Shown here: positions 1 to 64,000 of the stretch, in pieces
Layout: each line of letters opens with the position of its first letter
How positions within the stretch are numbered: position 1 is the stretch's first letter
Origin: Hyphomicrobiales bacterium
Lineage (GTDB): Bacteria > Pseudomonadota > Alphaproteobacteria > Rhizobiales > Rhizobiaceae
NCBI GenBank assembly: GCA_900472175.1
Contig: UCHD01000005.1
Coordinates: 124,001 to 188,000 of the forward strand
Reading direction: 5' to 3'
Length of the DNA: 64,000 nt
Notes under the pieces: model-generated
Told to the model about the DNA's origin: nothing
What the model saw: only the letters and a program-made list of their open reading frames with translations
Databases searched by the model: none
Program-made: the position numbers and the translations under genes

Positions 1-171
1 TCCGTCATGCGCACGCTTGGCGCCGATCTTTGGTCCGGCAAGCGATTGATACTGCCGAAGGCGGCGTCGCTGTTCGATAAGGAAGGCCATCTTGTCGACG
101 ACGAGGCCAAGGCCAGGCTGAAGGCTTTTGTCGAGGCCTTTGCCAGCTATGTTGCGGAAAAATCGAAGTAA
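1..171 (+). CDS. C-terminal fragment of a probable NADPH-dependent FMN reductase
   Basis: Only the last 56 codons are in the window, ending at TAA 169-171; the start is off the left edge. The visible peptide runs SVMRTLGADLWSG, then LILPKAASLFDKEGHLVDD, then an amphipathic helix. I associate this ending (DKEG, acidic pair, FxxAF) with flavodoxin-like NAD(P)H-dependent FMN/quinone reductases of the ChrR/YieF type. The catalytic and flavin-binding parts are not visible, so the call rests on tail similarity alone. It converges with the dioxygenase/esterase gene on the other strand, 15 bases away. Confidence 0.5.
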   Translation, partial: SVMRTLGADLWSGKRLILPKAASLFDKEGHLVDDEAKARLKAFVEAFASYVAEKSK

Positions 172-186
172 GGCCGTGCGGGGGCG

Positions 187-1743
187 TCAGCCCCCGATCG
201 TTTTCAGCCAATCGCGAACCGCGTCTGCGTCCATCGGGCCAATCTCGTGGCCGGCATCCAGGGTAACGGTCGTAAGCGTTGCGCCCGCGTCGCGCAACAC
301 GCCCTCCAGCGGTGTGGCATAGCGGGAATAACCATCGGTCTTTCCCGTCACCAGCAGGATTTCAGTGCCGGAAAGATCCGCTTCCGGTACCGTATCCAGT
401 GGGTTCATCATCCGCAGCAGCGCCGCTTTCTTGATCAGTCCGGGATGCAGCAGCATCGTTGCGATCAGCATGTTGGCGCCGTTGGAATAGCCGACGAAAA
501 CCATCTTGTCGCGATCAAGGCCGTAGCCCGAAACAGCCCCTTCGATCATCGCCACGAAGGCTTCGGCTTCCGAGGCGATGTCCTTCTGATCAAAGGTGAA
601 GGGCGTGATCCGGCGGAAGAAGCGTGGATGGCCTTCCTCCGTGCTGCGGCCCCGCAGGCTGAGAAGCAACGCGTTCGGAGCGATCTGGCGGCCGAGCGGC
701 AGCAGGCTGGTTTCGTTGGCACCGCTGCCGTGCAGAAGTACCAATGTGGTGCCATCGGGACTGTCGGCCTGATGCAGGCGGTGAATGAATGGCAGGTCGC
801 GCTCGGTGAAGCGTTCCTCGCTGGGCAGTCCGAATTGCGGCAGCATGACGAGGTTGTCCTGCAGGTTGCCGCCAAAATGCTCCGGCACGAACAGTTTCGT
901 TCCCAAAGTATCAAGACTTTCATCCACCGTCATGCCGGGCGTGTCGGTGGCAAATTCGAACAGCGTGCCGCCGGGTTCGCGGACATAGAGCGAATAGAAA
1001 TACTTACGGTCATGCGCATTGATCTCGCCCGCATCTTCCGCCTCAAGCTGCGTGCGCAGATCCTTGACAGCCGCCACGCTTGGGGCGCGGAAGGCAATAT
1101 GGTCGATGGTGCCGGTGCCGGGGGCCGCCGTCCAGAAACCGCCGGCATCGCGGACGTCGATGATATCGCCGGAATCCGAGACGAGGCGCCGGATCGCGTC
1201 CATCCTCTCCGCCTCGGCATAGCCGAAATGCCGGGTGACGAAAGCGGCGGTGCCATCGGGTGTGGCTGTCAGGATGGTTGCGCCGCGCAGCCGCCGGATC
1301 GCGTCTTCCTGCGGAATATCAGCCGTGACATGGACGGCCGGGCTGGTCACGGCGTTGCTGCCGACCAGCTTGACGATGACGCCGTCGGGGTCCTTCAGCC
1401 GGATGACCGGCTCGCCGAATTCATGCGCCGGGCCGGTTGTCGTCACATTGTAGCGGAGCGCCCGGGTGAGCCAGAAGCCGAGGCTTTCCGGTGCGATGGC
1501 AAAGGCGATCTCGCTCGGCTGGCCGTAGCCGACGCGGCCGGGCGCGCCGTCCTCCCAGACGAGAAACGTGACCAGCGATCCCGGTGATCCGGTCTCGTCA
1601 CCGTAAAGCAGATGAAGTTGCGCTGCGTCCTCGAATCCCGCTGTGCGCTTGACGAGACGCAGCCCCAGGAAGCCGGCATAGAAGTCGACATTTGCCTGTA
1701 CTTTTCGCGTGATCAGGGTGATGTGGTGGATGCCGCTTGTCAT
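187..1743 (-). CDS. MhqO-MhqD-type fusion: ring-cleaving VOC dioxygenase joined to an alpha/beta-hydrolase esterase
   Basis: The protein has 518 residues. Residues about 5-130 and 150-270 are two vicinal-oxygen-chelate repeats. His7, His215 (IDHIAF) and Glu263 (LFEFAT) are the expected metal ligands of an extradiol-type ring-cleaving dioxygenase. From about residue 325 a carboxylesterase/phospholipase-like hydrolase begins: LLHGSG oxyanion region, nucleophile Ser420 in GYSNG, Asp470 (TGKTD) and His499 (AGHE). In Bacillus these activities are separate proteins, MhqO (hydroquinone dioxygenase) and MhqD (esterase), in the quinone-stress response. Fusion suggests ring cleavage and product hydrolysis are coupled; the substrate is unknown. 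The ATG at 1743 places His7 correctly. The neighbouring FMN reductase fragment fits quinone detoxification. Confidence 0.82.
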   Translation of the reverse strand: MTSGIHHITLITRKVQANVDFYAGFLGLRLVKRTAGFEDAAQLHLLYGDETGSPGSLVTFLVWEDGAPGRVGYGQPSEIAFAIAPESLGFWLTRALRYNVTTTGPAHEFGEPVIRLKDPDGVIVKLVGSNAVTSPAVHVTADIPQEDAIRRLRGATILTATPDGTAAFVTRHFGYAEAERMDAIRRLVSDSGDIIDVRDAGGFWTAAPGTGTIDHIAFRAPSVAAVKDLRTQLEAEDAGEINAHDRKYFYSLYVREPGGTLFEFATDTPGMTVDESLDTLGTKLFVPEHFGGNLQDNLVMLPQFGLPSEERFTERDLPFIHRLHQADSPDGTTLVLLHGSGANETSLLPLGRQIAPNALLLSLRGRSTEEGHPRFFRRITPFTFDQKDIASEAEAFVAMIEGAVSGYGLDRDKMVFVGYSNGANMLIATMLLHPGLIKKAALLRMMNPLDTVPEADLSGTEILLVTGKTDGYSRYATPLEGVLRDAGATLTTVTLDAGHEIGPMDADAVRDWLKTIGG

Positions 1744-1855
1744 GGGATGAAACCTCTTGAATCTGGCCGCACAAAAGCAGCAAACGGAGATTTGCGCCAG
1801 CCTTGCGGCGTGAACACATCGTCCACTTTATGGGACTGCGCCGGTTGATGCGGCA

Positions 1856-2731
1856 TCAATCGATCTTCGGGCGAGCCTTGATGAGAAAGGCCTTGAATGT
1901 ATCGGCATGGTCTGGATGCCAGCGCGACAGGGGCGGGCGGTTTTCGACGATATCGCCGGCGGCCCAGAGAATGCGCTTCTCATCGGTCGCCCGGTCAACA
2001 TCGTTGTCAGGGCAGAGAATGTAGAAATCGCCGTTTTCCAGGCTTTGCATCATGAAATCGACGGTTTCCTGCGAGGTCCAGGCCGCGTCCGGCTTTTCTG
2101 TGCGGCCGTTGGCGGTCAGGCCGGTATAGACGAAACCGGGGATCAGCAGATGGGCCGAAATCTTGCAATCGGCCGTGTTGCGCAACTCGTGCTGCAGCGC
2201 TTCGGTAAAGGCTTTGACGCCGGCCTTGGCGACATTATAGGCGGGATCGCCGGGCGGGGTGGTGATCCCCTGCTTGGAGCCGGTATTGATGATCAGGCCT
2301 GTCTGGCCATGGGCGATCATCGCAGGTGCAAAGATGCGTGAGCCGTTGATGACGCCCCAGAGATTGACGGCAAAGACCTTTTCCCAGGTATCGTTTCCGC
2401 TGAGAATTGCGCTGCCAGGCTGGATGCCGGCGTTGTTCATCAGCACGTGCACGCGGCCAAACCGGGCGATTACTCCGGCTTCCAGGGCCTTTAGAGAGCT
2501 GATGTCCGATACGTCGGTCGCGATCGCTGCGACGCTGCCGGGACCATGCGGAGAAATTGCTACCGTTTGTTCCGCCGCCTTGTCCAGCCGCTCGCCCGGC
2601 AGATCGGCCAGAACGACGTTCATGCCCAGTCCGGCAAAGCGCCGGGCAGCGGCAAGGCCGATCCCGGAGGCGGCTCCGGTCACGACGGCGACATGGTTGC
2701 TGGCAAAGGCTGGATGATTCATGGCTTCCAT
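1856..2731 (-). CDS. SDR-family NAD(P)-dependent oxidoreductase
   Basis: This is a classical short-chain dehydrogenase/reductase of 291 residues (288 if the second ATG at 2722 is used). The Rossmann nucleotide motif TGAASGIG lies near residue 20, NNAG in the middle, and the catalytic Ser (TGSKQG) and YNVAK Tyr/Lys pair follow. The C-terminal part is longer than the 250-residue family minimum and is presumably substrate-specific. The substrate cannot be read from sequence. It is transcribed away from the Crp/Fnr gene at 2894; the 162-base gap between them must hold both promoters. The start is uncertain: a GGAAG sits just before the second ATG. Confidence 0.82.
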   Translation of the reverse strand: MEAMNHPAFASNHVAVVTGAASGIGLAAARRFAGLGMNVVLADLPGERLDKAAEQTVAISPHGPGSVAAIATDVSDISSLKALEAGVIARFGRVHVLMNNAGIQPGSAILSGNDTWEKVFAVNLWGVINGSRIFAPAMIAHGQTGLIINTGSKQGITTPPGDPAYNVAKAGVKAFTEALQHELRNTADCKISAHLLIPGFVYTGLTANGRTEKPDAAWTSQETVDFMMQSLENGDFYILCPDNDVDRATDEKRILWAAGDIVENRPPLSRWHPDHADTFKAFLIKARPKID

Positions 2732-2893
2732 CTCATTTTCGAGGGCATCGTCCTGGAGGGAAACCTAGGCAAGCCGGGTGGAGAAGTCCACCATGCCATC
2801 GGCGTTCCTCTTGCCGGGAAAATATCCGGCCCTAATTTTCAAGGAAATATGCACTCCCGATTTGTGATCCAGATATCGCCGCAGAGGACATCA

Positions 2894-3649
2894 ATGGCCG
2901 CACCAAAAACCCGCAACAACCGGCAGACGCCATGCGAACAATGTCCCTTGCGGGCGCTGCCGCATTTCCGCGAGTTCAAGCCGGACGAGCTGGAATTCGT
3001 GTCGAACTTCAAGACCGGCGAACTGGCCGTCGATGCGGGGACGACGATCCTGGTGGAGGGATCGCACAGCGCCCATCTGTTCACGGTGCTGTCCGGCTGG
3101 GGCTTTCGCTACAAGACACTCGATGATGGCCGCCGCCAAATCCTCAACTATATGATGCCCGGAGACCTGATCGGTTTGCAGGGCACCCTGATGGGCGAGA
3201 TGCAGCATTCGGTCGAGGCACTGTCGCCGGTGACGCTCTGTGTTTTCGAGCGCGACAAGCTCGGTATGCTCTACCGCAGCTATCCCGATCTTGCTTATGA
3301 TCTCACCTGGATTGCAGCGCAGGAGGAACGCATCCTCGATGAAAACCTCCTGAGCATCGGGCGGCGCTCGGCCCTGGAGCGGGCGGCCTATCTGCTGGCC
3401 TTCCTCTATCAGCGGGCCAAGGCCACCAATCTGTTCAAGGGCGAGCGTGTGTCGATCCCGATTACGCAGCAGCATGTGGCCGACACGCTTGGCCTTTCCA
3501 TAGTCCACACCAACAAAACGTTGAAAAAGCTGGGCGAGCGCAAACTCATTCGCTGGGCAGATCGCGGCTGCGATATTCTCGATGACGAGGGCTTGATGAA
3601 GATTTCGGGCTGGGACGGTTACCACGAAAAGAACCGGCCCTTCATCTGA
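2894..3649 (+). CDS. Crp/Fnr-family transcriptional regulator
   Basis: The protein has 251 residues from ATG 2894, with AGAGGA 6 bases upstream; the frame is open further upstream but has no better start. It opens with CEQC near residue 14. Then comes a cyclic-nucleotide-binding-type beta roll (VDAGTTILVEGSHSAHLF, LSGWGFRY, MMPGDLIG), a long dimerisation helix, and a winged helix with ITQQHVADTLGLS recognition sequence near residues 195-225. True Fnr proteins use four cysteines for a 4Fe-4S cluster; only a CxxC pair is seen, so oxygen sensing is not supported. It may regulate the divergent SDR gene or the receiver gene downstream. Confidence 0.85.
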   Translation: MAAPKTRNNRQTPCEQCPLRALPHFREFKPDELEFVSNFKTGELAVDAGTTILVEGSHSAHLFTVLSGWGFRYKTLDDGRRQILNYMMPGDLIGLQGTLMGEMQHSVEALSPVTLCVFERDKLGMLYRSYPDLAYDLTWIAAQEERILDENLLSIGRRSALERAAYLLAFLYQRAKATNLFKGERVSIPITQQHVADTLGLSIVHTNKTLKKLGERKLIRWADRGCDILDDEGLMKISGWDGYHEKNRPFI

Positions 3650-3723
3650 AGTACCAGCCGATGGAAGATATATCGCGCCGGGGCATGTCTTATTTAAATG
3701 CCGCGGCCCCTGTCTTGTCCTAG

Positions 3724-4167
3724 GTGTCTTTGCAAGCCTGCGCTCGAGCAGTGCCGGATGATTTGCAGACAGGATCCCAATCGGTGGCGCTTACGGAAAT
3801 TCCAGTGTCAATCAAGCGTGTGCTGGTGCTGGAAGACAGTTTCATTATCGCCCTTGAAGCCGAGGATATTCTGAAATCGATCGGTATCGATCACGTCGAG
3901 ATTGCCTGTAATGTCGATGATGCTCAGCTTTTGCTGGCGGCGCAATGCTTCGACTTTGCCCTTCTCGACGTCAATCTGGGTTCGCAGACGAGCTTCGATT
4001 TTGCTGGAACTCTGATAGAACGTGGCCTGGCCTTCGGTTTCGTCAGCGGTTATGCCGACGACTTCGTCTTCCCTCCCGCATTGCGCAACATACCCCGGAT
4101 CACCAAACCCTTCGATCAAGGTACGCTGGCCGGTCTTCTGGCTACGGCATCGATCAATCCGGCGTAA
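3724..4167 (+). CDS. Single-domain response regulator (receiver only)
   Basis: The whole protein is one receiver domain without an output domain. LVLEDS supplies the acidic pocket, LLDVNLG the phosphorylatable Asp, VSGYADD the conserved Ser/Thr position, and ITKPF the invariant Lys. The GTG at 3724 gives 147 residues but leaves a 30-residue tail before the domain; GTG 3784 or GTG 3808 (directly before IKRVLVLED) may be the true start, and none has a strong ribosome site. Stand-alone receivers usually serve phosphorelays or bind partners. No kinase is adjacent. It lies 74 bases after the Crp/Fnr gene and could be co-transcribed. Confidence 0.75.
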   Translation: MSLQACARAVPDDLQTGSQSVALTEIPVSIKRVLVLEDSFIIALEAEDILKSIGIDHVEIACNVDDAQLLLAAQCFDFALLDVNLGSQTSFDFAGTLIERGLAFGFVSGYADDFVFPPALRNIPRITKPFDQGTLAGLLATASINPA

Positions 4168-4383
4168 GTCATTTCTCTGCGGGCATTCTCCGGTTCGACC
4201 GTTCCGCTGCGCTACTATGGCTCAACCAGCGGTTTTCGCTATGCTTCCATAAAAAATCCGCATAGCCTCTCCCTGACCGCGAGCGCGGCGAGGGGCAACT
4301 TGCTCATCGTGTAACGAATGATTTCCGTCGATCCCATCGGCTTGTCATTGATGTGGGTCGCGTATATTGAGGGGCCACATTAA

Positions 4384-5517
4384 ATGGTTCGGCTTAAATA
4401 TCGGAATGAGCGGGCGCAGATGAGTGAAAGACCGAAACTCCTCCGGTCCGGATGGTGGTTGGCACCGTTCGCGGCCTTGGCCCTGACATCCTGCGAGGGC
4501 GAAACGAAGCCTCCGGAAACGGCAAGAACGACTGTGCGGACGCAGAATGCGGAATTCGTCGATCACCGGCAGACGGTGACGCTGACCGGCGAGGTCGTCG
4601 CCCATGTCCAGACCAATCTTTCCTTTCGTGTGAGCGGCCAGATAACCGAATGGCTGGCGGACGTCGGATCGCATGTCACCGCTGGCGAGGTTCTGGCCCG
4701 TATCGACCCGAGTGAACAGAAGGCGGATGTCGAGGCTGCCGAAGCCGCCGTGCGGGCCGCACAGGCTCAGGTAACCCAGGCCTCATCCGGTTTCGAGCGG
4801 CAGAAATCGCTGCTGGCAAAGAACTCGACGACACAGGAGACCTTTGATCAGGCACAGACGGCTTTGCAGACTGCCCAGGGATCGCTGGATTCTGCAAAGG
4901 CGCTGCTCGGCACATCCCGTGATGCGTTGTCCTACACAGAACTCAAGGCTGATGCCGACGGAATTGTCACCGTGCGCAATGCCGAGACGGGGCAGGTGGT
5001 CCAGGCCGCACAAACCATGTTTTCCGTCGCCCGGGATGGCCCGCGCGACGCGATCTTCGATGTCTATGAATCGCTGCTGTTCGAAAAACCGGCAGAGCCG
5101 AAAATCCAGCTGGCACTGGTCAGCGATCCCTCTGTCAAGACAGAAGGAAGGATCGGCGAGATTTCGCCGACGATCGACACGGCCACGGGAACCGTGCGCG
5201 TCAAGATCGCCATGGATACGACGCCGGAGCGCATGACGCTCGGCGCTCCGGTCATCGGGTTTGCCAGTTCGGTACCATCGAAGCTGATCGTCCTGCCGTG
5301 GACATCCCTGTCGGCGCAGGACGGAAAGCCGGCGGTCTGGGTGGTCAACGGCACCGACAGCACGGTCAACCGCAAGCCGGTGACGATCGCCGCCTACGAG
5401 ACGGGCAGCGTTCTTGTGTCCGGTGGAATTGCCAAGGGTGAAGCCGTGGTCACCGAGGGGGGCAAGATGCTGCGTCCCGGCCAGGTTGTCGACGTCATCA
5501 AGGAGCAGGCGAAATGA
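4384..5517 (+). CDS. RND efflux periplasmic adaptor (lipoprotein), first of two
   Basis: This is a membrane-fusion protein that would link an inner-membrane RND pump to an outer-membrane channel. A lipoprotein signal ends at LTSC. The biotinyl-lipoyl halves are QTNLSFRVSGQITEWLADVGSHVTAGEVLARID and the later DGIVTVRNAETGQVVQAAQ. A coiled-coil hairpin lies between them (EAAEAAVRAAQAQVTQASSG onward), followed by the beta-barrel. The ATG at 4384 has GAGGGG at a good distance (377 residues), while ATG 4420 gives a tighter signal peptide (365 residues). It overlaps the next adaptor by ATGA, so the three pump genes form one operon. No regulator gene is attached. Confidence 0.88.
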   Translation: MVRLKYRNERAQMSERPKLLRSGWWLAPFAALALTSCEGETKPPETARTTVRTQNAEFVDHRQTVTLTGEVVAHVQTNLSFRVSGQITEWLADVGSHVTAGEVLARIDPSEQKADVEAAEAAVRAAQAQVTQASSGFERQKSLLAKNSTTQETFDQAQTALQTAQGSLDSAKALLGTSRDALSYTELKADADGIVTVRNAETGQVVQAAQTMFSVARDGPRDAIFDVYESLLFEKPAEPKIQLALVSDPSVKTEGRIGEISPTIDTATGTVRVKIAMDTTPERMTLGAPVIGFASSVPSKLIVLPWTSLSAQDGKPAVWVVNGTDSTVNRKPVTIAAYETGSVLVSGGIAKGEAVVTEGGKMLRPGQVVDVIKEQAK

Positions 5518-6593
5518 ACCGGATATCGCGGGGTCTGCTCGTTGCACCCTTCCTGCTTGCGGTGCTGGCCGGTTGTCAGGACAAGGAAGAGGAGAGCCAA
5601 CCGGCGATCCGGCCGGTGCTTTCGCAAATCGTCGTGTCACAGAGCCTGCCCGCACCAAGCTTCGCCGGCACCGTGCAGCCGAAGGTCCAGACTGTCTTCG
5701 GGCCCCGTGTCACCGGCCTGCTGGTTGCCCGGGATATCGATACCGGCGATACGGTGACCAGCGGCCAGTTGCTGGCCGCACTCGACCCGACAGCGCTGGA
5801 GCTGGCCGTCGGGTCGGCGCGGGCCGATCTGGCGAATGCGGAGGCGACGTTTGCCAATGCCGTTTCAGTCGAACGGCGCACGCGGGCACTGTTCAAGATC
5901 GGCACTGAAACGCAGGCATCCGTGGAAAGCACCGAACAGGCGAGTGCGGCGGCAGAAGCGTCGGTCGTCCAGTCGCGCGCGGCGCTGTCGAAGGCGGAGG
6001 AGCAGCTTTCCTATGCGCAGGTCAAGGCGGCCTTCGACGGTGTGGTCACGCAGACCGGGGCAGAGGTCGGTCAGGTTGTCGCCGCCGGTGCCGCCGTCGT
6101 GACGGTTGCCCGGCCCGATGCTCGCGATGCTGTGGTGGACGTTCCCGACGGCAACGCGCTTTTGCCGCTCGGCACGCCATTTCTGGTTTCGCTGCAGATC
6201 GATCCGGCCATGACGGTCACGGGCAAGATCCGCGAGGTTGCACCGGCCGCGGATCCGGCGACCCGGACGCGCCGCGTCAAGATCGCGCTAGAAAACCCAC
6301 CATCGGCCTTCCGGCTGGGGACAACAATCACCGCAACCCTCAAGGAAGCATTGGTCGAACAGCTGGTATTGCCGGCAACGGCCATCCTTGTGCGTGACGG
6401 CAAATCCTTTGTCTGGGTGGTCGATGAGAGTGGCGGCACGGTCAAGTCCCGTGAAGTGGTCACCGGGCAGCAGGCGGGCAACGGGATCGTCATCACGTCG
6501 GGCATCGACGTCGGCATGCGTGTTGTCACGGCCGGTGTCCACAGCCTGGAAGAGGGCCAGAAAGTCAACGTTGCAGACGGGGCGCAGTCATGA
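5514..6593 (+). CDS. RND efflux periplasmic adaptor (lipoprotein), second of two
   Basis: The protein has 359 residues. Its lipobox LAGC puts the acylated Cys at residue 21, followed by an acidic linker. The order is the same as in the preceding adaptor: lipoyl half (QTVFGPRVTGLLVARDIDTGDTVTSGQLLAALD), coiled coil, second half (FDGVVTQTGAEVGQVVAAG), then beta-barrel. The sequence is clearly different from the first adaptor, so this is an old duplication and not a recent tandem copy. It starts in the ATGA overlap with the upstream gene and ends in an ATGA overlap with the pump gene, indicating translational coupling. The two adaptors may form a mixed hexamer around one pump. Confidence 0.88.
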   Translation: MNRISRGLLVAPFLLAVLAGCQDKEEESQPAIRPVLSQIVVSQSLPAPSFAGTVQPKVQTVFGPRVTGLLVARDIDTGDTVTSGQLLAALDPTALELAVGSARADLANAEATFANAVSVERRTRALFKIGTETQASVESTEQASAAAEASVVQSRAALSKAEEQLSYAQVKAAFDGVVTQTGAEVGQVVAAGAAVVTVARPDARDAVVDVPDGNALLPLGTPFLVSLQIDPAMTVTGKIREVAPAADPATRTRRVKIALENPPSAFRLGTTITATLKEALVEQLVLPATAILVRDGKSFVWVVDESGGTVKSREVVTGQQAGNGIVITSGIDVGMRVVTAGVHSLEEGQKVNVADGAQS

Positions 6594-9500
6594 AGAAGTT
6601 CAATCTGTCGGACTGGGCGCTCGATCACGCATCGATGGTCTGGTATTTCATGATCGTCTTCGGCCTGCTCGGTTTCTTTTCCTACCTGAGCCTCGGCCGG
6701 GAGGAAGACCCTTCCTTTACCATCAAGACGATGACGATTTCGGCGCAATGGCCGGGCGCGTCGGTGGAGGAAACCACCCGCCAGGTGACGGAACGGATCG
6801 AGCGCAAGCTCGAGGAACTGGAATCGCTCGACTACACGCGCAGCATGACGACACCGGGCCAGACACTGGTCTTCGTCAATCTCAAGGATACGACGAAGGC
6901 GCGGGATGTTGCGTCCATCTGGGTGACCGTGCGCAACATGATCGCCGATATTCACGGCCAGTTTCCATCCGGCGTCGTCGGGCCGAGCTTCAACGACCGC
7001 TTCGGCGACGTGTTCGGCAATATCTATGCGTTCACCTCCGATGGGCTGACCCAACGGCAATTGCGTGATTATGTCGAGACTGCGCGCCGGGAAATCCTGA
7101 CGGTTCCGAATATCGGCAAGGTCGATATTGTCGGTGCGCAGGACGAGGTGATCTATCTCGAATTTTCGACACGGCAGTTGGCAGCACTCGGCATCAATCA
7201 GAACGATGTGGTTGCCACGCTGCAGGCACAGAACGCGATTGCGCCTTCGGGCGTCGTGCAGGCAAAGGGAGAGCGTGTCAGCGTTCGTGTCAACGGCCAG
7301 TTTTCGTCGGAAGACAGCCTGCGGGCGGTCAATCTGCAGGTTAACAACCGTTTCTTCCGCCTCACCGATATTGCCACGATCACAAGGGGCTATACTGATC
7401 CGCCGTCGGCGCTGTTCCGCTACAACGGCCAGTCGGCGATCGGCCTTGCCATAGGCATGAAGCAGGGCGCCAATCTTCTGGAATTCGGCGATCACGTCGA
7501 GGAAAAGATCAAGCAGGTCGAGGCGGAACTGCCGGTCGGCGTCGGCGTTCATCTGGTTTCCGATCAGCCGCTGATCGTCGAGGAGGCAGTGTCGGGCTTC
7601 ACTCGTGGCCTGGCGGAAGCTGTCATCATCGTGCTTCTCGTCAGCTTCGTCAGTCTCGGCGTCCGGGCAGGTCTCGTGGTTGCGCTGTCGATCCCGCTGA
7701 CGCTGGCCATTACCTTTGTCGTCATGTCCTATTTCGACATTTCGCTGCAGCGCATTTCGCTCGGTGCATTGATTATCGCACTGGGGCTTCTCGTCGATGA
7801 CGCGATGATTGCGGTGGAGATGATGGTGGCGCGGCTGGAGGCCGGCGATTCGCTGCGCAAGGCGGCGACCTATGTCTATACGTCGACCGCGTTTCCGATG
7901 CTGACGGGCACGCTGGTCACCGTCGCCAGCTTCATTCCGGTCGGTCTCAACAACAGCGCCGCCGGCGAATTCACCTTCACGCTGTTCGTCGTTATCGCCG
8001 TCTCGCTGGTGGTGTCGTGGATCGTCGCGGTGGTGTTCGCGCCGCTGCTCGGCGTTACCATCCTGCCGAAAACCATGAAGCAGCATCATGAGCAAAAGGG
8101 GCGTCTTGCACGGTCTTTCTCCGGCCTGCTTGGCTGGTGCATGCGCTGGAAATGGACGACGATCGCCTTGACGATGCTGGTCTTTGGCCTGTCGCTGTTC
8201 GGCATGACCAAGGTGCAGCAACAGTTCTTTCCGTCCTCCGACCGTCTCGAGCTGATCGTCGACTGGTCGCTGCCGCAAAATTCTTCGATTACCGAGACCA
8301 ATGCGCAGATGGCGAAATTCGAAAAGGACAAGCTTGCCGGCAACCCGGATGTCGAGCGCTGGTCCACCTATGTCGGGCAGGGTGCCGTGCGCTTCGTTCT
8401 CTCGTTCGATGTCCAGCCGCCGGATACGTCGTTCGGCCAAACGATCATCGTCACCAAGAGCCTTGAGGTGCGCGACAGACTGCGGGCCGACCTGCAGAAA
8501 TATCTGAAGGAGACCTTCGTCGGCACCGATGCCTATGTGAAGCTTCTGGATATCGGGCCGCCGGTCGGCCGGCCGGTGCAGTACAGGCTGAGTGGTCCGG
8601 ATATTGGCAAGGTTCGCGAGCACGCGCTGGAACTTGGCAGCGTTCTCGGCCGCAATCCACTGCTTGGCGATGTCGTCTACGATTGGAACGAACCGGCCCG
8701 TGTCATCAAGGTGGATGTGCTGCAGGACAAGGCGCGCCAGCTTGGCGTCACCTCGCAGGATATCGCTTCGGCTCTGAATGGCATTGTCGGCGGAACGACC
8801 GTGACCCAGGTGCGCGACGATATCTACCTGATCAATGTCGTTGCCCGTGCCAAGGCGTCGGAGCGGCAGTCGATCGAATTGCTGCGCGACTTGCAGCTAC
8901 CCGGTACCAATGGCAATTCCGTGCCGCTCGCCGCCGTTGCAAGCTTCCGCTACGAGATGGAGCAACCGGTTGTCTGGCGCCGCTCGCGTCTGCCGACGCT
9001 CACCGTCAAGGCGGGTATTCTCGACGCGACGCAGCCGGCGACGATCGTCGCGCAACTCTCCAAGGACGTGAATGCGTTCGCGGAAAAACTGCCGCCCGGA
9101 TACAAGATCGATGTCGGCGGCAGCGTCGAGGAGAGCGGCAAAAGCCAGGCGCCGATCGCCGCCGTCGTGCCCTTGATGCTGTTCGTGATGGCGACGATCC
9201 TGATGATCCAGCTGCAAAGTTTTTCGCGGCTGTTCCTGGTCTTTGCCGTGGCGCCGCTGGCGCTGATCGGGGTCGTGGCCGCATTGCTGTCCAGCAATTC
9301 GCCGATGGGTTTTGTCGCCATTCTCGGCATTCTGGCGCTGATCGGCATCCTCATTCGAAACTCGGTGATCCTGGTGGTGCAGATCGAACATCTGCGCACC
9401 GAGGGCGTTGCGCCCTGGCAGGCGGTGCAGGAGGCGACCGAGCACCGGATGCGGCCGATCATGCTGACGGCGGCTGCCGCCAGCCTGGCGCTGATCCCGA

Positions 9501-9694
9501 TTGCCCGGGAAATCTTCTGGGGGCCGATGGCTTACGCCATGATGGGCGGCATCATCGTCGGTACCGTCCTGACGCTGCTCTTCCTGCCAGCGCTGTACCT
9601 TGCCTGGTTCCGCATCAAGCCGCCGGAAAAGACCGAGGAAATCACGCTGGAAGGATCGGCGGTCGCGGCCACGGATGATGCTGTTCCGGTCTAG
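6590..9694 (+). CDS. RND-family efflux pump, inner-membrane permease
   Basis: The protein has 1034 residues, the family's usual size. Transmembrane helix 1 is at the N-terminus (MVWYFMIVFGLLGFFSYL), followed by a porter domain, helices 2-6, a second porter domain and the remaining helices. The paired acidic residues of helix 4 that carry the proton relay are present (ALGLLVDDAMIAVEMM). It belongs with the AcrB-like family in a broad sense, and its FNLSDWALDHASMVWYF start is typical of the branch found with two adaptors. Substrates cannot be predicted. No outer-membrane factor gene is adjacent, so a TolC-type channel encoded elsewhere would be needed. Confidence 0.92.
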   Translation: MKKFNLSDWALDHASMVWYFMIVFGLLGFFSYLSLGREEDPSFTIKTMTISAQWPGASVEETTRQVTERIERKLEELESLDYTRSMTTPGQTLVFVNLKDTTKARDVASIWVTVRNMIADIHGQFPSGVVGPSFNDRFGDVFGNIYAFTSDGLTQRQLRDYVETARREILTVPNIGKVDIVGAQDEVIYLEFSTRQLAALGINQNDVVATLQAQNAIAPSGVVQAKGERVSVRVNGQFSSEDSLRAVNLQVNNRFFRLTDIATITRGYTDPPSALFRYNGQSAIGLAIGMKQGANLLEFGDHVEEKIKQVEAELPVGVGVHLVSDQPLIVEEAVSGFTRGLAEAVIIVLLVSFVSLGVRAGLVVALSIPLTLAITFVVMSYFDISLQRISLGALIIALGLLVDDAMIAVEMMVARLEAGDSLRKAATYVYTSTAFPMLTGTLVTVASFIPVGLNNSAAGEFTFTLFVVIAVSLVVSWIVAVVFAPLLGVTILPKTMKQHHEQKGRLARSFSGLLGWCMRWKWTTIALTMLVFGLSLFGMTKVQQQFFPSSDRLELIVDWSLPQNSSITETNAQMAKFEKDKLAGNPDVERWSTYVGQGAVRFVLSFDVQPPDTSFGQTIIVTKSLEVRDRLRADLQKYLKETFVGTDAYVKLLDIGPPVGRPVQYRLSGPDIGKVREHALELGSVLGRNPLLGDVVYDWNEPARVIKVDVLQDKARQLGVTSQDIASALNGIVGGTTVTQVRDDIYLINVVARAKASERQSIELLRDLQLPGTNGNSVPLAAVASFRYEMEQPVVWRRSRLPTLTVKAGILDATQPATIVAQLSKDVNAFAEKLPPGYKIDVGGSVEESGKSQAPIAAVVPLMLFVMATILMIQLQSFSRLFLVFAVAPLALIGVVAALLSSNSPMGFVAILGILALIGILIRNSVILVVQIEHLRTEGVAPWQAVQEATEHRMRPIMLTAAAASLALIPIAREIFWGPMAYAMMGGIIVGTVLTLLFLPALYLAWFRIKPPEKTEEITLEGSAVAATDDAVPV

Positions 9695-9699
9695 GCGTT

Positions 9700-10731
9700 T
9701 TACAGCATCACCACCGTCAGCTCGGTCTTGTCATAGGCAAAATCGATCGGTGTGGTTCCCGTATGTTCCAGCACCAGCCAGTCGCCGGCGTTGAGGATCG
9801 CCATACCGATGGCGCAGTTGCCGTAGGATGAGGCAGCCGTATCGTTGTCGTTGATGCTGGCGACAATCGTCGTGCCGTTGACCTTGACTGTAACGGAAAA
9901 GGCACCTGCGGGATTGGCCTCGACGCCAAGGCAGATCAGATAGGGGCCTGCGACCGGCACGACCAATCGGCTGCCGCCGCCTGCAACGGCTGCGCCGAGG
10001 GTGAAGCCGCCCTGATTGACGCTGAGCGTCGAAAAGCCGGTTTGCGAACCGGACGCCGGCGTCAAGACGCCTCCGCCACGCGTGGCCCGCACCAGTGGGC
10101 GCTGCGGCATGCTGACCTGGCCTTGCCCGGTGATGCTCAAGGCCGACTTCCAGCTGGTGCCGTCGGCGCTGACCTTGACGGAGAATTCGTTCGAGCCGGT
10201 CAGCCCCATTTCCGCCCGGCCGGACCAGCCTGTCTGGAACAGCAGGCTTGCCGTATCGCCTGCCGCCGCCTTGTTGACCTTGATCTGATGGCCGCTGCCG
10301 TCATGGGTTAGCAGCGTGGCGGCTGCTGCGACGGCGAGCCGGTTGGTACTGTCGGCGGTGGTGTTGATGCCGACAGACGCCGGGGTGCCGATCGCGTCGA
10401 ATGCAGCCCAGGTGCTGCCATTGTGAATTTTCAACTTGTCCTCGGCCGCGAACCAGCCGCGCCAGCCATCCTTTGGCGTAATGAAGATCCAGTCGCCGTC
10501 CTGGCGGAAGGCAAGCTTGCCGCTCTTTCCGGCCCAGGCAGCCGTCGGTGACGCCGTGACATTGAAACACGTGCCTTCCTGCGGATCGGATGGCGGGACC
10601 GACAATGAAGCGGTGATCGTCAATTGAGTCAGGGCGTCGAGGCGCTGCAGGGCCTCGTTGTGGGTGACATGCTTTTGCGCCTGCGACGGCAGGATATAGG
10701 GCAGTTCCAGGTTGACGGTTGTTTCGCTCAT
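9700..10731 (-). CDS. DUF2793 protein (phage/gene-transfer-agent tail-associated family)
   Basis: The protein has 343 residues. The N-terminal 110 residues match what I know as DUF2793: LPYILPSQAQKHVTHNEALQRLDALTQ, then a small beta domain with WAGKSGKLAFRQDGDWIFITPKDGW. These proteins occur in prophages and gene-transfer-agent-like clusters of alphaproteobacteria. The rest is Gly/Thr/Ser-rich beta sequence ending in a C1q/TNF-like fold candidate (GGGSRLVVPVAGPYLICLGVEA through DWLVLEHTG). No other phage gene is nearby, so it is an orphan. It converges on the RND pump gene with only 5 bases between stops and no visible terminator. Confidence 0.7.
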   Translation of the reverse strand: MSETTVNLELPYILPSQAQKHVTHNEALQRLDALTQLTITASLSVPPSDPQEGTCFNVTASPTAAWAGKSGKLAFRQDGDWIFITPKDGWRGWFAAEDKLKIHNGSTWAAFDAIGTPASVGINTTADSTNRLAVAAAATLLTHDGSGHQIKVNKAAAGDTASLLFQTGWSGRAEMGLTGSNEFSVKVSADGTSWKSALSITGQGQVSMPQRPLVRATRGGGVLTPASGSQTGFSTLSVNQGGFTLGAAVAGGGSRLVVPVAGPYLICLGVEANPAGAFSVTVKVNGTTIVASINDNDTAASSYGNCAIGMAILNAGDWLVLEHTGTTPIDFAYDKTELTVVML

Positions 10732-10873
10732 CGGGTCCCTTCTCCTTTGCGGGTGAGGAGAAGGATACCCGCTGATGAAGGGCAGGGGACGGTCAGCTGG
10801 CTCTGCCGTTGTTTTTCAAGGCAGATTGAGGTTGAACATGCCCGCTGATCCCCGGGGCTGGCAAGATTTCGTG

Positions 10874-11650
10874 TCAGTCCTTGCCGCGCGAGACGAAATG
10901 CGGGTTGGCGAAATCGACGTCGGATGTTTGGTTGCGCTTGCCATAGGTCAGTGGGTTGCCATCCATGGTCACGGTCTCGCCGCCGGCTGCGCGCAGGACG
11001 GCGTCCCCCGCGGCGGTATCCCATTCCATCGTCCGGCTCAGCCGCGGATAGATGTCGGCCAGCCCTTCGGCAAGAAGACAGAATTTCAGCGACGAGCCGA
11101 TCGCTTCATAGTCGGTAATACCATGCTCCGCGAGATAGGCGATGGTTTCCTGGCTGTTGTGCGAGCGGCTGGCCAAGGCCACCAGCCTGTCGCCGCGGCT
11201 GCGGCAACCGATGATGACCGGTGGACCGATATCGTGCTGGGCGGAAACGACGGACTTTTTTGCCTTGTTGCGGGTGGCAGCATAGAGGATGCAGAGGGCC
11301 GGGGCGTAGACGACGCCCGCGATCGGTTCACCCTTCTCGATCAGCGCAATGTTGACGGTGAAATCGTCGTTGCGGCCGACGAATTCCTTGGTGCCGTCCA
11401 GCGGGTCAACCAGGAAGAACGATTTGCCTTCAATCTCCGGGATGTGCCCGGCGGCAACCGCTTCTTCGGCGACGACCGGGATATCAGGGAAAGCTGCAGC
11501 CAGGATATCGAGAATGATCTTCTCGGCGCTCTCGTCGGCATCGGTGACGGGGGAACAGTCAGGCTTGTAGCTGACTTCCGGTCCGGCATGATAGATGTCG
11601 AGGATCGCTTTCCCCGCAGCTACCGCTGCCGCTTCCAGAATGTCGAGCAT
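10874..11650 (-). CDS. cysQ: 3'(2'),5'-bisphosphate nucleotidase CysQ
   Basis: This inositol-monophosphatase-fold enzyme removes the 3' phosphate from PAP/PAPS, preventing build-up during sulfate assimilation. Visible metal-binding motifs are VTDADESAE, EEA, DPLDGTKEF and WDTAAGDAVLRAAGG. The frame is open upstream to 11749, but ATG 11650 (MLDILEAAAVAAG) has GGAAG about 8 bases before it and gives 258 residues, close to the family's usual length. It is divergent from soxB; the 229-base gap holds both promoters. Confidence 0.9.
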   Translation of the reverse strand: MLDILEAAAVAAGKAILDIYHAGPEVSYKPDCSPVTDADESAEKIILDILAAAFPDIPVVAEEAVAAGHIPEIEGKSFFLVDPLDGTKEFVGRNDDFTVNIALIEKGEPIAGVVYAPALCILYAATRNKAKKSVVSAQHDIGPPVIIGCRSRGDRLVALASRSHNSQETIAYLAEHGITDYEAIGSSLKFCLLAEGLADIYPRLSRTMEWDTAAGDAVLRAAGGETVTMDGNPLTYGKRNQTSDVDFANPHFVSRGKD

Positions 11651-11879
11651 CTGTGCTTCCAGTGTCTTTCCGCCGTCCACGGCCTTGGTCTCCAAATTGC
11701 GTGAAGACGTTGAGTTCCAACATCTCTGCCAGGGATTATACATCCACATTCCTTACCGGTCTTTTCAAGATTTGCGCGTGAAATTTTGCCGACTGTGCCG
11801 CATTTGGCACTGCGTCTTTTGCGCTGGTGCGGTAGAGCTGCGATTGCACTGCAACAGGATGGGTGGAACTGGGACTGGC

Positions 11880-13130
11880 ATGCGTTATTCGGCATTCTCC
11901 ATCGTTAAGAACGCGCTGACGGGCAACGTCAACTGGACCCCGGCCTGGCGTCAGCCAGAACCCAAGCCGTTTTACGACGTGATCATCGTCGGCGGCGGTG
12001 GCCATGGGCTGGCAACGGCCTATTATCTTGCCAAGGAATTCGGTCTCAAGAATATCGCGGTGCTGGAAAAGGGCTATCTTGGCTCCGGCAATGTCGGCCG
12101 CAACACCACGATCGTGCGCTCCAACTATATGCTGCCCGGCAACGAGCCGTTTTACGAGTTTTCGATGAAGCTCTGGGAAGGCATGGAGCAGGACCTCAAC
12201 TACAACGCCATGCTGTCTCAGCGCGGCATCATCAATCTCTACCATAATGACGGCCAGCGCGACGCCTATATCCGCCGCGGCAATGCCATGTGGATGGAGG
12301 GCGTTCCGGCCGAGCTGCTCGACCGGGCGGCCTTGAAGAAAATGCTGCCTTTCCTCAACTTCGATCACGCCCGCTTTCCGATCATGGGCGGCCTGCTGCA
12401 GAAGCGCGGCGGCACGGCGCGTCATGATGCCGTTGCCTGGGGTTACGCCCGCGCCGCCGACCGTCTCGGCGTCGATCTCATCCAGAATTGCGAGGTTGCC
12501 GGCATCCGTCGCGAGAACGGCGTGGTGACTGGTGTCGAAACATCGAGAGGATTCATCGGCTGTGGCAAGCTGGGGCTGGCGGCAGCCGGCAATACCTCGC
12601 GCGTCGGAGAGATGGCCGACCTGAAACTGCCGATCGAAAGCCACGTGCTTCAGGCTTTTGTGACCGAGGGGCTGAAGCCAGCCATCGATCACGTCATCAC
12701 CTACGGTGCCGGGCACTTTTATATTTCCCAGTCGGACAAGGGTGGTCTGGTTTTTGGTGCCGAGATCGACGGCTATAATTCCTATGCTCAACGCGGCAAT
12801 CTGGCGACCGTCGAGCATGTGATGGAAGAGGGGGTGACGATGATCCCCGGCCTGTCGCGGGTGCGCGTGCTGCGCTCCTGGGGCGGGGTGATGGACATGA
12901 GCATGGATGGCTCGCCGATCATCAGCCACACGCCAATCGACAATCTCTATCTGAATTGCGGTTGGTGTTACGGCGGCTTCAAGGCGACACCTGCTTCCGG
13001 CTGGTGTTTTGCGCATCTGATCGCCAAGAACGAGACCCATCCCGTTGCCCGTTTCCTGCGCCTCGATCGCTTCGAGCGCGGCTATCCCATCGATGAACAC
13101 GGCGCTGGCCCACAGCCCAACCTGCATTGA
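11880..13130 (+). CDS. soxB: Sarcosine oxidase beta subunit
   Basis: This is the beta subunit of the heterotetrameric sarcosine oxidase, which demethylates sarcosine to glycine and passes the one-carbon unit to tetrahydrofolate. ATG 11880 gives 416 residues, the normal length; the frame is open upstream but has no homologous sequence there. The dinucleotide motif IIVGGGGHGLATAYYLAKE lies near residue 35. His182 in the ARHDAV segment is the candidate for the covalent flavin link. SYAQRGNLATVEHVMEE and the terminal GGFKATPASG are typical. It is the first gene of soxBDAG. The usual partners glyA and purU are not adjacent here. Confidence 0.95.
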   Translation: MRYSAFSIVKNALTGNVNWTPAWRQPEPKPFYDVIIVGGGGHGLATAYYLAKEFGLKNIAVLEKGYLGSGNVGRNTTIVRSNYMLPGNEPFYEFSMKLWEGMEQDLNYNAMLSQRGIINLYHNDGQRDAYIRRGNAMWMEGVPAELLDRAALKKMLPFLNFDHARFPIMGGLLQKRGGTARHDAVAWGYARAADRLGVDLIQNCEVAGIRRENGVVTGVETSRGFIGCGKLGLAAAGNTSRVGEMADLKLPIESHVLQAFVTEGLKPAIDHVITYGAGHFYISQSDKGGLVFGAEIDGYNSYAQRGNLATVEHVMEEGVTMIPGLSRVRVLRSWGGVMDMSMDGSPIISHTPIDNLYLNCGWCYGGFKATPASGWCFAHLIAKNETHPVARFLRLDRFERGYPIDEHGAGPQPNLH

Positions 13131-13142
13131 GACCTGAAAAGA

Positions 13143-13421
13143 ATGGCGAGCCTCATTCACTGCCCGCACTGCGGCGTCCGGCCGAAGGAAGAGTTTTCGA
13201 TCCGCGGCGACGCGTCGCTGATCCGTCCCGATCCGGAAGCGTCAGACGAAGCCTGGAACGATTATGTCCATATCCGTTCCAACCCGCGCGGACGTTACCG
13301 CGAACACTGGCAGCATGTTGCCGGTTGCCGCCGCTGGCTGGTGGTCGAGCGCGATACGTTCACCCATGAGGTGTTTGCGGTCACGGATGCCGCGTCTTCT
13401 GCACGGGAGGCTGGCCGATGA
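13143..13421 (+). CDS. soxD: Sarcosine oxidase delta subunit
   Basis: This small zinc-binding subunit has 92 residues. Cys7 and Cys10 (HCPHC), His58 and Cys62 are the likely zinc ligands. The block YVHIRSNPRGRYREHW and the HVAGCRRW turn are hallmarks of the SoxD family. It lies 12 bases after soxB and overlaps soxA by ATGA, which supports translational coupling and fixed subunit stoichiometry. Confidence 0.95.
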   Translation: MASLIHCPHCGVRPKEEFSIRGDASLIRPDPEASDEAWNDYVHIRSNPRGRYREHWQHVAGCRRWLVVERDTFTHEVFAVTDAASSAREAGR

Positions 13422-16375
13422 CAGCCTATCGTCTTGCCTCTGGCGGTCTGATCGATCGCAGTGCGCCGCTCGATTTCCGGTTTGACGGCCGGAACCTTAC
13501 TGGTTTTTCAGGCGATACGCTCGCCTCCGCATTGCTTGCCAACGATCAGCTTCTGGTTGGCCGCAGCTTTAAATATCACCGGCCGCGCGGCATCGTCACC
13601 GCCGGGCCATCCGAGCCGAATGCGCTGGTAACCATTGGCAAGGGCGCCGATAGCGACCCGAACACCAAGGCGACGGTCGCGGAACTCTATTCCGGTCTTG
13701 ATGCGCATAGCCAGAACCGCTTTCCTTCGCTGAAATACGATTTTGGCGCGGTAAACGGCCTGTTGTCGCCCTTCCTTGGCGCAGGTTTTTACTACAAGAC
13801 CTTCATGTGGCCGGCCGCCTTCTGGGAGAAAGTCTACGAGCCCATCATCCGCAAGGCGGCCGGGCTTGGCCGCGCGGTTCTGGAGCGCGATCCGCAGGCC
13901 TATGAAAAATGCTGGGCGCATTGCGATCTGCTCGTTATCGGCTCCGGTCCAACGGGGCTGATGGCGGCGTTGACGGCGGGGCGTGCAGGCTTGCGGGTCA
14001 TCCTGGCCGACGAGGATTTCAGGTTGGGTGGTTCGCTGCTTGGCGAGACGGCGCGCGTCAATGATGCTTCAGCACAGGATTTCACCGAAACGGTGCTGGC
14101 CGAACTGCGGTCCTTGCCGAATGTGACGATGATGCCGCGCACCACCGTTTTCGGCTGGTACGATGACAATGTATTCGGCGCGGTCGAGCGGGTGCAGAAG
14201 CATGTGGCATTGCCGCAGGCGAAGCTGCCGGTCGAGCGGCTCTGGCGCATCGCCGCCAAGCGGGCGCTGCTGGCGACTGGAGCGGAGGAGCGGCCGCTGG
14301 TGTTCGGCGGCAATGACAGGCCGGGCGTGATAATGGCCGGTGCCATGCGCACCTATGCAAACCGCTTCGGCGTTGCTGCGGGCAAGTCGGTGGCGATCTT
14401 CACCAATGGCAGCGCCGGTTACCGCACCGCCGCCGATCTTGCAGCGCATGGTGTCGAGATTGCCGCGATCATCGACAGCCGTGCGGAGGGGGCTGATGTC
14501 GCGCCGGATGGCGTTCGGGTCATTCGATCGGCGTCTGTCATCGACACGAAGGGACGTCAGCGTGTCTGCGGTGCCGTCGTGGAGCGCTCGGGGTTCGAGC
14601 AGACGATTGCCTGTGACGCGATCGCTATGTCCGGCGGCTGGAACCCGGTCATTCATCTCGCCTGCCAGCGCGGGGCCAAGGCCATCTGGTCCGAGGATTT
14701 GAAGACGTTTCTTGCGCCGGATGTCGGTAACGGGCTGGTTGTCGCCGGGGCTGCGGCGGGACGCTACACTTTGGCTGGCTGTCTGAAGGATGGTGCCGAG
14801 AAGGCGGTGGTTATCGCCGCTGATCTCGGATTTTCGACGGTCTCCCACACCGCCCCAGCCGTCGAAGGCGAAATCGATCCCTCGTTCACGGCCCTGTGGT
14901 ATTCGCCGGGTGCCAAAGCAAAGGCCTTTGTCGATTTTCAGAACGATGTCCATGTCAAGGATATCGGCCTTGCCCTGCGCGAAGGCTTTGGCCATGTCGA
15001 ACATGCCAAGCGCTATACGACCAACGGCATGGCGACCGATCAGGGCAAGCTTTCCGGGATCAATGCGACCGGCCTCCTGGCAGCCATGCAGGGCATCAGC
15101 CCGGCCGATGTCGGCACGACCACATTCCGGCCGTTCTACACGCCGGTCGCCTTCGGCGCTTTGGCCGGAACATCGCGCGACGAGCATGCAGCACCAGTGC
15201 GCAAATCGCCGCTGCATGGCTGGGCGCAGAGAAACGGTGCCGTCTTCGTCGATTCCGGCCTCTGGTTCCGCCCCGCCTATTTTTCGCGCGGTGGCGAAAA
15301 GACCTGGCGCGAAAGCACTGACCGGGAAGTCCGCAATATCAGAGAAAATGCCGGGCTCTGCGATGTCTCGACGCTCGGCAAGATCGAAGTCTTCGGGCCG
15401 GATGCGGCGGAATTTCTCAATCGGCTTTACTGCAATCCGTTTCTGAAGCTGCCGGTCGGCAAGGCACGGTACGGCTTGATGCTGCGCGAGGATGGCATGG
15501 TCTATGACGATGGCACGACCAGCCGGTTGTCGCATGAGCATTTTGTCATGACCACCACCACGGCGCTGGCCGGCGGCGTCATGTCCCATATGGAATATTG
15601 TGCGCAGGTGCATTGGCCCGACCTCAAGGTCCGCTTCTGCTCCTCGACCGATCAATGGGCGCAGATGGCGATCGCCGGGCCGAAGGCGCGACTGGTCCTG
15701 CAAGCGCTGGTCGAGGACGATATTTCCGATGCGGCTTTCCCGTTCCTTGCCGCCGGTGCGGTCACCCTGAGAGGCGGACTGAAGGCGCGGCTGTTCCGGA
15801 TCTCGTTTTCCGGTGAACTGGCCTACGAGCTGGCTGTGCCTGCCGGACTTGGTGAGGCCGTTGCGGATGCCGTCATGGAAGAGGGCATGGCGCACGGGAT
15901 CTGTGCTTACGGGCTGGAAGCCCTGAACGTTCTGCGCATCGAAAAGGGCCATGTCACCCATGCCGAATTCGCTGGCCGGGTCACGCCTGATGATGCCGGC
16001 TTCGGGCGCATGGTCTCGGCGCAGAAACCCGACTTCATCGGCAAGCGGCTTTCGACCCGTTACGGACTGACGGCCGCTGACCGGATGCAGATGGTCGGAT
16101 TGAAACCGGTGGAGCCGGACCAGCATATCCGTGCCGGTGCGCATCTGTTGCGCGAGGGTGCAAAGCCGTCGACGTTGAACGATCAGGGTTATGTCAGCTC
16201 CGCCTGCTTCTCCCCGACGCTCGGACACGATATCGCGCTGGCCTTTCTCAAATCGGGCCGCGAGCGCTATGGCGAACGTGTCGTCGTCTGGGACAAGCTG
16301 GCAGGTGCCGAGGTGGTGGCGGAAATCTGCAATCCTGTCTTCGTTGATCCCGGCAACACGAAACTGAATTCCTGA
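13418..16375 (+). CDS. soxA: Sarcosine oxidase alpha subunit
   Basis: The protein has 985 residues. The N-terminal region (DGRNLTGFSGDTLASALLAN, KYHRPRGIV) resembles the ferredoxin-like fold of this subunit. A Rossmann dinucleotide domain follows (LLVIGSGPTGLMAALTAGRAG near residue 175), then a second nucleotide-binding block. The C-terminal third is an aminomethyltransferase (GcvT) domain that takes up the formaldehyde-equivalent carbon onto tetrahydrofolate (YGLMLREDGMVYDDGTTSRL, GLEALNVLRIEKGH). It is co-transcribed with soxD and soxG; the gap to soxG is 7 bases. Confidence 0.95.
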   Translation: MTAYRLASGGLIDRSAPLDFRFDGRNLTGFSGDTLASALLANDQLLVGRSFKYHRPRGIVTAGPSEPNALVTIGKGADSDPNTKATVAELYSGLDAHSQNRFPSLKYDFGAVNGLLSPFLGAGFYYKTFMWPAAFWEKVYEPIIRKAAGLGRAVLERDPQAYEKCWAHCDLLVIGSGPTGLMAALTAGRAGLRVILADEDFRLGGSLLGETARVNDASAQDFTETVLAELRSLPNVTMMPRTTVFGWYDDNVFGAVERVQKHVALPQAKLPVERLWRIAAKRALLATGAEERPLVFGGNDRPGVIMAGAMRTYANRFGVAAGKSVAIFTNGSAGYRTAADLAAHGVEIAAIIDSRAEGADVAPDGVRVIRSASVIDTKGRQRVCGAVVERSGFEQTIACDAIAMSGGWNPVIHLACQRGAKAIWSEDLKTFLAPDVGNGLVVAGAAAGRYTLAGCLKDGAEKAVVIAADLGFSTVSHTAPAVEGEIDPSFTALWYSPGAKAKAFVDFQNDVHVKDIGLALREGFGHVEHAKRYTTNGMATDQGKLSGINATGLLAAMQGISPADVGTTTFRPFYTPVAFGALAGTSRDEHAAPVRKSPLHGWAQRNGAVFVDSGLWFRPAYFSRGGEKTWRESTDREVRNIRENAGLCDVSTLGKIEVFGPDAAEFLNRLYCNPFLKLPVGKARYGLMLREDGMVYDDGTTSRLSHEHFVMTTTTALAGGVMSHMEYCAQVHWPDLKVRFCSSTDQWAQMAIAGPKARLVLQALVEDDISDAAFPFLAAGAVTLRGGLKARLFRISFSGELAYELAVPAGLGEAVADAVMEEGMAHGICAYGLEALNVLRIEKGHVTHAEFAGRVTPDDAGFGRMVSAQKPDFIGKRLSTRYGLTAADRMQMVGLKPVEPDQHIRAGAHLLREGAKPSTLNDQGYVSSACFSPTLGHDIALAFLKSGRERYGERVVVWDKLAGAEVVAEICNPVFVDPGNTKLNS

Positions 16376-16382
16376 GGCGGAC

Positions 16383-16943
16383 ATGAGCAGAACCTATATT
16401 TCCCGGCATCCCCTGGATGATCTGCTGCCGCTGGAACCGGGCATTCGCGCCGTCGACCACCTGGATGTTCCGCGCTCCTCTGCGATCGTCTCGGTGATGG
16501 CGATGGACGGCGAAGAAGCTTCCGTTACCGCGGGGCTGGCGGCATCCGGCGATGTCTCCATCCGCTTTACCGGACCTGGTGAGTGGCTGGCTGTGTCGCA
16601 ATCGGAAACGCCGGAAAGCCTGCATCGCAATTTATCCTTGCTGCTGGCAGAGACGGCCTACTTTGTCGACCAGAGCGATGGCCGCGTCGTTTTCAGGCTG
16701 TCCGGCCCCAATGTCCGGCGCATCCTTGCCAAGGGCATCGCCACGGATCTGCATCCGGCGATCTTCGAGGTCGGTACGTCGTCGAACGTTCTTTGCGGCC
16801 ATATCAGCATCAATCTGGCCCGCACCGGTGAGAACGAGTTCGAATTGATCGTCATGCGCAGCTTCGCCATCGCGCTTTTCGATGATCTGAAAGTGATGGG
16901 GCGGGAGTTCGATCTCTCCGCCGGTTTCTCCGTCCGGGGATAA
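16383..16943 (+). CDS. soxG: Sarcosine oxidase gamma subunit
   Basis: The protein has 186 residues and is the weakly conserved structural subunit that completes soxBDAG. It has a truncated GcvT-like fold with conserved turns: FTGPGEWLAVS, VDQSDGRVVFRLSGPNVRRILAKG and LIVMRSFAIALFDDL. The identification rests on position directly after soxA as well as these motifs. No terminator is evident in the 181 bases before the next gene. Confidence 0.92.
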   Translation: MSRTYISRHPLDDLLPLEPGIRAVDHLDVPRSSAIVSVMAMDGEEASVTAGLAASGDVSIRFTGPGEWLAVSQSETPESLHRNLSLLLAETAYFVDQSDGRVVFRLSGPNVRRILAKGIATDLHPAIFEVGTSSNVLCGHISINLARTGENEFELIVMRSFAIALFDDLKVMGREFDLSAGFSVRG

Positions 16944-17124
16944 AAGCGGCATCGCATGACGTTTTTCCGGCGCTCCTGAAGTAGCCGATGGCGGGAATGG
17001 GCAAGACCTGTTCGCAGGGATATCTTTCACAGCGGCGGCTTTGCCGGTACGGTTTCGAAAGCCAAGATTTCGCTTAACTGAGCGGGATGCTTTTCGCAGG
17101 CAATCCCGAAACCGGAGAATATCC

Positions 17125-19551
17125 ATGAAAAGCCATGCCAGGGTCGTCGTTATCGGCGGCGGCGTCGTCGGTTGTTCGATCCTTTATCACCTGACGAAAT
17201 TCGGCTGGACCGATGTGGTTCTTCTGGAACGCTCGGAACTGACCTCCGGCTCGACATGGCATGCGGCCGGCGGCATGCACACGATCAACGGTGATCCGAA
17301 CGTCGCCAAGCTGCAGAAATATACGGTCGAACTCTACAAGGAGATCCAGGACTATTCCGGCCAGGATATCGGCCTGCACATGACCTCCGGCATGATGCTG
17401 GCGGCGACCAAGGAGCGGTTCGACTGGATGAAGTCGATCCTTGCCAAGGGCCGCTACATGGGGCTGGAAGCCGAATTGCTGACACCGAAGGAAGCGCATG
17501 AGCTGATGCCGCTGCTTGACCCGTCGCAGTTCGTTGGTGCCGTGTTCGATCCGGTCGAGGGCCATCTCGATCCCTATGGCACCACCCACGCCTATGCCAA
17601 ATCCGCCAAGAAGAATGGCGCCGATATCTACCTGCACACCAAGGTCGAAGATCTGGTCCAGCTGGAGGACGATACCTGGCGGGTGATCACCAACAAGGGC
17701 GACATCATCGCCGAGCATGTCGTCAATGCCGCCGGTCTCTGGGCGCGTGAAGTCGGGCGCATGACCGGCCTTGAGCTGCCGGTGCTTGCCATGGAGCACA
17801 TGTATCTCATCACCGAAGACATGCCTGAGGTCATCGAATTCAATCAGACGCGCGGCAAGGAACTGATGCACTGCGTCGATTTCGACGGCGAAATCTACCT
17901 GCGCCAGGAACGCAACGGCATGCTGATGGGCACCTATGAAAAGGCCTGCCGTCCCTGGTCGCCGATCACCACGCCGTGGGATTTTGGCCATGAGCTGCTG
18001 GCCGAGGATATCGAGCGCATCACGCCCGAACTCGAAGTCGGTTTCCGCCATTTCCCGGCCTTCAACAAGGCTGGCATCAAGAAGATCATCAACGGTCCCT
18101 TCACCTTCTCGCCGGACGGCAATCCGCTGGTCGGCCCGGTGCGCGGCCTGACCAACTACTGGTCGGCCTGCGCCGTCATGGCTGGTTTCAGCCAGGGCGG
18201 CGGTGTTGGCCTGGCGCTTGCCAACTGGATCATCTACGGCGATCCGGGTTTTGACGTCTTTGCCATGGACGTGTCGCGTTACGGTGATTTCGCCACGCTC
18301 GGTTTCACCAACGCCAAGGTGCGCGAAAACTATTCCCGTCGCTTCTCGATCCGTTATCCGAACGAGGAGCTGCCGGGCGCCCGTCCGTTCCTGACCACGC
18401 CGATCTACGACAAGTTGAAGGACGCAGGTGCCGTCTTCGGGGCCTCCTATGGGCTGGAAGCGCCGCTGTGGTTCGCTCCGAAGGGCGAGGAAGATAAATT
18501 CTCCTGGCGCCGTTCCAACGATTTTGATGTCGTCGGCGCCGAAGCCAGAGCCGTGCGCGACAGCGTCGGTCTGATGGAAACGTCGGGCTTCGCCAAGTAC
18601 GCCATTACCGGCAAAGGGGCGGAAGCCTGGCTCGACCGGATGCTGACCTGCCGCATCCCGGCCACGGGCCGCATGTCGCTGGCGCCGATGCTGAAGGACG
18701 ACGGCAAGCTGATCGGCGATTTCACGCTGGCAAAGCTGGGCGAGGAGGATTTCCTGCTGATCGGCTCGGGTATTGCCGAGGACTATCATATGCGCTGGTT
18801 CGAGAGCCATCTGCCGAAGGACGGCTCGGTGACGCTGAAGGCGTTGAACCTGCAGTTGGTCGGCCTGTCGATAGCCGGTCCCAATTCCCGCGCGCTGATC
18901 TCCAAGCTGACGCATCTCGACATGTCCGACGAGGCTTTTGCCTTTATGGATATCCGCCGGATGGATCTCGGCATGGCGCCTGCGATCGTCGGCCGTGTCA
19001 GCTATACGGGCGATCTCGGGTACGAGATTTGGATGAAGCCGGAATATCAGCGCTATCTCTATGACCTGATCATGGAAGCTGGTGCCGAGTTCGCCATCAA
19101 GCCGTTCGGCTTGCGTGCGCTCAACGCGCTGCGCGTCGAAAAATCCTTTGGCAGCTGGTCGCGCGAATACCGTCCGCTTTACGGTCCGTTCGAAGCCGGG
19201 CTCGGGCGATTCGTTGCGCTGAAGAAGGATGCTGACTTCATCGGCAAACAAGCGGCGGCCAAGGAAAAGGCTGAAGGCGGCAACTTGCGATTGCGAACCT
19301 TTATCATCGACGCCAAGGATGCCGATGTTATCGGAGACGAGCCGATCTCGCTGAACGGCAAGGTCTGCGGCTGGGTGACATCGGGCGGTTACGCCCATGC
19401 GTCCGGCGTTTCCGTGGCTATCGGCTATGTTCCAAAGGAGGTTGCGGACGAGGTCGAGGGATGGCAAGTTGAATTGCTGGGTGAGATGTTGCCCGCCCGC
19501 CTGCAGGCGCAGCCGCTTTTCGATGCAAACGGTTCGCGCATGCGATCCTGA
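17125..19551 (+). CDS. Dimethylglycine/sarcosine dehydrogenase-like protein (FAD oxidoreductase plus GcvT domain)
   Basis: ATG 17125 has GGAG 9 bases upstream and gives 808 residues. Residues 1-400 are a DAO-type FAD domain: VVVIGGGVVGCSILYHL at the N-terminus, then SGSTWHAAGG, whose His is the usual covalent-FAD residue in this family. The C-terminal half is a GcvT aminomethyltransferase domain (VGRVSYTGDLGYEIWMKPEYQ, FGLRALNALRVEKSF). Such two-domain proteins oxidise N-methyl groups of dimethylglycine or sarcosine and give 5,10-methylene-tetrahydrofolate. Placement after soxBDAG suggests a glycine betaine demethylation route, but substrate preference cannot be read from sequence. Confidence 0.88.
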   Translation: MKSHARVVVIGGGVVGCSILYHLTKFGWTDVVLLERSELTSGSTWHAAGGMHTINGDPNVAKLQKYTVELYKEIQDYSGQDIGLHMTSGMMLAATKERFDWMKSILAKGRYMGLEAELLTPKEAHELMPLLDPSQFVGAVFDPVEGHLDPYGTTHAYAKSAKKNGADIYLHTKVEDLVQLEDDTWRVITNKGDIIAEHVVNAAGLWAREVGRMTGLELPVLAMEHMYLITEDMPEVIEFNQTRGKELMHCVDFDGEIYLRQERNGMLMGTYEKACRPWSPITTPWDFGHELLAEDIERITPELEVGFRHFPAFNKAGIKKIINGPFTFSPDGNPLVGPVRGLTNYWSACAVMAGFSQGGGVGLALANWIIYGDPGFDVFAMDVSRYGDFATLGFTNAKVRENYSRRFSIRYPNEELPGARPFLTTPIYDKLKDAGAVFGASYGLEAPLWFAPKGEEDKFSWRRSNDFDVVGAEARAVRDSVGLMETSGFAKYAITGKGAEAWLDRMLTCRIPATGRMSLAPMLKDDGKLIGDFTLAKLGEEDFLLIGSGIAEDYHMRWFESHLPKDGSVTLKALNLQLVGLSIAGPNSRALISKLTHLDMSDEAFAFMDIRRMDLGMAPAIVGRVSYTGDLGYEIWMKPEYQRYLYDLIMEAGAEFAIKPFGLRALNALRVEKSFGSWSREYRPLYGPFEAGLGRFVALKKDADFIGKQAAAKEKAEGGNLRLRTFIIDAKDADVIGDEPISLNGKVCGWVTSGGYAHASGVSVAIGYVPKEVADEVEGWQVELLGEMLPARLQAQPLFDANGSRMRS

Positions 19552-19860
19552 CAGGTGTGATTGTAGAAACGAACCCTTTGCGGACCCGGCCGGCGGTCAA
19601 CAAGACCGCCGGATTCTTGCGTGAGGTTAACCGTAGAATTCACGGTCTGATGCCCAAAAACAGGGCCTAAACTGCACTATTTTTGATTTTCCGACTGTTT
19701 AAGCGTCAATATCACTAAAATGGGAAAGAAAATCAGGAAAGCATCATTTTACGCTTCACTTTTGGTCTGAAAGCATTATGGAATCCTCTATCGAAAAGGC
19801 TCAGAAAGAGCCACGAAAAGAAGAGGTCTGACCTACTAGGATCAGACCCGGGGGATATTG
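19552..19860 (+). other. Intergenic leader between the dehydrogenase gene and livH
   Basis: This stretch of 309 bases has no convincing gene. Its first part holds a rho-independent-like hairpin (entered separately). The middle (19660-19790) is AT-rich, with several TTTT runs and likely carries the livH promoter; I cannot fix the -35 and -10 boxes. The last bases carry the livH ribosome site GGGGGAT. Confidence 0.6.
19590..19620 (+). terminator. Hairpin after the dehydrogenase gene, probable terminator
   Basis: A perfect 9-bp stem (CCGGCGGTC with GACCGCCGG, arms 19590-19598 and 19604-19612) with a 5-base loop starts 38 bases after the dehydrogenase stop. The tail ATTCTTGCGT is only moderately T-rich, so termination may be partial. 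Confidence 0.5.
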
Positions 19861-20763
19861 ATGGAGTATTTTGTCCAGCAGCTCGTCAATGGGCTGACTC
19901 TTGGCTCGATTTACGGTTTGATTGCCATTGGTTATACAATGGTTTACGGCATTATCGGCATGGTAAACTTCGCCCACGGCGATATCTTCATGCTTGGCGG
20001 TTTCGCGGCACTCATCGTTTACCTGGTTCTTGTTGGGCTGTTCGGCGGTATTCCGATCGCGCTTGCCCTGTTCATCATGATCCTCGTTGCGATGCTGATG
20101 ACCGGGTTGTGGAACTGGGTCATTGAAAAGATGGCCTACCGGCCCTTGCGCGGCTCGTTTCGTCTCGCACCGCTGATTACGGCGATCGGCATGTCCATCG
20201 CTCTGTCCAACTTCATTCAGGTGACGCAGGGTCCGCGTAACAAGCCAATCCCGCCGCTTGTTTCGTCGGTCTACAATGTTTTCGGCATCTCGATTTCGCT
20301 GAAGCAGATCATCATCGTCGTGGTGACGGCGGTTCTGCTGACGATCTTCTGGTATATCGTCAATCACACGCCGCTTGGCCGCGCTCAGCGCGCCACCGAG
20401 CAGGACCGCAAGATGGCGGCGCTGCTGGGTATCGACGTCGATAAGACCATCTCGATCACCTTCATCATGGGGGCGGCACTGGCTGCCGTCGCCGGGACAA
20501 TGTACCTGATGTATTACGGCGTCATCGTCTTTACCGACGGTTTCACGCCGGGCGTCAAGGCTTTCACGGCCGCCGTTCTCGGGGGCATCGGTTCGCTGCC
20601 GGGCGCTGTGTTGGGCGGTTTGATGATCGGGCTGATCGAGTCTCTTTGGTCCGCCTATTTCACCATCGACTACAAGGATGTCGCGACATTCTCGATCCTC
20701 GCCATCGTGCTGATTTTCAAGCCGTCTGGTATTCTGGGTCGGCCGGAAGTCGAGAAGGTATAA
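19861..20763 (+). CDS. livH: Branched-chain amino-acid ABC transporter permease LivH
   Basis: The protein has 300 residues from ATG 19861; a TTG directly before it is a possible alternative. It is polytopic, with the family start VQQLVNGLTLGSIYGLIAIGYTMVYGIIGMVNFAHGD, the EAA-like loop GRAQRATEQDRKMAALLGIDVD and the GGIGSLPGAVLGGLMIGL motif. It forms the inner-membrane channel with LivM. It is the first gene of livHMGF; the gap to livM is 4 bases. Confidence 0.94.
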   Translation: MEYFVQQLVNGLTLGSIYGLIAIGYTMVYGIIGMVNFAHGDIFMLGGFAALIVYLVLVGLFGGIPIALALFIMILVAMLMTGLWNWVIEKMAYRPLRGSFRLAPLITAIGMSIALSNFIQVTQGPRNKPIPPLVSSVYNVFGISISLKQIIIVVVTAVLLTIFWYIVNHTPLGRAQRATEQDRKMAALLGIDVDKTISITFIMGAALAAVAGTMYLMYYGVIVFTDGFTPGVKAFTAAVLGGIGSLPGAVLGGLMIGLIESLWSAYFTIDYKDVATFSILAIVLIFKPSGILGRPEVEKV

Positions 20764-20767
20764 TTCA

Positions 20768-22153
20768 ATGGCAAACATTACCAATACACCTGAGAGCGCC
20801 GGCAGCAATCTGATGGCGCGGGCTCTGCGCGAGGCGTTTTATGCCGGTCTCGTCGCCCTTGGCCTGTTCGTTCTGTTCGTCGGCCTGAAGACCGACCAGA
20901 ACATCCTGAATGAGTTGGTCCTCGTTCAACGCTGGGGATTGCTGGCGGTTTTCGTCGCCATAGCCGCGGTTGGGCGCTTCCTGTCGGTGGCCTTCATCCG
21001 TCCCTATCTCGCCGAGCGCAAGGCTTCAAAAGCTAGTGCAGGCGTGAAGGAGCCCGGCTTCGTGACGCGCAACTTCAGCATGATCGCGGTCGCGATCCTG
21101 CTTGTCTATCCACCGATCATGGTTGCCATTTTCGGTTTCCAGGGCTCGTTGAAATGGGTCGATAACTTCGGCATCCAGATCCTCATCTATGTGATGCTGG
21201 CCTGGGGCCTGAACATCGTCGTCGGCCTCGCCGGTCTTCTCGATCTTGGCTATGTCGCCTTCTATGCGGTCGGCGCCTATTCCTACGCATTGCTGTCGTC
21301 TTACTTCGGTCTGTCGTTCTGGGTCCTTTTGCCGATGGCCGGCATCTTTGCGGCACTCTGGGGCATGATCCTCGGCTTCCCGGTGCTGCGCCTCAAGGGC
21401 GATTACCTTGCGATCGTGACGCTCGCCTTCGGCGAAATCATCCGGCTGGTTCTGATCAACTGGACGGCCGTCACCAAGGGTACGTTCGGTATCTCCGGCA
21501 TCGCCAAGGCATCGGTGTTCGGTATCTGGTCATTCGATGTCAGTTCGCCGAACAACTTTGCAAAGGTCTTCGGACTGCCGATGTCTTCGGCCTATTACAA
21601 GATCTTCCTGTTCTATCTGATCTTGGCACTCTGCCTGCTGACGGCCTTCGTAACGATCCGCCTGCGCCGCATGCCGATTGGCCGTGCCTGGGAAGCGCTG
21701 CGCGAAGACGAGATTGCCTGCCGCTCGCTGGGCATCAATACGGTGACAACCAAGCTGACGGCCTTTGCCACGGGTGCCATGTTCGGCGGTTTTGCGGGCT
21801 CCTTCTTCGCCGTTCGCCAGGGTTTCGTCTCGCCGGAATCCTTCGTCTTCCTGGAATCGGCCATCATCCTTGCCATCGTGGTTTTGGGCGGCATGGGGTC
21901 GCTGATCGGTATCGCTGTCGCGGCGACATTGATGATCGGCGGCACCGAGCTGCTGCGTGAAATGGAATTCCTGAAACATATCTTCGGGCCTGATTTTACC
22001 CCGGAACTGTACCGCATGCTGATCTTCGGTCTGGCCATGATCATTGTCATGGTGTGGAAACCACGCGGCTTTGTCGGCTCGCGCGAACCCACGGCATTCC
22101 TGCGCGAACGCAAGAGTGTCTCCGGCAGCTTTACCAAGGAAGGTCACGGTTGA
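20768..22153 (+). CDS. livM: Branched-chain amino-acid ABC transporter permease LivM
   Basis: The protein has 461 residues. An N-terminal extension with extra hydrophobic segments (LVALGLFVLFVGLK, AVFVAIAAVGRFLSVAFIRPYL) precedes the core, as in the longer rhizobial LivM proteins. Core motifs are WGLNIVVGLAGLLDLGYVAFYAVGAYSYA, FPVLRLKGDYLAIVTLAFGEIIRL and GRAWEALREDEIACRSLGIN. It partners LivH in the membrane. The gap to livG is 2 bases. Confidence 0.94.
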   Translation: MANITNTPESAGSNLMARALREAFYAGLVALGLFVLFVGLKTDQNILNELVLVQRWGLLAVFVAIAAVGRFLSVAFIRPYLAERKASKASAGVKEPGFVTRNFSMIAVAILLVYPPIMVAIFGFQGSLKWVDNFGIQILIYVMLAWGLNIVVGLAGLLDLGYVAFYAVGAYSYALLSSYFGLSFWVLLPMAGIFAALWGMILGFPVLRLKGDYLAIVTLAFGEIIRLVLINWTAVTKGTFGISGIAKASVFGIWSFDVSSPNNFAKVFGLPMSSAYYKIFLFYLILALCLLTAFVTIRLRRMPIGRAWEALREDEIACRSLGINTVTTKLTAFATGAMFGGFAGSFFAVRQGFVSPESFVFLESAIILAIVVLGGMGSLIGIAVAATLMIGGTELLREMEFLKHIFGPDFTPELYRMLIFGLAMIIVMVWKPRGFVGSREPTAFLRERKSVSGSFTKEGHG

Positions 22154-22155
22154 TC

Positions 22156-23043
22156 ATGGCCGGAACGAATACGATGACGAAAGATCCAATCCTCAAAGTC
22201 GACCACCTGTCGATGCGCTTCGGCGGCCTGATGGCCATCAACGACCTGTCGTTCGAAGCCTACCGCGGCGACATCACTGCCCTGATCGGCCCGAACGGCG
22301 CCGGCAAGACCACGGTGTTCAACTGCATCACCGGCTTTTACAAGCCGACGATGGGCATGATCACGATGCGGCAGAAGGCGGGCAAGGAATACCTGCTCGA
22401 ACGCATGTCGGACTTCGAGGTCAACCGCGATGCCAAGGTGGCTCGTACCTTCCAGAATATCCGGCTTTTTTCCGGCCTGACGGTGCTGGAAAACCTCCTG
22501 GTCGCGCAGCACAACAAGCTGATGCTGGCATCTGGCTATACGGTTCTCGGCCTTCTTGGCTTCCCTGCCTATAAGCGGGCGGCGGCGCAGTCGATCGAAC
22601 AGGCAAAATACTGGCTCGAAAAGGCAAACCTGATCGACCGTGCCGACGATCCGGCCGGTGATCTGCCTTATGGTGCCCAGCGCCGTCTGGAAATCGCCCG
22701 CGCCATGTGCACGGGGCCGGAGTTCCTTTGCCTCGACGAACCGGCGGCCGGTCTCAATCCGCGTGAATCGCTGGCGCTCAACGAATTGCTGCGCTCAATC
22801 CGCAAGGATACCGGAACCTCGATCCTGCTGATCGAGCACGACATGTCCGTGGTTATGGAAATTTCCGACCATGTCGTCGTCTTGGAGTACGGCCAGAAGA
22901 TTTCGGATGGCAATCCGGACCATGTGAAGAACGATCCGAAGGTTATTGCGGCCTATCTCGGTGTTGAGGATGATGAGGTCGAAGAGGTGATCGAACAGAT
23001 TGAGGTAATCGCCGTTACTGCGCCAGGAGATACGCCCAAATGA
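22156..23043 (+). CDS. livG: Branched-chain amino-acid ABC transporter ATPase LivG
   Basis: ATG 22156 gives 295 residues. Walker A is GPNGAGKTT, and the LivG-type insertion VARTFQNIRLFSGLTVLENLLVAQH follows. The signature is degenerate, YGAQRRLEIARAM instead of LSGGQ, which is usual for LivG. Walker B is FLCLDEPAAGLNP, with the H-loop His in IEHDMSVV. The acidic C-terminal tail is unremarkable. It ends in an ATGA overlap with livF. Confidence 0.94.
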   Translation: MAGTNTMTKDPILKVDHLSMRFGGLMAINDLSFEAYRGDITALIGPNGAGKTTVFNCITGFYKPTMGMITMRQKAGKEYLLERMSDFEVNRDAKVARTFQNIRLFSGLTVLENLLVAQHNKLMLASGYTVLGLLGFPAYKRAAAQSIEQAKYWLEKANLIDRADDPAGDLPYGAQRRLEIARAMCTGPEFLCLDEPAAGLNPRESLALNELLRSIRKDTGTSILLIEHDMSVVMEISDHVVVLEYGQKISDGNPDHVKNDPKVIAAYLGVEDDEVEEVIEQIEVIAVTAPGDTPK

Positions 23044-23765
23044 GCGATAACCTTCTGCATGTAAGAGACGTCGAGACCTATTACGGCAATATCCGGGCGC
23101 TCGGCGGCGTCGAGGTCGAAGTCAAACGTGGTGAGATCGTCTGCATGATCGGCGCCAATGGTGCCGGTAAGTCGACGTTGATGATGACGATCTGCGGCAG
23201 CCCACAGGCAAGGGCTGGTTCTGTGACCTTCGAGGGGCAGGACATCACCCGGATGCCGACGCATGAGATCGCGCGGCTGCGGATCGCCCAGTCGCCGGAA
23301 GGCCGCCGGATCTTTCCGCGCATGACGGTGTTTGAAAATCTTCAGATGGGCGCAAGCCTCGACAATCTGAAATATTTCAACGAGGACGTGGAGAAGATTT
23401 TTACGCTGTTCCCGCGTCTCAAGGAGCGTCAGGCGCAGCGCGGCGGCACGCTGTCGGGCGGCGAGCAGCAGATGCTGTCGATCGGCCGCGCGCTGATGGC
23501 GCGTCCGAAACTGCTGCTTCTCGACGAACCATCGCTTGGTCTGGCGCCGCTGATCGTCAAGGGCATCTTTGCGGCGATCAAGAAGCTCAATGAAGAGGAA
23601 GGCCTGACGGTTTTCCTGGTCGAGCAGAACGCGTTTGCGGCTCTGAAGCTTTCGCACCGTGGCTACGTCATGGTCAACGGCAAGGTGACGATGAGCGGTA
23701 GCGGCAAGGAATTGCTGGCCAACCCGGAAGTGCGTGCCGCCTATCTCGAAGGCGGTCATCATTGA
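23040..23765 (+). CDS. livF: Branched-chain amino-acid ABC transporter ATPase LivF
   Basis: The protein has 241 residues. Walker A is GANGAGKSTLMMTI, signature LSGGEQQMLSIGRALM, Walker B LLLLDEPSLGLAP, and the switch is VEQNAF with Gln where a His is usual; this substitution is normal in LivF. SPEGRRIFPRMTVFENL is a family hallmark. It starts inside the livG stop and forms the ATPase heterodimer with LivG. Confidence 0.95.
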   Translation: MSDNLLHVRDVETYYGNIRALGGVEVEVKRGEIVCMIGANGAGKSTLMMTICGSPQARAGSVTFEGQDITRMPTHEIARLRIAQSPEGRRIFPRMTVFENLQMGASLDNLKYFNEDVEKIFTLFPRLKERQAQRGGTLSGGEQQMLSIGRALMARPKLLLLDEPSLGLAPLIVKGIFAAIKKLNEEEGLTVFLVEQNAFAALKLSHRGYVMVNGKVTMSGSGKELLANPEVRAAYLEGGHH

Positions 23766-23883
23766 TGGCTTACCGGCATGCGTCAGAGGGGTCTTTCGAC
23801 CCGGGCCGGTTTGCCTATCCGATATACTGGGGCGTTCGCGTGCGGTTTGAAAACCGCCCGGCGCTTTGAAGGGGAGAAACCGA

Positions 23884-24228
23884 ATGCAAGGCATTCTCTA
23901 CGAAGAACCCTCGGTTCTGTACTTTGCGCTGATCACCATTGTGATGGGTGGATGGACGGCATGGCGCACGGGAAAGAGTGCCGCCGAAGGCTGGAGCGGT
24001 TTTAAGGTTCTGGTGTTCTATACACTACTTCTGGGTGTGGCGATCCGCTTTATCCATCATGCGCTTTTCAACGGCAGCATGTTGACTTTGCAGTACTATG
24101 CCGTGGACACGATCATTCTTTTGCTGTTTGCTACTGCAGGTTATCGCTACTACCGCACGAAGCAGATGACCAACAATTACTACTGGCTTTACGAAAAGGT
24201 CTCGCCTTTTTCGTGGAAGTCAAAATGA
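23884..24228 (+). CDS. Small DUF6867-like membrane protein in the liv operon
   Basis: The protein has 114 residues from ATG 23884, preceded by GGGGAGAAACC. There are three predicted membrane segments (about residues 12-27, 40-62 and 73-92) and a basic C-terminus rich in Tyr/Trp (YRYYRTKQMTNNYYWLYEKV). I recognise it as the DUF6867 type found between livF and livK in Rhizobiales. Its function is unknown. Position suggests an accessory of the importer, but no catalytic motif is visible. Confidence 0.72.
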   Translation: MQGILYEEPSVLYFALITIVMGGWTAWRTGKSAAEGWSGFKVLVFYTLLLGVAIRFIHHALFNGSMLTLQYYAVDTIILLLFATAGYRYYRTKQMTNNYYWLYEKVSPFSWKSK

Positions 24229-24350
24229 CAGAGGGAACCCCGCGTCAGAGCCTTTGATGCTGGCGCGGAGATAAGAATACCGGCGCGATTATGGTGGGTA
24301 TCGTGACTGGTTTAAAAAGGCACCCGCTCAATTTTTTTGGGAGTAACAAG

Positions 24351-25472
24351 ATGAAAAAGTCACTTTTGTCAGCTGTTGCGCTGACTGCAATGGTCGCCTT
24401 TAGCGGCAATGCATGGGCTGATCTGCTGGTTGGTGTTGCTGGCCCGCTGACAGGTCCGAATGCAGCCTTCGGCGCGCAGCTCCAGAAGGGTGCTGAGCAG
24501 GCCGCAGCCGACATCAATGCTGCCGGCGGTATCAACGGCGAACAGATCAAGATCGTGCTCGGCGACGACGTTTCCGATCCGAAGCAGGGCGTTTCCGTTG
24601 CCAACAAGTTCGTTGCTGACGGCGTCAAGTTCGTGATCGGCCACTTCAACTCCGGCGTTTCGATCCCGGCTTCGGAAGTCTACGCTGAGAACGGCATCTT
24701 GCAGATCACTCCTGCCTCCACCAACCCGGTCTTTACCGAGCGTGGCCTGTGGAACACCTTCCGTACCTGCGGCCGTGACGACCAGCAGGGCGCCGTTGCC
24801 GGTGCCTACATCGCTGCAAACTTCAAGGACGCCAAGGTTGCCGTCGTTCACGACAAGACACCTTACGGCCAGGGCCTCGCTGACCTGACCAAGGCTGCCA
24901 TGAACGAAGCCGGCGTCAAGGAAGCCGTCTACGAAGGCATCACCGCTGGCGACAAGGACTTCTCGGCTCTGATCGCCAAGATGAAGGAAGCCGGCGTTTC
25001 GCTGGTTTACTACGGCGGTCTGCACACGGAAGCCGGCCTGATCATGCGCCAGATGGCTGACCAGGGCCTCAAGGCTACCCTGATGTCCGGCGACGGTATC
25101 GTCTCGAACGAACTTGCTTCGATCGCTGGCGACGCAGTCAACGGTACGCTGATGACGTTTGCTCCGGATCCGCGCAAGAACCCGGCTGCAAAGGAACTCG
25201 TCGAGAAGTTCCGCGCCAACGGCTTCGAGCCGGAAGCCTACACGCTGTACTCCTATTCGGCTCTGCAGGTTATCGCTGAAGCTGCCAAGACGACCGGCGG
25301 CAACGACCCGCAGGCTGTTGCCGAGAACATCAAGGGCAAGGGTCCGTTCAAGACCGTTATCGGCGAGTTCGGCTATGACGAAAAGGGCGACATCACCCGT
25401 CCGGACTACGTCATGTACACCTGGAAGAAGGGTGACGACGGCAAGTTCAGCTACTTCGAAAACGAAAAATAA
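24351..25472 (+). CDS. livK: Branched-chain amino-acid-type ABC transporter substrate-binding protein
   Basis: The protein has 373 residues from ATG 24351; GGGAG lies about 9 bases upstream. The signal peptide is [23 protein letters not shown]. The mature part has the LivK fold: [45 protein letters not shown] and [13 protein letters not shown]. It captures the ligand in the periplasm for LivHMGF. Codon use is strikingly biased towards a few codons (GGC, AAG, CTG, TCG), stronger than in neighbouring genes, suggesting high expression. The actual ligand could be another amino acid. A strong terminator follows. Confidence 0.93.
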
Positions 25473-25512
25473 TCGTTTTCGGTTGAACACCGATTGGTCC
25501 GTATGGACCGCG

Positions 25513-25539
25513 AAAGGCCCGGCATTGCCGGGCCTTTTT
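25513..25539 (+). terminator. Intrinsic terminator after livK
   Basis: A 10-bp perfect stem (AAGGCCCGGC, loop ATT, GCCGGGCCTT) is followed immediately by a T run, 41 bases after the livK stop. It is a textbook rho-independent terminator and closes the liv transcription unit. Confidence 0.9.
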
Positions 25540-25661
25540 GCGTTCTGCCTGCGCCGTAGTCGGTTGCCGCTTTTGACAAGTCTGTTTCAACAAACCAGCG
25601 GCTGGATCGCGGCCTTTCCTGTGCTAAACGTCAGATCTGTCGTTTTGAACCGGAGCACCTG

Positions 25662-26636
25662 ATGACTGAGCAACCACGCATTCTTGTGACCCGTCGCTGG
25701 CCTGATGCCGTCGAGCGCGTGCTTGCCGAGCGGTTCGACGCGTCTTTCAACACGTCGGATGTTGCCATGGATGCCAAAACTCTAGCCGAGGCACTCCAGT
25801 CGTTCGACGCCGTGTTGCCGACGGTGTCCGACCGCCTGCCAGCGTCGCTGTTCGACGAGGGGGATTTGCGTACCCGGATCCTGGGGAATTTTGGCGTCGG
25901 TTATAACCACATCGATATTGCGGCGGCCGAGCATTACGGGATCACCGTCACCAACACGCCGGGCGTACTGACCGATTGCACCGCCGATATCGCCATGTCG
26001 CTGTTGCTCTCTGTCGCGCGTCGGGCAGGGGAAGGTGAGCGTGAGGTGCGTGCCGGGCAATGGACCGGCTGGCGGCCGACGCACATGATCGGCACCAAGG
26101 TAACCGGAAAGACGCTTGGTATCATCGGCTTTGGCCGCATCGGCAAGGCGATGGCCAAGCGCTGCCATTTCGGTTTCGACATGGACGTGGTTTTCTACAA
26201 CCGATCGAAGATCGACCCGGTGGAAGCGGCGCGTTATGGCGCACGGCAGCTGGAGACTGTCGAGGATGTGCTGGCCACCGCCGATTTCGTCTCACTGCAC
26301 TGCCCGGGCGGCGGCGAAAACCGGCATCTGATCGATACACGGCGGCTGGCGGTGATGAAGCCGGGCGCCTATTTGATCAACACGGCACGCGGCGATGTCG
26401 TCGATGAAGCTGCGCTGATCCACGCGTTGCAAACCGGCATCATCCGGGGCGCTGGGCTCGATGTTTTCGAAGCGGAACCGAACGTTCCCCAGCACTTGCG
26501 TGCCTTGGAGAATGTCGTGCTTTTGCCGCATCTTGGCAGCGCGACGGAGGAAACGCGTACCGCCATGGGGATGAAAGTGGTGGAGAACATTACCGCCTTC
26601 TTCGAAGGCCGCGAGCCGCCAGACAGGGTTGCCTGA
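25662..26636 (+). CDS. D-2-hydroxyacid dehydrogenase (D-glycerate dehydrogenase/glyoxylate reductase type)
   Basis: The protein has 324 residues. It is an NAD(P)H-dependent enzyme of the D-isomer family that interconverts hydroxypyruvate/glyoxylate with D-glycerate/glycolate. The Rossmann motif GKTLGIIGFGRIGKAMAKR lies near residue 150. The catalytic Arg is in NTARGDVVDE, the Glu in DVFEAEPNVPQ, and the His in LLPHLGSATEETR. GNFGVGYNHIDIAAAEHYGITVTNTPGVLTD is typical of the glyoxylate reductase branch. It is transcribed alone after the livK terminator. Confidence 0.88.
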   Translation: MTEQPRILVTRRWPDAVERVLAERFDASFNTSDVAMDAKTLAEALQSFDAVLPTVSDRLPASLFDEGDLRTRILGNFGVGYNHIDIAAAEHYGITVTNTPGVLTDCTADIAMSLLLSVARRAGEGEREVRAGQWTGWRPTHMIGTKVTGKTLGIIGFGRIGKAMAKRCHFGFDMDVVFYNRSKIDPVEAARYGARQLETVEDVLATADFVSLHCPGGGENRHLIDTRRLAVMKPGAYLINTARGDVVDEAALIHALQTGIIRGAGLDVFEAEPNVPQHLRALENVVLLPHLGSATEETRTAMGMKVVENITAFFEGREPPDRVA

Positions 26637-26640
26637 CCGG

Positions 26641-27564
26641 CTATTCCTGGCGCAGCGCATTCGCCGCCTTGACAGCAGCAGACGCGCGGTTTTCGACGCC
26701 GAGCTTCACATAAATCTGCTCCAGATGCTTGTTGACCGTGCGGGCGCTCAGGCCAAGTATCTCGCCGATATCGCGATTGGATTTGCCCTTGGCGATCCAG
26801 AGCAGGACCTGACCCTCGCGCACCGTCAGCGAAAAATTCTGGCGAAGGATTTCGTCGTCGCTGGTTTGGCTGACGCCGGTCAGCCGGAACAGGAATTCGT
26901 CGCCGCCGTTTGCACCGAGATAGGCGAGTTGCAATACCGGCTGTCCGTTCTGATGGATCATCAGCGGGCCATCCTTGGATACGCCGTGTTTTTCACGTTC
27001 CTGCAACCAGCCGCGAATATGCACCGCCAGCGTATCCAGGCCGTCGTCGCTGCCTGTTGCAGCATTGACAAGGCGGTTCGCCTGCGGTGTCGACCATTGG
27101 ATGGCGCCATTGCTGCGCACGGCAAGCAGATGCCGTCCCGCCGCGTCCAGCGCCACACGCGCGCTTTGTGCCGAACGGGCATTGGCAAGGTGCACGCGGA
27201 TACGGGCGCGCAATTCGTCGATATTGATGGGTTTTGAAAGATAATCGACGCCGCCGGACTCCAACGCGTGGACGATGTGCTCGGTTTCGGTCAGGCCAGT
27301 CATGAAGATGACCGGCACCTGCGTGACGGCAGGGTTAGTTTTCAGCGTCCGGCAGGTATCGAAGCCATCCATGCCGGGCATGACGGCGTCCATCAAGATG
27401 ATGTCGGGCGTAATGCGATCGACGACGTTGATGGCGGCATTTCCGGATGTGGCGATCAGCACAGAAAATCCGGATTGTTCCAGCGCATCGGTGAGAAAAC
27501 CCAGCGTTTCCGGAGAATCGTCCACGATGAGCACGATATCGCGCGGATGCACTGCTTCATTCAC
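26641..27564 (-). CDS. LuxR-family response regulator paired with the NCS1-type hybrid kinase
   Basis: GTG 27564 overlaps the kinase stop by 8 bases and gives 307 residues; the open frame further upstream lies inside the kinase gene and does not look homologous. The receiver spans residues 8-125, with acidic pair VDD, phospho-acceptor Asp59 (ILMDAVMPG) and Lys111 (SKPI). Residues 140-230 form a middle segment of possible PAS-like character (RHLLAVRSNGAIQWSTPQANRL). A LuxR helix-turn-helix is at 245-300 (LTVREGQVLLWIAKGKSNRDIGEILGLSARTVNKHL). It would bind DNA when phosphorylated. Likely targets are urtA and the urease genes next door, but this is inference. Confidence 0.88.
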   Translation of the reverse strand: MNEAVHPRDIVLIVDDSPETLGFLTDALEQSGFSVLIATSGNAAINVVDRITPDIILMDAVMPGMDGFDTCRTLKTNPAVTQVPVIFMTGLTETEHIVHALESGGVDYLSKPINIDELRARIRVHLANARSAQSARVALDAAGRHLLAVRSNGAIQWSTPQANRLVNAATGSDDGLDTLAVHIRGWLQEREKHGVSKDGPLMIHQNGQPVLQLAYLGANGGDEFLFRLTGVSQTSDDEILRQNFSLTVREGQVLLWIAKGKSNRDIGEILGLSARTVNKHLEQIYVKLGVENRASAAVKAANALRQE

Positions 27565-30500
27565 TGGCCGGTCTCCCCTGTTTGTCGATGTTGTGCAGGA
27601 AGTCGGCATATCCGGCAAGATCGAAAGCCTGGACATAGGTCTTGAGCACGTCGGTAAATGGCTGATTTTCCTCGTGGCGCGCAAGGTCGGCGAGCTTGGC
27701 CTCTATGCCGCGGACATAGCCGATTTCGCCAAGCCGGATCAGTTCCTCGACATGAGCGCTGCCCGGGTTGCTGACCGCCCGTTTGGGTCTGGCCAGCGGT
27801 GTTGGCTGCAGCATGTCGCTGTAGGTCCATTCGAGCGCCAGATGAACGGCGAGCTTATCGTGCAACTGCCGGATATCGAATGGCTTGGCCAGCGTATCAT
27901 TGTGGCCGCTATGGCTGTCGGCAGCTGTCCCGTCGCCAATGTTGGCCGACAGCATGATGACGGGGGCCAGTTGCCCGTGATCACGCAGCCGCGTTACCAG
28001 CTGCCAGCCGTTCATGCCCGGCATCGAGATGTCGATCAGGAAGAGGTCCGGTTTGATGCCTTCGATCAGCGTCAGGCACTCCGCCCCTCCGGCGGCCGTC
28101 AGCACGACGAAATCGAGCGGCATCAGCACCTCGCGCATCAGGTCGCGATGGTCTTCATTGTCATCGACAACGACGATGGTCCGGCGAGCACCCGCATACC
28201 CGGCTATCTTGCGGATGGACGGCAGCGATGCGGTTGGCCGGTTGATGGCCGACAGCATCAGTCGCACCCGGAAGGTCGAGCCCTTGTCGCGCTCGCTGTC
28301 GACGACGATCTCGCCGCCCAGTGTCTGGGTGAGAAGCTGCGTGATGGTCAATCCCAGTCCAAGGCCGGGCATGGGGCGGATATGCTCTGCCTCGCCGCGC
28401 TGGAAGGGCTCGAAAATCCGCGGCAGATCCGCTTGCGAAATGCCGCGGCCGGTGTCGGAGACGGTGAAGGTTGCCACCTGGCTGCGATAGGTGACGCCGA
28501 AGCGGATGGTGCCTGTATCGGTGAATTTGATGGCGTTGGAGAGCAGATTGACGAGGATTTGGCGCAGGCGTTTTTCATCGGTGCGGACATATTGCGGCAA
28601 AGCGCTTGCCCGCTCGTGCTCGAACAGCAGGCCTTTGGCCTGCGCCTGCGGCCGGAACATATCGGTGATCTGGGCGAGGAAATCCTGGATATTGATCTCG
28701 TTGGAATAGACCTGCAGCCGGCCAGCCTCGATCTTGGAAATATCCAGCAGACCGTCGATCAGGCCGGAGAGGTGATCGGCACTGCGCTTGATCACCTTGA
28801 TGGCCGACTGGCGTGGGGCGGGTATTGTTTCGTCGCGCTCGAGAATTTGGGCATAGCCGAGCACGGCATTGAGCGGCGTGCGCAGCTCATGGCTGAGGCC
28901 AACCACGTAACGGCTCTTGGCCCGGTTGGCGGCCTCTGCCGTCTCCTTGGCATATTGGAGGGCAGCGTCGGTCTTTTTGTGGGCAGCGATTTCCTTGAGC
29001 AGCAGGGTATTTTGGCGAGAGGATTCTTCTTCAGCAACCAGGCGGCTGTCATGCGCCAGCACGTAAAACCAGCAGACGACCCCGGTCACCACGGCAAAAA
29101 CGAAAAAGACCACGCCGACGGTGCGGTTGATCACCGAGGCTGTCTCCGGCGAGGCCGTGCCGGTCTGATGGGCGATCATCGCCAGAATGATACCGATACC
29201 GGCAACCGACAGAACGACGGCGATGCAATATCGGCCGAGCCGGGTGGACAGCGTTTCCATCACTTTTTGCGGCAGCAGGGCCTTGGCCACCACCGCTGTC
29301 TGCGCGTTGAAGCGCGCATGTGGCTTGCACATGTCGTGGCAGCGGCTGTCGAGCGAGCAGCAGAGCGAGCAGATCGGCGCGGAATAGGCCGGGCACCAGG
29401 CCATATCCTCCGGCTCGAACGGGTGTTCACAGATCGAGCAGGTAACGATCGAGAGTTTCTTCCAACTCTGGCGCGGCTTGCGGGCAAGGTAATATTTGCC
29501 CTTTGTCGCCCAGGCGATGGCGGGCGAGACGACGAAGGCGGTGATCAGTGCGATATAGGGCGCAAGCGACGCGGCCATGGCGCCAAGCACGCCGAAATGC
29601 GCCGTCAACGCGATCAGTGCCGATGCCGTCATGGCACCGGTGCCGACTGGGTTGATATCGTAGAGATGGGCCCGCTTGAACTCGATATTGGGGGGCGCCA
29701 GTCCCAGCGGCTTGTTGATGAACAGATCGGCGGAGATCGTGCAGAGCCAGGCCATGGCGATGATCGAGAAGATGCCGAGCGTTTCTTCCAAGAGCTTGTA
29801 GATGCCGAGTTCCATCAACAGCAGCGCGATGGCCACATTGAACATCAGCCAGACGACGCGGCCGGGATGGCTATGGGTGAGGCGGGAGAAGAAATTCGAC
29901 CAGGCGAGCGAGCCTGCATAGGCGTTCATGACGTTGATCTTCAGCTGCGACACGACGACGAAGGCGGCCATCAGCAACAGCGCCGCATTGTGCCACGGGA
30001 TCATGTAGCCGAACGCTGTCAGGTACATATGTGCGGGGTCGGCGGCATCCTCGACCGGAACGCCGGCGCTGAGACAGAGGACGACCAGGAACGAACCCGC
30101 CAGCAGCTTCGGCGCGCCGACGATTACCCAGCCGGCGCCGGCCAGGAATACGGCAAGCCGGTGATGCAACTTGCGCTGGCCTTCCGGCGGCAGGAAGCGG
30201 AGGAAATCCACCTGCTCGCCGATCTGCGCCATCAGGGCGAGGATAACGGCGGAGGCTGCGCCAAATTCCAGCAGCGAGAACGGTGCAAGTGTGCCAGATT
30301 CGCCGAATGGCTTGCTGGTGCCGGGAAAGGCAAGCCAGAGGTCGAACTTGCTCCAGTCGGCCAGCGCGATGAAGATAAAGGGTGCGATATTGAGGATGAT
30401 CCAGAATGGCTGGGTCAAAAGCTGAAACTTGCTGATCAGCCGGACACCATGGGTCACCAGCGGGATGACCATAACGGCGCTGATGATATAGCCGATCCAG

Positions 30501-30946
30501 ACGGGGATGCCGAGTGCCAGTTCCAGCGCCGCCGACATGATCGAGGCTTCGATGGCAAACAGCATGAAGGTGAACGAGGCGTAGATCAGCGAAGTGATCG
30601 TGGAGCCGATGTAACCGAAGCTGGCGCCGCGCGTCAAAAGGTCGATATCGACGCCGTGGCGGATGGCATAGCGGCTGATCGGCAGGCCGACGCCGAGCAT
30701 GACGAGGCTGGCGGCGAGAATGGCGATGATGGCATTGGTGGTGCCGTAGGACAATGTGATGGCGCCGCCGATCGCCTCCAGCGCCAGAAACGAGATCGCC
30801 CCGATCGCCGTCTGCGAAATGCGCTGCGAGGAGAATTGCCGGGCGCTCTTGGCGGTGAACCGCAGCGCGTAGTCTTCCAGCGTCTGGTTGGCGACCCAGC
30901 GATTGTATTCGCGGCGGACCGGGATGATGCGCTGGCGTGCGGTCAT
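27557..30946 (-). CDS. Hybrid histidine kinase with an NCS1-type permease sensor and Cys-rich segment
   Basis: The protein has 1129 residues. Residues about 15-490 form a multi-helix membrane domain of the nucleobase:cation symporter-1 type (YALRFTAKSARQFSSQRISQTAIGA, IGGAITLSYGTTNA, QIGEQVDFLRFLPP). Residues 503-540 carry eight cysteines (503, 506, 518, 526, 529, 530, 536, 540). Two further helices follow at about 573-592 and 609-631, then a coiled coil. The kinase core has His686 (LSHELRTPLN), N-box Asn804 and the DTGRGI and GLGLGL boxes. A receiver at 922-1036 has Asp972 and Lys1021. A transporter domain fused to a kinase is reminiscent of CbrA, which uses a different transporter family. 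It is divergent from urtA and coupled to the regulator gene downstream. The ligand is unknown; urea or a purine/allantoin-type compound are candidates. Confidence 0.9.
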   Translation of the reverse strand: MTARQRIIPVRREYNRWVANQTLEDYALRFTAKSARQFSSQRISQTAIGAISFLALEAIGGAITLSYGTTNAIIAILAASLVMLGVGLPISRYAIRHGVDIDLLTRGASFGYIGSTITSLIYASFTFMLFAIEASIMSAALELALGIPVWIGYIISAVMVIPLVTHGVRLISKFQLLTQPFWIILNIAPFIFIALADWSKFDLWLAFPGTSKPFGESGTLAPFSLLEFGAASAVILALMAQIGEQVDFLRFLPPEGQRKLHHRLAVFLAGAGWVIVGAPKLLAGSFLVVLCLSAGVPVEDAADPAHMYLTAFGYMIPWHNAALLLMAAFVVVSQLKINVMNAYAGSLAWSNFFSRLTHSHPGRVVWLMFNVAIALLLMELGIYKLLEETLGIFSIIAMAWLCTISADLFINKPLGLAPPNIEFKRAHLYDINPVGTGAMTASALIALTAHFGVLGAMAASLAPYIALITAFVVSPAIAWATKGKYYLARKPRQSWKKLSIVTCSICEHPFEPEDMAWCPAYSAPICSLCCSLDSRCHDMCKPHARFNAQTAVVAKALLPQKVMETLSTRLGRYCIAVVLSVAGIGIILAMIAHQTGTASPETASVINRTVGVVFFVFAVVTGVVCWFYVLAHDSRLVAEEESSRQNTLLLKEIAAHKKTDAALQYAKETAEAANRAKSRYVVGLSHELRTPLNAVLGYAQILERDETIPAPRQSAIKVIKRSADHLSGLIDGLLDISKIEAGRLQVYSNEINIQDFLAQITDMFRPQAQAKGLLFEHERASALPQYVRTDEKRLRQILVNLLSNAIKFTDTGTIRFGVTYRSQVATFTVSDTGRGISQADLPRIFEPFQRGEAEHIRPMPGLGLGLTITQLLTQTLGGEIVVDSERDKGSTFRVRLMLSAINRPTASLPSIRKIAGYAGARRTIVVVDDNEDHRDLMREVLMPLDFVVLTAAGGAECLTLIEGIKPDLFLIDISMPGMNGWQLVTRLRDHGQLAPVIMLSANIGDGTAADSHSGHNDTLAKPFDIRQLHDKLAVHLALEWTYSDMLQPTPLARPKRAVSNPGSAHVEELIRLGEIGYVRGIEAKLADLARHEENQPFTDVLKTYVQAFDLAGYADFLHNIDKQGRPASE

Positions 30947-31151
30947 GCCTAATTTATATTCCCGTTCTTTATGTGATCAATGATTAGGCAATGTCCTCCG
31001 GTCTACGATTTTTTGCAAGTGCGAGATGCCGATTGATTTGGGGATAGGGATTTGTTTTCACCGCAGGGACGGCGAACGCGGAACCGCTTGCCACGGGAGT
31101 CCGGTGAATGTCTTCCCAGGTGTATTGCAGTGCACACTTCGCCCCGGCGAC

Positions 31152-31167
31152 TACGTTAATTGACGTA
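31152..31167. promoter_or_regulatory. Inverted repeat TACGT-N6-ACGTA upstream of urtA
   Basis: Perfect 5-bp arms (31152-31156 and 31163-31167) surround a nearly symmetric TAATTG centre. The repeat sits 18 bases upstream of the sigma-54-type element. It is a candidate operator for the adjacent LuxR-type regulator, by position only. Confidence 0.3.
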
Positions 31168-31185
31168 TACAGAATCCGGAAACCC

Positions 31186-31201
31186 GGGCTGATAGTTTGC
31201 C
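31186..31201 (+). promoter_or_regulatory. Sigma-54-type promoter candidate for urtA
   Basis: GGGCTGATAGTTTGCC keeps the essential GG and GC at the correct -24/-12 spacing (consensus TGGCAC-N5-TTGC); the GGC and TTTGC blocks match and the AC after GGC does not. A start about 12 bases after the -12 GC would give a leader of roughly 47 bases before the urtA ATG. Nitrogen-controlled urea import would make sigma-54 control sensible. Confidence 0.45.
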
Positions 31202-31258
31202 TACGAACGGCAAAGGTCTCCCAAGCGCCGTCGTCAAAAGAACGAGAGGGGTTCCCAA

Positions 31259-32548
31259 ATGACATTTAAATCCCAGATCCTGGGCGCGTTTCTGGCTGGC
31301 GCGCTCGCCACGACAGCATTTTCCAGCGTTCAGGCTGCCGAAGACACGATCAAGGTCGGCGTGCTGCATTCGCTGTCCGGCACCATGGCAATCTCCGAGA
31401 CGACGCTCAAGGATGCCATGCTGATGCTCATCGAAGAGCAGAACAAGAAGGGTGGCCTTCTCGGCAAGAAGCTCGAGGCCGTCGTTGTCGATCCGGCCTC
31501 CGACTGGCCGCTGTTTGCCGAAAAAGCCCGCGAACTGATCTCCGTCGACAAGGTCGCGGCCGTCTTCGGTTGCTGGACGTCGTCGTCGCGCAAATCGGTC
31601 CTGCCGGTTTTCGAAGAGCTGAATTCGATCCTGTTCTACCCGGTCCAGTACGAGGGTGAGGAATCCTCGCGCAACATCTTCTACACCGGTGCAGCTCCCA
31701 ACCAGCAGGCCATTCCGGCCGTCGACTATCTGATGAACACCGAGGGCGTCGAACGTTTCGTGCTGGAAGGCACCGATTACGTCTATCCGCGCACGACCAA
31801 CAAAATCCTCGAAGCCTATCTGATCGCCAAGGGTATCCCAAAAGAGGATATCATGATCAACTACACGCCATTCGGCTTCTCCGACTGGCAGACGGAGGTG
31901 GCGAAGATCAAGGAATTCGGTTCGGCCGGCAAGAAAACGGCCGTCGTTTCGACCATCAACGGCGATGCCAACGTGCCGTTCTACAAGGAGCTCGGCAACA
32001 AGGGCATCAAGGCAACCGATATCCCGGTCGTCGCCTTCTCCGTCGGCGAAGAAGAGCTGGCCGGTCTCGATACCAAGCCGCTGGTTGGTCACCTCGCCGC
32101 GTGGAACTACTTCCAGTCCGTCGATGCGCCTGCCAATGCTGAATTCATCAAGCAGTGGCATGCCTTCACCAAGAATGACAAGCGCGTCACCAACGATCCG
32201 ATGGAAGCCGCCTATATCGGCTTTAGTGCCTGGGTAAAGGCCGTCGAGGCTGCTGGAACCACCGAAACCGATGCCGTTCTCGACACGATCATCGGCACCA
32301 GCGTACCGAACCTTTCGGGCGGCTACTCCACCGTGATGCCGAACCACCACATCACCAAGCCGGTGCTGATCGGTGAAATCCAGGCCGACGGCCAGTTCGA
32401 AATCGTCCAGCAGACCCCACAAGTTGTCGGCGACGAATGGTCGGACTTCCTGCCGGACTCCAAGGATTTGATCTCCGATTGGCGCAAGCCGATGTCCTGC
32501 GGCAACTTCAACGTTGCAACGGGCAAGTGCGGCGGCAAGGGCTCCTGA
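31259..32548 (+). CDS. urtA: Urea ABC transporter substrate-binding protein UrtA
   Basis: The protein has 429 residues from ATG 31259. The signal peptide ends near AQA (MTFKSQILGAFLAGALATTAFSSVQAAE). The mature protein shows UrtA-type motifs: IKVGVLHSLSGTMAISETTLKDAMLMLIEEQN, VFGCWTSSSRKSVLPVFEE, LFYPVQYEGEESS and NYFQSVDAPANAEF. It binds urea or short-chain amides in the periplasm and delivers them to UrtBC. It is the first gene of a long same-strand cluster ending at ureG. A strong hairpin follows before urtB. Confidence 0.95.
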   Translation: MTFKSQILGAFLAGALATTAFSSVQAAEDTIKVGVLHSLSGTMAISETTLKDAMLMLIEEQNKKGGLLGKKLEAVVVDPASDWPLFAEKARELISVDKVAAVFGCWTSSSRKSVLPVFEELNSILFYPVQYEGEESSRNIFYTGAAPNQQAIPAVDYLMNTEGVERFVLEGTDYVYPRTTNKILEAYLIAKGIPKEDIMINYTPFGFSDWQTEVAKIKEFGSAGKKTAVVSTINGDANVPFYKELGNKGIKATDIPVVAFSVGEEELAGLDTKPLVGHLAAWNYFQSVDAPANAEFIKQWHAFTKNDKRVTNDPMEAAYIGFSAWVKAVEAAGTTETDAVLDTIIGTSVPNLSGGYSTVMPNHHITKPVLIGEIQADGQFEIVQQTPQVVGDEWSDFLPDSKDLISDWRKPMSCGNFNVATGKCGGKGS

Positions 32549-32867
32549 TGTCAACGATTACCCGCTGATTTCATCAAGCTCAGCATATTCCGGCAACGGC
32601 CTGACAGCCATTTCCCAGAAATCATTCTCATGACGTCTTGATTGAAATGCCAATACCCTCCGTCCAGACCCTGTCTGGGCGGAGGGACCTGCATCCCGAC
32701 ATCTGGCATGTTTTCTGCTTGGCTCAGTTGGGACGCGGCTCCTGGATGCCGGTCCTCATCGATGTGCTCGTCGAGCGAGCGGAGTGCGGAAAACTTAAGC
32801 AACAGCGCCGGCATAACGTGTGTTTCGTCAATGCACGGCGCCCGAGCCAACGGAACAAGAAGAGCTC
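32549..32867 (+). other. urtA-urtB intergenic region
   Basis: These 319 bases hold no convincing gene; short frames here lack ribosome sites and coding character. The main content is a 14-bp hairpin (separate entry). No clear promoter for urtB is visible, so urtB is probably expressed by transcription continuing from urtA. Confidence 0.6.
32656..32686 (+). terminator. Long hairpin between urtA and urtB, likely mRNA stabiliser or attenuator
   Basis: A 14-bp stem (CCCTCCGTCCAGAC with GTCTGGGCGGAGGG, one G-T wobble) closes on a 3-base loop. It starts 108 bases after the urtA stop. There is no T run after it (ACCTGCATCC), so it is not a standard terminator. Such hairpins protect the 3' end of a binding-protein message and lower expression of downstream permease genes. 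Confidence 0.5.
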
Positions 32868-34475
32868 ATGTATCGCGCCATCCAAACCTTCCTTGTTGCT
32901 CTCTGCCTGCTGATCAGCTGCTTGGCAACGGGCCTGCGCGCTGAGGAGAACATCCGGCCGCTGGTCGATGCGCTGGGCGCTCCGGCTTTCCCGCAGAAGA
33001 TCGAGGCCGTCAAAGCGTTGGCCGCATCGGGTGATCCTAAGGTCGGTGACATCCTGAAGAACCTCAGCGACGGCAAGCTTTATGCGCCGAAGACCGGCGG
33101 TGCGGTCTATCTCGAAGGTTCGGCCGACGGTACCTATCTTGATGTGCTGACAGGGGCCGCGGTCTCTGATGCTCCCGGAAACCTTGCGAAAATCCGGTTA
33201 AACAATGGCCTGCGCGGGGCGATCGGCACGGCGCTCAGCCAGTTGACGCTTCTGAGTCCGGATCGTTCCGCCCGGCTTGCGGCATCGCAGAATCTGCTCA
33301 AGGACGCCAATCCGGACAATCTTGCCCTGTTGAATTCGGCTCTGACTGAGGAGAAGGACGCCGAGATCAAATCGACCATGGAAGCGGCGCGCGCCGTTAT
33401 CCTGCTCAAGACAGAAGCCAACGCCGAAGCCAAGAAAGCCGCTATCGGCACGATTGCCGCGCGTGGAAACCGCGATGCCCTGACGATCCTGACGGCAGCG
33501 ATGGCCAATGCGCCTGATGACCTGAAGCCGGTGATCCAGACCCATGTCAATGCGATCGAGCGAAGCCTTGCCGTCTGGGATATCGCCCAAAACGTTTGGT
33601 ATGGCCTGTCGCTCGGTTCCGTCCTGCTTCTCGCGGCCATCGGCCTTGCCATTACTTTCGGGGTCATGGGTATTATCAACATGGCCCATGGCGAGATGGT
33701 CATGCTCGGGGCCTACACCACCTACGTGGTGCAGCAGACGATCGCTGCGGTGGCGCCGGGAATGGCCGATTTTTCGCTGGCGTTTGCGGTTCCCGCGGCC
33801 TTTCTCTTCACCGGCCTGGTTGGCGTTGGCATCGAACGCAGCGTCATCCGCTGGCTTTATGGCCGTCCGCTTGAAACGCTGCTCGCCACCTGGGGCATCT
33901 CGCTGATCCTGCAGCAGGCGATCCGCACCATCTTCGGCCCGACCAACCGTCAGGTCGACAATCCAAGCTGGATGTCGGGTGCGTTCGAGATCGGCGGGCT
34001 TGCGATCACCTACAATCGCATGTGGATCATCGTCTTTTCGCTGGGTGTCTTCGTCGCCTTGCTGCTGCTGCTTAAACGCTCCAAGTTCGGCCTGCAGATG
34101 CGCGCGGTCACCCAGAACCGGCGGATGGCTTCGTCGATGGGTATCCGTACCCCCTGGGTCGACGCGCTGACCTTCGGGCTCGGATCCGGCATTGCCGGCA
34201 TGGCGGGGGTGGCGCTCAGCCAGATCGACAATGTCTCGCCCAATCTCGGCCAGAACTACATTATCGACAGTTTCATGGTCGTGGTCTTCGGCGGTGTCGG
34301 TAATCTCTGGGGGACGCTGGTGGGCGCGCTGACACTTGGCATCGCCAACAAGTTTCTGGAGCCCTATGCCGGTGCGGTGCTCGGCAAGATCCTCATTCTC
34401 ATCTTCATCATTCTTTTCATCCAGCGGCGGCCACGCGGCCTGTTCGCGCTCAAGGGAAGGGCGGTCGAACAATGA
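32868..34475 (+). CDS. urtB: Urea ABC transporter permease UrtB
   Basis: ATG 32868 gives 535 residues with a signal-like start (MYRAIQTFLVALCLLISCLATGLRAEEN). Residues about 25-235 form the N-terminal helical-repeat domain typical of UrtB and absent from LivH. The LivH-like membrane core follows: YGLSLGSVLLLAAIGLAITFGVMGIINMAHGEMVMLGAYTTY, IERSVIRWLYGRPLETLLATWGISLILQQ and FGGVGNLWGTLVGA. It overlaps urtC by ATGA. Confidence 0.94.
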   Translation: MYRAIQTFLVALCLLISCLATGLRAEENIRPLVDALGAPAFPQKIEAVKALAASGDPKVGDILKNLSDGKLYAPKTGGAVYLEGSADGTYLDVLTGAAVSDAPGNLAKIRLNNGLRGAIGTALSQLTLLSPDRSARLAASQNLLKDANPDNLALLNSALTEEKDAEIKSTMEAARAVILLKTEANAEAKKAAIGTIAARGNRDALTILTAAMANAPDDLKPVIQTHVNAIERSLAVWDIAQNVWYGLSLGSVLLLAAIGLAITFGVMGIINMAHGEMVMLGAYTTYVVQQTIAAVAPGMADFSLAFAVPAAFLFTGLVGVGIERSVIRWLYGRPLETLLATWGISLILQQAIRTIFGPTNRQVDNPSWMSGAFEIGGLAITYNRMWIIVFSLGVFVALLLLLKRSKFGLQMRAVTQNRRMASSMGIRTPWVDALTFGLGSGIAGMAGVALSQIDNVSPNLGQNYIIDSFMVVVFGGVGNLWGTLVGALTLGIANKFLEPYAGAVLGKILILIFIILFIQRRPRGLFALKGRAVEQ

Positions 34476-35665
34476 TCACGCAAATGCTTTTCAGCCGGCA
34501 CGAAAAGAAGACGGTCTGGGCCGTTTGCCTCATCCTGCTTGCAGCAATCCTCGTACCGCTCGCCAATCTGCTGATCCCGGAAGGCAGCGTCTTTCATGTC
34601 CCCGGCTATCTGGTGCCGCTGCTTGGCAAATACCTCTGCTATGCGCTTTTGGCTTTGGCGCTTGATCTCGTCTGGGGTTACTGCGGCATTCTCTCGCTTG
34701 GTCATGGCGCCTTCTTCGCGCTCGGCGGTTATGCCATGGGCATGTACCTCATGCGCCAGATCGGCGACCGGGGCGTCTATGCCAACCCGTTACTGCCGGA
34801 TTTCATGGTCTTCCTGAACTGGAGCGAGCTGCCCTGGTACTGGCATGGCTTCAATCATTTCGCCTTTGCGGCGCTGATGGTTCTGTTGGTTCCCGGATTG
34901 CTGGCATTCGTTTTCGGCTGGTTTGCCTTCCGCTCGCGGGTTACTGGTGTCTACCTGTCGATTATTACCCAGGCGATGACCTATGCGCTGCTGCTCGCCT
35001 TCTTCCGCAACGAGATGGGTTTTGGCGGCAATAATGGCCTGACCGATTTCAAGGAAATTCTCGGCTTCAACGTTCAGGCCGGTGGCACGCGCGCAGCGCT
35101 TTTTGCGGCAACCGCAATCGCGCTGGCGCTGGCGCTGGTTCTGAGTTCGGCCATCGTCCGTTCAAAATACGGCAAGGTGCTGGTCGGCGTGCGCGATGCC
35201 GAAAGCCGGACCCGGTTTCTGGGCTACCGGGTCGAAAACATGAAACTGTTCATCTTCACCGTCTCGGCGATGATGGCCGGTGTGGCCGGTGCGCTCTATG
35301 TGCCGCAGGTTGGCATCATCAATCCCGGCGAATTCGCCCCGGCAAACTCGATCGAAGTGGTGATCTGGACTGCCGTTGGTGGACGCGGCACGCTGATCGG
35401 TCCGATCATCGGCGCCATCCTCGTCAACTTCGGCAAGAGCATCTTTACCGCTGCCTTCCCGGAATTCTGGCTGTTTGCCCTGGGTGCCCTGTTCGTCGCC
35501 ACGACCTTGTTCCTGCCCAAGGGGGTGGTCGGCACGGTCCAGCAGTTTCTTTCCCGGCGCAAGGAACAGAAACAAGCTGATGCCGCTGAAAAAATCTATC
35601 AGGACAAGGCTGCGGCCAGGGCTGAAAGTCGGCTGGCCACGCTTGAACCCCAGGCTGCGGAGTAA
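34472..35665 (+). CDS. urtC: Urea ABC transporter permease UrtC
   Basis: The protein has 397 residues and is the LivM-like second membrane subunit. Family motifs are LVWGYCGILSLGHGAFFALGGYAMGMYLMRQ, WFAFRSRVTGVYLSIITQAMTYALLLAFFRNEMGFGGNNGLTDFKE and FLGYRVENMKLFIFTVSAMMAGVAGALYVPQVGIINP. The Lys/Ala-rich cytoplasmic tail is not conserved. It starts in the urtB stop and ends 5 bases before urtD. Confidence 0.95.
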   Translation: MITQMLFSRHEKKTVWAVCLILLAAILVPLANLLIPEGSVFHVPGYLVPLLGKYLCYALLALALDLVWGYCGILSLGHGAFFALGGYAMGMYLMRQIGDRGVYANPLLPDFMVFLNWSELPWYWHGFNHFAFAALMVLLVPGLLAFVFGWFAFRSRVTGVYLSIITQAMTYALLLAFFRNEMGFGGNNGLTDFKEILGFNVQAGGTRAALFAATAIALALALVLSSAIVRSKYGKVLVGVRDAESRTRFLGYRVENMKLFIFTVSAMMAGVAGALYVPQVGIINPGEFAPANSIEVVIWTAVGGRGTLIGPIIGAILVNFGKSIFTAAFPEFWLFALGALFVATTLFLPKGVVGTVQQFLSRRKEQKQADAAEKIYQDKAAARAESRLATLEPQAAE

Positions 35666-35670
35666 GATCG

Positions 35671-36423
35671 ATGGATGCAAAGACCTCACGGAGCCTGCTT
35701 TATCTCGACGGCGTCTCGGTATCGTTCGACGGGTTCAAGGCACTGAATTCGCTGTCCTTTGTGGTCGAGCCCGGTGAACTCAGGGCTATCATCGGTCCGA
35801 ATGGAGCAGGCAAGACGACGATGATGGATATCATCACCGGCAAGACCCGGCCCGACAGCGGCCAGGTGTTTTTCAATGGCGATATCGATCTGACCAAGAA
35901 GGACGAGGCCGACATCGCCCAGCTCGGCATCGGCCGGAAGTTTCAGAAGCCGACGGTGTTCGAAAGCCATACCGTCTGGGACAATATCGAACTGGCGCTC
36001 AACCGGAAACGTGGCGTGTTCTCGACCCTGTTTTACCGGCTGACGGTGGAGGACAAGGCGCGTATCGAGGAAATCCTCCAAACGGTGCGCATGACTGCGC
36101 GCAGGGACGATCTGGCCGCCAATCTTTCGCACGGTCAGAAACAGTGGCTGGAGATCGGCATGCTGCTCGCGCAGGAGCCGAAGCTGCTTCTGGTCGATGA
36201 GCCCGTTGCCGGCATGACCGATGCGGAAACCGCCGAAACCGCCATCCTGCTCAAGGAAATCGCCAAGACCCGCTCGGTCGTCGTCGTCGAACACGACATG
36301 GGCTTCATCCGCGATCTCGGCGTCAAGGTGACGTGCCTAGCGGAAGGCTCGGTGCTGGCCGAAGGCTCGATCGATTTCGTCAGCAACGATCCGAAAGTGA
36401 TCGAGAATTATCTGGGGCGGTGA
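35671..36423 (+). CDS. urtD: Urea ABC transporter ATPase UrtD
   Basis: The protein has 250 residues. Walker A is GPNGAGKTTMMD. The Q-loop region GRKFQKPTVFESHTVWDNIELAL is diagnostic of UrtD. The signature is LSHGQKQWLEIGMLL, Walker B LLLVDEPVAGM and the H-loop VVEHDMGF. It pairs with UrtE to power urea import. The 207-base gap to urtE carries a RIME-like palindrome. Confidence 0.95.
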   Translation: MDAKTSRSLLYLDGVSVSFDGFKALNSLSFVVEPGELRAIIGPNGAGKTTMMDIITGKTRPDSGQVFFNGDIDLTKKDEADIAQLGIGRKFQKPTVFESHTVWDNIELALNRKRGVFSTLFYRLTVEDKARIEEILQTVRMTARRDDLAANLSHGQKQWLEIGMLLAQEPKLLLVDEPVAGMTDAETAETAILLKEIAKTRSVVVVEHDMGFIRDLGVKVTCLAEGSVLAEGSIDFVSNDPKVIENYLGR

Positions 36424-36471
36424 GATGCATTATGACGTTTCGATGTTCTGCGGCCGGTGGATGCCGCTTTC

Positions 36472-36603
36472 ACCCCCCTCTGTCGCTTCGCGACATCTCC
36501 CCCACAAGGGGGGAGATCGTTCTCTTTCCTCGATTGCGCTGAAGCCAATGGCAATCTCCCCCCTTGTGGGGGAGATGTCGGCGCCGCCGACAGAGGGGGG
36601 GGG
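36472..36603. repeat. RIME-like palindromic intergenic element, copy A (urtD-urtE gap)
   Basis: The ends are inverted repeats (CCCCCCTCTGTC at the left, GACAGAGGGGGG at the right). Inside, each half folds as CATCTCCCCC-ACAA-GGGGGGAGAT or its equivalent, with small GTCGC-TTCG-CGAC type hairpins next to the ends. It resembles the rhizobial intergenic mosaic element (RIME) as I remember it. It carries no gene and sits inside the urt operon. A second copy is at 53330-53473. Confidence 0.75.
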
Positions 36604-36630
36604 AGCCGGAACTTCTGAAGGTGATCAACT

Positions 36631-37326
36631 ATGCTGACCGTCGACAACATCAATCTCCATTACGGTGCGGCTCAAGCCCTCCGTGGCGTGTCCATTACAG
36701 CGCCCATGGGCAAGATCACCTGCGTTCTCGGCCGCAACGGCGTCGGCAAGACCAGCCTGCTTCGGGCCATCACCGGCCAGCATGGGCCAAGCGCCGGCAC
36801 GATCACGTTCAACGACACGGTGCTGAACGGCATGGCGCCCTACAATCGGGCCAAGCACGGCATTGGTTTCGTGCCGCAGGGGCGCGAGGTCTTTCCTCTG
36901 CTGACGGTCAAGGAAAACCTGGAATCGGGCTATGCGCCGGTGGCGCGCAAGGACCGGTTCATTCCGGAGGATATCTTCAATCTCTTCCCCATCCTGCGCT
37001 CGATGCTTGGCCGCCGCGGCGGCGATCTGTCGGGCGGGCAGCAGCAGCAGTTGGCGATTGGCCGGGCGCTGGTCACCCGGCCCAAAATCCTCGTCCTCGA
37101 TGAGCCGACGGAGGGTATCCAACCATCGATTATCAAGGATATCGGCCGGGCTATCCAGTATCTGCGCGATTCCACCGGGATGGCGATTCTGCTTGTGGAA
37201 CAATATCTTGACTTCTGCCGGGAGCTTGCAGACCATGTTTATATCATGGACCGTGGCGAGATCGTGCATGAAGGCCCGGCCGAGACGCTGGATACGCCGG
37301 AAGCGCGCCGCCATCTGACAGTGTGA
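36631..37326 (+). CDS. urtE: Urea ABC transporter ATPase UrtE
   Basis: The protein has 231 residues. Walker A is GRNGVGKTSLLRAITGQ; other motifs are IGFVPQGREVFPLLTVKENL, signature LSGGQQQQLAIGRALV, Walker B ILVLDEPTEGIQPSI and switch VEQYLDF. It completes the importer. ureD follows after 6 bases, tying urea uptake to urease expression. Confidence 0.95.
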   Translation: MLTVDNINLHYGAAQALRGVSITAPMGKITCVLGRNGVGKTSLLRAITGQHGPSAGTITFNDTVLNGMAPYNRAKHGIGFVPQGREVFPLLTVKENLESGYAPVARKDRFIPEDIFNLFPILRSMLGRRGGDLSGGQQQQLAIGRALVTRPKILVLDEPTEGIQPSIIKDIGRAIQYLRDSTGMAILLVEQYLDFCRELADHVYIMDRGEIVHEGPAETLDTPEARRHLTV

Positions 37327-37332
37327 CGGCGG

Positions 37333-38172
37333 ATGGGAATGGCTGAAGTAGCAGCAGGGATCGCTCCGCAAAGGGCGTGGGGTAAAGGGCGGCTGGTCGC
37401 AAAGCCGTTTGCGGGGCGTACCCGGCTTGCAGAATTCTACCAGGAAGGCTGCGCCAAGATCCGGTTGCCGGACACATTCGACTCCACGATGGAAGCCGTG
37501 CTGATCAACAGCTCCGGCGGTCTGACGGGTGGCGATCATATGGAATGGTCGTTTGCCGCCGGTGACGGTACGCACCTGACCCTGACGACCCAGGCCTGCG
37601 AGAAAATCTATAAAGCCAGCGCCGGCACGGCTGCGGTGAGTGCGCGGATTTCGGTTTCTGAAGGTGCGGCGGTGCATTGGCTGCCGCAGGAAACCATTCT
37701 GTTTGACCGCGCATCGCTGTCTCGAAAACTGGAGGTCGATCTTGCTGAAGAGGCGGAATTTCTGGCGGTGGAGGCGGTGCTTCTGGGCCGCAAGGCGATG
37801 GGCGAGGCGATGCGGGAAGGCCTATTTCAGGATCGCTGGCGCATTCGCAAGAACGGCGTGCTCCTGCATGCCGAAAATCTGCGGCTGTCCGGTGATATCG
37901 CCGGTTTGACGCAGGAACGCGCGGTGCTCGGCGGGCAGGTGGCTTTCGCGACCGTGTTTTACACCGGCGCTGATTGCGAACTGCATCTCGACACACTGCG
38001 CCGTCTGATCGGCGGCATTGGGGGCGGTGTGAGCTGCTATCGGGTGGCAGGCGAAGACAAGCTGATTGCCCGCCTGGTTGCCGCCGATGGTTTTGCCTTG
38101 AGAAAAATCCTCATCCCGATCATTTCGCACTTGCGCAAAGGCGCCTCTGTGCCGAAAGTCTGGAACCTCTAA
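37333..38172 (+). CDS. ureD: Urease accessory protein UreD
   Basis: The protein has 279 residues (277 if the second ATG at 37339 is used). UreD scaffolds apo-urease with UreF and UreG during nickel insertion. Motifs seen are [71 protein letters not shown] and [22 protein letters not shown]. Expression is very probably shared with urtE. Confidence 0.95.
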
Positions 38173-38198
38173 TTGACCCATAATCCCGGTGACCACGC

Positions 38199-38501
38199 AT
38201 GAACCTGACGCCTCGTGAAAAAGACAAACTGCTGATTTCGATGGCAGCCATGGTCGCCCGCCGGCGGCTGGAGCGCGGCGTCAAGCTCAACCATCCCGAA
38301 GCAATCGCCCTGATCACCGATTTTGTCGTCGAGGGTGCGCGCGATGGCCGCTCGGTGCCTGACCTGATGGAGGCGGGCGCTCATGTGATCACCCGCGCTC
38401 AGGTGATGGAAGGCATTCCCGAGATGATCCACGATATCCAGATTGAGGCGACGTTTCCGGATGGGACAAAGCTTGTCACCGTCCATGAACCCATTCGCTG
38501 A
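38199..38501 (+). CDS. ureA: Urease gamma subunit
   Basis: The protein has 100 residues, the exact length of the family. It begins [35 protein letters not shown], contains [23 protein letters not shown] and ends VTVHEPIR. It is the smallest structural subunit of the urea-hydrolysing enzyme. A DUF1272 gene separates it from ureB. Confidence 0.97.
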
Positions 38502-38510
38502 GGAAGGACC

Positions 38511-38765
38511 ATGCTGCAACTGAGACCCAATTGCGAATGCTGCAACAAGGATCTGCCGCCCGGCAGCCGCGAAGCCATGATCTGCAGCTTTGAATGCACC
38601 TTCTGCACGCAGTGCGTCACCGATGTTCTCGATGGACAATGCCCGAACTGCAGCGGAGAACTTGTCCGCCGCCCGGTTCGTCCGGCGGCCAAGCTTGGCA
38701 AGTTTCCGGCCTCCACCGAGCGCGTCCTGAAAGCCGAAGGCTGCGCGCCGATCAAGGCTGCCTGA
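38511..38765 (+). CDS. DUF1272 Cys-rich small protein inside the urease operon
   Basis: The protein has 84 residues. Nine cysteines in the first 47 residues (8, 10, 11, 25, 29, 32, 35, 44, 47) form a RING/zinc-ribbon-like pattern: [21 protein letters not shown] recognise this as DUF1272, a small family of unknown function, predicted to bind zinc or possibly another metal. It sits 9 bases after ureA and 17 before ureB, so it must be co-expressed with urease. A metal-handling role is only a guess. Confidence 0.85.
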
Positions 38766-38782
38766 AGAGGAGAGACGATACG

Positions 38783-39088
38783 ATGATTCCCGGTGAAATC
38801 CTTGCGGCAGAGGGCGAGATCGAGCTGAATGCCGGGCTGGACACGGTATCGCTGGAGGTTTCCAACAGCGGCGACCGTCCCGTGCAGGTCGGCAGCCATT
38901 ATCATTTTGCTGAAACCAATGCCGCCTTGCTGTTTGACCGGGCCGTGGCTCATGGCAGGCGCCTGGATATTCCAGCCGGAACCGCGGTGCGCTTTGAGCC
39001 GGGACAGACGCGTAGCGTCACGCTCATTCCTTTTACCGGCAAGCGCGAGGTTTACGGCTTCCGCCAGAAGGTCATGGGCAAGCTATGA
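38783..39088 (+). CDS. ureB: Urease beta subunit
   Basis: ATG 38783 gives 101 residues. Hallmarks are [52 protein letters not shown] and [12 protein letters not shown]. The frame is open further upstream but AGAGGAGA before this ATG decides the start. It ends in an ATGA overlap with the LprI-like gene. Confidence 0.97.
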
Positions 39089-39519
39089 GGCGTCTTCTCC
39101 TCACGTCGGCTTTGCTTGCCGCCACTCTCTTTCAAGGCGTTCTCCTTGCACAGGCGCAAGAGCAGCCGCAGGCCGATTGCGCCAATGCAATGACCCAGGC
39201 GGATATGAACATTTGCGCCAACAAGGATTATGAAGCGGCCGATACGGAGCTGAACGCGGTCTACAAGAAGACCATGGCGGCGATGAAGGACACCGACAAG
39301 GAAATGGCCGGTATCGACCCCAACTATGTCGGTGCTGTCGATGCGCTGAAGAAGGCCCAGCGCGCCTGGATCGATTATCGCGACGGCCAGTGTGAGCTTG
39401 CCGGTTTCGAGGCGCGGGGCGGTTCGATGGAGCCGATGCTGGTCTCCGGTTGCCTGGCGGACCTTACCAAGAAGCGAACCGAGGAACTGAAGGGCCTGAC
39501 GGAAGGTGCTGGAAACTGA
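39085..39519 (+). CDS. LprI-like (DUF1311) secreted protein inside the urease operon
   Basis: The protein has 144 residues with a signal peptide ([25 protein letters not shown]). The mature part carries the DUF1311/LprI pattern: [32 protein letters not shown] and [18 protein letters not shown], with four cysteines probably forming disulfides. Members include a lysozyme inhibitor, but most have no known role. It is translationally coupled to ureB by ATGA, which is an odd place for a periplasmic protein. Confidence 0.82.
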
Positions 39520-39520
39520 G

Positions 39521-40177
39521 GTGTTCGTGACCGCGAGCCGGACCATCATGATCGTTGGCAATGGTCCGGTGCCGGATGGTGCGGCCGCCATCATCGATGC
39601 GGCTGATCTGGTGATCCGCTTCAACGATTGCCGTTCCTGCGGAGCGGGTGGGGAGAAGACGGATATCATTGCCGTCTGCAATACCGGGCGCCCGGCGCTG
39701 GCCATGCTGGGGGGCGGGATGTGGAAGACGAAAGCGGCGGTGCGGCGGGCAAGCGCGATCTGGTGCGTTCGTGATGCGGACAAGTTTCAGGCGCTGCGGC
39801 CGCAACTGGCTGTGACGCATCCGGATCTGGATGACCTTTGCGACGATTATACCGATGGTTTTCGCGCCTTTGCCCAGGCGACCGGCCGCGCCTTTCATAC
39901 GATCCCGGCGTCTACGCATGAGCGTGTCGATGCGGGGCTGAAGCCATTCGACCTCGGCGAATACGTCGTGCCGAGCAGCGGTTTGATTGCGATTGCCGAA
40001 GTGCTGGCCCATTGGTGCCGTCCGGCTGATCGCGTGGTTCTTGCCGGTTTTGGCCATGCGGGCTGGGAGTGGCATCCGTTTTCTGCCGAGCGCCGTTATG
40101 TCGATGACCTGATTTCCAAGGGGCAGCTGTTGCGCCTCGATCCGACCAGTTTACCCGCCTTTGCTCAGGGAGCCTGA
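39521..40177 (+). CDS. 'Urease operon accessory protein', glycosyltransferase-29-like
   Basis: GTG 39521 gives 218 residues; GTG 39506, overlapping the previous gene by 14 bases, would give 223. It opens with [13 protein letters not shown], then [14 protein letters not shown], similar to the N-terminal nucleotide-sugar motif of sialyltransferase-like GT29 folds. It ends [29 protein letters not shown]. Rhizobial genomes label this family 'urease operon accessory protein' because of its position only. No biochemical role is known to me. It lies directly before ureC. Confidence 0.7.
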
Positions 40178-40182
40178 AAGCC

Positions 40183-41892
40183 ATGTCCTACAAAATGTCG
40201 CGAGCGGCCTATGCCAGCATGTTCGGCCCCACCACCGGCGACAAGGTTCGGCTGGCCGATACCGAGCTGTTCATCGAGGTGGAAAAGGATTTCACCACCT
40301 ATGGCGACGAGGTGAAGTTTGGCGGCGGCAAGGTCATTCGCGACGGCATGGGCCAGAGCCAGGCGACCCGCGCTCAAGGTGCCGTCGATACCGTTATCAC
40401 CAATGCGCTGATCGTCGATCACACCGGCATCGTCAAGGCGGATATCGGCTTGAAGAACGGCCGGATCGCCGCGATCGGCAAGGCTGGTAACCCGGACACC
40501 CAGCCGGGTGTGACGATCATTGTCGGTCCGTCGACGGAGGTGATTGCCAGCGAGGGCAAGATCATTACGGCAGGTGGTATGGATGCCCATATCCATTACA
40601 TTTGCCCGCAGCAGATCGAGGAAGCCCTGATGTCGGGGATCACCACGATGCTTGGCGGCGGCTCCGGCCCGGCGCATGGCACGCTGGCAACCACGTGCAC
40701 CGGCGCCTGGCATATCGAGCGGATGATCGAGAGCTTTGATGGCTTTCCGATGAATCTCGCGCTGGCCGGCAAGGGCAATGCATCGCTTCCGGCACCGATC
40801 GAGGAGATGATCCTTGCCGGAGCCTCCAGCCTGAAGCTGCACGAAGACTGGGGGACGACGCCGGCCGCGATCGACAATTGCCTGTCGGTTGCCGATGCCT
40901 TTGACGTGCAGGTGATGATCCACACGGATACGCTGAACGAAAGCGGTTTCGTCGAAGATACGATCGGGGCCATCAAGGGGCGTACGATCCATGCCTTTCA
41001 CACCGAAGGCGCAGGCGGCGGCCATGCCCCCGATATCATCAAGATCTGCGGCCAGCCTAACGTCATCCCATCCTCGACCAACCCGACCCGGCCCTACACG
41101 GTCAACACGCTGGCCGAGCATCTCGACATGCTGATGGTCTGCCATCACCTGTCGCCGTCGATCCCGGAAGACATTGCCTTTGCCGAAAGCCGTATCCGCA
41201 AGGAGACGATCGCGGCCGAAGACATCCTGCATGACATCGGCGCGTTCTCGATCATTTCGTCCGACAGTCAGGCCATGGGCCGCGTCGGCGAGGTGGCGAT
41301 CCGCACCTGGCAGACGGCCGACAAGATGAAACGGCAACGGGGCCGGCTGCCGCAGGAGACCGGCGAGAACGACAATTTTCGCGTCCGGCGCTATATCGCC
41401 AAATACACGATCAACCCCGCGATCGCGCAGGGGCTTTCCCATGAGATCGGCTCGATCGAAGTCGGCAAGCGCGCCGATCTGGTGATGTGGAATCCGGCCT
41501 TCTTCGGGGTGAAACCCGATATGGTGCTTCTTGGCGGCATGATCGCGGCTGCTCCAATGGGCGATCCGAATGCCTCGATCCCGACGCCGCAGCCGGTGCA
41601 TTACCGGCCGATGTTTGGCGCCTTTGGCAAGGCGAGGACCAATTCGTCCGTCACCTTCGTATCGCAGGCATCGCTCGATGGCGGATTGCAGGCGCGGCTC
41701 GGTGTTGCCAAGCAGCTCGTTGCGGTGAAGAACACCCGTGGTGGCATTGGCAAGACCTCGATGATCCACAACAGCCTGACGCCGCATATCGAAGTCGATC
41801 CGGAAACCTACGAGGTTCGGGCCGATGGTGAACTTCTGACCTGCGAACCCGCAACCGTCTTGCCGATGGCGCAGCGCTACTTCATGTTCTAG
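40183..41892 (+). CDS. ureC: Urease alpha subunit (catalytic)
   Basis: The protein has 569 residues and hydrolyses urea to ammonia and carbamate. Nickel ligands and catalytic residues are visible: HIHYICPQQ, the carbamylated Lys in [37 protein letters not shown], the flap VCHHL and the Asp in [11 protein letters not shown]. All are intact, so the enzyme should be active. The start [29 protein letters not shown] is typical. It has no frameshift and is in frame with a normal spacer to the preceding gene. Confidence 0.98.
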
Positions 41893-41912
41893 CCGGTGTA
41901 GATCGAGAAAGA

Positions 41913-42596
41913 ATGCTGATGTTGTGGAGACGGCCCTTGCGCTGGCTGGCTGCCATTGTTTTTGCGGCCGCCTTTGTTGTGGTTGCCGGAACGTTGGTGC
42001 CTCGGCCTTTGTGGCCGGCGGAAAAGGCCGATAAGGCGGCGGGAACGCATCGTATCCTGGTGCTCGCCAATCCCATCCATACGGACATTGCCATTCCCAT
42101 CGATGCGGAAACGCTTGCCCGCTTTCCGTTTCTCGCCGAAAGCGGCATGCCGGTAACGCATCCGGACGCACGCTGGCTGGTTCTCGGCTGGGGCGGCATG
42201 GCGTTTTATATCGAGACGCCCACATGGTCGGAGTTGAAGCCAGTGCCCTTGTTCAAGGGGCTGACGCTCGATCGTTCCGTCATCCACGCCGATATCGTTG
42301 GTGATGTTATCGAGCCTGCGGATCATGTTGCGGGCTTTGATATCGGGCCGGATGAATACGAACGGCTGCTATCCTTCATCGAAGCGAGCTTTATGTCAGC
42401 AGGCGGCAGGATCGAGGCGATCCCGGATACCGCCTATGGTCCCAACGACCGGTTTTTCGAGGCTAACGGCTGGTTCAGTGCTGTCGCCGGCTGCAATACC
42501 TGGACGGCCAAGGCGCTTCGCGAGGCGGGTTTGCGGACTGGCTGGTGGAACCCGTTGCCGGTTTCCCTGTCGGCATCGCTGGCGCTGTATAATTGA
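41913..42596 (+). CDS. TIGR02117/DUF2459 urease-region conserved protein
   Basis: The protein has 227 residues with one N-terminal membrane anchor (LRWLAAIVFAAAFVVVAGTLV) and a periplasmic domain. LANPIHTDIAIPID, WLVLGWGGMAFYIETPTW and VAGCNTWTAKALREAGL are characteristic of the family I know as TIGR02117, defined by its location in urease regions. The Cys and His placement recalls NlpC/P60-type hydrolases, but this is only a resemblance. It follows ureC by 20 bases. Confidence 0.8.
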   Translation: MLMLWRRPLRWLAAIVFAAAFVVVAGTLVPRPLWPAEKADKAAGTHRILVLANPIHTDIAIPIDAETLARFPFLAESGMPVTHPDARWLVLGWGGMAFYIETPTWSELKPVPLFKGLTLDRSVIHADIVGDVIEPADHVAGFDIGPDEYERLLSFIEASFMSAGGRIEAIPDTAYGPNDRFFEANGWFSAVAGCNTWTAKALREAGLRTGWWNPLPVSLSASLALYN

Positions 42597-42781
42597 AATT
42601 GTTGACTTTTTGTCGCAGGCACAGGCATGCGCTGAGTGCAGGTCAGCCATGCGGCGGGTGTTTTTCGTCGCCTTTGTGCTGCATCGCAGCAGCCATTGCT
42701 ATAGAAAAAGGGTCACTTCCTGCGCCGGATTCCTCCCAAGACCTGCCGCGCAGGGTGTTCGTTTTTCAAGGAGTTCCCATC

Positions 42782-43324
42782 ATGATCATTGGCAGAAAAG
42801 TTCCGTCCGTTACCTTCCGTACGCGTGTTCGCGACGAAGCTGTTGGCGGTGCCAATCCATTCCGCTGGCAGGACGTTTCGTCGGCCGATTATTTCGCCGG
42901 CAAGCGTGTTGTGCTGTTCTCGCTGCCGGGCGCGTTTACGCCGACCTGCTCGACCTTTCAGCTTCCCGACTTCGAAAAGTTGACGGCTGATTTCCGTGCC
43001 GAGGGCATTGACGAAATCTACTGCATCTCCGTCAACGACGCCTTCGTCATGAATGCCTGGGGCAAGTCGCAGAACCTCGAAAACGTCAAGCTCATTCCGG
43101 ATGGCTCCGGTGAGTTTACCCGCAAGATGGGCATGCTCGTTTCCAAGGACAATCTCGGCTTCGGTATGCGCTCCTGGCGTTATGCTGCCGTCATCAATGA
43201 TGGTGTCGTTGAGCAGTGGTTCGAGGAAGAAGGCTATTGCGACAATGCCGACAGCGATCCTTATGGCGTCTCGTCGCCGCAGAACATTCTCGGCGCGCTG
43301 CAGGCGGAAAAGATCGCTGCCTGA
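42782..43324 (+). CDS. Peroxiredoxin (Prx5-like, thioredoxin fold)
   Basis: ATG 42782 has AAGGAG 7 bases upstream and gives 180 residues. The peroxidatic centre is LPGAFTPTCS with Cys56 and Thr53. KRVVLFSLPGAFTPTCS and ISVNDAFVMNAWGK are typical of the Prx5/AhpE-like peroxiredoxins that reduce peroxides using glutaredoxin or glutathione. It has its own 185-base leader and its own strong terminator, so it looks like a separate transcription unit placed between urease genes. Confidence 0.9.
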   Translation: MIIGRKVPSVTFRTRVRDEAVGGANPFRWQDVSSADYFAGKRVVLFSLPGAFTPTCSTFQLPDFEKLTADFRAEGIDEIYCISVNDAFVMNAWGKSQNLENVKLIPDGSGEFTRKMGMLVSKDNLGFGMRSWRYAAVINDGVVEQWFEEEGYCDNADSDPYGVSSPQNILGALQAEKIAA

Positions 43325-43349
43325 TTTCAGGCACGCGTGATCTTCGCGA

Positions 43350-43391
43350 AATCCGGCGCCGGGCCTGTTTGGTCTGGCGCCGGATTTTTTT
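43350..43391 (+). terminator. Intrinsic terminator after the peroxiredoxin gene, inside the urease cluster
   Basis: An 11-bp stem (AATCCGGCGCC with GGCGCCGGATT, arms 43350-43360 and 43376-43386) is followed by eight T residues. It is a strong rho-independent signal 25 bases after the stop. ureEFG lie downstream on the same strand. Confidence 0.88.
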
Positions 43392-43430
43392 GTTGTTACA
43401 GTTGCATGGATGAATTTGAAGGCTCGCCGA

Positions 43431-43913
43431 ATGCCCTATCGCTCGACTGAAATCCTGTCGCCCGGACCCGCAGACAAGACAGCGCTGCATACGATCGCTC
43501 TTGCCCATGACAAGCGGCATCTTCGCCGCAAACTGCTGCATCTCGACAATGACGATGTGGTGATGCTTGACCTCAAGGAAGCCGTCATGCTTGCCGATGG
43601 CGACCTTTTGGTGCTGGATACCGGGGATTATGTGCGTATCGCTGCCATCGATGAGCCGCTCTATGATATTCGCCCGCGTGATCCCCTCCACCTCATCGAA
43701 CTGGCCTGGCATCTCGGCAATCGGCATCTTGCCGCTGAAATCCGGCTGGACCGGATATTGGTCCTGCGCGATCCGGTGATCAAGGCGATGCTGGAGGGTC
43801 TGGGTGCAGCGGTCAGCGAGGTGACCGAACCCTTTCAGCCGATGCGCGGCGCCTATCATGGCGGGGGTGGGCATTCGCACGGGCATGGCGGCCACCACCA
43901 CGCCCATGACTGA
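43431..43913 (+). CDS. ureE: Urease accessory protein UreE (nickel metallochaperone)
   Basis: ATG 43431 (GAAGG about 12 bases before it) gives 160 residues; ATG 43410 would add 7. The fold motifs are [45 protein letters not shown] and the metal-binding region [15 protein letters not shown]. The tail is strongly His-rich ([13 protein letters not shown]), suited to holding several nickel ions for delivery to UreG. The terminator upstream suggests its own promoter or read-through. Confidence 0.95.
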
Positions 43914-44577
43914 CCGGGCCGATACGCAGGCACTGTTGCGGCTGGTGACATGGATGTCGCCGGCCTTTCCGGTCGGTGCATTTTCCTATTCCGGTGGGCT
44001 GGAGCAGGCCGTGCAGGATGAGCTGGTGCGTGACGCGCCAGAGCTTGCGCGATGGCTGCAGGTCTTGATCGAGCATGGTTCGAGCTGGAATGATGCCGTG
44101 TTGCTGGCCGAGAGTTATCGCGCTTGCCGACATGTGCCGGGGCTTGCGGCGGTACGGGAACTTGCGGAGGCGCTGGCCGGATCGCGCGAGCGGCATATGG
44201 AAACCATGTTGCAGGGCGAGGCTTTCCTGACGGCGGCTGCCCACTGGCCGCATCCGGTGCTGGATACCCTGACGGGTGCGGTTGCCTATCCTGTTGCTGT
44301 TGGCGCGGTTGCGGGCGCGCATGGCACGGGACTTGAGCCGGCGCTGGCTGCCTATCTGCATGCGACGGCGTCCAACCTCGTGTCGGTGGCAATCCGTTGC
44401 GGGGTAATGGGCCAGACGCATGGGGTCGGTGTGCTTGCCGGGCTGGAACCGGTGATCGCTGAAACAGCGGCACGGGCTGCGACGAGCACGCTGGATGATC
44501 TTGGTTCCGCGACCATTACCGCTGATATTTCAGCGCTGCGCCACGAGACTTTGCATTCGCGGCTCTTCCGGTCCTGA
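43906..44577 (+). CDS. ureF: Urease accessory protein UreF
   Basis: ATG 43906 overlaps the ureE stop by 8 bases and gives 223 residues; ATG 43885 or 43858 would add 7 or 16 residues. Motifs are [65 protein letters not shown] and [21 protein letters not shown]. UreF joins UreD to gate nickel transfer from UreG. Confidence 0.93.
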
Positions 44578-44613
44578 CGGTTTCGAGCCCGCTTTCTTGA
44601 AAGGAATATTGCG

Positions 44614-45225
44614 ATGAAATCTGCCAATGGTCCTCTTCGCGTCGGCATCGGTGGCCCGGTCGGCTCGGGCAAGACCGCACTGACCGACAAGCTCTGCAAA
44701 GCGATGCGCGAAACATATTCGGTCGCCGTCGTCACCAACGATATCTACACCAAGGAAGATGCCGAGGCGCTGGTGCGGATGCAGGCACTGCCGTCAGACC
44801 GGATCGTCGGCGTCGAAACCGGCGGTTGCCCGCATACGGCGATCCGCGAGGACGCGACGATCAACCTGCAGGCCATCGCCGACCTTAATCGCCGCATTCC
44901 GGATCTCGATGTCATCTTCATCGAATCCGGTGGCGACAATCTGGCTGCGACCTTTTCGCCCGATCTTGCCGACATCACCATCTATGTCATTTCCGTTTGC
45001 CAGGGCGAGGAAATCCCGCGCAAGGGCGGGCCGGCGATCACCCGCTCCGACTTGCTGGTGATCAACAAGAAGGACCTGGCGCCTTACGTCGGCGCTGATC
45101 TCGATGTGATGGAGCGCGATGCCAGCCGCATGCGTGCCGAGCGGCCCTTCGTGTTTTCCGACATGAAGCGCGGCGACGGCGTCGAGCGTATCGTCGATTT
45201 CCTGCGGGTCGAAGGCGGGCTCTGA
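44614..45225 (+). CDS. ureG: Urease accessory GTPase UreG
   Basis: The protein has 203 residues. The P-loop is [18 protein letters not shown]; nickel-binding motif [19 protein letters not shown], switch [18 protein letters not shown] and guanine specificity motif NKKDLA are all intact. GTP hydrolysis drives nickel insertion. It is the last gene of the urea cluster and is followed by a terminator. Confidence 0.97.
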
Positions 45226-45245
45226 TCCGCATCTCCTTCAACGGA

Positions 45246-45286
45246 AAAGCCCGGCCGCATCATCATACGGCCGGGCTTCTTGTTTT
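45246..45286. terminator. Bidirectional terminator between ureG and the RND pump
   Basis: An 11-bp stem AAGCCCGGCCG/CGGCCGGGCTT (45247-45257 and 45268-45278) lies between convergent genes. On the plus strand it is followed by CTTGTTTT; on the minus strand the paired arm runs into TTTT. It can serve both genes. Confidence 0.82.
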
Positions 45287-45293
45287 CGGAAAC

Positions 45294-48200
45294 CTATTCA
45301 GCTGCGAGTGCTGCCGGATGGTTGATGACGTTGTTTGGGCGCTTTGGCCCTTCCAACTTGTCCAACCGTTTCTCCAACTCATCGATCGCCTTGCTTTGAT
45401 CGGTGACGATGCCGGTGAGCGCTTCGTTTTCCAGCACTTCCAGTTCCTCGTCCTTCTTGCCGACCATGCGGCCGAACAACCAGCCCATCAGGCGCGACAC
45501 ATCGTCCATGATCAGGAAGAACGATGGCACGACGAGAAGTGACAGCACGGTGGAGACGATGATGCCGCCGATAACGGCAATCGCCATCGGCGCACGGAAC
45601 GACCCGCCTTCGCCGACACCGAGTGCCGAGGGGATCATGCCTGCAGACATGGCGATCGACGTCATGATGATCGGCTGGGCGCGCTTGCGGCCGGCCTCGA
45701 TCATGGCCTGTACACGTTCCATGCCGTGGCGTTTCATCTCGACGGCGAAGTCGACCAGCAGAATGGCGTTCTTGGTGACGATACCCATCAGCATCAGGAC
45801 ACCGATCATGACCGGCATCGAAAATGCATTGCGTGTCAGGATCAAGGCCACCGCGACGCCGCCGATTGCCAGCGGCAGTGACAACAGGATGGTGAACGGC
45901 TGGATCACATCCTTGAACAGCAGGATCAGCACGACCAGAACCATCAGCAACCCGAGCAGCATGGCATTGCCGAAGCTCTGCATCATCTCGCTCTGGATCT
46001 TGGTGTCGCCGCTCTCGGCAAGCCGCACGGTCGAGGGCAGCTTCGTCTCGTCGACGATCCGCTTGAACTCCGCGGTCGAGGTGTCGAGCGCCGTCCCCTG
46101 CGGTACATCGGAGCCGATCGAGGCCACCTTGTTGCGGGCATTGCGCAGGATCGAGCTTGGGCCTTCGGCGTAGCTGATATCGGCCACGCTATCGATCGGA
46201 ACCGTCGAGCCAGAGGCGGTCTTCACCTTCAGGGCACCGATCGCCGCGAGGTCGCGGCGCACGTCAAGTGACGTCTGTACGCGGATCGGGATCAGCCGGT
46301 TGTCGAGCGAGATCTTGGTCAGCGCCGCATCGACATCACCGGTCGTGGCGACGCGGATGGTCTGCGAAATCTGCTGTGGCGTGATGCCGAGACGCGCAAT
46401 CTCATCCTTGCGTGGATGGATCTGAAGTTCCGGCCGGGGCAGGGCTCCTTCCGAGCTGACGTTGGACAGAATTGGGGACGCACGCAGCTTGCCTTCCAGC
46501 AGGCTGACCGCCGTATTCAAGTCGTCTTCATTGGACGACAGGAAGTTGAACGTCAATTCGCGTTCGCCGCGATCGTTCAGCTTGGTGATGCGCACATCCG
46601 GAATGCCGCGCAGGTTGGCGAAAATGTCCTTTTCGACATCCCACTGTGGACGTGTCCGGCCATCCATCTTCATTTTCGGCATATATTGCCCGATGACGGG
46701 AAGGCCGCCGAGGCCCTTGTTGACCAGGGTTTTGACAAGCGAATGGTCAATCGTTCCGAGAATGATGCGGACCGTTGCACGGCGCAGTTCCAGATCGCCC
46801 TTCGGCGATGCGCCGCCGAGTACGAAGACACTGTCGACGCCGTCGATACCCCGCACAGCGTTGTAGATCTGTTCGGTCGTGGCGTCGGTTTCTTCAAGAG
46901 TTGCGTTTGGCGGCAATTCGACCGACAGCACGACGCGCGATGAATCGTCCGGCGGCATGAAGCTGCCGGGCACCTGTGCCATCAGGGCCAGCGAGCCTGC
47001 CAGGAATGCGAAAGCGGCAAGCATGGTGGCGTAACGCATATACCAGCGGCGGGTCGTGGCGCCGACCAGCCAGGTATAGCCCTTCATCAGCCGGCCATCA
47101 TTGTCATGATGATCGTCAACGCCGTCTTCGGGCTTCATCAGATAGGCCGCCATCAGCGGTGTGATCAGACGCGCAACCATCAAGGAGAAGAAGACGGAGA
47201 ACGCGACAGTCAGGCCGAACTGGATGAAATACTGTCCGGCAATGCCGGGCATGAAAGAGACTGGCACGAAGACGGCGATGATGGTGAAGCTGGTGGCAAT
47301 GACCGCAAGCCCGATCTCGTCGGCGGCGTCGAGCGAGGCCCGATAGGGCGTCTTGCCCATCTTGATATGCCGGGCGATGTTCTCGATCTCGACGATTGCG
47401 TCGTCGACGAGAATACCCGTTGCCAGCGTCAATGCCAGGAAGCTGACGAGATTGAGCGAGAAGCCCATCAGGTCCATGATCCAGAATGTCGGGATCGCGG
47501 ACAGAGGCAGGGCAACCGCGGCGATAAGCGTCGCCCGCCAGTTTCTGAGGAACAGAAACACGACGATAACGGCAAGGATCGAACCTTCCAGCAGCGTGTG
47601 CAGTGCAGCTTCATAATTGCCGTAGGTGAAATAGACCGAGTCATCGACCATCGCGATGTTGACTTGCGGATGGGCGGCACGAACCGTATCGAGGCTTTTC
47701 GCCACGGTTTCGGCGACCGAGACTTCACTGGCGCCCTTGGACCGGAACACAGCGAAGGTGACCGATGCGTCGCCATTGAAACGCGAGAAAGACTTCTGCT
47801 CTTCATAGGTATCGGTGACGGTGCCGAGATCGGAGAGTTTTACGAACCGGCCATTGGGCAGCGCAATTGTCGTATTGGCGAGCTGGACCACGTTGCGGGC
47901 ATCGCCAAGCGTGCGGATGGTCTGCTCGTTGTCACCGATCTGGCCGCGGCCGGAGCCGAGATCGACGTTGGTGCTGCGCAGCTGATTGTTGACATCCGGT
48001 GCCGTAATGCCGAAGGAATCGAGCTTGCTCGGATCGAGTTCAACCCTTATTTCCCGGTCGGAGCCGCCGTAACGGTCGATCCGGCCCACGCCGAGCTGGC
48101 CCTGCAGCGCGCGCTTGATCGTGTCGTCGACGAACCAGGACAGTTCTTCCAGTGTCATGTCAGGCGATGTCACGGAGAATGTCTGGATGGCCTGACCTTC

Positions 48201-48599
48201 GACATCGATCTTGGTGACGACCGGTTCTTCAACGTCGGCAGGCAGATCGCTGCGGATGCGGTCTATCGCGTCCTTGGTATCTTGGACGGCTTCTTCCGTC
48301 GGCTTCTCGATACGGAAAACGACTGAAGTGACCGATTGTCCATCGGTGACGGTCGACTGAATTTCATCGACACCGGCGATCGAAGCGACAGCGTCCTCGA
48401 CCTCCTTGGTCACCTGCATTTCCAGTTCCGACGGCGAGGCGCCGTTCTGGCTCACGGTAATCGCGACCACCGGGACGTCGATGTTCGGGAATCGGGTGAT
48501 CGGCAATGCGTAGAACGATTGAATTCCCAGGTAGAGCAGAAGCGCAAAGCCCAGGATCGGCGCGATCGGGTTGCGGATGGACCAGGCGGAAAAGTTCAT
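45294..48599 (-). CDS. RND-family efflux pump (HAE1-like) permease
   Basis: The protein has 1101 residues. The start MNFSAWSIRNPIAPILGFALLLYLGIQSF is followed by two porter domains and twelve expected helices. The helix-4 relay is ALTLATGILVDDAIVEIENIARHIKMG, and GIVTKNAILLVDFA lies in the second half. A cytoplasmic tail of about 50 residues with heptad character (SKAIDELEKRLDKLE) exceeds the usual end. It is encoded directly after its adaptor gene and unrelated in detail to the pump at 6590. No outer-membrane factor or regulator is nearby. Confidence 0.93.
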   Translation of the reverse strand: MNFSAWSIRNPIAPILGFALLLYLGIQSFYALPITRFPNIDVPVVAITVSQNGASPSELEMQVTKEVEDAVASIAGVDEIQSTVTDGQSVTSVVFRIEKPTEEAVQDTKDAIDRIRSDLPADVEEPVVTKIDVEGQAIQTFSVTSPDMTLEELSWFVDDTIKRALQGQLGVGRIDRYGGSDREIRVELDPSKLDSFGITAPDVNNQLRSTNVDLGSGRGQIGDNEQTIRTLGDARNVVQLANTTIALPNGRFVKLSDLGTVTDTYEEQKSFSRFNGDASVTFAVFRSKGASEVSVAETVAKSLDTVRAAHPQVNIAMVDDSVYFTYGNYEAALHTLLEGSILAVIVVFLFLRNWRATLIAAVALPLSAIPTFWIMDLMGFSLNLVSFLALTLATGILVDDAIVEIENIARHIKMGKTPYRASLDAADEIGLAVIATSFTIIAVFVPVSFMPGIAGQYFIQFGLTVAFSVFFSLMVARLITPLMAAYLMKPEDGVDDHHDNDGRLMKGYTWLVGATTRRWYMRYATMLAAFAFLAGSLALMAQVPGSFMPPDDSSRVVLSVELPPNATLEETDATTEQIYNAVRGIDGVDSVFVLGGASPKGDLELRRATVRIILGTIDHSLVKTLVNKGLGGLPVIGQYMPKMKMDGRTRPQWDVEKDIFANLRGIPDVRITKLNDRGERELTFNFLSSNEDDLNTAVSLLEGKLRASPILSNVSSEGALPRPELQIHPRKDEIARLGITPQQISQTIRVATTGDVDAALTKISLDNRLIPIRVQTSLDVRRDLAAIGALKVKTASGSTVPIDSVADISYAEGPSSILRNARNKVASIGSDVPQGTALDTSTAEFKRIVDETKLPSTVRLAESGDTKIQSEMMQSFGNAMLLGLLMVLVVLILLFKDVIQPFTILLSLPLAIGGVAVALILTRNAFSMPVMIGVLMLMGIVTKNAILLVDFAVEMKRHGMERVQAMIEAGRKRAQPIIMTSIAMSAGMIPSALGVGEGGSFRAPMAIAVIGGIIVSTVLSLLVVPSFFLIMDDVSRLMGWLFGRMVGKKDEELEVLENEALTGIVTDQSKAIDELEKRLDKLEGPKRPNNVINHPAALAAE

Positions 48600-48613
48600 C
48601 TCTTTGACCTCGA

Positions 48614-49807
48614 TCAGTTCGATACGGTTTCGGCGGCCGCGAGCACCGGCTTGATGCGATCACCATCGCGCACGAAGGCGCCGGCTTTCATGATCACGCG
48701 GTCGCCCTGCTTCAGCCCGCTGCGGATTTCGACATATCCGTTGTCCTGAATGCCGGTTTCAACTTGCGCAACATGCGCCACGTCGCCCTCGACCTTGCGG
48801 GCGACCATGCCGTCCTTCGTATTGGTCACGGCCGAAAGCGGCAGGACCAGCGCCTGCTTTTCCGTGACAATGATCTGCGCCCGTGCATACATGCCGACTC
48901 TGGCTTTTTCGGGTTCCAGCAGGCTGATAAAGACGCTACCGAGGCGGGTCTGGGTATCGACGACCGGCGAGATTAGGCGGATTTTCCCATCGATCTGCGT
49001 CTTGCCGTCGGCAAGCGTCACCTTTGCCTTCTGGCCGATCTGAAGTTTCGGCAGGTCGGTTTCGATAATCTCGGCCTTCATTTCGACGGCGCCGTCGCGG
49101 ATGATGGTGAACAATGGTTCGCCAGTGCCGTTTGCAATGGCGCCGACCTTTGCGGTGCGTGCCGAGACAACACCGGTCACCGGCGTTTTCACATCCGTGC
49201 GGGCAAGCCGCAGATCGACATCGGAAATCTGCGCTTCGACGACCTTGATATCCGCCTTGGCGACGGAGACCAGCTGGTCGGCTGACCGGACGCGTGCAAG
49301 CGCTGCGGTGGCGGCGGCTTTCTCCTGGTCACGCTGGGCTGTCGACATCGAACCCGCCTCGGCGAGCTTCTTCGACCGTTCACTGACCCGGACGGCTTCG
49401 TCCGCATTGGCCTGCGCTTCCGCGAGCTGTGCCTGATATTGGGCAAGGGCGGCCTCAGCCTTGGCAAGGCTTGCGGCATACTGGCTCTTCTGAAGCACCA
49501 GCATGTCCTGGTTCAACGTCGCAAGCGTGCTTTCGGCCTCGACCCGGTCGCCGACATCGGCATTCAGCGTGCGGATGGAAAGTCCATCGACCAGAGGGGA
49601 GACGTAGGTCTCGTCAACGGCCTTGACGGCGCCCGTGGCCAGGACCCGGTCTACAATCAGCTTGGACTCGACCTGGCTGACGACGATGGACGGCAATGCC
49701 TGTTCGGTTTTCGGCGCGGCGGCTTCCTGTGCGAATGCGGTGCCCGACAGCAAAGTCAGCACCAGGGCAGTGGAAATTCCAAACGCAAACGTCGTGTTAC
49801 GGGCCAT
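48614..49807 (-). CDS. RND efflux periplasmic adaptor
   Basis: The protein has 397 residues with a Sec signal (MARNTTFAFGISTALVLTLLSGTAFAQ) and no lipobox, unlike the adaptors at 4.4-6.6 kb. Lipoyl halves, a long coiled coil (LAKAEAALAQYQAQLAEAQANADEAVRVSERSKKLAEAG) and a beta-barrel domain are recognisable. It lies 14 bases upstream of the pump gene and is its partner. The gene has a 364-base upstream gap. Confidence 0.9.
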   Translation of the reverse strand: MARNTTFAFGISTALVLTLLSGTAFAQEAAAPKTEQALPSIVVSQVESKLIVDRVLATGAVKAVDETYVSPLVDGLSIRTLNADVGDRVEAESTLATLNQDMLVLQKSQYAASLAKAEAALAQYQAQLAEAQANADEAVRVSERSKKLAEAGSMSTAQRDQEKAAATAALARVRSADQLVSVAKADIKVVEAQISDVDLRLARTDVKTPVTGVVSARTAKVGAIANGTGEPLFTIIRDGAVEMKAEIIETDLPKLQIGQKAKVTLADGKTQIDGKIRLISPVVDTQTRLGSVFISLLEPEKARVGMYARAQIIVTEKQALVLPLSAVTNTKDGMVARKVEGDVAHVAQVETGIQDNGYVEIRSGLKQGDRVIMKAGAFVRDGDRIKPVLAAAETVSN

Positions 49808-50094
49808 CGGCTCACTTTCCTAGAATTCCGGATAAATTAGTTCACTGACGCGGAAAGCCCTTTCGGAAAGGATTTTCGCCGTCGTCTGCTGGAAGGGAAG
49901 GAAACAGCGCGTCCATTGCAATTACATGACGCGTAAATTCTCCTCCGCATCCTCCTCAAAATGCCACGGGCTGTATTTAGTTAGGCCCTTTCGGCTATGC
50001 AAGAACATAGCAATAAAGAATGGTGCCTCATTATTTTATTTGTTGAGTGCCATCAATGCAACTTCTGTTTTATGTCTTTTTGTTGCGCAAGCGT

Positions 50095-50113
50095 ATTTGC
50101 AAGTGTTGCAAAT
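50095..50113. repeat. Perfect inverted repeat beside the operon terminator
   Basis: ATTTGCAA-GTG-TTGCAAAT is a perfect 8-bp dyad with a 3-base spacer. It abuts a second GC-rich dyad. It may be an operator for an unidentified regulator or a second hairpin of a tandem terminator. Confidence 0.5.
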
Positions 50114-50114
50114 G

Positions 50115-50146
50115 AGAAACGCGCGGGGCTGGCCCCGCGCGTTTCT
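50115..50146 (-). terminator. GC-rich hairpin after the pyrimidine-type ABC operon
   Basis: A 14-bp perfect stem (arms 50115-50128 and 50133-50146; core AAACGCGCGGGG) with a 4-base loop starts 25 bases beyond the stop of the binding-protein gene. The tail on the minus strand is not a T run, so termination efficiency is uncertain. Confidence 0.6.
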
Positions 50147-50171
50147 TCTGTCAAAAGTATTATAAAAACGC

Positions 50172-51164
50172 CTACTTGAGAGCGGCGTCAGTAATCTCAT
50201 GCGTGAAGGCGCCTGATGGTTCCTTGCTGATGACCGGGTCGGAGCCACCCTTCAGCAGCGAAGCAACGGTGCGTTTATAGTCGGCGTCATCCAGCGCGCC
50301 GTTCGAGCCTGCCGTCAATTTGGCAACTTCACTCATCATGCGCTTCTGGTGTTCTTCCGTCTGGGCGCCGGTAGCGTCGTTCTCAAGAACGATGCCGGCT
50401 GCTTCGTCGGTATTTTGCTCGGCGTATTTCCAGCCCTTCATCGAGGCGCGCACGAACTTGACCATCTTTTCCTTGAAGGCTGGGTCCTTGAGCTTGTCTT
50501 CAAGCACATAGAGGCCGTCTTCCAAGGTCGCGACGCCTTGGTCCTGATACTTGAAGACGACCAGGTCATCCGGCTTGATACCGGCATCGATGACCTGCCA
50601 ATATTCGTTATAGGTCATGGTCGAGATGCAGGCTGCCTGCTTCTGGATCAGCGGATCGACGTTAAAACCTTGCTTCAGGACCGTGACGCCATCCGGACCG
50701 CCGTCGGTCTTGAGGCCGAGCTGGCTCATCCAGGACAGGAACGGATATTCATTGCCGAAGAACCAGACACCGAGCGTCTTGCCCTTGAAATCGGCCGGCG
50801 AGGCGACGCCGGATTCCTTCAGGCAGGTCAGCATCATGCCGGACGACTTGAACGGCTGGGCGATGTTGACGAGCGCCACGCCCTTTTCGCGGGTCGCAAG
50901 GGCAGATGGCATCCAGTCGACGACGACATCGGCGCCGCCACCGGCGATGACCTGCGGAGGTGCGATGTCCGGGCCGCCCGGCTTGATCTCGACATCGAGA
51001 CCTTCGGCTTCATAAAAGCCCTTGTCCTTGGCGACGTAGTAGCCGGCGAACTGGGCCTGCGTGACCCATTTCAGCTGCAGTACCACCTTGTCGGCGGCCA
51101 TGGCATGGAATGCGGACAGCGAAAAAGCGCTTGCCAGCAGCAATGATGCAAGTCTTGTCTTCAT
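50172..51164 (-). CDS. ABC transporter substrate-binding protein, NMT1/ThiY-like, probably for pyrimidines
   Basis: ATG 51164 (AAGGGAA upstream) gives 330 residues with signal peptide MKTRLASLLLASAFSLSAFHAMAA. The mature protein begins DKVVLQLKWVTQAQFAGYYVAKDKGFYEAEGLDVEIKPGGPDI, the pattern of NMT1/THI5-like proteins that bind pyrimidine-like or sulfonate ligands. It is the last gene of a five-gene minus-strand operon. Its location next to dihydropyrimidinase, the RutR-type regulator and preTA suggests uracil, thymine or a related pyrimidine as ligand. The ligand is inferred from context only. Confidence 0.82.
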   Translation of the reverse strand: MKTRLASLLLASAFSLSAFHAMAADKVVLQLKWVTQAQFAGYYVAKDKGFYEAEGLDVEIKPGGPDIAPPQVIAGGGADVVVDWMPSALATREKGVALVNIAQPFKSSGMMLTCLKESGVASPADFKGKTLGVWFFGNEYPFLSWMSQLGLKTDGGPDGVTVLKQGFNVDPLIQKQAACISTMTYNEYWQVIDAGIKPDDLVVFKYQDQGVATLEDGLYVLEDKLKDPAFKEKMVKFVRASMKGWKYAEQNTDEAAGIVLENDATGAQTEEHQKRMMSEVAKLTAGSNGALDDADYKRTVASLLKGGSDPVISKEPSGAFTHEITDAALK

Positions 51165-51212
51165 GTCAGTTCCCTTTTTTTGTTGTACCCGCCCACCACG
51201 GACAGGCATTTT

Positions 51213-52085
51213 TTAAGCCGTCCGCGCGTTTCGCACGGACGGATGCCAAAACGTGACAGCCCGCTCGATGAGCGCGACTATCCCGTAAAACGCCGAGCCA
51301 GCCACCGCCGCGACGGCGATTTCGGCCCAAACCATATCGACATTCATGCGTCCCACCTCGGTGGAAATCCGGAACCCCATGCCAACGATCGGGGTGCCGA
51401 AGAACTCGGCAACGATGGCCCCGATCAATGCCAAGGTAGAGTTGATCTTGAGCGCGTTGAAAATGAAAGGCCATGCCGCCGGAAGGCGCAGTTTGACGAG
51501 CGTCTGGAACCAGCTGGCGGCATAGGTGTGCATCAGGTCGCGCTCCATCGCGCTTGCTGCGGCTAGTCCCGACACCGTGTTCACCAGCATCGGGAAGAAG
51601 GTCATGATGACGACGACCGCGACCTTTGATTGCCAATCGAAGCCGAACCACATGACCATGATCGGCGCAACGCCGATGACGGGCAGGGCGGAGACGAAAT
51701 TGCCAAGCGGCAGAAGGCCCTTCTGCAGGAAAGGCGAGCGGTCGATGGCGATGGCAACGAGGAAGCCGAGACCGCAGCCGAGCGCATAACCGGTGATGAC
51801 GGCTTTCAGGAACGTCTGCTGGAAATCGGCCCAGAGTGTTGGCACCGAGTTGACCAGCCGCGTCCAGATCATCGACGGTGGCGGCAAAAGAACGGAGGGA
51901 ACGTTGAGCCCTCGTACCAGTCCTTCCCAGAGAACCAGGATGCTGATGCCGAACAGCAACGGAACCGCCAGACGAACGGCGCTGTTTGCCGAGGCGTTTT
52001 TGAATTTTCGGCGCACCAGCCATTCATTGGTTGCCCAGGCCGCGAGCCAGAAGACGATGGCGCCGAACAGAAGACCGTAGTTCAT
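51213..52085 (-). CDS. ABC transporter permease (NitT/TauT type), second subunit
   Basis: ATG 52085 overlaps the previous gene's stop by ATGA and gives 290 residues. Six membrane helices are expected. The EAA-type coupling loop is MERDLMHTYAASWFQTLVKLRLPAAWPFIFNALKINS, characteristic of the SsuC/TauC/ThiX permease family. It likely forms a heterodimer with the permease encoded immediately upstream in the operon. Confidence 0.88.
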   Translation of the reverse strand: MNYGLLFGAIVFWLAAWATNEWLVRRKFKNASANSAVRLAVPLLFGISILVLWEGLVRGLNVPSVLLPPPSMIWTRLVNSVPTLWADFQQTFLKAVITGYALGCGLGFLVAIAIDRSPFLQKGLLPLGNFVSALPVIGVAPIMVMWFGFDWQSKVAVVVIMTFFPMLVNTVSGLAAASAMERDLMHTYAASWFQTLVKLRLPAAWPFIFNALKINSTLALIGAIVAEFFGTPIVGMGFRISTEVGRMNVDMVWAEIAVAAVAGSAFYGIVALIERAVTFWHPSVRNARTA

Positions 52086-52966
52086 GGTTTCATCCCCATG
52101 CGCTTGAGGACGGCGGTGTGGGCGAGCCCGACGATGATCACAAGCGTTGCGGCAAGCGCTGCTGCCATGAACAGCGCCGACCATATCTGTACCGTCTGGC
52201 CGTAATAGGAGCCGGCAAGCAGCCGGGCACCGAGACCGGAGACGGCACCGGTCGGCAGCTCGCCGACGATAGCGCCGACCAGCGAAATGGCGATGGCAAC
52301 CTTCAGGGAGGCAAAGAGGTAGGGCATGGACGATGGCCAGCGCAGTTTCCAGAAGGTCTGTGCCGGGCTGGCATAATAGGTGTGCATCAGGTCCAGCTGG
52401 ATCTGCTCTGGCGCGCGCAACCCTTTGACCATGCCGACGACGATGGGGAAGAAGCTGAGATAGGTGGAGATCAGCGCCTTGGGCAAAAGCCCCGATATGC
52501 CGACGGCATTGAGGACGACAATGATCATCGGCGCGATGGCGAGGATCGGGATGGTCTGGCTGGCAATGACCCAGGGCATCAGTGAGCGATCCATCGCCCG
52601 GTTATGGACGATGCCAACCGCGAGCAGAATGCCGAGCACGGTGCCGATGCCAAACCCGAGCAACGTTGCTGAGAGTGTAATCCAGGCATGATAGACGAGG
52701 CTGCGCTTGGAGGTGACCGGCATCAGAAACGTCGTGTTCCGGATTTCGGCGATCACCTGATGCGGGGCAGGCAGAACCGGCCGTTGCTGGAACATCGTTT
52801 TCGGCAGGATTTCTGAAAAGGTAATTTCCGTTCCCGCCCGCGCAGCCGTGTCGCGTTCGAACGGCGCATTGAGGAAGACCGCGGAAACATACCAGATGAT
52901 CAGGACGGCAAGCAGAATGACGCCGACTGGCATGATACTGTCTTTGAAAAGGTTTGGCTTTTCCAT
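52082..52966 (-). CDS. ABC transporter permease (NitT/TauT type), first subunit
   Basis: ATG 52966 (AAGG upstream) gives 294 residues; a TTG two codons earlier is possible. The coupling loop RAPEQIQLDLMHTYYASPAQTFWKLRWPSSMPYLFASLKVAIAISLVGAIVGELPTG matches the SsuC/TauC type. It has a longer periplasmic loop after helix 1 than its partner (NAPFERDTAARAGTEITFSEILPKT). It lies 2 bases after the small 4-TM gene. Confidence 0.88.
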   Translation of the reverse strand: MEKPNLFKDSIMPVGVILLAVLIIWYVSAVFLNAPFERDTAARAGTEITFSEILPKTMFQQRPVLPAPHQVIAEIRNTTFLMPVTSKRSLVYHAWITLSATLLGFGIGTVLGILLAVGIVHNRAMDRSLMPWVIASQTIPILAIAPMIIVVLNAVGISGLLPKALISTYLSFFPIVVGMVKGLRAPEQIQLDLMHTYYASPAQTFWKLRWPSSMPYLFASLKVAIAISLVGAIVGELPTGAVSGLGARLLAGSYYGQTVQIWSALFMAAALAATLVIIVGLAHTAVLKRMGMKP

Positions 52967-52968
52967 GT

Positions 52969-53304
52969 TCAAGCCTTTCCTCCAGCTGGCATCAGCATTA
53001 GCGCCATCGAGACGACGCCAAGCGCCACGCCGGCCAGTTGCGGCAAGGTCATGCGCTCACCGAAAACGGCAAAGGCGATGAAATTGACCAGCAGCAACTG
53101 GGCAATGGCGGACGCCGAAATGGCAAGCCCGAGCCCACCCTCGCGCATCAATCGCACCATCATCAGATTGCCGAGGCAATAGAGCCCGAGAGAGAACAGG
53201 AGGATCAGGACGTTGTTGGTGGAAACATAGTAACGCGACGCCGTGGCGCCAGCGAGGAAGATCGCCATGGAGGCGGCAAGCCAGAGAATGAAGGAGAGGT
53301 TCAT
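52969..53304 (-). CDS. Small four-helix EamA/SMR-like membrane protein
   Basis: ATG 53304 gives 111 residues with four hydrophobic segments (FILWLAASMAIFLAG, NNVLILLFSLGLYCLGNLMMV, GLAISASAIAQLLLVNFIAFAVFGE and AGVALGVVSMALMLMP). The segment FGERMTLPQLAGVALGVVSM recalls the end of EamA/SMR transporter repeats. Proteins this size act as dimers. It is embedded between the ABC ATPase and permease genes, so a role in the same uptake or export of a by-product is plausible but unproven. Confidence 0.75.
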   Translation of the reverse strand: MNLSFILWLAASMAIFLAGATASRYYVSTNNVLILLFSLGLYCLGNLMMVRLMREGGLGLAISASAIAQLLLVNFIAFAVFGERMTLPQLAGVALGVVSMALMLMPAGGKA

Positions 53305-53329
53305 GATAAGCACCTTGCCGTGCCGAAGC

Positions 53330-53473
53330 ACCCCCCTCTGTCACTTCGTGACATCTCCCCCACAAGGGGGGAGATTAGCCGCAAGCTTTTTGCCTGGCTT
53401 CTCAGAGAGATGGTGAGGGAAAAGAATGATCTCCCCCCTTGTGGGGGAGATGTCACGAAGTGACAGAGGGGGG
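53330..53473. repeat. RIME-like palindromic intergenic element, copy B
   Basis: The terminal arms CCCCCCTCTGTC and GACAGAGGGGGG match copy A at 36472. The inner arms CATCTCCCCCACAAGGGGGG are identical. The small hairpin reads GTCAC-TTCG-TGAC where copy A has GTCGC-TTCG-CGAC, a compensated base-pair change. It lies between the ABC ATPase and the 4-TM gene of one operon. Confidence 0.75.
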
Positions 53474-53493
53474 TATTCCACGGCACAATCGTC

Positions 53494-54285
53494 CTACTCG
53501 TCATAGCTATGCCCCGCTCTCAATCCTTCGCGGACGCGATGGGCGATCGCGAGGAATTCCGGGGTTTCGCGGATGCCGAGCGGGCGTTCGCGTGGCAGGG
53601 TGGATTCGATGATATCGGTGACCCGGCCGGGACGGGGGCTCATGACGACGATCTTGGTGGAGAGATAGACGGCTTCCGGGATCGAGTGGGTGACGAAACA
53701 GATCGTCTTGTTGGTGCGGTCCCAGAGTTTCAGGAGCTGTTCGTTCAGGTGATCGCGGACGATTTCATCGAGTGCGCCGAACGGTTCATCCATCAGGAGA
53801 AGGTCGGCGTCAAAGGCGAGCGCGCGGGCGATCGAGGCGCGCTGCTGCATGCCGCCCGAAAGCTGCCACGGAAATTTCTTGCCAAAGCCCGTCAGGTTGA
53901 CCAGTTCGAGGGTACGCTCGATCCGCGCCTTCTGGTCCGCGGCGCTGTAGCCCATGATTTCGAGCGGCAGAGCGATGTTCTTTTCGATGGTGCGCCACGG
54001 GTAGAGGGCGGCGGCTTGGAAGACATAGCCGTAGGAGCGGTTTTTGCGGGCGTTTTCCGGTGTCGTGCCATTGACGGTGATCGCGCCGGATGTCGGCTTT
54101 TCCAGATCGGCGATGACGCGCAGGAAGGTGGTCTTGCCGCAACCGGAGGGGCCGATAAAGGAGACGAAATCGCCCTTGTTGACGTCGAGATTGACGCCTG
54201 TCAGCGCGTTGACCGGGCCGTCGTTGGTCTCGAAGGTGAGGCCGAGATCGCGCGCCGAAACGACGGATGTTGCTGTGCCTGTCAT
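53494..54285 (-). CDS. ABC transporter ATPase (NitT/TauT type)
   Basis: ATG 54285 gives 263 residues, the family norm; ATG 54342 would add a low-complexity 19-residue tail. Walker A is GPSGCGKTTFLRVIADL, the Q-loop FQAAALYPWRT, signature LSGGMQQRASIARALAF, Walker B LLLMDEPFGALDE and H-loop FVTHSIPEAV. It is the first gene of the five-gene operon on the minus strand (ATPase, 4-TM, permease, permease, binding protein) and divergent from the cupin gene. Confidence 0.92.
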   Translation of the reverse strand: MTGTATSVVSARDLGLTFETNDGPVNALTGVNLDVNKGDFVSFIGPSGCGKTTFLRVIADLEKPTSGAITVNGTTPENARKNRSYGYVFQAAALYPWRTIEKNIALPLEIMGYSAADQKARIERTLELVNLTGFGKKFPWQLSGGMQQRASIARALAFDADLLLMDEPFGALDEIVRDHLNEQLLKLWDRTNKTICFVTHSIPEAVYLSTKIVVMSPRPGRVTDIIESTLPRERPLGIRETPEFLAIAHRVREGLRAGHSYDE

Positions 54286-54421
54286 TGTGTCCGGTGCGCT
54301 CCGCCCTGAATGCCATTGGCTGGAAGATTGGTGTGACGTCATTCGGTCTTCTGCCTCCGATAGTCGTACTTCATATTTTTTGAATGGGGTATGCTGCCTG
54401 CGGCGTTCCTGCGGAGGAGAT

Positions 54422-54841
54422 ATGAAAATGTTGCAATCATCGAAACCCACCTGCCGGATCGTCCGTCCCGGCCAGACCTATGACGGCAAGCAGGGGTTCA
54501 GTTACTTCGAGGGGATTTCGGCAGAGGCTGTCGGATCGGCGGGCATCTGCATGCACCTTCTGACCATTCCGCCGGGTGGCCGGGCCAAGGCCCACAAACA
54601 CGAGACCCATGAAACGGCGATCTACATGCTGTCTGGCGAAGCCCATACGTGGTTTGGCGAAAGGCTGGAAAACCATGTGATCGTGCGTGCGGGCGAGATG
54701 TTTTATATCCCGGCTGGCGTGCCGCATCTGCCGGCCAATCTGTCGGATCAGCCCGCCTCGGCAGTGATTGCCAGAACGGACCCGAACGAGCAGGAAAGCG
54801 TCGTGCTGCTGCCGGAACTGGAGGCCCTCGTGCCGTTGTAA
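54422..54841 (+). CDS. Small cupin protein
   Basis: ATG 54422 has GGAGGAGA upstream and gives 139 residues. Cupin motif 1 is PPGGRAKAHKHETHETAIYMLSGEAHTWFG with three His and one Glu as metal ligands; motif 2 is GEMFYIPAGVPHLPANLSD. It is a single-domain beta-barrel, either an enzyme (isomerase, dioxygenase) or a small-molecule binder. Position between the pyrimidine-type ABC operon and dihydropyrimidinase suggests a catabolic role, not proven. Confidence 0.83.
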   Translation: MKMLQSSKPTCRIVRPGQTYDGKQGFSYFEGISAEAVGSAGICMHLLTIPPGGRAKAHKHETHETAIYMLSGEAHTWFGERLENHVIVRAGEMFYIPAGVPHLPANLSDQPASAVIARTDPNEQESVVLLPELEALVPL

Positions 54842-54967
54842 TTTTGGTGTTGCGTGAACGGGCTGGTATCGCCGCTGGCCCGCCGGCCGGCGACAGAGCG
54901 ATCTGGAGGATGGGGGCCTGCTCACGTGCATTTTTTCAAAGCCCCCTCGTGTACGCCGTCCTCACCA

Positions 54968-56422
54968 TCATACCCCGCTGGCCGGAATGCCGGTGCGCTG
55001 AACCTTGCGCGGCGCGGTGATCTCCTTCCAGGTGGAGAGCGCCTTGTTGACGGCAGTAAAGGGCTCGCGCTTGACGAACTTGCCCTGGCCTTCGCGTGTC
55101 TTGACCGTCGATTCCTCGATGGCGACCATGCCGCCCGTCAGCGTATAGCGTGGCAGGCCGGTCACCTGCTTGCCTTCGAAGACGTTATAATCGATCGCCG
55201 ACTGCTGACTGGAGACCGAGATCGTTTTGCTGCGTTTCGGATCCCAGACGACGAGATCGGCATCAGCACCGACAAGGATCGCGCCTTTTTTCGGGTACAT
55301 GTTGAGGATCTTGGCGATGTTGGTCGAGGTCACCGCCACGAATTCGTTCATGGTGATGCGGCCGGTGGCGACGCCGTTTGTCCAGAGCATCGGCATACGG
55401 TCTTCAAGACCGCCGGTGCCGTTGGGGATCTTGGTGAAATCGCCGACGCCGAAGCGTTTTTGTGTAGTTGTGAAGGCGCAGTGGTCGGTCGCGACCACCT
55501 GCAGCGAACCGGCGGAGAGGCCTGCCCAAAGACTGTCCTGATGTTGCTTGTTTCGGAACGGCGGCGACATGACACGGCGGGCGGCGTGGTCCCAATCCGG
55601 ATTGGCATATTCGCTTTCGTCGAGCGTCAGGTGCTGGATCAGCGGTTCGCCATAGACGCGCATGCCGTTTTGACGGGCACGGCGGATGGCTTCGTGCGCC
55701 TGTTCGCAGGAGGTATGCACTACGTAGAGCGGTGCGCCCGCCATATCGGCAATGATGATGGCGCGATTGGTCGCTTCGCCTTCGACGGCGGCGGGGCGGG
55801 AATAGGCGTGCGCTTCCGGGCCATTGTTCCCGTCGGCCAGCAGCTTTGCCTGCATCTGCGCAACGATATCGCCGTTTTCGGCATGCACCATAGGCAGCGC
55901 ACCGAGCTCGGCGCAGCGCTGGAACGAATGGAACATCTCGTCGTCATCGACCATCAATGCGCCCTTGTAGGCCATGAAGTGCTTGAACGAGTTGATGCCC
56001 TTGTCCTGAACGATGGTCTGCATCTCGTTGAAGACCTGTTCGCCCCACCAGGTAATCGCCATGTGGAAGGAGAAATCGCAGTTGGCCCGCGACGTCTTGT
56101 TGTCCCACATGGTGAGCGCTTCGAGCAGCGACTGGCCGGGCGAGGGCAGAGCGAAATCGACGACCATGGTCGTGCCGCCGGACAGGGCCGCGCGCGTGCC
56201 GCTTTCGAAATCATCGGAGGAATAAGTGCCCATGAACGGCATTTCGAGATGGGTATGCGGATCGATGCCGCCGGGCATGACATAACAGCCGGTCGCATCC
56301 AGCGTCTCGTCGCCCGAAAGGTTCGGCCCGATCTCGACGATCCTGCCGCCATCAATCTTGACGTCGGCCTTGTAGGTGAGGTCGGCGGTGACGATGGTGC
56401 CGTTCTTGATGACTGTGGTCAT
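54968..56422 (-). CDS. hydA: Dihydropyrimidinase (D-hydantoinase)
   Basis: The protein has 484 residues. It opens the ring of dihydrouracil/dihydrothymine to N-carbamoyl-beta-alanine or its methyl analogue. The metal site includes His56 and His58 (GGIDPHTHLEMPFMG), probable carbamylated Lys147 (SFKHFMAYKGALM) and later His residues in VHAENGD and VVHTSCEQAH; the Asp in VATDHCAFTT is in place. AAGGGACC lies before the ATG. A strong terminator separates it from the amidohydrolase gene upstream. Confidence 0.95.
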   Translation of the reverse strand: MTTVIKNGTIVTADLTYKADVKIDGGRIVEIGPNLSGDETLDATGCYVMPGGIDPHTHLEMPFMGTYSSDDFESGTRAALSGGTTMVVDFALPSPGQSLLEALTMWDNKTSRANCDFSFHMAITWWGEQVFNEMQTIVQDKGINSFKHFMAYKGALMVDDDEMFHSFQRCAELGALPMVHAENGDIVAQMQAKLLADGNNGPEAHAYSRPAAVEGEATNRAIIIADMAGAPLYVVHTSCEQAHEAIRRARQNGMRVYGEPLIQHLTLDESEYANPDWDHAARRVMSPPFRNKQHQDSLWAGLSAGSLQVVATDHCAFTTTQKRFGVGDFTKIPNGTGGLEDRMPMLWTNGVATGRITMNEFVAVTSTNIAKILNMYPKKGAILVGADADLVVWDPKRSKTISVSSQQSAIDYNVFEGKQVTGLPRYTLTGGMVAIEESTVKTREGQGKFVKREPFTAVNKALSTWKEITAPRKVQRTGIPASGV

Positions 56423-56465
56423 GGATCAGGTCCCTTGAATTGATTGGTCTAGGTTCTGCGCTCGC

Positions 56466-56495
56466 CAATAAAAAAGGCGGACAAAATCCGCCTTT
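56466..56495 (-). terminator. Intrinsic terminator between hyuC and hydA
   Basis: Read on the minus strand, AAAGGCGGA-TTTTG-TCCGCCTTT is followed directly by a T run. It begins 2 bases after the hyuC stop and ends 43 bases before the hydA start. Confidence 0.82.
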
Positions 56496-56497
56496 GA

Positions 56498-57751
56498 TTA
56501 CTCAACGATGCCGGCAGTTTCGACAACCGCGTGAAACAGCACGTCGCAGCCGGCGGAGGCCCATTCCTTGGAGATCTCCTCGGCCTCGTTGTGGCTCAAC
56601 CCACCGACACAGGGGCACATGACCATGGTGGCGGGGGCGACTTTGGCGGCCCAGCAGGCGTCGTGGCCGGCGCCGGAGATCAGGTTCATGTGGCTGTAGC
56701 CGAGCTTTTCGGCGGCGGTGCGTACGGCGGTGACCAGTGTTGGATCGAAAGTGACCGGCTCGAAATGGCCGATGGGTTCGATCGAGCAGCCCACGCCCAG
56801 CGCATCGGTGATCTTCGGCGCTTCCGCCTCGATCTTCGCCCGCATGCGGTCGAGCTTGGCCTTGTCGGGCGAGCGGATGTCGACGGTGAACACAACCTTG
56901 CCCGGCAGGACGTTGCGGGAGTTCGGCGAGAAAAACACCTGACCAACGCCGCCAACGGCACCCGGCTGGTTTTCCATCGCGACCCCCTGGACCATTTCAA
57001 CGATCCGCGCCATCGCCAGCCCGGCATTGACGCGCAGGTTCATCGGCGTCGAGCCGGTATGCGCTTCGCGGCCCGTCAAGGTGAATTCCAGCCACCACAG
57101 GCCCTGACAGTGCGTCACCACACCGATAGTCTTTTCTTCTGCCTCCAGGATCGGGCCTTGCTCGATGTGATATTCGAAATAGGCGTGCATTTTTCGGGCG
57201 CCGACTTCTTCGTCGCCTTGCCAGCCGATCCGTTTCAGCTCGTCGCCATAGGTCTTGCCCTCGGGGTCCTTGCGGCCATAGGCGTAGTCCAGCTCATGGA
57301 TACCGGCAAAGACGCCGGAGGCCAGCATCGCCGGTGCGAAACGCGCGCCTTCCTCGTTGGCCCAATTGGTGACGACAATCGGGTGTTTGGTCTTGATGCC
57401 GAGATCGTTCATGGTGCGCACGACTTCCAATGCGCCCAAAACGCCGAGCACGCCGTCATATTTGCCGCCGGTTGGCTGGGTATCAAGGTGGCTTCCGACA
57501 TAGACGGGCAGGGCCTCGGGATCAGTGCCGGGGCGGGTGGCGAACATCGTGCCCATCTTGTCTACGCCCATGCTCATGCCGGCGTCTTCGCACCATCTTT
57601 GAAACAGGTGGCGGCCTTCGCCGTCTTCGTCGGTCAATGTTTGGCGATTGTTGCCGCCGGCAATGCCGGGGCCGATCTTCGCCATGTCCATCAGGGAATC
57701 CCACAGACGGTCGGCGTTGACGCGCATGTTCTCGCCCGGTGCATGAGCCAT
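56498..57751 (-). CDS. hyuC: Zn-dependent hydrolase, N-carbamoyl-beta-alanine amidohydrolase/allantoate amidohydrolase type
   Basis: ATG 57751 has AGGAGA at the right distance and gives 417 residues; ATG 57766 would put that ribosome site inside the gene. It is an M20-family bi-zinc amidohydrolase: VGSHLDTQPTGGKYDGVLGVLGALEVVRTM, TNWANEEGARFAPAM, GAGHDACWAAKV and the terminal CVGGLSHNEAE. It would release ammonia, carbon dioxide and beta-alanine from N-carbamoyl-beta-alanine, the step after dihydropyrimidinase. Allantoate or another N-carbamoyl amino acid remain possible substrates. Two RutR-like boxes lie upstream. Confidence 0.9.
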   Translation of the reverse strand: MAHAPGENMRVNADRLWDSLMDMAKIGPGIAGGNNRQTLTDEDGEGRHLFQRWCEDAGMSMGVDKMGTMFATRPGTDPEALPVYVGSHLDTQPTGGKYDGVLGVLGALEVVRTMNDLGIKTKHPIVVTNWANEEGARFAPAMLASGVFAGIHELDYAYGRKDPEGKTYGDELKRIGWQGDEEVGARKMHAYFEYHIEQGPILEAEEKTIGVVTHCQGLWWLEFTLTGREAHTGSTPMNLRVNAGLAMARIVEMVQGVAMENQPGAVGGVGQVFFSPNSRNVLPGKVVFTVDIRSPDKAKLDRMRAKIEAEAPKITDALGVGCSIEPIGHFEPVTFDPTLVTAVRTAAEKLGYSHMNLISGAGHDACWAAKVAPATMVMCPCVGGLSHNEAEEISKEWASAGCDVLFHAVVETAGIVE

Positions 57752-57802
57752 GACGGTTCTCCTCATTCTTTTTAAGGGAGGCAGATTTGGCTGCGCATCC
57801 CA

Positions 57803-57818
57803 TTGTTCCCGTGGTCAA
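57803..57818. promoter_or_regulatory. RutR-like operator, hyuC-proximal
   Basis: TTGTTCCCGTGGTCAA matches the E. coli RutR palindrome (TTGACCA-N2-TGGTCAA) at 11 of 14 fixed positions; the right half is perfect. It lies 52 bases upstream of the hyuC ATG, where a repressor would cover the promoter. Confidence 0.55.
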
Positions 57819-57888
57819 ATCGGGGCATCTGGTTTTTTCGATTGCCCTGCGATCAGCCGTTGCGTTTGTGCTTGAACTGACTGATAAT

Positions 57889-57904
57889 TTGACCGGTTGG
57901 TAAA
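57889..57904. promoter_or_regulatory. RutR-like operator, central
   Basis: TTGACCGGTTGGTAAA matches the RutR palindrome at 12 of 14 fixed positions. It sits midway between hyuC and rutR, 86 bases from the other box (about eight helical turns), and overlaps a TTGACC that could be a -35 box for rutR. Confidence 0.6.
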
Positions 57905-58041
57905 ACATTACAACTTCCGTTGCCGCACTCAAGACGAAAAACAGAAAAAACGCCGGTGCCGTCCGAATTTTTGGATCACAGGGTTTTCAGGCGTTTTCAG
58001 GCCGCGCGCCAGCGGTGATCGGTGAGAAGACTGGGGGAAAG

Positions 58042-58692
58042 ATGGTACTTCCGAGGGCAGCCCGAACGCAACGGCGAACCCGCATCCAAGAGGAGAAGGA
58101 AGAACTGATTCTCGAGGCGGCGCTCGACGTCTTCGCCACCCACGGTTTTCGCGGCAGCACCATTGATCAGATCGCCGAAGTGGCGGGCATGTCCAAACCC
58201 AACCTGCTCTATTATTTCCGCACCAAGGAAGCGATGCACCGGGCACTGATCGACCGGGTGCTCGACAGCTGGCTTGATCCGCTGCGTGAGTTCGATGCGG
58301 AAGGGAGCCCGGTCTCGGAAATTCGCAGCTATATTCGCCGCAAGCTGGAGATGGCGCGGGATTTCCCGCGCGAAAGCCGGTTGTTCGCCAACGAGATCCT
58401 GCAGGGTGCCCCCCATATCGAGGATGAGTTGAAAGGCCCCTTGAAATCGCTTGTCGATGAAAAGGCCGAAGTGATCCGCAGCTGGGCCAAGACCGGCAAG
58501 ATTGCCAAATGCGATCCCTACCACCTGATCTTCGCCATCTGGTCGACGACGCAGCACTATGCCGATTTCGACGTTCAGGTGCGCGGCGTTCTCGGCGATG
58601 AGCGTTCGGGCGAGGGGCGCTTTGAAGACGCCGCACGGTTTCTCGAGCAGTTGTTCGTCAGCGGTCTGGAAATCCGCGATGGTGGTGCTTAA
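58042..58692 (+). CDS. rutR: TetR-family pyrimidine regulator RutR
   Basis: ATG 58042 gives 216 residues; GTG 58015 would add nine. The helix-turn-helix STIDQIAEVAGMSKPNLLYYFRTKEAMHRALIDRVLDSWLDPL and the ligand part FPRESRLFANEILQGAPHIEDELKGPLKSLVDEKAEVIRSWAKTGKIAKCDPYHLIFAIWSTTQHYADF follow E. coli RutR closely as I remember it. RutR binds uracil or thymine and then releases DNA. Here it sits in a reductive (preTA-hydA-hyuC) pathway, not beside rut monooxygenase genes. It converges with the GGDEF gene. Confidence 0.92.
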   Translation: MVLPRAARTQRRTRIQEEKEELILEAALDVFATHGFRGSTIDQIAEVAGMSKPNLLYYFRTKEAMHRALIDRVLDSWLDPLREFDAEGSPVSEIRSYIRRKLEMARDFPRESRLFANEILQGAPHIEDELKGPLKSLVDEKAEVIRSWAKTGKIAKCDPYHLIFAIWSTTQHYADFDVQVRGVLGDERSGEGRFEDAARFLEQLFVSGLEIRDGGA

Positions 58693-58699
58693 CGGGTGA

Positions 58700-60136
58700 T
58701 CAGAATGCGTCGGTCACGATCCGGTTGCGCCCCTCCGCCTTTGCTTGATAGAGCGCCATATCGGCACGGGTCAGCATGTCGTCAAAGGACAGTTTTTGAT
58801 CGCCGCTGCACACAGCCAGGCCGCCGCTCACTGTAATCGACAGGGGCGTTCCGTCTGCGGCCTCGATCTGCAGGCGCTCGACCGCCTGCCGGATTCGTTC
58901 CGCCACCATTTTAGCCGCAGTGGCAGACGCTCCCGGCAGAACCACGCAGAATTCTTCGCCACCGGTTCGTCCGAAGAGATCGTCCTTGCGCAGTGTCGAA
59001 GCGACCGCGGATGAAAAGGCAATCAGCGCGCTGTCGCCGACCGCATGCCCGTGCTGGTCGTTCACCGATTTGAAGTGATCGATGTCGAGAACGAGCACGG
59101 CCGAACCATCGACGGTACCGTCCTGGGACATGATGCTTTCGCTGCGTGCTATGAACGTGCCGCGGGCGAGTGCCCGGGTGAGAAAATCGTGATCGACGGA
59201 ATATTGCAGTCGCTGCAACAGGCCGTTGCGCGTGGTCGTGACGCTTGCCACCGAGAGTGGCGCCATCGCGATCATGCCGAGACCCAGCCGGATGGACTGC
59301 ATCCACGGCAACGGATCCATGCTTTCCGGTGCGCCGTTGCTAAAGGTCATCATGCCCCAGATACTGAAGATCATTGTTAAAAGGGCCGTCGGAAACAGCG
59401 GGAAGGTCGTGGCGCACCACAATAGGGCGGGCACAGGAAATGCGAAAGCGCCAGGTCCGCCGATAAGGCTGCTGGCAAGCATCGACAGTGCCAGGGCAGC
59501 CACGGGAGGCGCGCGGCGGCCCCACGAGGTCGCCTTCAGGTCGATCGACGCCAGCTTGACATGCCATTTGCCGAAGGACGGCGCGGTCAACATGACGGGC
59601 AAGATAACGATGAAATTGACAAGCTCCGTCACCAACCAGAACCAGAACCCGGAAAAATAGGTCTGCCCCAGGGAGAACCCTGCAGCGATGCCGCCGACAA
59701 GCGCGCTGGCAAGTGCTGCAAGACTGCAGATCAGGAGCAGGATGATGACGGATTGCGGCTCGCGAAGGCGCTGGTGGCCAGTGCTGACGAAACGATAGAG
59801 CAGGCTGCCGGCAAAGACACCGGCGACATTGGCGCCGGTCAGCCAGAGTGTTTTGACCAGGGTGCCGCCGGTGAGCAGGTCGGCTGCCAAGTATCCGGCT
59901 ACTGCCCCAGCCCAGCCAAGTGCCGTGGCATAACCGGGACGGCGGACCATCACACCGAGTAGAATGGCGTTGACGGGCCAGAACAGGGCAAGCAGACCCA
60001 TGGGGCGTGTCAGGATGCCGAGCAGCGCAGCAAGGAAGACGATACTTGCCAGAACGATCGCATCACGAGCCGTTCCAGTCAGAGTTCCCTGGGACGATTT
60101 CCAATTCTCGGCGATCAGTGGGGGCATGGCGGCCAT
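58700..60136 (-). CDS. MASE1-GGDEF diguanylate cyclase
   Basis: The protein has 478 residues (475 from the second ATG). Residues 25-300 form about eight membrane helices of MASE1 type. Residues 315-475 are a GGDEF domain with active-site GGEEF at 392-396. The product-inhibition site RKDD (383-386) sits exactly five residues before it, and VLDIDHFKSVND holds the metal/GTP contacts. It should make cyclic di-GMP and be feedback controlled. No partner phosphodiesterase is nearby. Its location inside the pyrimidine region has no evident metabolic link. Confidence 0.9.
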   Translation of the reverse strand: MAAMPPLIAENWKSSQGTLTGTARDAIVLASIVFLAALLGILTRPMGLLALFWPVNAILLGVMVRRPGYATALGWAGAVAGYLAADLLTGGTLVKTLWLTGANVAGVFAGSLLYRFVSTGHQRLREPQSVIILLLICSLAALASALVGGIAAGFSLGQTYFSGFWFWLVTELVNFIVILPVMLTAPSFGKWHVKLASIDLKATSWGRRAPPVAALALSMLASSLIGGPGAFAFPVPALLWCATTFPLFPTALLTMIFSIWGMMTFSNGAPESMDPLPWMQSIRLGLGMIAMAPLSVASVTTTRNGLLQRLQYSVDHDFLTRALARGTFIARSESIMSQDGTVDGSAVLVLDIDHFKSVNDQHGHAVGDSALIAFSSAVASTLRKDDLFGRTGGEEFCVVLPGASATAAKMVAERIRQAVERLQIEAADGTPLSITVSGGLAVCSGDQKLSFDDMLTRADMALYQAKAEGRNRIVTDAF

Positions 60137-60310
60137 ATACTCGTTGACATAGTATCGTCGCTCTTGCGCGCATTTGCTGTGCGCAGCGTCAATTTAACCA
60201 AAAATACTACTAAATCCTAGGGGTATTTTAGCCCCTTGTCGCCACCTGTGATTGGATTGCAGGCATGCACCCAGCGCATGCGGCAACGGATTCGGGACCT
60301 GCTTATTGTG

Positions 60311-61984
60311 TCAGGCAGGCGGGCGCGTCGGCTGTTTCTGGGCTTCGAACATGGCTTCGACTTCCACCGCATCCTGTACGATCAGTGTTTCGAGCGTACC
60401 GGCGCGGCCGCGAATGGAAATGTTGTAGCTTTCGCGGTCATCGACGGCGAGACCGGCATAGCGGACCAGGTCAGCAGAAACGGCAAGCTGGGCGTCATAT
60501 TCCTTGGCAAAGCCTTCCAGCCGGCTTGCCGCATTGATCGTGTCGCCGACGGCGGTCAGCGACGAGGCCTTGCCATAGCCGATCTGGCCGATGATCGCCG
60601 GGCCGGCATGCATGCCCATGGCGATGCGCAACGGCGTGTCCAATTCGCTCATGAAATTGCGGTTGAGCACGTCGATACCCTTGGCGATACGCGTCGTTGC
60701 CGTCAGCGCCTGCGCGCAGGCTTCCTCGATAGTGTTGTTGAGGCCGAAAAGCGCTAAGGCGCCGTCACCGATGAACTTGTCGATCACGCCCCCCGACTCT
60801 TCTACCGCTTCCCCGATGGTCTCGAAATAGCGGTTGAGCAGGAAGACGGTATCGAAGGGCAACTGTCTCTGGGCAAGCAGCGTGAAATCGCGAAGGTCGC
60901 AGAACAGCACGGCGATATGGCGCTCGCGGCCGGCGGCCTGTTGCTCCGTCGGCTTGGTCTTGAGACCGGCATGGCCGCCGCTGAGAATGGGCGAGATGGA
61001 CAGATTGTGGCTCGGCCGCAGCTGACAGGCGAGGCGCACATTGTCAGGTGCCCCGATACGCGTCAGCGTTGCCCGTTCGGCATCGGTGGCCGGTGGCTGG
61101 CGTTCGAGGCCTTCAGTTACCCGCACGCGGCAGGTCGAACACCGCCCGCGCCCGCCGCAGATCGAAAGATGGGGGATGCCTGCAGCGCGGCTTGCCTCCA
61201 ATACGCTGAAGCCTTTTGCGACCGAGATGGCCCGGTCGGGATAGGTGATGCGGATTTTTCCGCGTACCGGGATTGCCCGTAGAACCAGTGTGCCGGCGAT
61301 CATCGCGAGCAGTCCGGCGGTGATGGACGTCTTGATTTCCTCCAGGACTTCCGGTGAGGTCCGGTAAGGCATGAACCAGCTTGTCGATGGCACGCCAATC
61401 GCTTCAAGCGACTGAGCTGCGGTTACAAAGCCAAGCAGAGCCAAGAGCGGGACAAGGACGGCGAAAGAATAGAAGAACAGGAAGTAACGCGGATACCAGC
61501 TGCGCCCCCGCATCCAGAACCAGGCGCCGAGGCAGCCATGCGCCCAGACAATGATCAGCGCCAGCGACTGCTGTGTCGCGCTGGCGGGATTGGCCCAGAG
61601 TTTCGGCAAGACTTGATAATAGCCGTCGCCATGGCCGATAAGCATCGATTCGATCCGGGTACTGACCACATGCCCGACGATAAGGAAGGGGAAGACAAGG
61701 CCGAAGCCGATCTTCAAGGCCTCGCGGGCTGGCATACGCAAAGTCTGGCGGCGGTAGAGGCTTTCAAGGGCGAGCAGGAAGTGAACGAGCAACGACCCGT
61801 AGAGCAGCACCGTGCCAGGCCAGCTGTGCCAAACCAGATGGAAAATGTGGCGCGCACTTTCCATCGTTTCGACCGAAACGAGGCCCAGCGCGTGGTTGGA
61901 GAAATGCGTCAGCAGGAAAAAGCCCAGGCAGGCGCCCGTCAGCAGATGCAGCCTTTTGCGGGTTCGTGAGGAAGCGATCTTCAA
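60311..61984 (-). CDS. Membrane adenylate/guanylate cyclase with cytochrome-b-like and 2Fe-2S domains (CyaC-like)
   Basis: The protein has 557 residues. Residues 1-240 are six helices resembling the heme-b anchor of succinate dehydrogenase, with candidate heme His at 27, 31, 53, 68, 105 and 149. Residues 243-335 are a plant-type ferredoxin domain with Cys276, Cys282, Cys285 and Cys320. Residues 355-540 are a class III cyclase with metal Asp363 and Asp407. A rhizobial membrane cyclase with a heme anchor that responds to oxidants (CyaC of Sinorhizobium) has been described, and this looks like the same type. Redox state would control cyclic nucleotide synthesis. Confidence 0.88.
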   Translation of the reverse strand: MKIASSRTRKRLHLLTGACLGFFLLTHFSNHALGLVSVETMESARHIFHLVWHSWPGTVLLYGSLLVHFLLALESLYRRQTLRMPAREALKIGFGLVFPFLIVGHVVSTRIESMLIGHGDGYYQVLPKLWANPASATQQSLALIIVWAHGCLGAWFWMRGRSWYPRYFLFFYSFAVLVPLLALLGFVTAAQSLEAIGVPSTSWFMPYRTSPEVLEEIKTSITAGLLAMIAGTLVLRAIPVRGKIRITYPDRAISVAKGFSVLEASRAAGIPHLSICGGRGRCSTCRVRVTEGLERQPPATDAERATLTRIGAPDNVRLACQLRPSHNLSISPILSGGHAGLKTKPTEQQAAGRERHIAVLFCDLRDFTLLAQRQLPFDTVFLLNRYFETIGEAVEESGGVIDKFIGDGALALFGLNNTIEEACAQALTATTRIAKGIDVLNRNFMSELDTPLRIAMGMHAGPAIIGQIGYGKASSLTAVGDTINAASRLEGFAKEYDAQLAVSADLVRYAGLAVDDRESYNISIRGRAGTLETLIVQDAVEVEAMFEAQKQPTRPPA

Positions 61985-62169
61985 GCAGGCGTCCGGTGTT
62001 GGCGGCCAGGCCGCATCTCGTCATATCCTCTTATTGACGAGTTCGCGGTGAGGGGCAACGCACGTTTTTGTGGACGCAGCGTCGCGAAATTGCGTCCAAT
62101 GGGCTGTCGGCCCCGCTTGCCGTGTATCCGCCTCCTTTTTGACGCCGATTTTTGCCGTGTTGAACAGCA

Positions 62170-62204
62170 ATCAGCCGCCCCGCGTTACCAGCGGAGCGGC
62201 TGAT
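62170..62204 (-). terminator. Probable terminator after preA
   Basis: A 14-bp stem with one mismatch (arms 62170-62183 and 62191-62204; core ATCAGCCGC) with a 7-base loop lies 18 bases after the preA stop. The minus-strand tail TGCTGTTC is only weakly T-rich. Confidence 0.55.
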
Positions 62205-62222
62205 CCGACCCGTGTAGAGATG

Positions 62223-63536
62223 TTATTCGGCGGCCTGACGGGCCATCGGGTTGTTCGGATGCGTGGTCCAGTTGGCGTAGTTCGGATCGACGGTCTTGCC
62301 AGTCCGTTCGTCCAGCACGCCCGGCTCAAGCCCGACCATGGTGATGCAATCCTGCACGGGACAGACATTGACGCAGAGATTGCAGCCGACGCATTCGTCT
62401 TCCATTACCTCGAAGTGTCTCTTGCCATCGACATACTGGGTGATCGCCTGGTGCGAGGTGTCCTCGCAGGCGATGTGGCAGCGGCCGCACTTGATGCAGG
62501 AATCCTGATCGATGCGGGCCTTGGCAATGTAATTGAGGTTGAGATACTGCCAGTCGGAGACGTTCGGCACGGCCCGGCCACAGATGTCGTCGAGAGTGCG
62601 ATGGCCCTTGGTGTCCATCCAGGCGGAGAGGCCGGTGATCATTTCCTCAACGATCTTGAAGCCGTAGGTCATCGCCGCGGTGCAGACCTGGACGTTGCCG
62701 GCGCCGAGGACGAGGAATTCGGCCGCGTCGCGCCAGGTGGTGATGCCGCCGATGCCGGAAATCGGCAGGCCGTAGGTTTCCGGATCGCGGGCGATCTCGG
62801 CCACCATGTTGAGTGCGATCGGCTTGACCGCCGGGCCGCAATAGCCGCCATGGCTGCCCTTGCCGTCGATCGACGGTTCCGGCGAGAACGTGTCGAGATT
62901 GACCGAGGTGATCGAGTTGATCGTATTGATCAGCGACACGGCATCGGTGCCGCCGGATTTTGCCGCACGCGCCGGCTTGCGGACGTCGGTGATGTTCGGC
63001 GTCAGCTTTGTGATGACCGGCATGCGGGTGTACTGCTTGCACCAGCGCACCACCATCTCGATGTATTCCGGCACCTGTCCGACCGCAGCGCCCATGCCGC
63101 GTTCCGACATGCCGTGCGGACAGCCGAAATTGAGTTCGATGCCGTCGGCGCCTGTCTCTTCCACCAGCGGCAAAATCGATTTCCAGGCATTCTCCTCGCA
63201 GGGCACCATGATCGAGGCGATCAGGGCGCGATCCGGCCAGTTCATCTTCACCTGCTTCATTTCGCGCAGGTTGGTGTAGAGGTCGCGATCGGTGATGAGT
63301 TCGATATTGTTGAGACCCAGCAACCGGCGGTCGGCGCCCCAGATCGCGCCATAGCGCGGGCCGTTGACGTTGACGACCGGTGGGCCTTCTTCACCGAGCG
63401 TCTTCCAGACCACGCCGCCCCAGCCCGCCTTGAAGGCGCGCTCGACATTGTAGGCCTTGTCGGTCGGCGGTGCCGACGCCAGCCAGAAGGGGTTCGGAGA
63501 CTTGATGCCGACGAAATTGTTGCGCAGATCAGCCAT
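62223..63536 (-). CDS. preA: NAD-dependent dihydropyrimidine dehydrogenase subunit PreA
   Basis: The protein has 437 residues. The TIM-barrel FMN domain starts MADLRNNFVGIKSPNPFWLASAPPT, and the active-site Cys is in NFGCPHGMSERGMG. The C-terminal ferredoxin domain carries two 4Fe-4S motifs, CIKCGRCHIACEDTSH and CVGCNLCVNVCPVQDC. With PreT it reduces uracil/thymine to dihydropyrimidines, the first step of the reductive pathway completed by hydA and hyuC. It lies 15 bases after preT. Confidence 0.95.
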   Translation of the reverse strand: MADLRNNFVGIKSPNPFWLASAPPTDKAYNVERAFKAGWGGVVWKTLGEEGPPVVNVNGPRYGAIWGADRRLLGLNNIELITDRDLYTNLREMKQVKMNWPDRALIASIMVPCEENAWKSILPLVEETGADGIELNFGCPHGMSERGMGAAVGQVPEYIEMVVRWCKQYTRMPVITKLTPNITDVRKPARAAKSGGTDAVSLINTINSITSVNLDTFSPEPSIDGKGSHGGYCGPAVKPIALNMVAEIARDPETYGLPISGIGGITTWRDAAEFLVLGAGNVQVCTAAMTYGFKIVEEMITGLSAWMDTKGHRTLDDICGRAVPNVSDWQYLNLNYIAKARIDQDSCIKCGRCHIACEDTSHQAITQYVDGKRHFEVMEDECVGCNLCVNVCPVQDCITMVGLEPGVLDERTGKTVDPNYANWTTHPNNPMARQAAE

Positions 63537-63551
63537 TGTTCATTCTCCCCT

Positions 63552-64000
63552 TCACGCGACGGCAACGGCCGGCTGCGAAGCAGCGGCGAGCACGTGGTTG
63601 ATCGATTCGGCGGCGTCGCGGCCTTGTGCCACGGCGGAAACCGTCAGGTCTTCGCCGCCAAGCACGCAGTCGCCACCCGCCCAGACGCGGTCGAGCGAGG
63701 TGCGGCCCTCGCCATCGACGACGATGCGGCCGGACTGCAGGGTGATGATGCCGAGTCCGTCTGCCTCGAAGGTCTGGCCGATGGCTTTCAGAACATGATC
63801 GGCTGTGAGGACGCCGGTTTCTCCCGTGGTCGTCAGGCGGCCGTCGGTGATGCTCGTATAATCGAGTTCGATACCGGCAACCTTGCCGTCACGGGCAATG
63901 ATGCGCTTTGGCTGCAGCCAGTGGCGGATGGTAACACCCTTGGCGGCGGCGAGATCCTGCTCGAATTCGGAAGCGTTCATGTGCTCCTTGCCGCGGCGAT
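63552..64000 (-). CDS. preT: NAD-dependent dihydropyrimidine dehydrogenase subunit PreT, C-terminal part
   Basis: Only the last 149 codons are present; the frame stays open to the right edge of the window. The visible part is the end of a glutamate-synthase-small-subunit-like flavoprotein: RIIARDGKVAGIELDYTSI, ADHVLKAIGQTFEADGLG and the FAD-closing motif VWAGGDCVLGGEDLTVSAVAQGRDAAESI. It would pass electrons from NAD(P)H to PreA. Its start and promoter are outside the window. Confidence 0.93.
   Translation of the reverse strand, partial: RRGKEHMNASEFEQDLAAAKGVTIRHWLQPKRIIARDGKVAGIELDYTSITDGRLTTTGETGVLTADHVLKAIGQTFEADGLGIITLQSGRIVVDGEGRTSLDRVWAGGDCVLGGEDLTVSAVAQGRDAAESINHVLAAASQPAVAVA

Follow-up and report, generated by a model that had tools for sequence, protein, structure and literature searches.

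What does a histidine kinase sense when its N-terminal half resembles a permease, and which genes does it control when it lies back to back with the genes for urea import and urease? The locus that raises this question lies within the window, the whole 64-kb stretch of soil-bacterium DNA that was analysed here.

Architecture of the kinase and NCS1 kinship of its permease-like domain

The kinase gene and the parts of its product are as follows.

27557..30946, minus strand: NCS1-type permease-fused hybrid histidine kinase, 1129 aa (open reading frame open throughout; start matches the family alignment)
29477..30877, minus strand: NCS1-type permease-like domain, residues ~24–490 (hydropathy, AlphaFold model, Foldseek, hhalign)
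29327..29440, minus strand: eight-cysteine module, residues 503–540 (homologue alignment)
29051..29227, minus strand: second membrane part, hydrophobic peaks at ~583 and ~621 (hydropathy and model)
28253..28918, minus strand: HisKA and HATPase_c, residues 677–898 (Pfam; catalytic boxes)
27851..28177, minus strand: receiver domain, residues 924–1032 (Pfam)

The C-terminal half is that of a hybrid histidine kinase, with Pfam matches to HisKA (residues 677–742), HATPase_c (residues 789–898) and Response_reg (residues 924–1032), and with an H box (SHELRTP from residue 685), an N box, G boxes and the receiver aspartate (in LIDISMP) all found. Pfam scans of the protein listed nothing ahead of HisKA. 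The score for the NahK/ErcS hybrid kinases (NF041832) was 207 bits, below the curated cut-off of 400. An open frame of 1225 codons (27275–30952, plus strand) runs antisense to the whole kinase gene; the window contains other long antisense frames, and codon composition is probably their cause.

The permease-like domain has 12 hydrophobic peaks between residues 56 and 464 and is followed by a module with cysteines at positions 503, 506, 518, 526, 529, 530, 536 and 540 (C503, C506, C518, C526, C529, C530, C536 and C540). All eight are present in each of the 121 homologues that cover the module (122 aligned), and no Pfam family matched it in a Pfam scan. If the 12 helices hold, the module would lie in the cytoplasm. 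The AlphaFold model places helices 569–598 and 600–656 in the second membrane part.

The kinase is accompanied by a regulator on the same strand and by the urt and ure genes on the opposite strand.

26641..27564, minus strand: LuxR-type response regulator (REC + GerE), ~307 aa (Pfam)
31259..32548, plus strand: urtA, urea ABC transporter binding protein (TIGR03407, 550 bits, above cut-off)
32820..37326, plus strand: urtB, urtC, urtD and urtE (TIGR03409, TIGR03408, TIGR03411 and TIGR03410, all above cut-off)
37333..45225, plus strand: urease region (UreD PF01774; ureC)
37333–38172, plus strand: ureD (PF01774)
40183–41892, plus strand: ureC (family match)
44614–45225, plus strand: candidate UreG reading frame (label from position only)

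The regulator has the REC and GerE domains of the LuxR/NarL type. Its start is probably the GTG at 27564, which overlaps the kinase stop and suggests translational coupling of the two genes. The initial annotation had described a complete histidine kinase and receiver in one chain with a permease, a LuxR-type regulator next to it and a back-to-back arrangement with urtABCDE-ure; the Pfam matches and catalytic boxes confirm the first, the REC + GerE frame overlapping the 3' end of the kinase gene the second, and the family matches on the opposite strand the third. The stretch from ureC to the later urease reading frames holds a DUF2459 protein (41913–42596) and a redoxin/AhpC-like protein (42593–43324), both of which struck us as unusual company in a urease cluster.

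The family of the permease-like part was sought at several levels. Residues 1–546 had no Pfam match of any kind at E ≤ 10 in a single-sequence search, PF02133 included, and phmmer with the single N-terminal sequence returned nothing useful, its PDB list consisting of weak chance matches. The family profile matched no PDB sequence, nor did the free-standing permease L195 alone, and a PF02133 search of the window's own genome matched no gene. In contrast to the single-sequence Pfam result, hhalign with a 25-member family alignment as query aligned residues 24–417 with five NCS1 proteins at a probability of 98.4% (E = 8.7e-15, where E-values refer to one comparison, and where one of the five, L201, had originally surfaced as a weak match of the query itself). 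An origin from the SSF family was rejected, since hhalign against eight SSF proteins gave just 0.4%, whereas the comparison of NCS1 proteins with SSF in the same run gave 78.4%.

A bridging sequence led to the same family. L195, a free-standing permease of 547 aa, aligns with residues 24–535 of the kinase (tblastn E = 7.6e-25) and is itself above the PF02133 cut-off (1.8e-7), thus connecting the kinase to NCS1. It is one of five free-standing relatives (L195 and L196–L199), and of L197, L198 and L199, scanned with PF02133, none was above the cut-off. The end of L195 carries a cysteine stretch partly similar to the eight-cysteine module which, in a permease without a kinase, points to a structural role. 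The AlphaFold model, built from 43 sequences and of moderate confidence (pLDDT 78.4, pTM 0.77), had Mhp1 (5e-8) and CodB (6e-8) as its best Foldseek matches, with entries of these two proteins at ranks 1–5. Because profile–profile comparison, bridge sequence and fold search concur, we regard the permease-like part as a distant NCS1-type domain. The NCS1-type domain originally placed at about residues 15–490 is therefore upheld as ~24–490, although the PF02133 profile check suggested for it was negative in its single-sequence form and only hhalign, the L195 bridge and the fold were positive.

Two kinds of genomic partner

The spread of the kinase was followed through sets of genomes of increasing breadth. 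In the genus of the window, 24 of 25 genomes (its own among them) gave a match; in one genome of this genus, which is 78% complete, the front part of the kinase appears as four separate pieces (G013:C1:3991658-3993298). An even draw of 385 genomes of the class gave 27 matches, one of which (G178) was a free-standing permease only, leaving 26 kinase genomes, and 49 of 199 genomes of the order matched, four of them weakly, leaving 45. The relatives examined by name, the best 80 of 592, include Rhizobium, Sinorhizobium, Agrobacterium, Devosia, Bradyrhizobium and others.

Among these best 80 of 592 relatives, a regulator match lies beside the kinase in all 80 loci, and UrtA is encoded within 10 kb in 76, always on the opposite strand and in 65 of the 76 within 3 kb; of the four loci lacking UrtA, L125 and L133 are cut by a contig end and L127 and L148 are uncut. 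UrtA was likewise found within ~10 kb of the kinase in 21 of the 26 kinase genomes of the class draw, divergent in 18 and with urt downstream on the same strand in three (G317, G395 and G286). No UrtA was found near the kinase in the other five (G073, G202, G300, G091 and G366), of which G366 has only part of the kinase. Across the 385 class genomes, a urtA above cut-off occurs in 25 of 26 genomes with the kinase versus 63 of 359 without it (Fisher p = 1e-16, relatedness ignored). Linkage alone does not tell whether the cue is urea itself or one of its products, for example ammonium.

The linked genes are of two kinds. In the first, UrtA–E resemble those of the window, with UrtA 65–99% identical. 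In the second, UrtA is ~40% identical to that of the window and belongs to a second UrtA–E set, which is followed by a formamidase (PF03069, 1.8e-179 in L156). The formamidase is present in 23 of 26 loci of this second kind, and the other three (L143, L159 and L160) reach a contig end. In at least 11 fetched genomes both UrtA–E sets occur, and it is the second that adjoins the kinase. The 40 fetched loci comprise 24 of the 25 class kinase genomes other than the window's own, and 16 hand-picked loci of the order draw; the class kinase genome G207 was read from coordinates rather than fetched. In a quick tree of the permease part with 58 rows, which took in the window, the fetched loci except the partial L178 (39 of 40) and 18 of the 80 named loci, the partner label was strongly clustered, with three changes between the kinds; well-supported branches alone force two (urt) or one (formamidase) partner changes.

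Three loci (L187, L192 and L193) encode shorter kinases without a receiver beside a formamidase, with no UrtA within the 20 kb examined and no TACG-N8-CGTA site, the sequence described below. The permease-kinase of L192 (6210–10045) has 878 aa and no receiver; the next gene encodes a protein that combines receiver, HisKA and HATPase_c domains, and the formamidase is nearby.

The permease part is also carried by 525 plasmid records at E 1e-40, of which 342 are from Klebsiella. Plasmid records of Sinorhizobium meliloti contain homologues at 84%, and among the named loci S. psoraleae, S. fredii and S. medicae show the linkage to urt. Two E. coli records contain a cassette made up of formamidase-urtEDCBA, a kinase at 51% to the domain of the window, and the regulator. 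In these E. coli records, one a plasmid and one a chromosome (L272:3925-14280 and L273:3925-14280), the cassette is flanked on both sides by transposase genes.

The initial annotation had tied the kinase to urea genes and had called for a survey of homologues for linkage to urtA. That linkage is borne out by both the named loci and the class draw, and the urt-ure association stands; a large part of the family, on the other hand, adjoins a formamidase and the second UrtA–E set. With so many members beside formamidase, the cue is better stated as urea and small amides. Both kinds of operon handle urea or a small amide, and a shared cue of that kind would be the simplest reading.

A conserved inverted repeat ahead of urtA

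The divergent region between kinase and urtA contains a further feature.

31152..31167, no strand assigned: inverted repeat TACGTTAATTGACGTA, at which the regulator is proposed to bind; 91 bp separate its end from the urtA start codon

This repeat is the sole match to TACGY-N6-RCGTA in the 64 kb, against an expectation of 0.02. Dyad counting in the divergent regions of homologous loci gave TACGT-N6-ACGTA for urt loci and ATACG-N8-CGTAT for formamidase loci, so that the core common to both partner types is TACG-N8-CGTA. Of the divergent kinase–UrtA regions, 67 of 68 in urt-type loci and 18 of 26 in formamidase-type loci contain the core, compared with 0.24 and 0.08 in dinucleotide shuffles, and TACG/CGTA at other spacings (0–7 and 9–16) had no match in the same regions. 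This count covers the 94 of 120 loci (L075–L194) in which UrtA is divergent within 3 kb, and its entries are not independent, because 56 of the 68 urt loci stem from the nearest-relative list (best 80 of 592). Loci drawn from the class or order alone have the site in 11 of 12 urt-type and 11 of 17 formamidase-type cases. It is also present, as TACGTCATTTAACGTA, in the divergent region of the two E. coli formamidase-cassette records.

Among the 67 urt loci with the site, 64 have it at a distance of 73–177 bp from the UrtA match, including loci in which up to 2.8 kb of extra sequence separates kinase and urtA. In some loci, L084:7920-9944 and L114:7948-9885 among them, the gene of a PATR-repeat protein of the PAP2 family separates the two, and the inverted repeat keeps its place near urtA. 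In L172, L175 and L177, the site is near the kinase, ~950–1345 bp from UrtA and ahead of a reading frame of 288–389 aa that points in the direction of urtA; L174 is similar, with a 393-aa frame. The frames of ~390 aa between repeat and urtA (L172:10423-11589, L175:10384-11550 and L174:9336-10514) begin, by eye, with what resembles a signal peptide. Across diverse loci, a T is favoured ~36 bp from the site centre, which would fit a promoter with the site near −42.

Exact sites were missing from one urt locus (L170) and from 8 of the 26 formamidase-type loci, several of which retain one half by eye. When a second motif was sought in six formamidase loci without the exact site, just shared half-sites were seen by eye. 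L165 and L167, in which urt lies downstream on the same strand, had no site in the stretch examined.

Is the repeat a property of urtA or of the kinase? The idea that every urtA carries it was rejected: in 20 of the 63 kinase-less genomes that have urtA, the 700 bp ahead of UrtA were searched, and none of the 20 contained the site. Among unlinked UrtA genes of kinase genomes, the site was present in 3 of 18 (a set that also contains two linked rows, G311 and G380, besides the 18); all three are of the formamidase type and come from one genus whose kinase is unlinked, and in these genomes the site also lies 180–199 bp ahead of the kinase match. With one mismatch allowed, L204, L205 and L208 (unlinked, one family) gain a site near 250 bp, and L212 and L228 (control) also show one, elsewhere. 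The window's own genome has the pattern five times and the reversed control 23 times. With one or two reading frames around each site searched, only the urtA site precedes a nitrogen operon; the other four have no nitrogen gene in that range that would point to a wider regulon. The earlier proposal that urt-ure is the target of the kinase thus gains support from the conserved repeat ahead of urtA, a candidate switch at the level of sequence.

Proposed sensing of urea or small amides and comparison with known systems

We propose, with a probability of roughly 0.62, that the kinase is a receptor-like permease that senses urea or small amides and activates the adjacent operon through its regulator. 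Urea or a small amide, arriving from either side of the membrane, would occupy the place in the NCS1-like domain that corresponds to the substrate site of NCS1 permeases, and the resulting change in shape would be relayed to the kinase by the eight-cysteine module and the additional membrane segments. Phosphate would then pass to the LuxR-type regulator, which may bind TACG-N8-CGTA upstream of urtA and so activate urtABCDE-ure. A formamidase operon would be the target of this pair of kinase and regulator in other bacteria. The domain is most likely a receptor, because the neighbouring ABC transporter does the bulk import and a second importer would be unneeded. Since sensor, regulator and DNA switch are kept together beside urea or formamide genes in most relatives examined, the unit probably turns on the use of urea or small amides when these are present.

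The predicted ligand site offers a hint in the same direction. Trp117 and Gln121 of Mhp1 bind hydantoin. The place of Gln121 is taken in the kinase by Glu133, invariant in 122 of 122 homologues, and that of Trp117 by Leu129 (aligned via L247). A kept pocket with altered residues would fit another amide ligand, which we treat as a lead only. The gene neighbours of free-standing relatives, given below, are a further hint at the ligand.

Alternatively, the NCS1-like domain could still transport a ureide, a hydantoin or a nucleobase, with the kinase reading the flux; the urea genes would be switched on because such a substrate yields urea. Kinship to Mhp1 and CodB speaks for this, as do the hydantoinase A/B genes near L195, L197 and L198, which are the three of the five free-standing relatives whose neighbours were searched, and the description of CbrA as a histidine transporter with a kinase (PMC13022988). 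We consider it unlikely, as the neighbours found for the kinase are urt-ure or formamidase genes with ABC importers of their own, and the Trp/Gln pair of Mhp1 is Leu/Glu. The surroundings of L195 (5432–13829) hold, besides this permease with its cysteine-rich tail and the hydantoinase genes, an UrtA-like binding protein and an AmiR-ANTAR regulator.

The divergent position of UrtA beside the kinase in most loci would also be expected if the kinase read loaded UrtA instead of free ligand and the membrane domain were a docking platform only. This seems improbable, given the short versions beside formamidase that have no UrtA in the 20 kb examined, the five class genomes without UrtA near the kinase, and the retention, inside predicted helices, of residues common to other NCS1 permeases. 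Urease needs nickel, and this requirement and the conservation of all eight cysteines could suit a metal or redox sensor that monitors, for example, the nickel supply for urease, but with many members beside formamidase and not urease, and a structural role suggested by the tail of L195, such a function is very improbable.

Returning to a receptor for urea or small amides, a wider interpretation is tentative, and we hold it to be rather less probable than not. It would see in these proteins a widespread, as yet unnamed class of NCS1-type receptors that have lost transport. Their pocket, with the invariant Glu at the place of Gln121, would read the –CO–NH2 group common to urea and short amides, and the eight-cysteine module would couple as STAC does in CbrA; the unit would have been placed before operons for urea or formamide on more than one occasion and been carried by plasmids into enterobacteria. 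If the role proposed above holds, the kinase would be a dedicated sensor of urea and small amides, built from a permease, beyond general nitrogen control, and the operon, the regulator and the 16-bp site provide a testable set.

Related clusters have appeared in print. On pKPN-307 plasmids, a urea cluster (UTS) is named with urtABC and formamidase (PMC5506382, PMC13060141), and a hybrid kinase, a LuxR regulator, urtABCDE and fmdA are listed for Ectopseudomonas guguanensis (PMC13296017). Table 4 of a Dechloromonas aromatica study gives a 1131-aa kinase, a regulator and UrtA as consecutive genes, and a 393-aa gene near UrtB (PMC2907700). By position and by name or length only, the Dechloromonas and Ectopseudomonas kinases may belong to this family. 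In the parts of these four reports that treat the clusters, the kinase is neither called a permease fusion nor given a role; for the urea/formamide cassette noticed there on clinical plasmids, with no account of control in those parts, the present work offers a probable regulator.

Transporter-fused kinases described so far include CbrA (PMC13022988, PMC7096432) and Ks-Amt5 (PMC5764959); a treatment of S-component receptors (PMC11109136) sets CbrA aside in the part concerned. CbrA of Pseudomonas, described as SLC5 with STAC, PAS and kinase domains, resembles the window kinase in that a single chain links transporter and histidine kinase by way of a small cytoplasmic module, and in having a nutrient regulator as output (PMC13022988). 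The window kinase differs in its NCS1-type domain, for which hhalign to the SSF/SLC5 side gave the 0.4% noted above, in its eight-cysteine module and two more hydrophobic segments, which sit where CbrA has STAC (PMC13022988), and in its receiver and LuxR-type partner. In Ks-Amt5 of Kuenenia, a nutrient transporter fold likewise serves a fused kinase as its receptor and is reported to have lost transport; Ks-Amt5 differs in its Amt fold and its ligand, ammonium, and the portion of the source concerned names no receiver and identifies no regulator (PMC5764959). Mhp1 and CodB share fold and profile kinship with the window domain but are free-standing transporters, from which the domain departs at the places of Trp117 and Gln121 of Mhp1. 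A search of the open-licence literature found no description of an NCS1-type kinase fusion, which is weak evidence of absence; on that footing, the NCS1 type appears new among transporter-fused kinases, and the present analysis adds its linkage to urtA, the two partner types and the conserved site. How a transporter turns into a receptor could thereby be tested beyond SLC5 and Amt, in a third fold family for which free-standing relatives exist for comparison.
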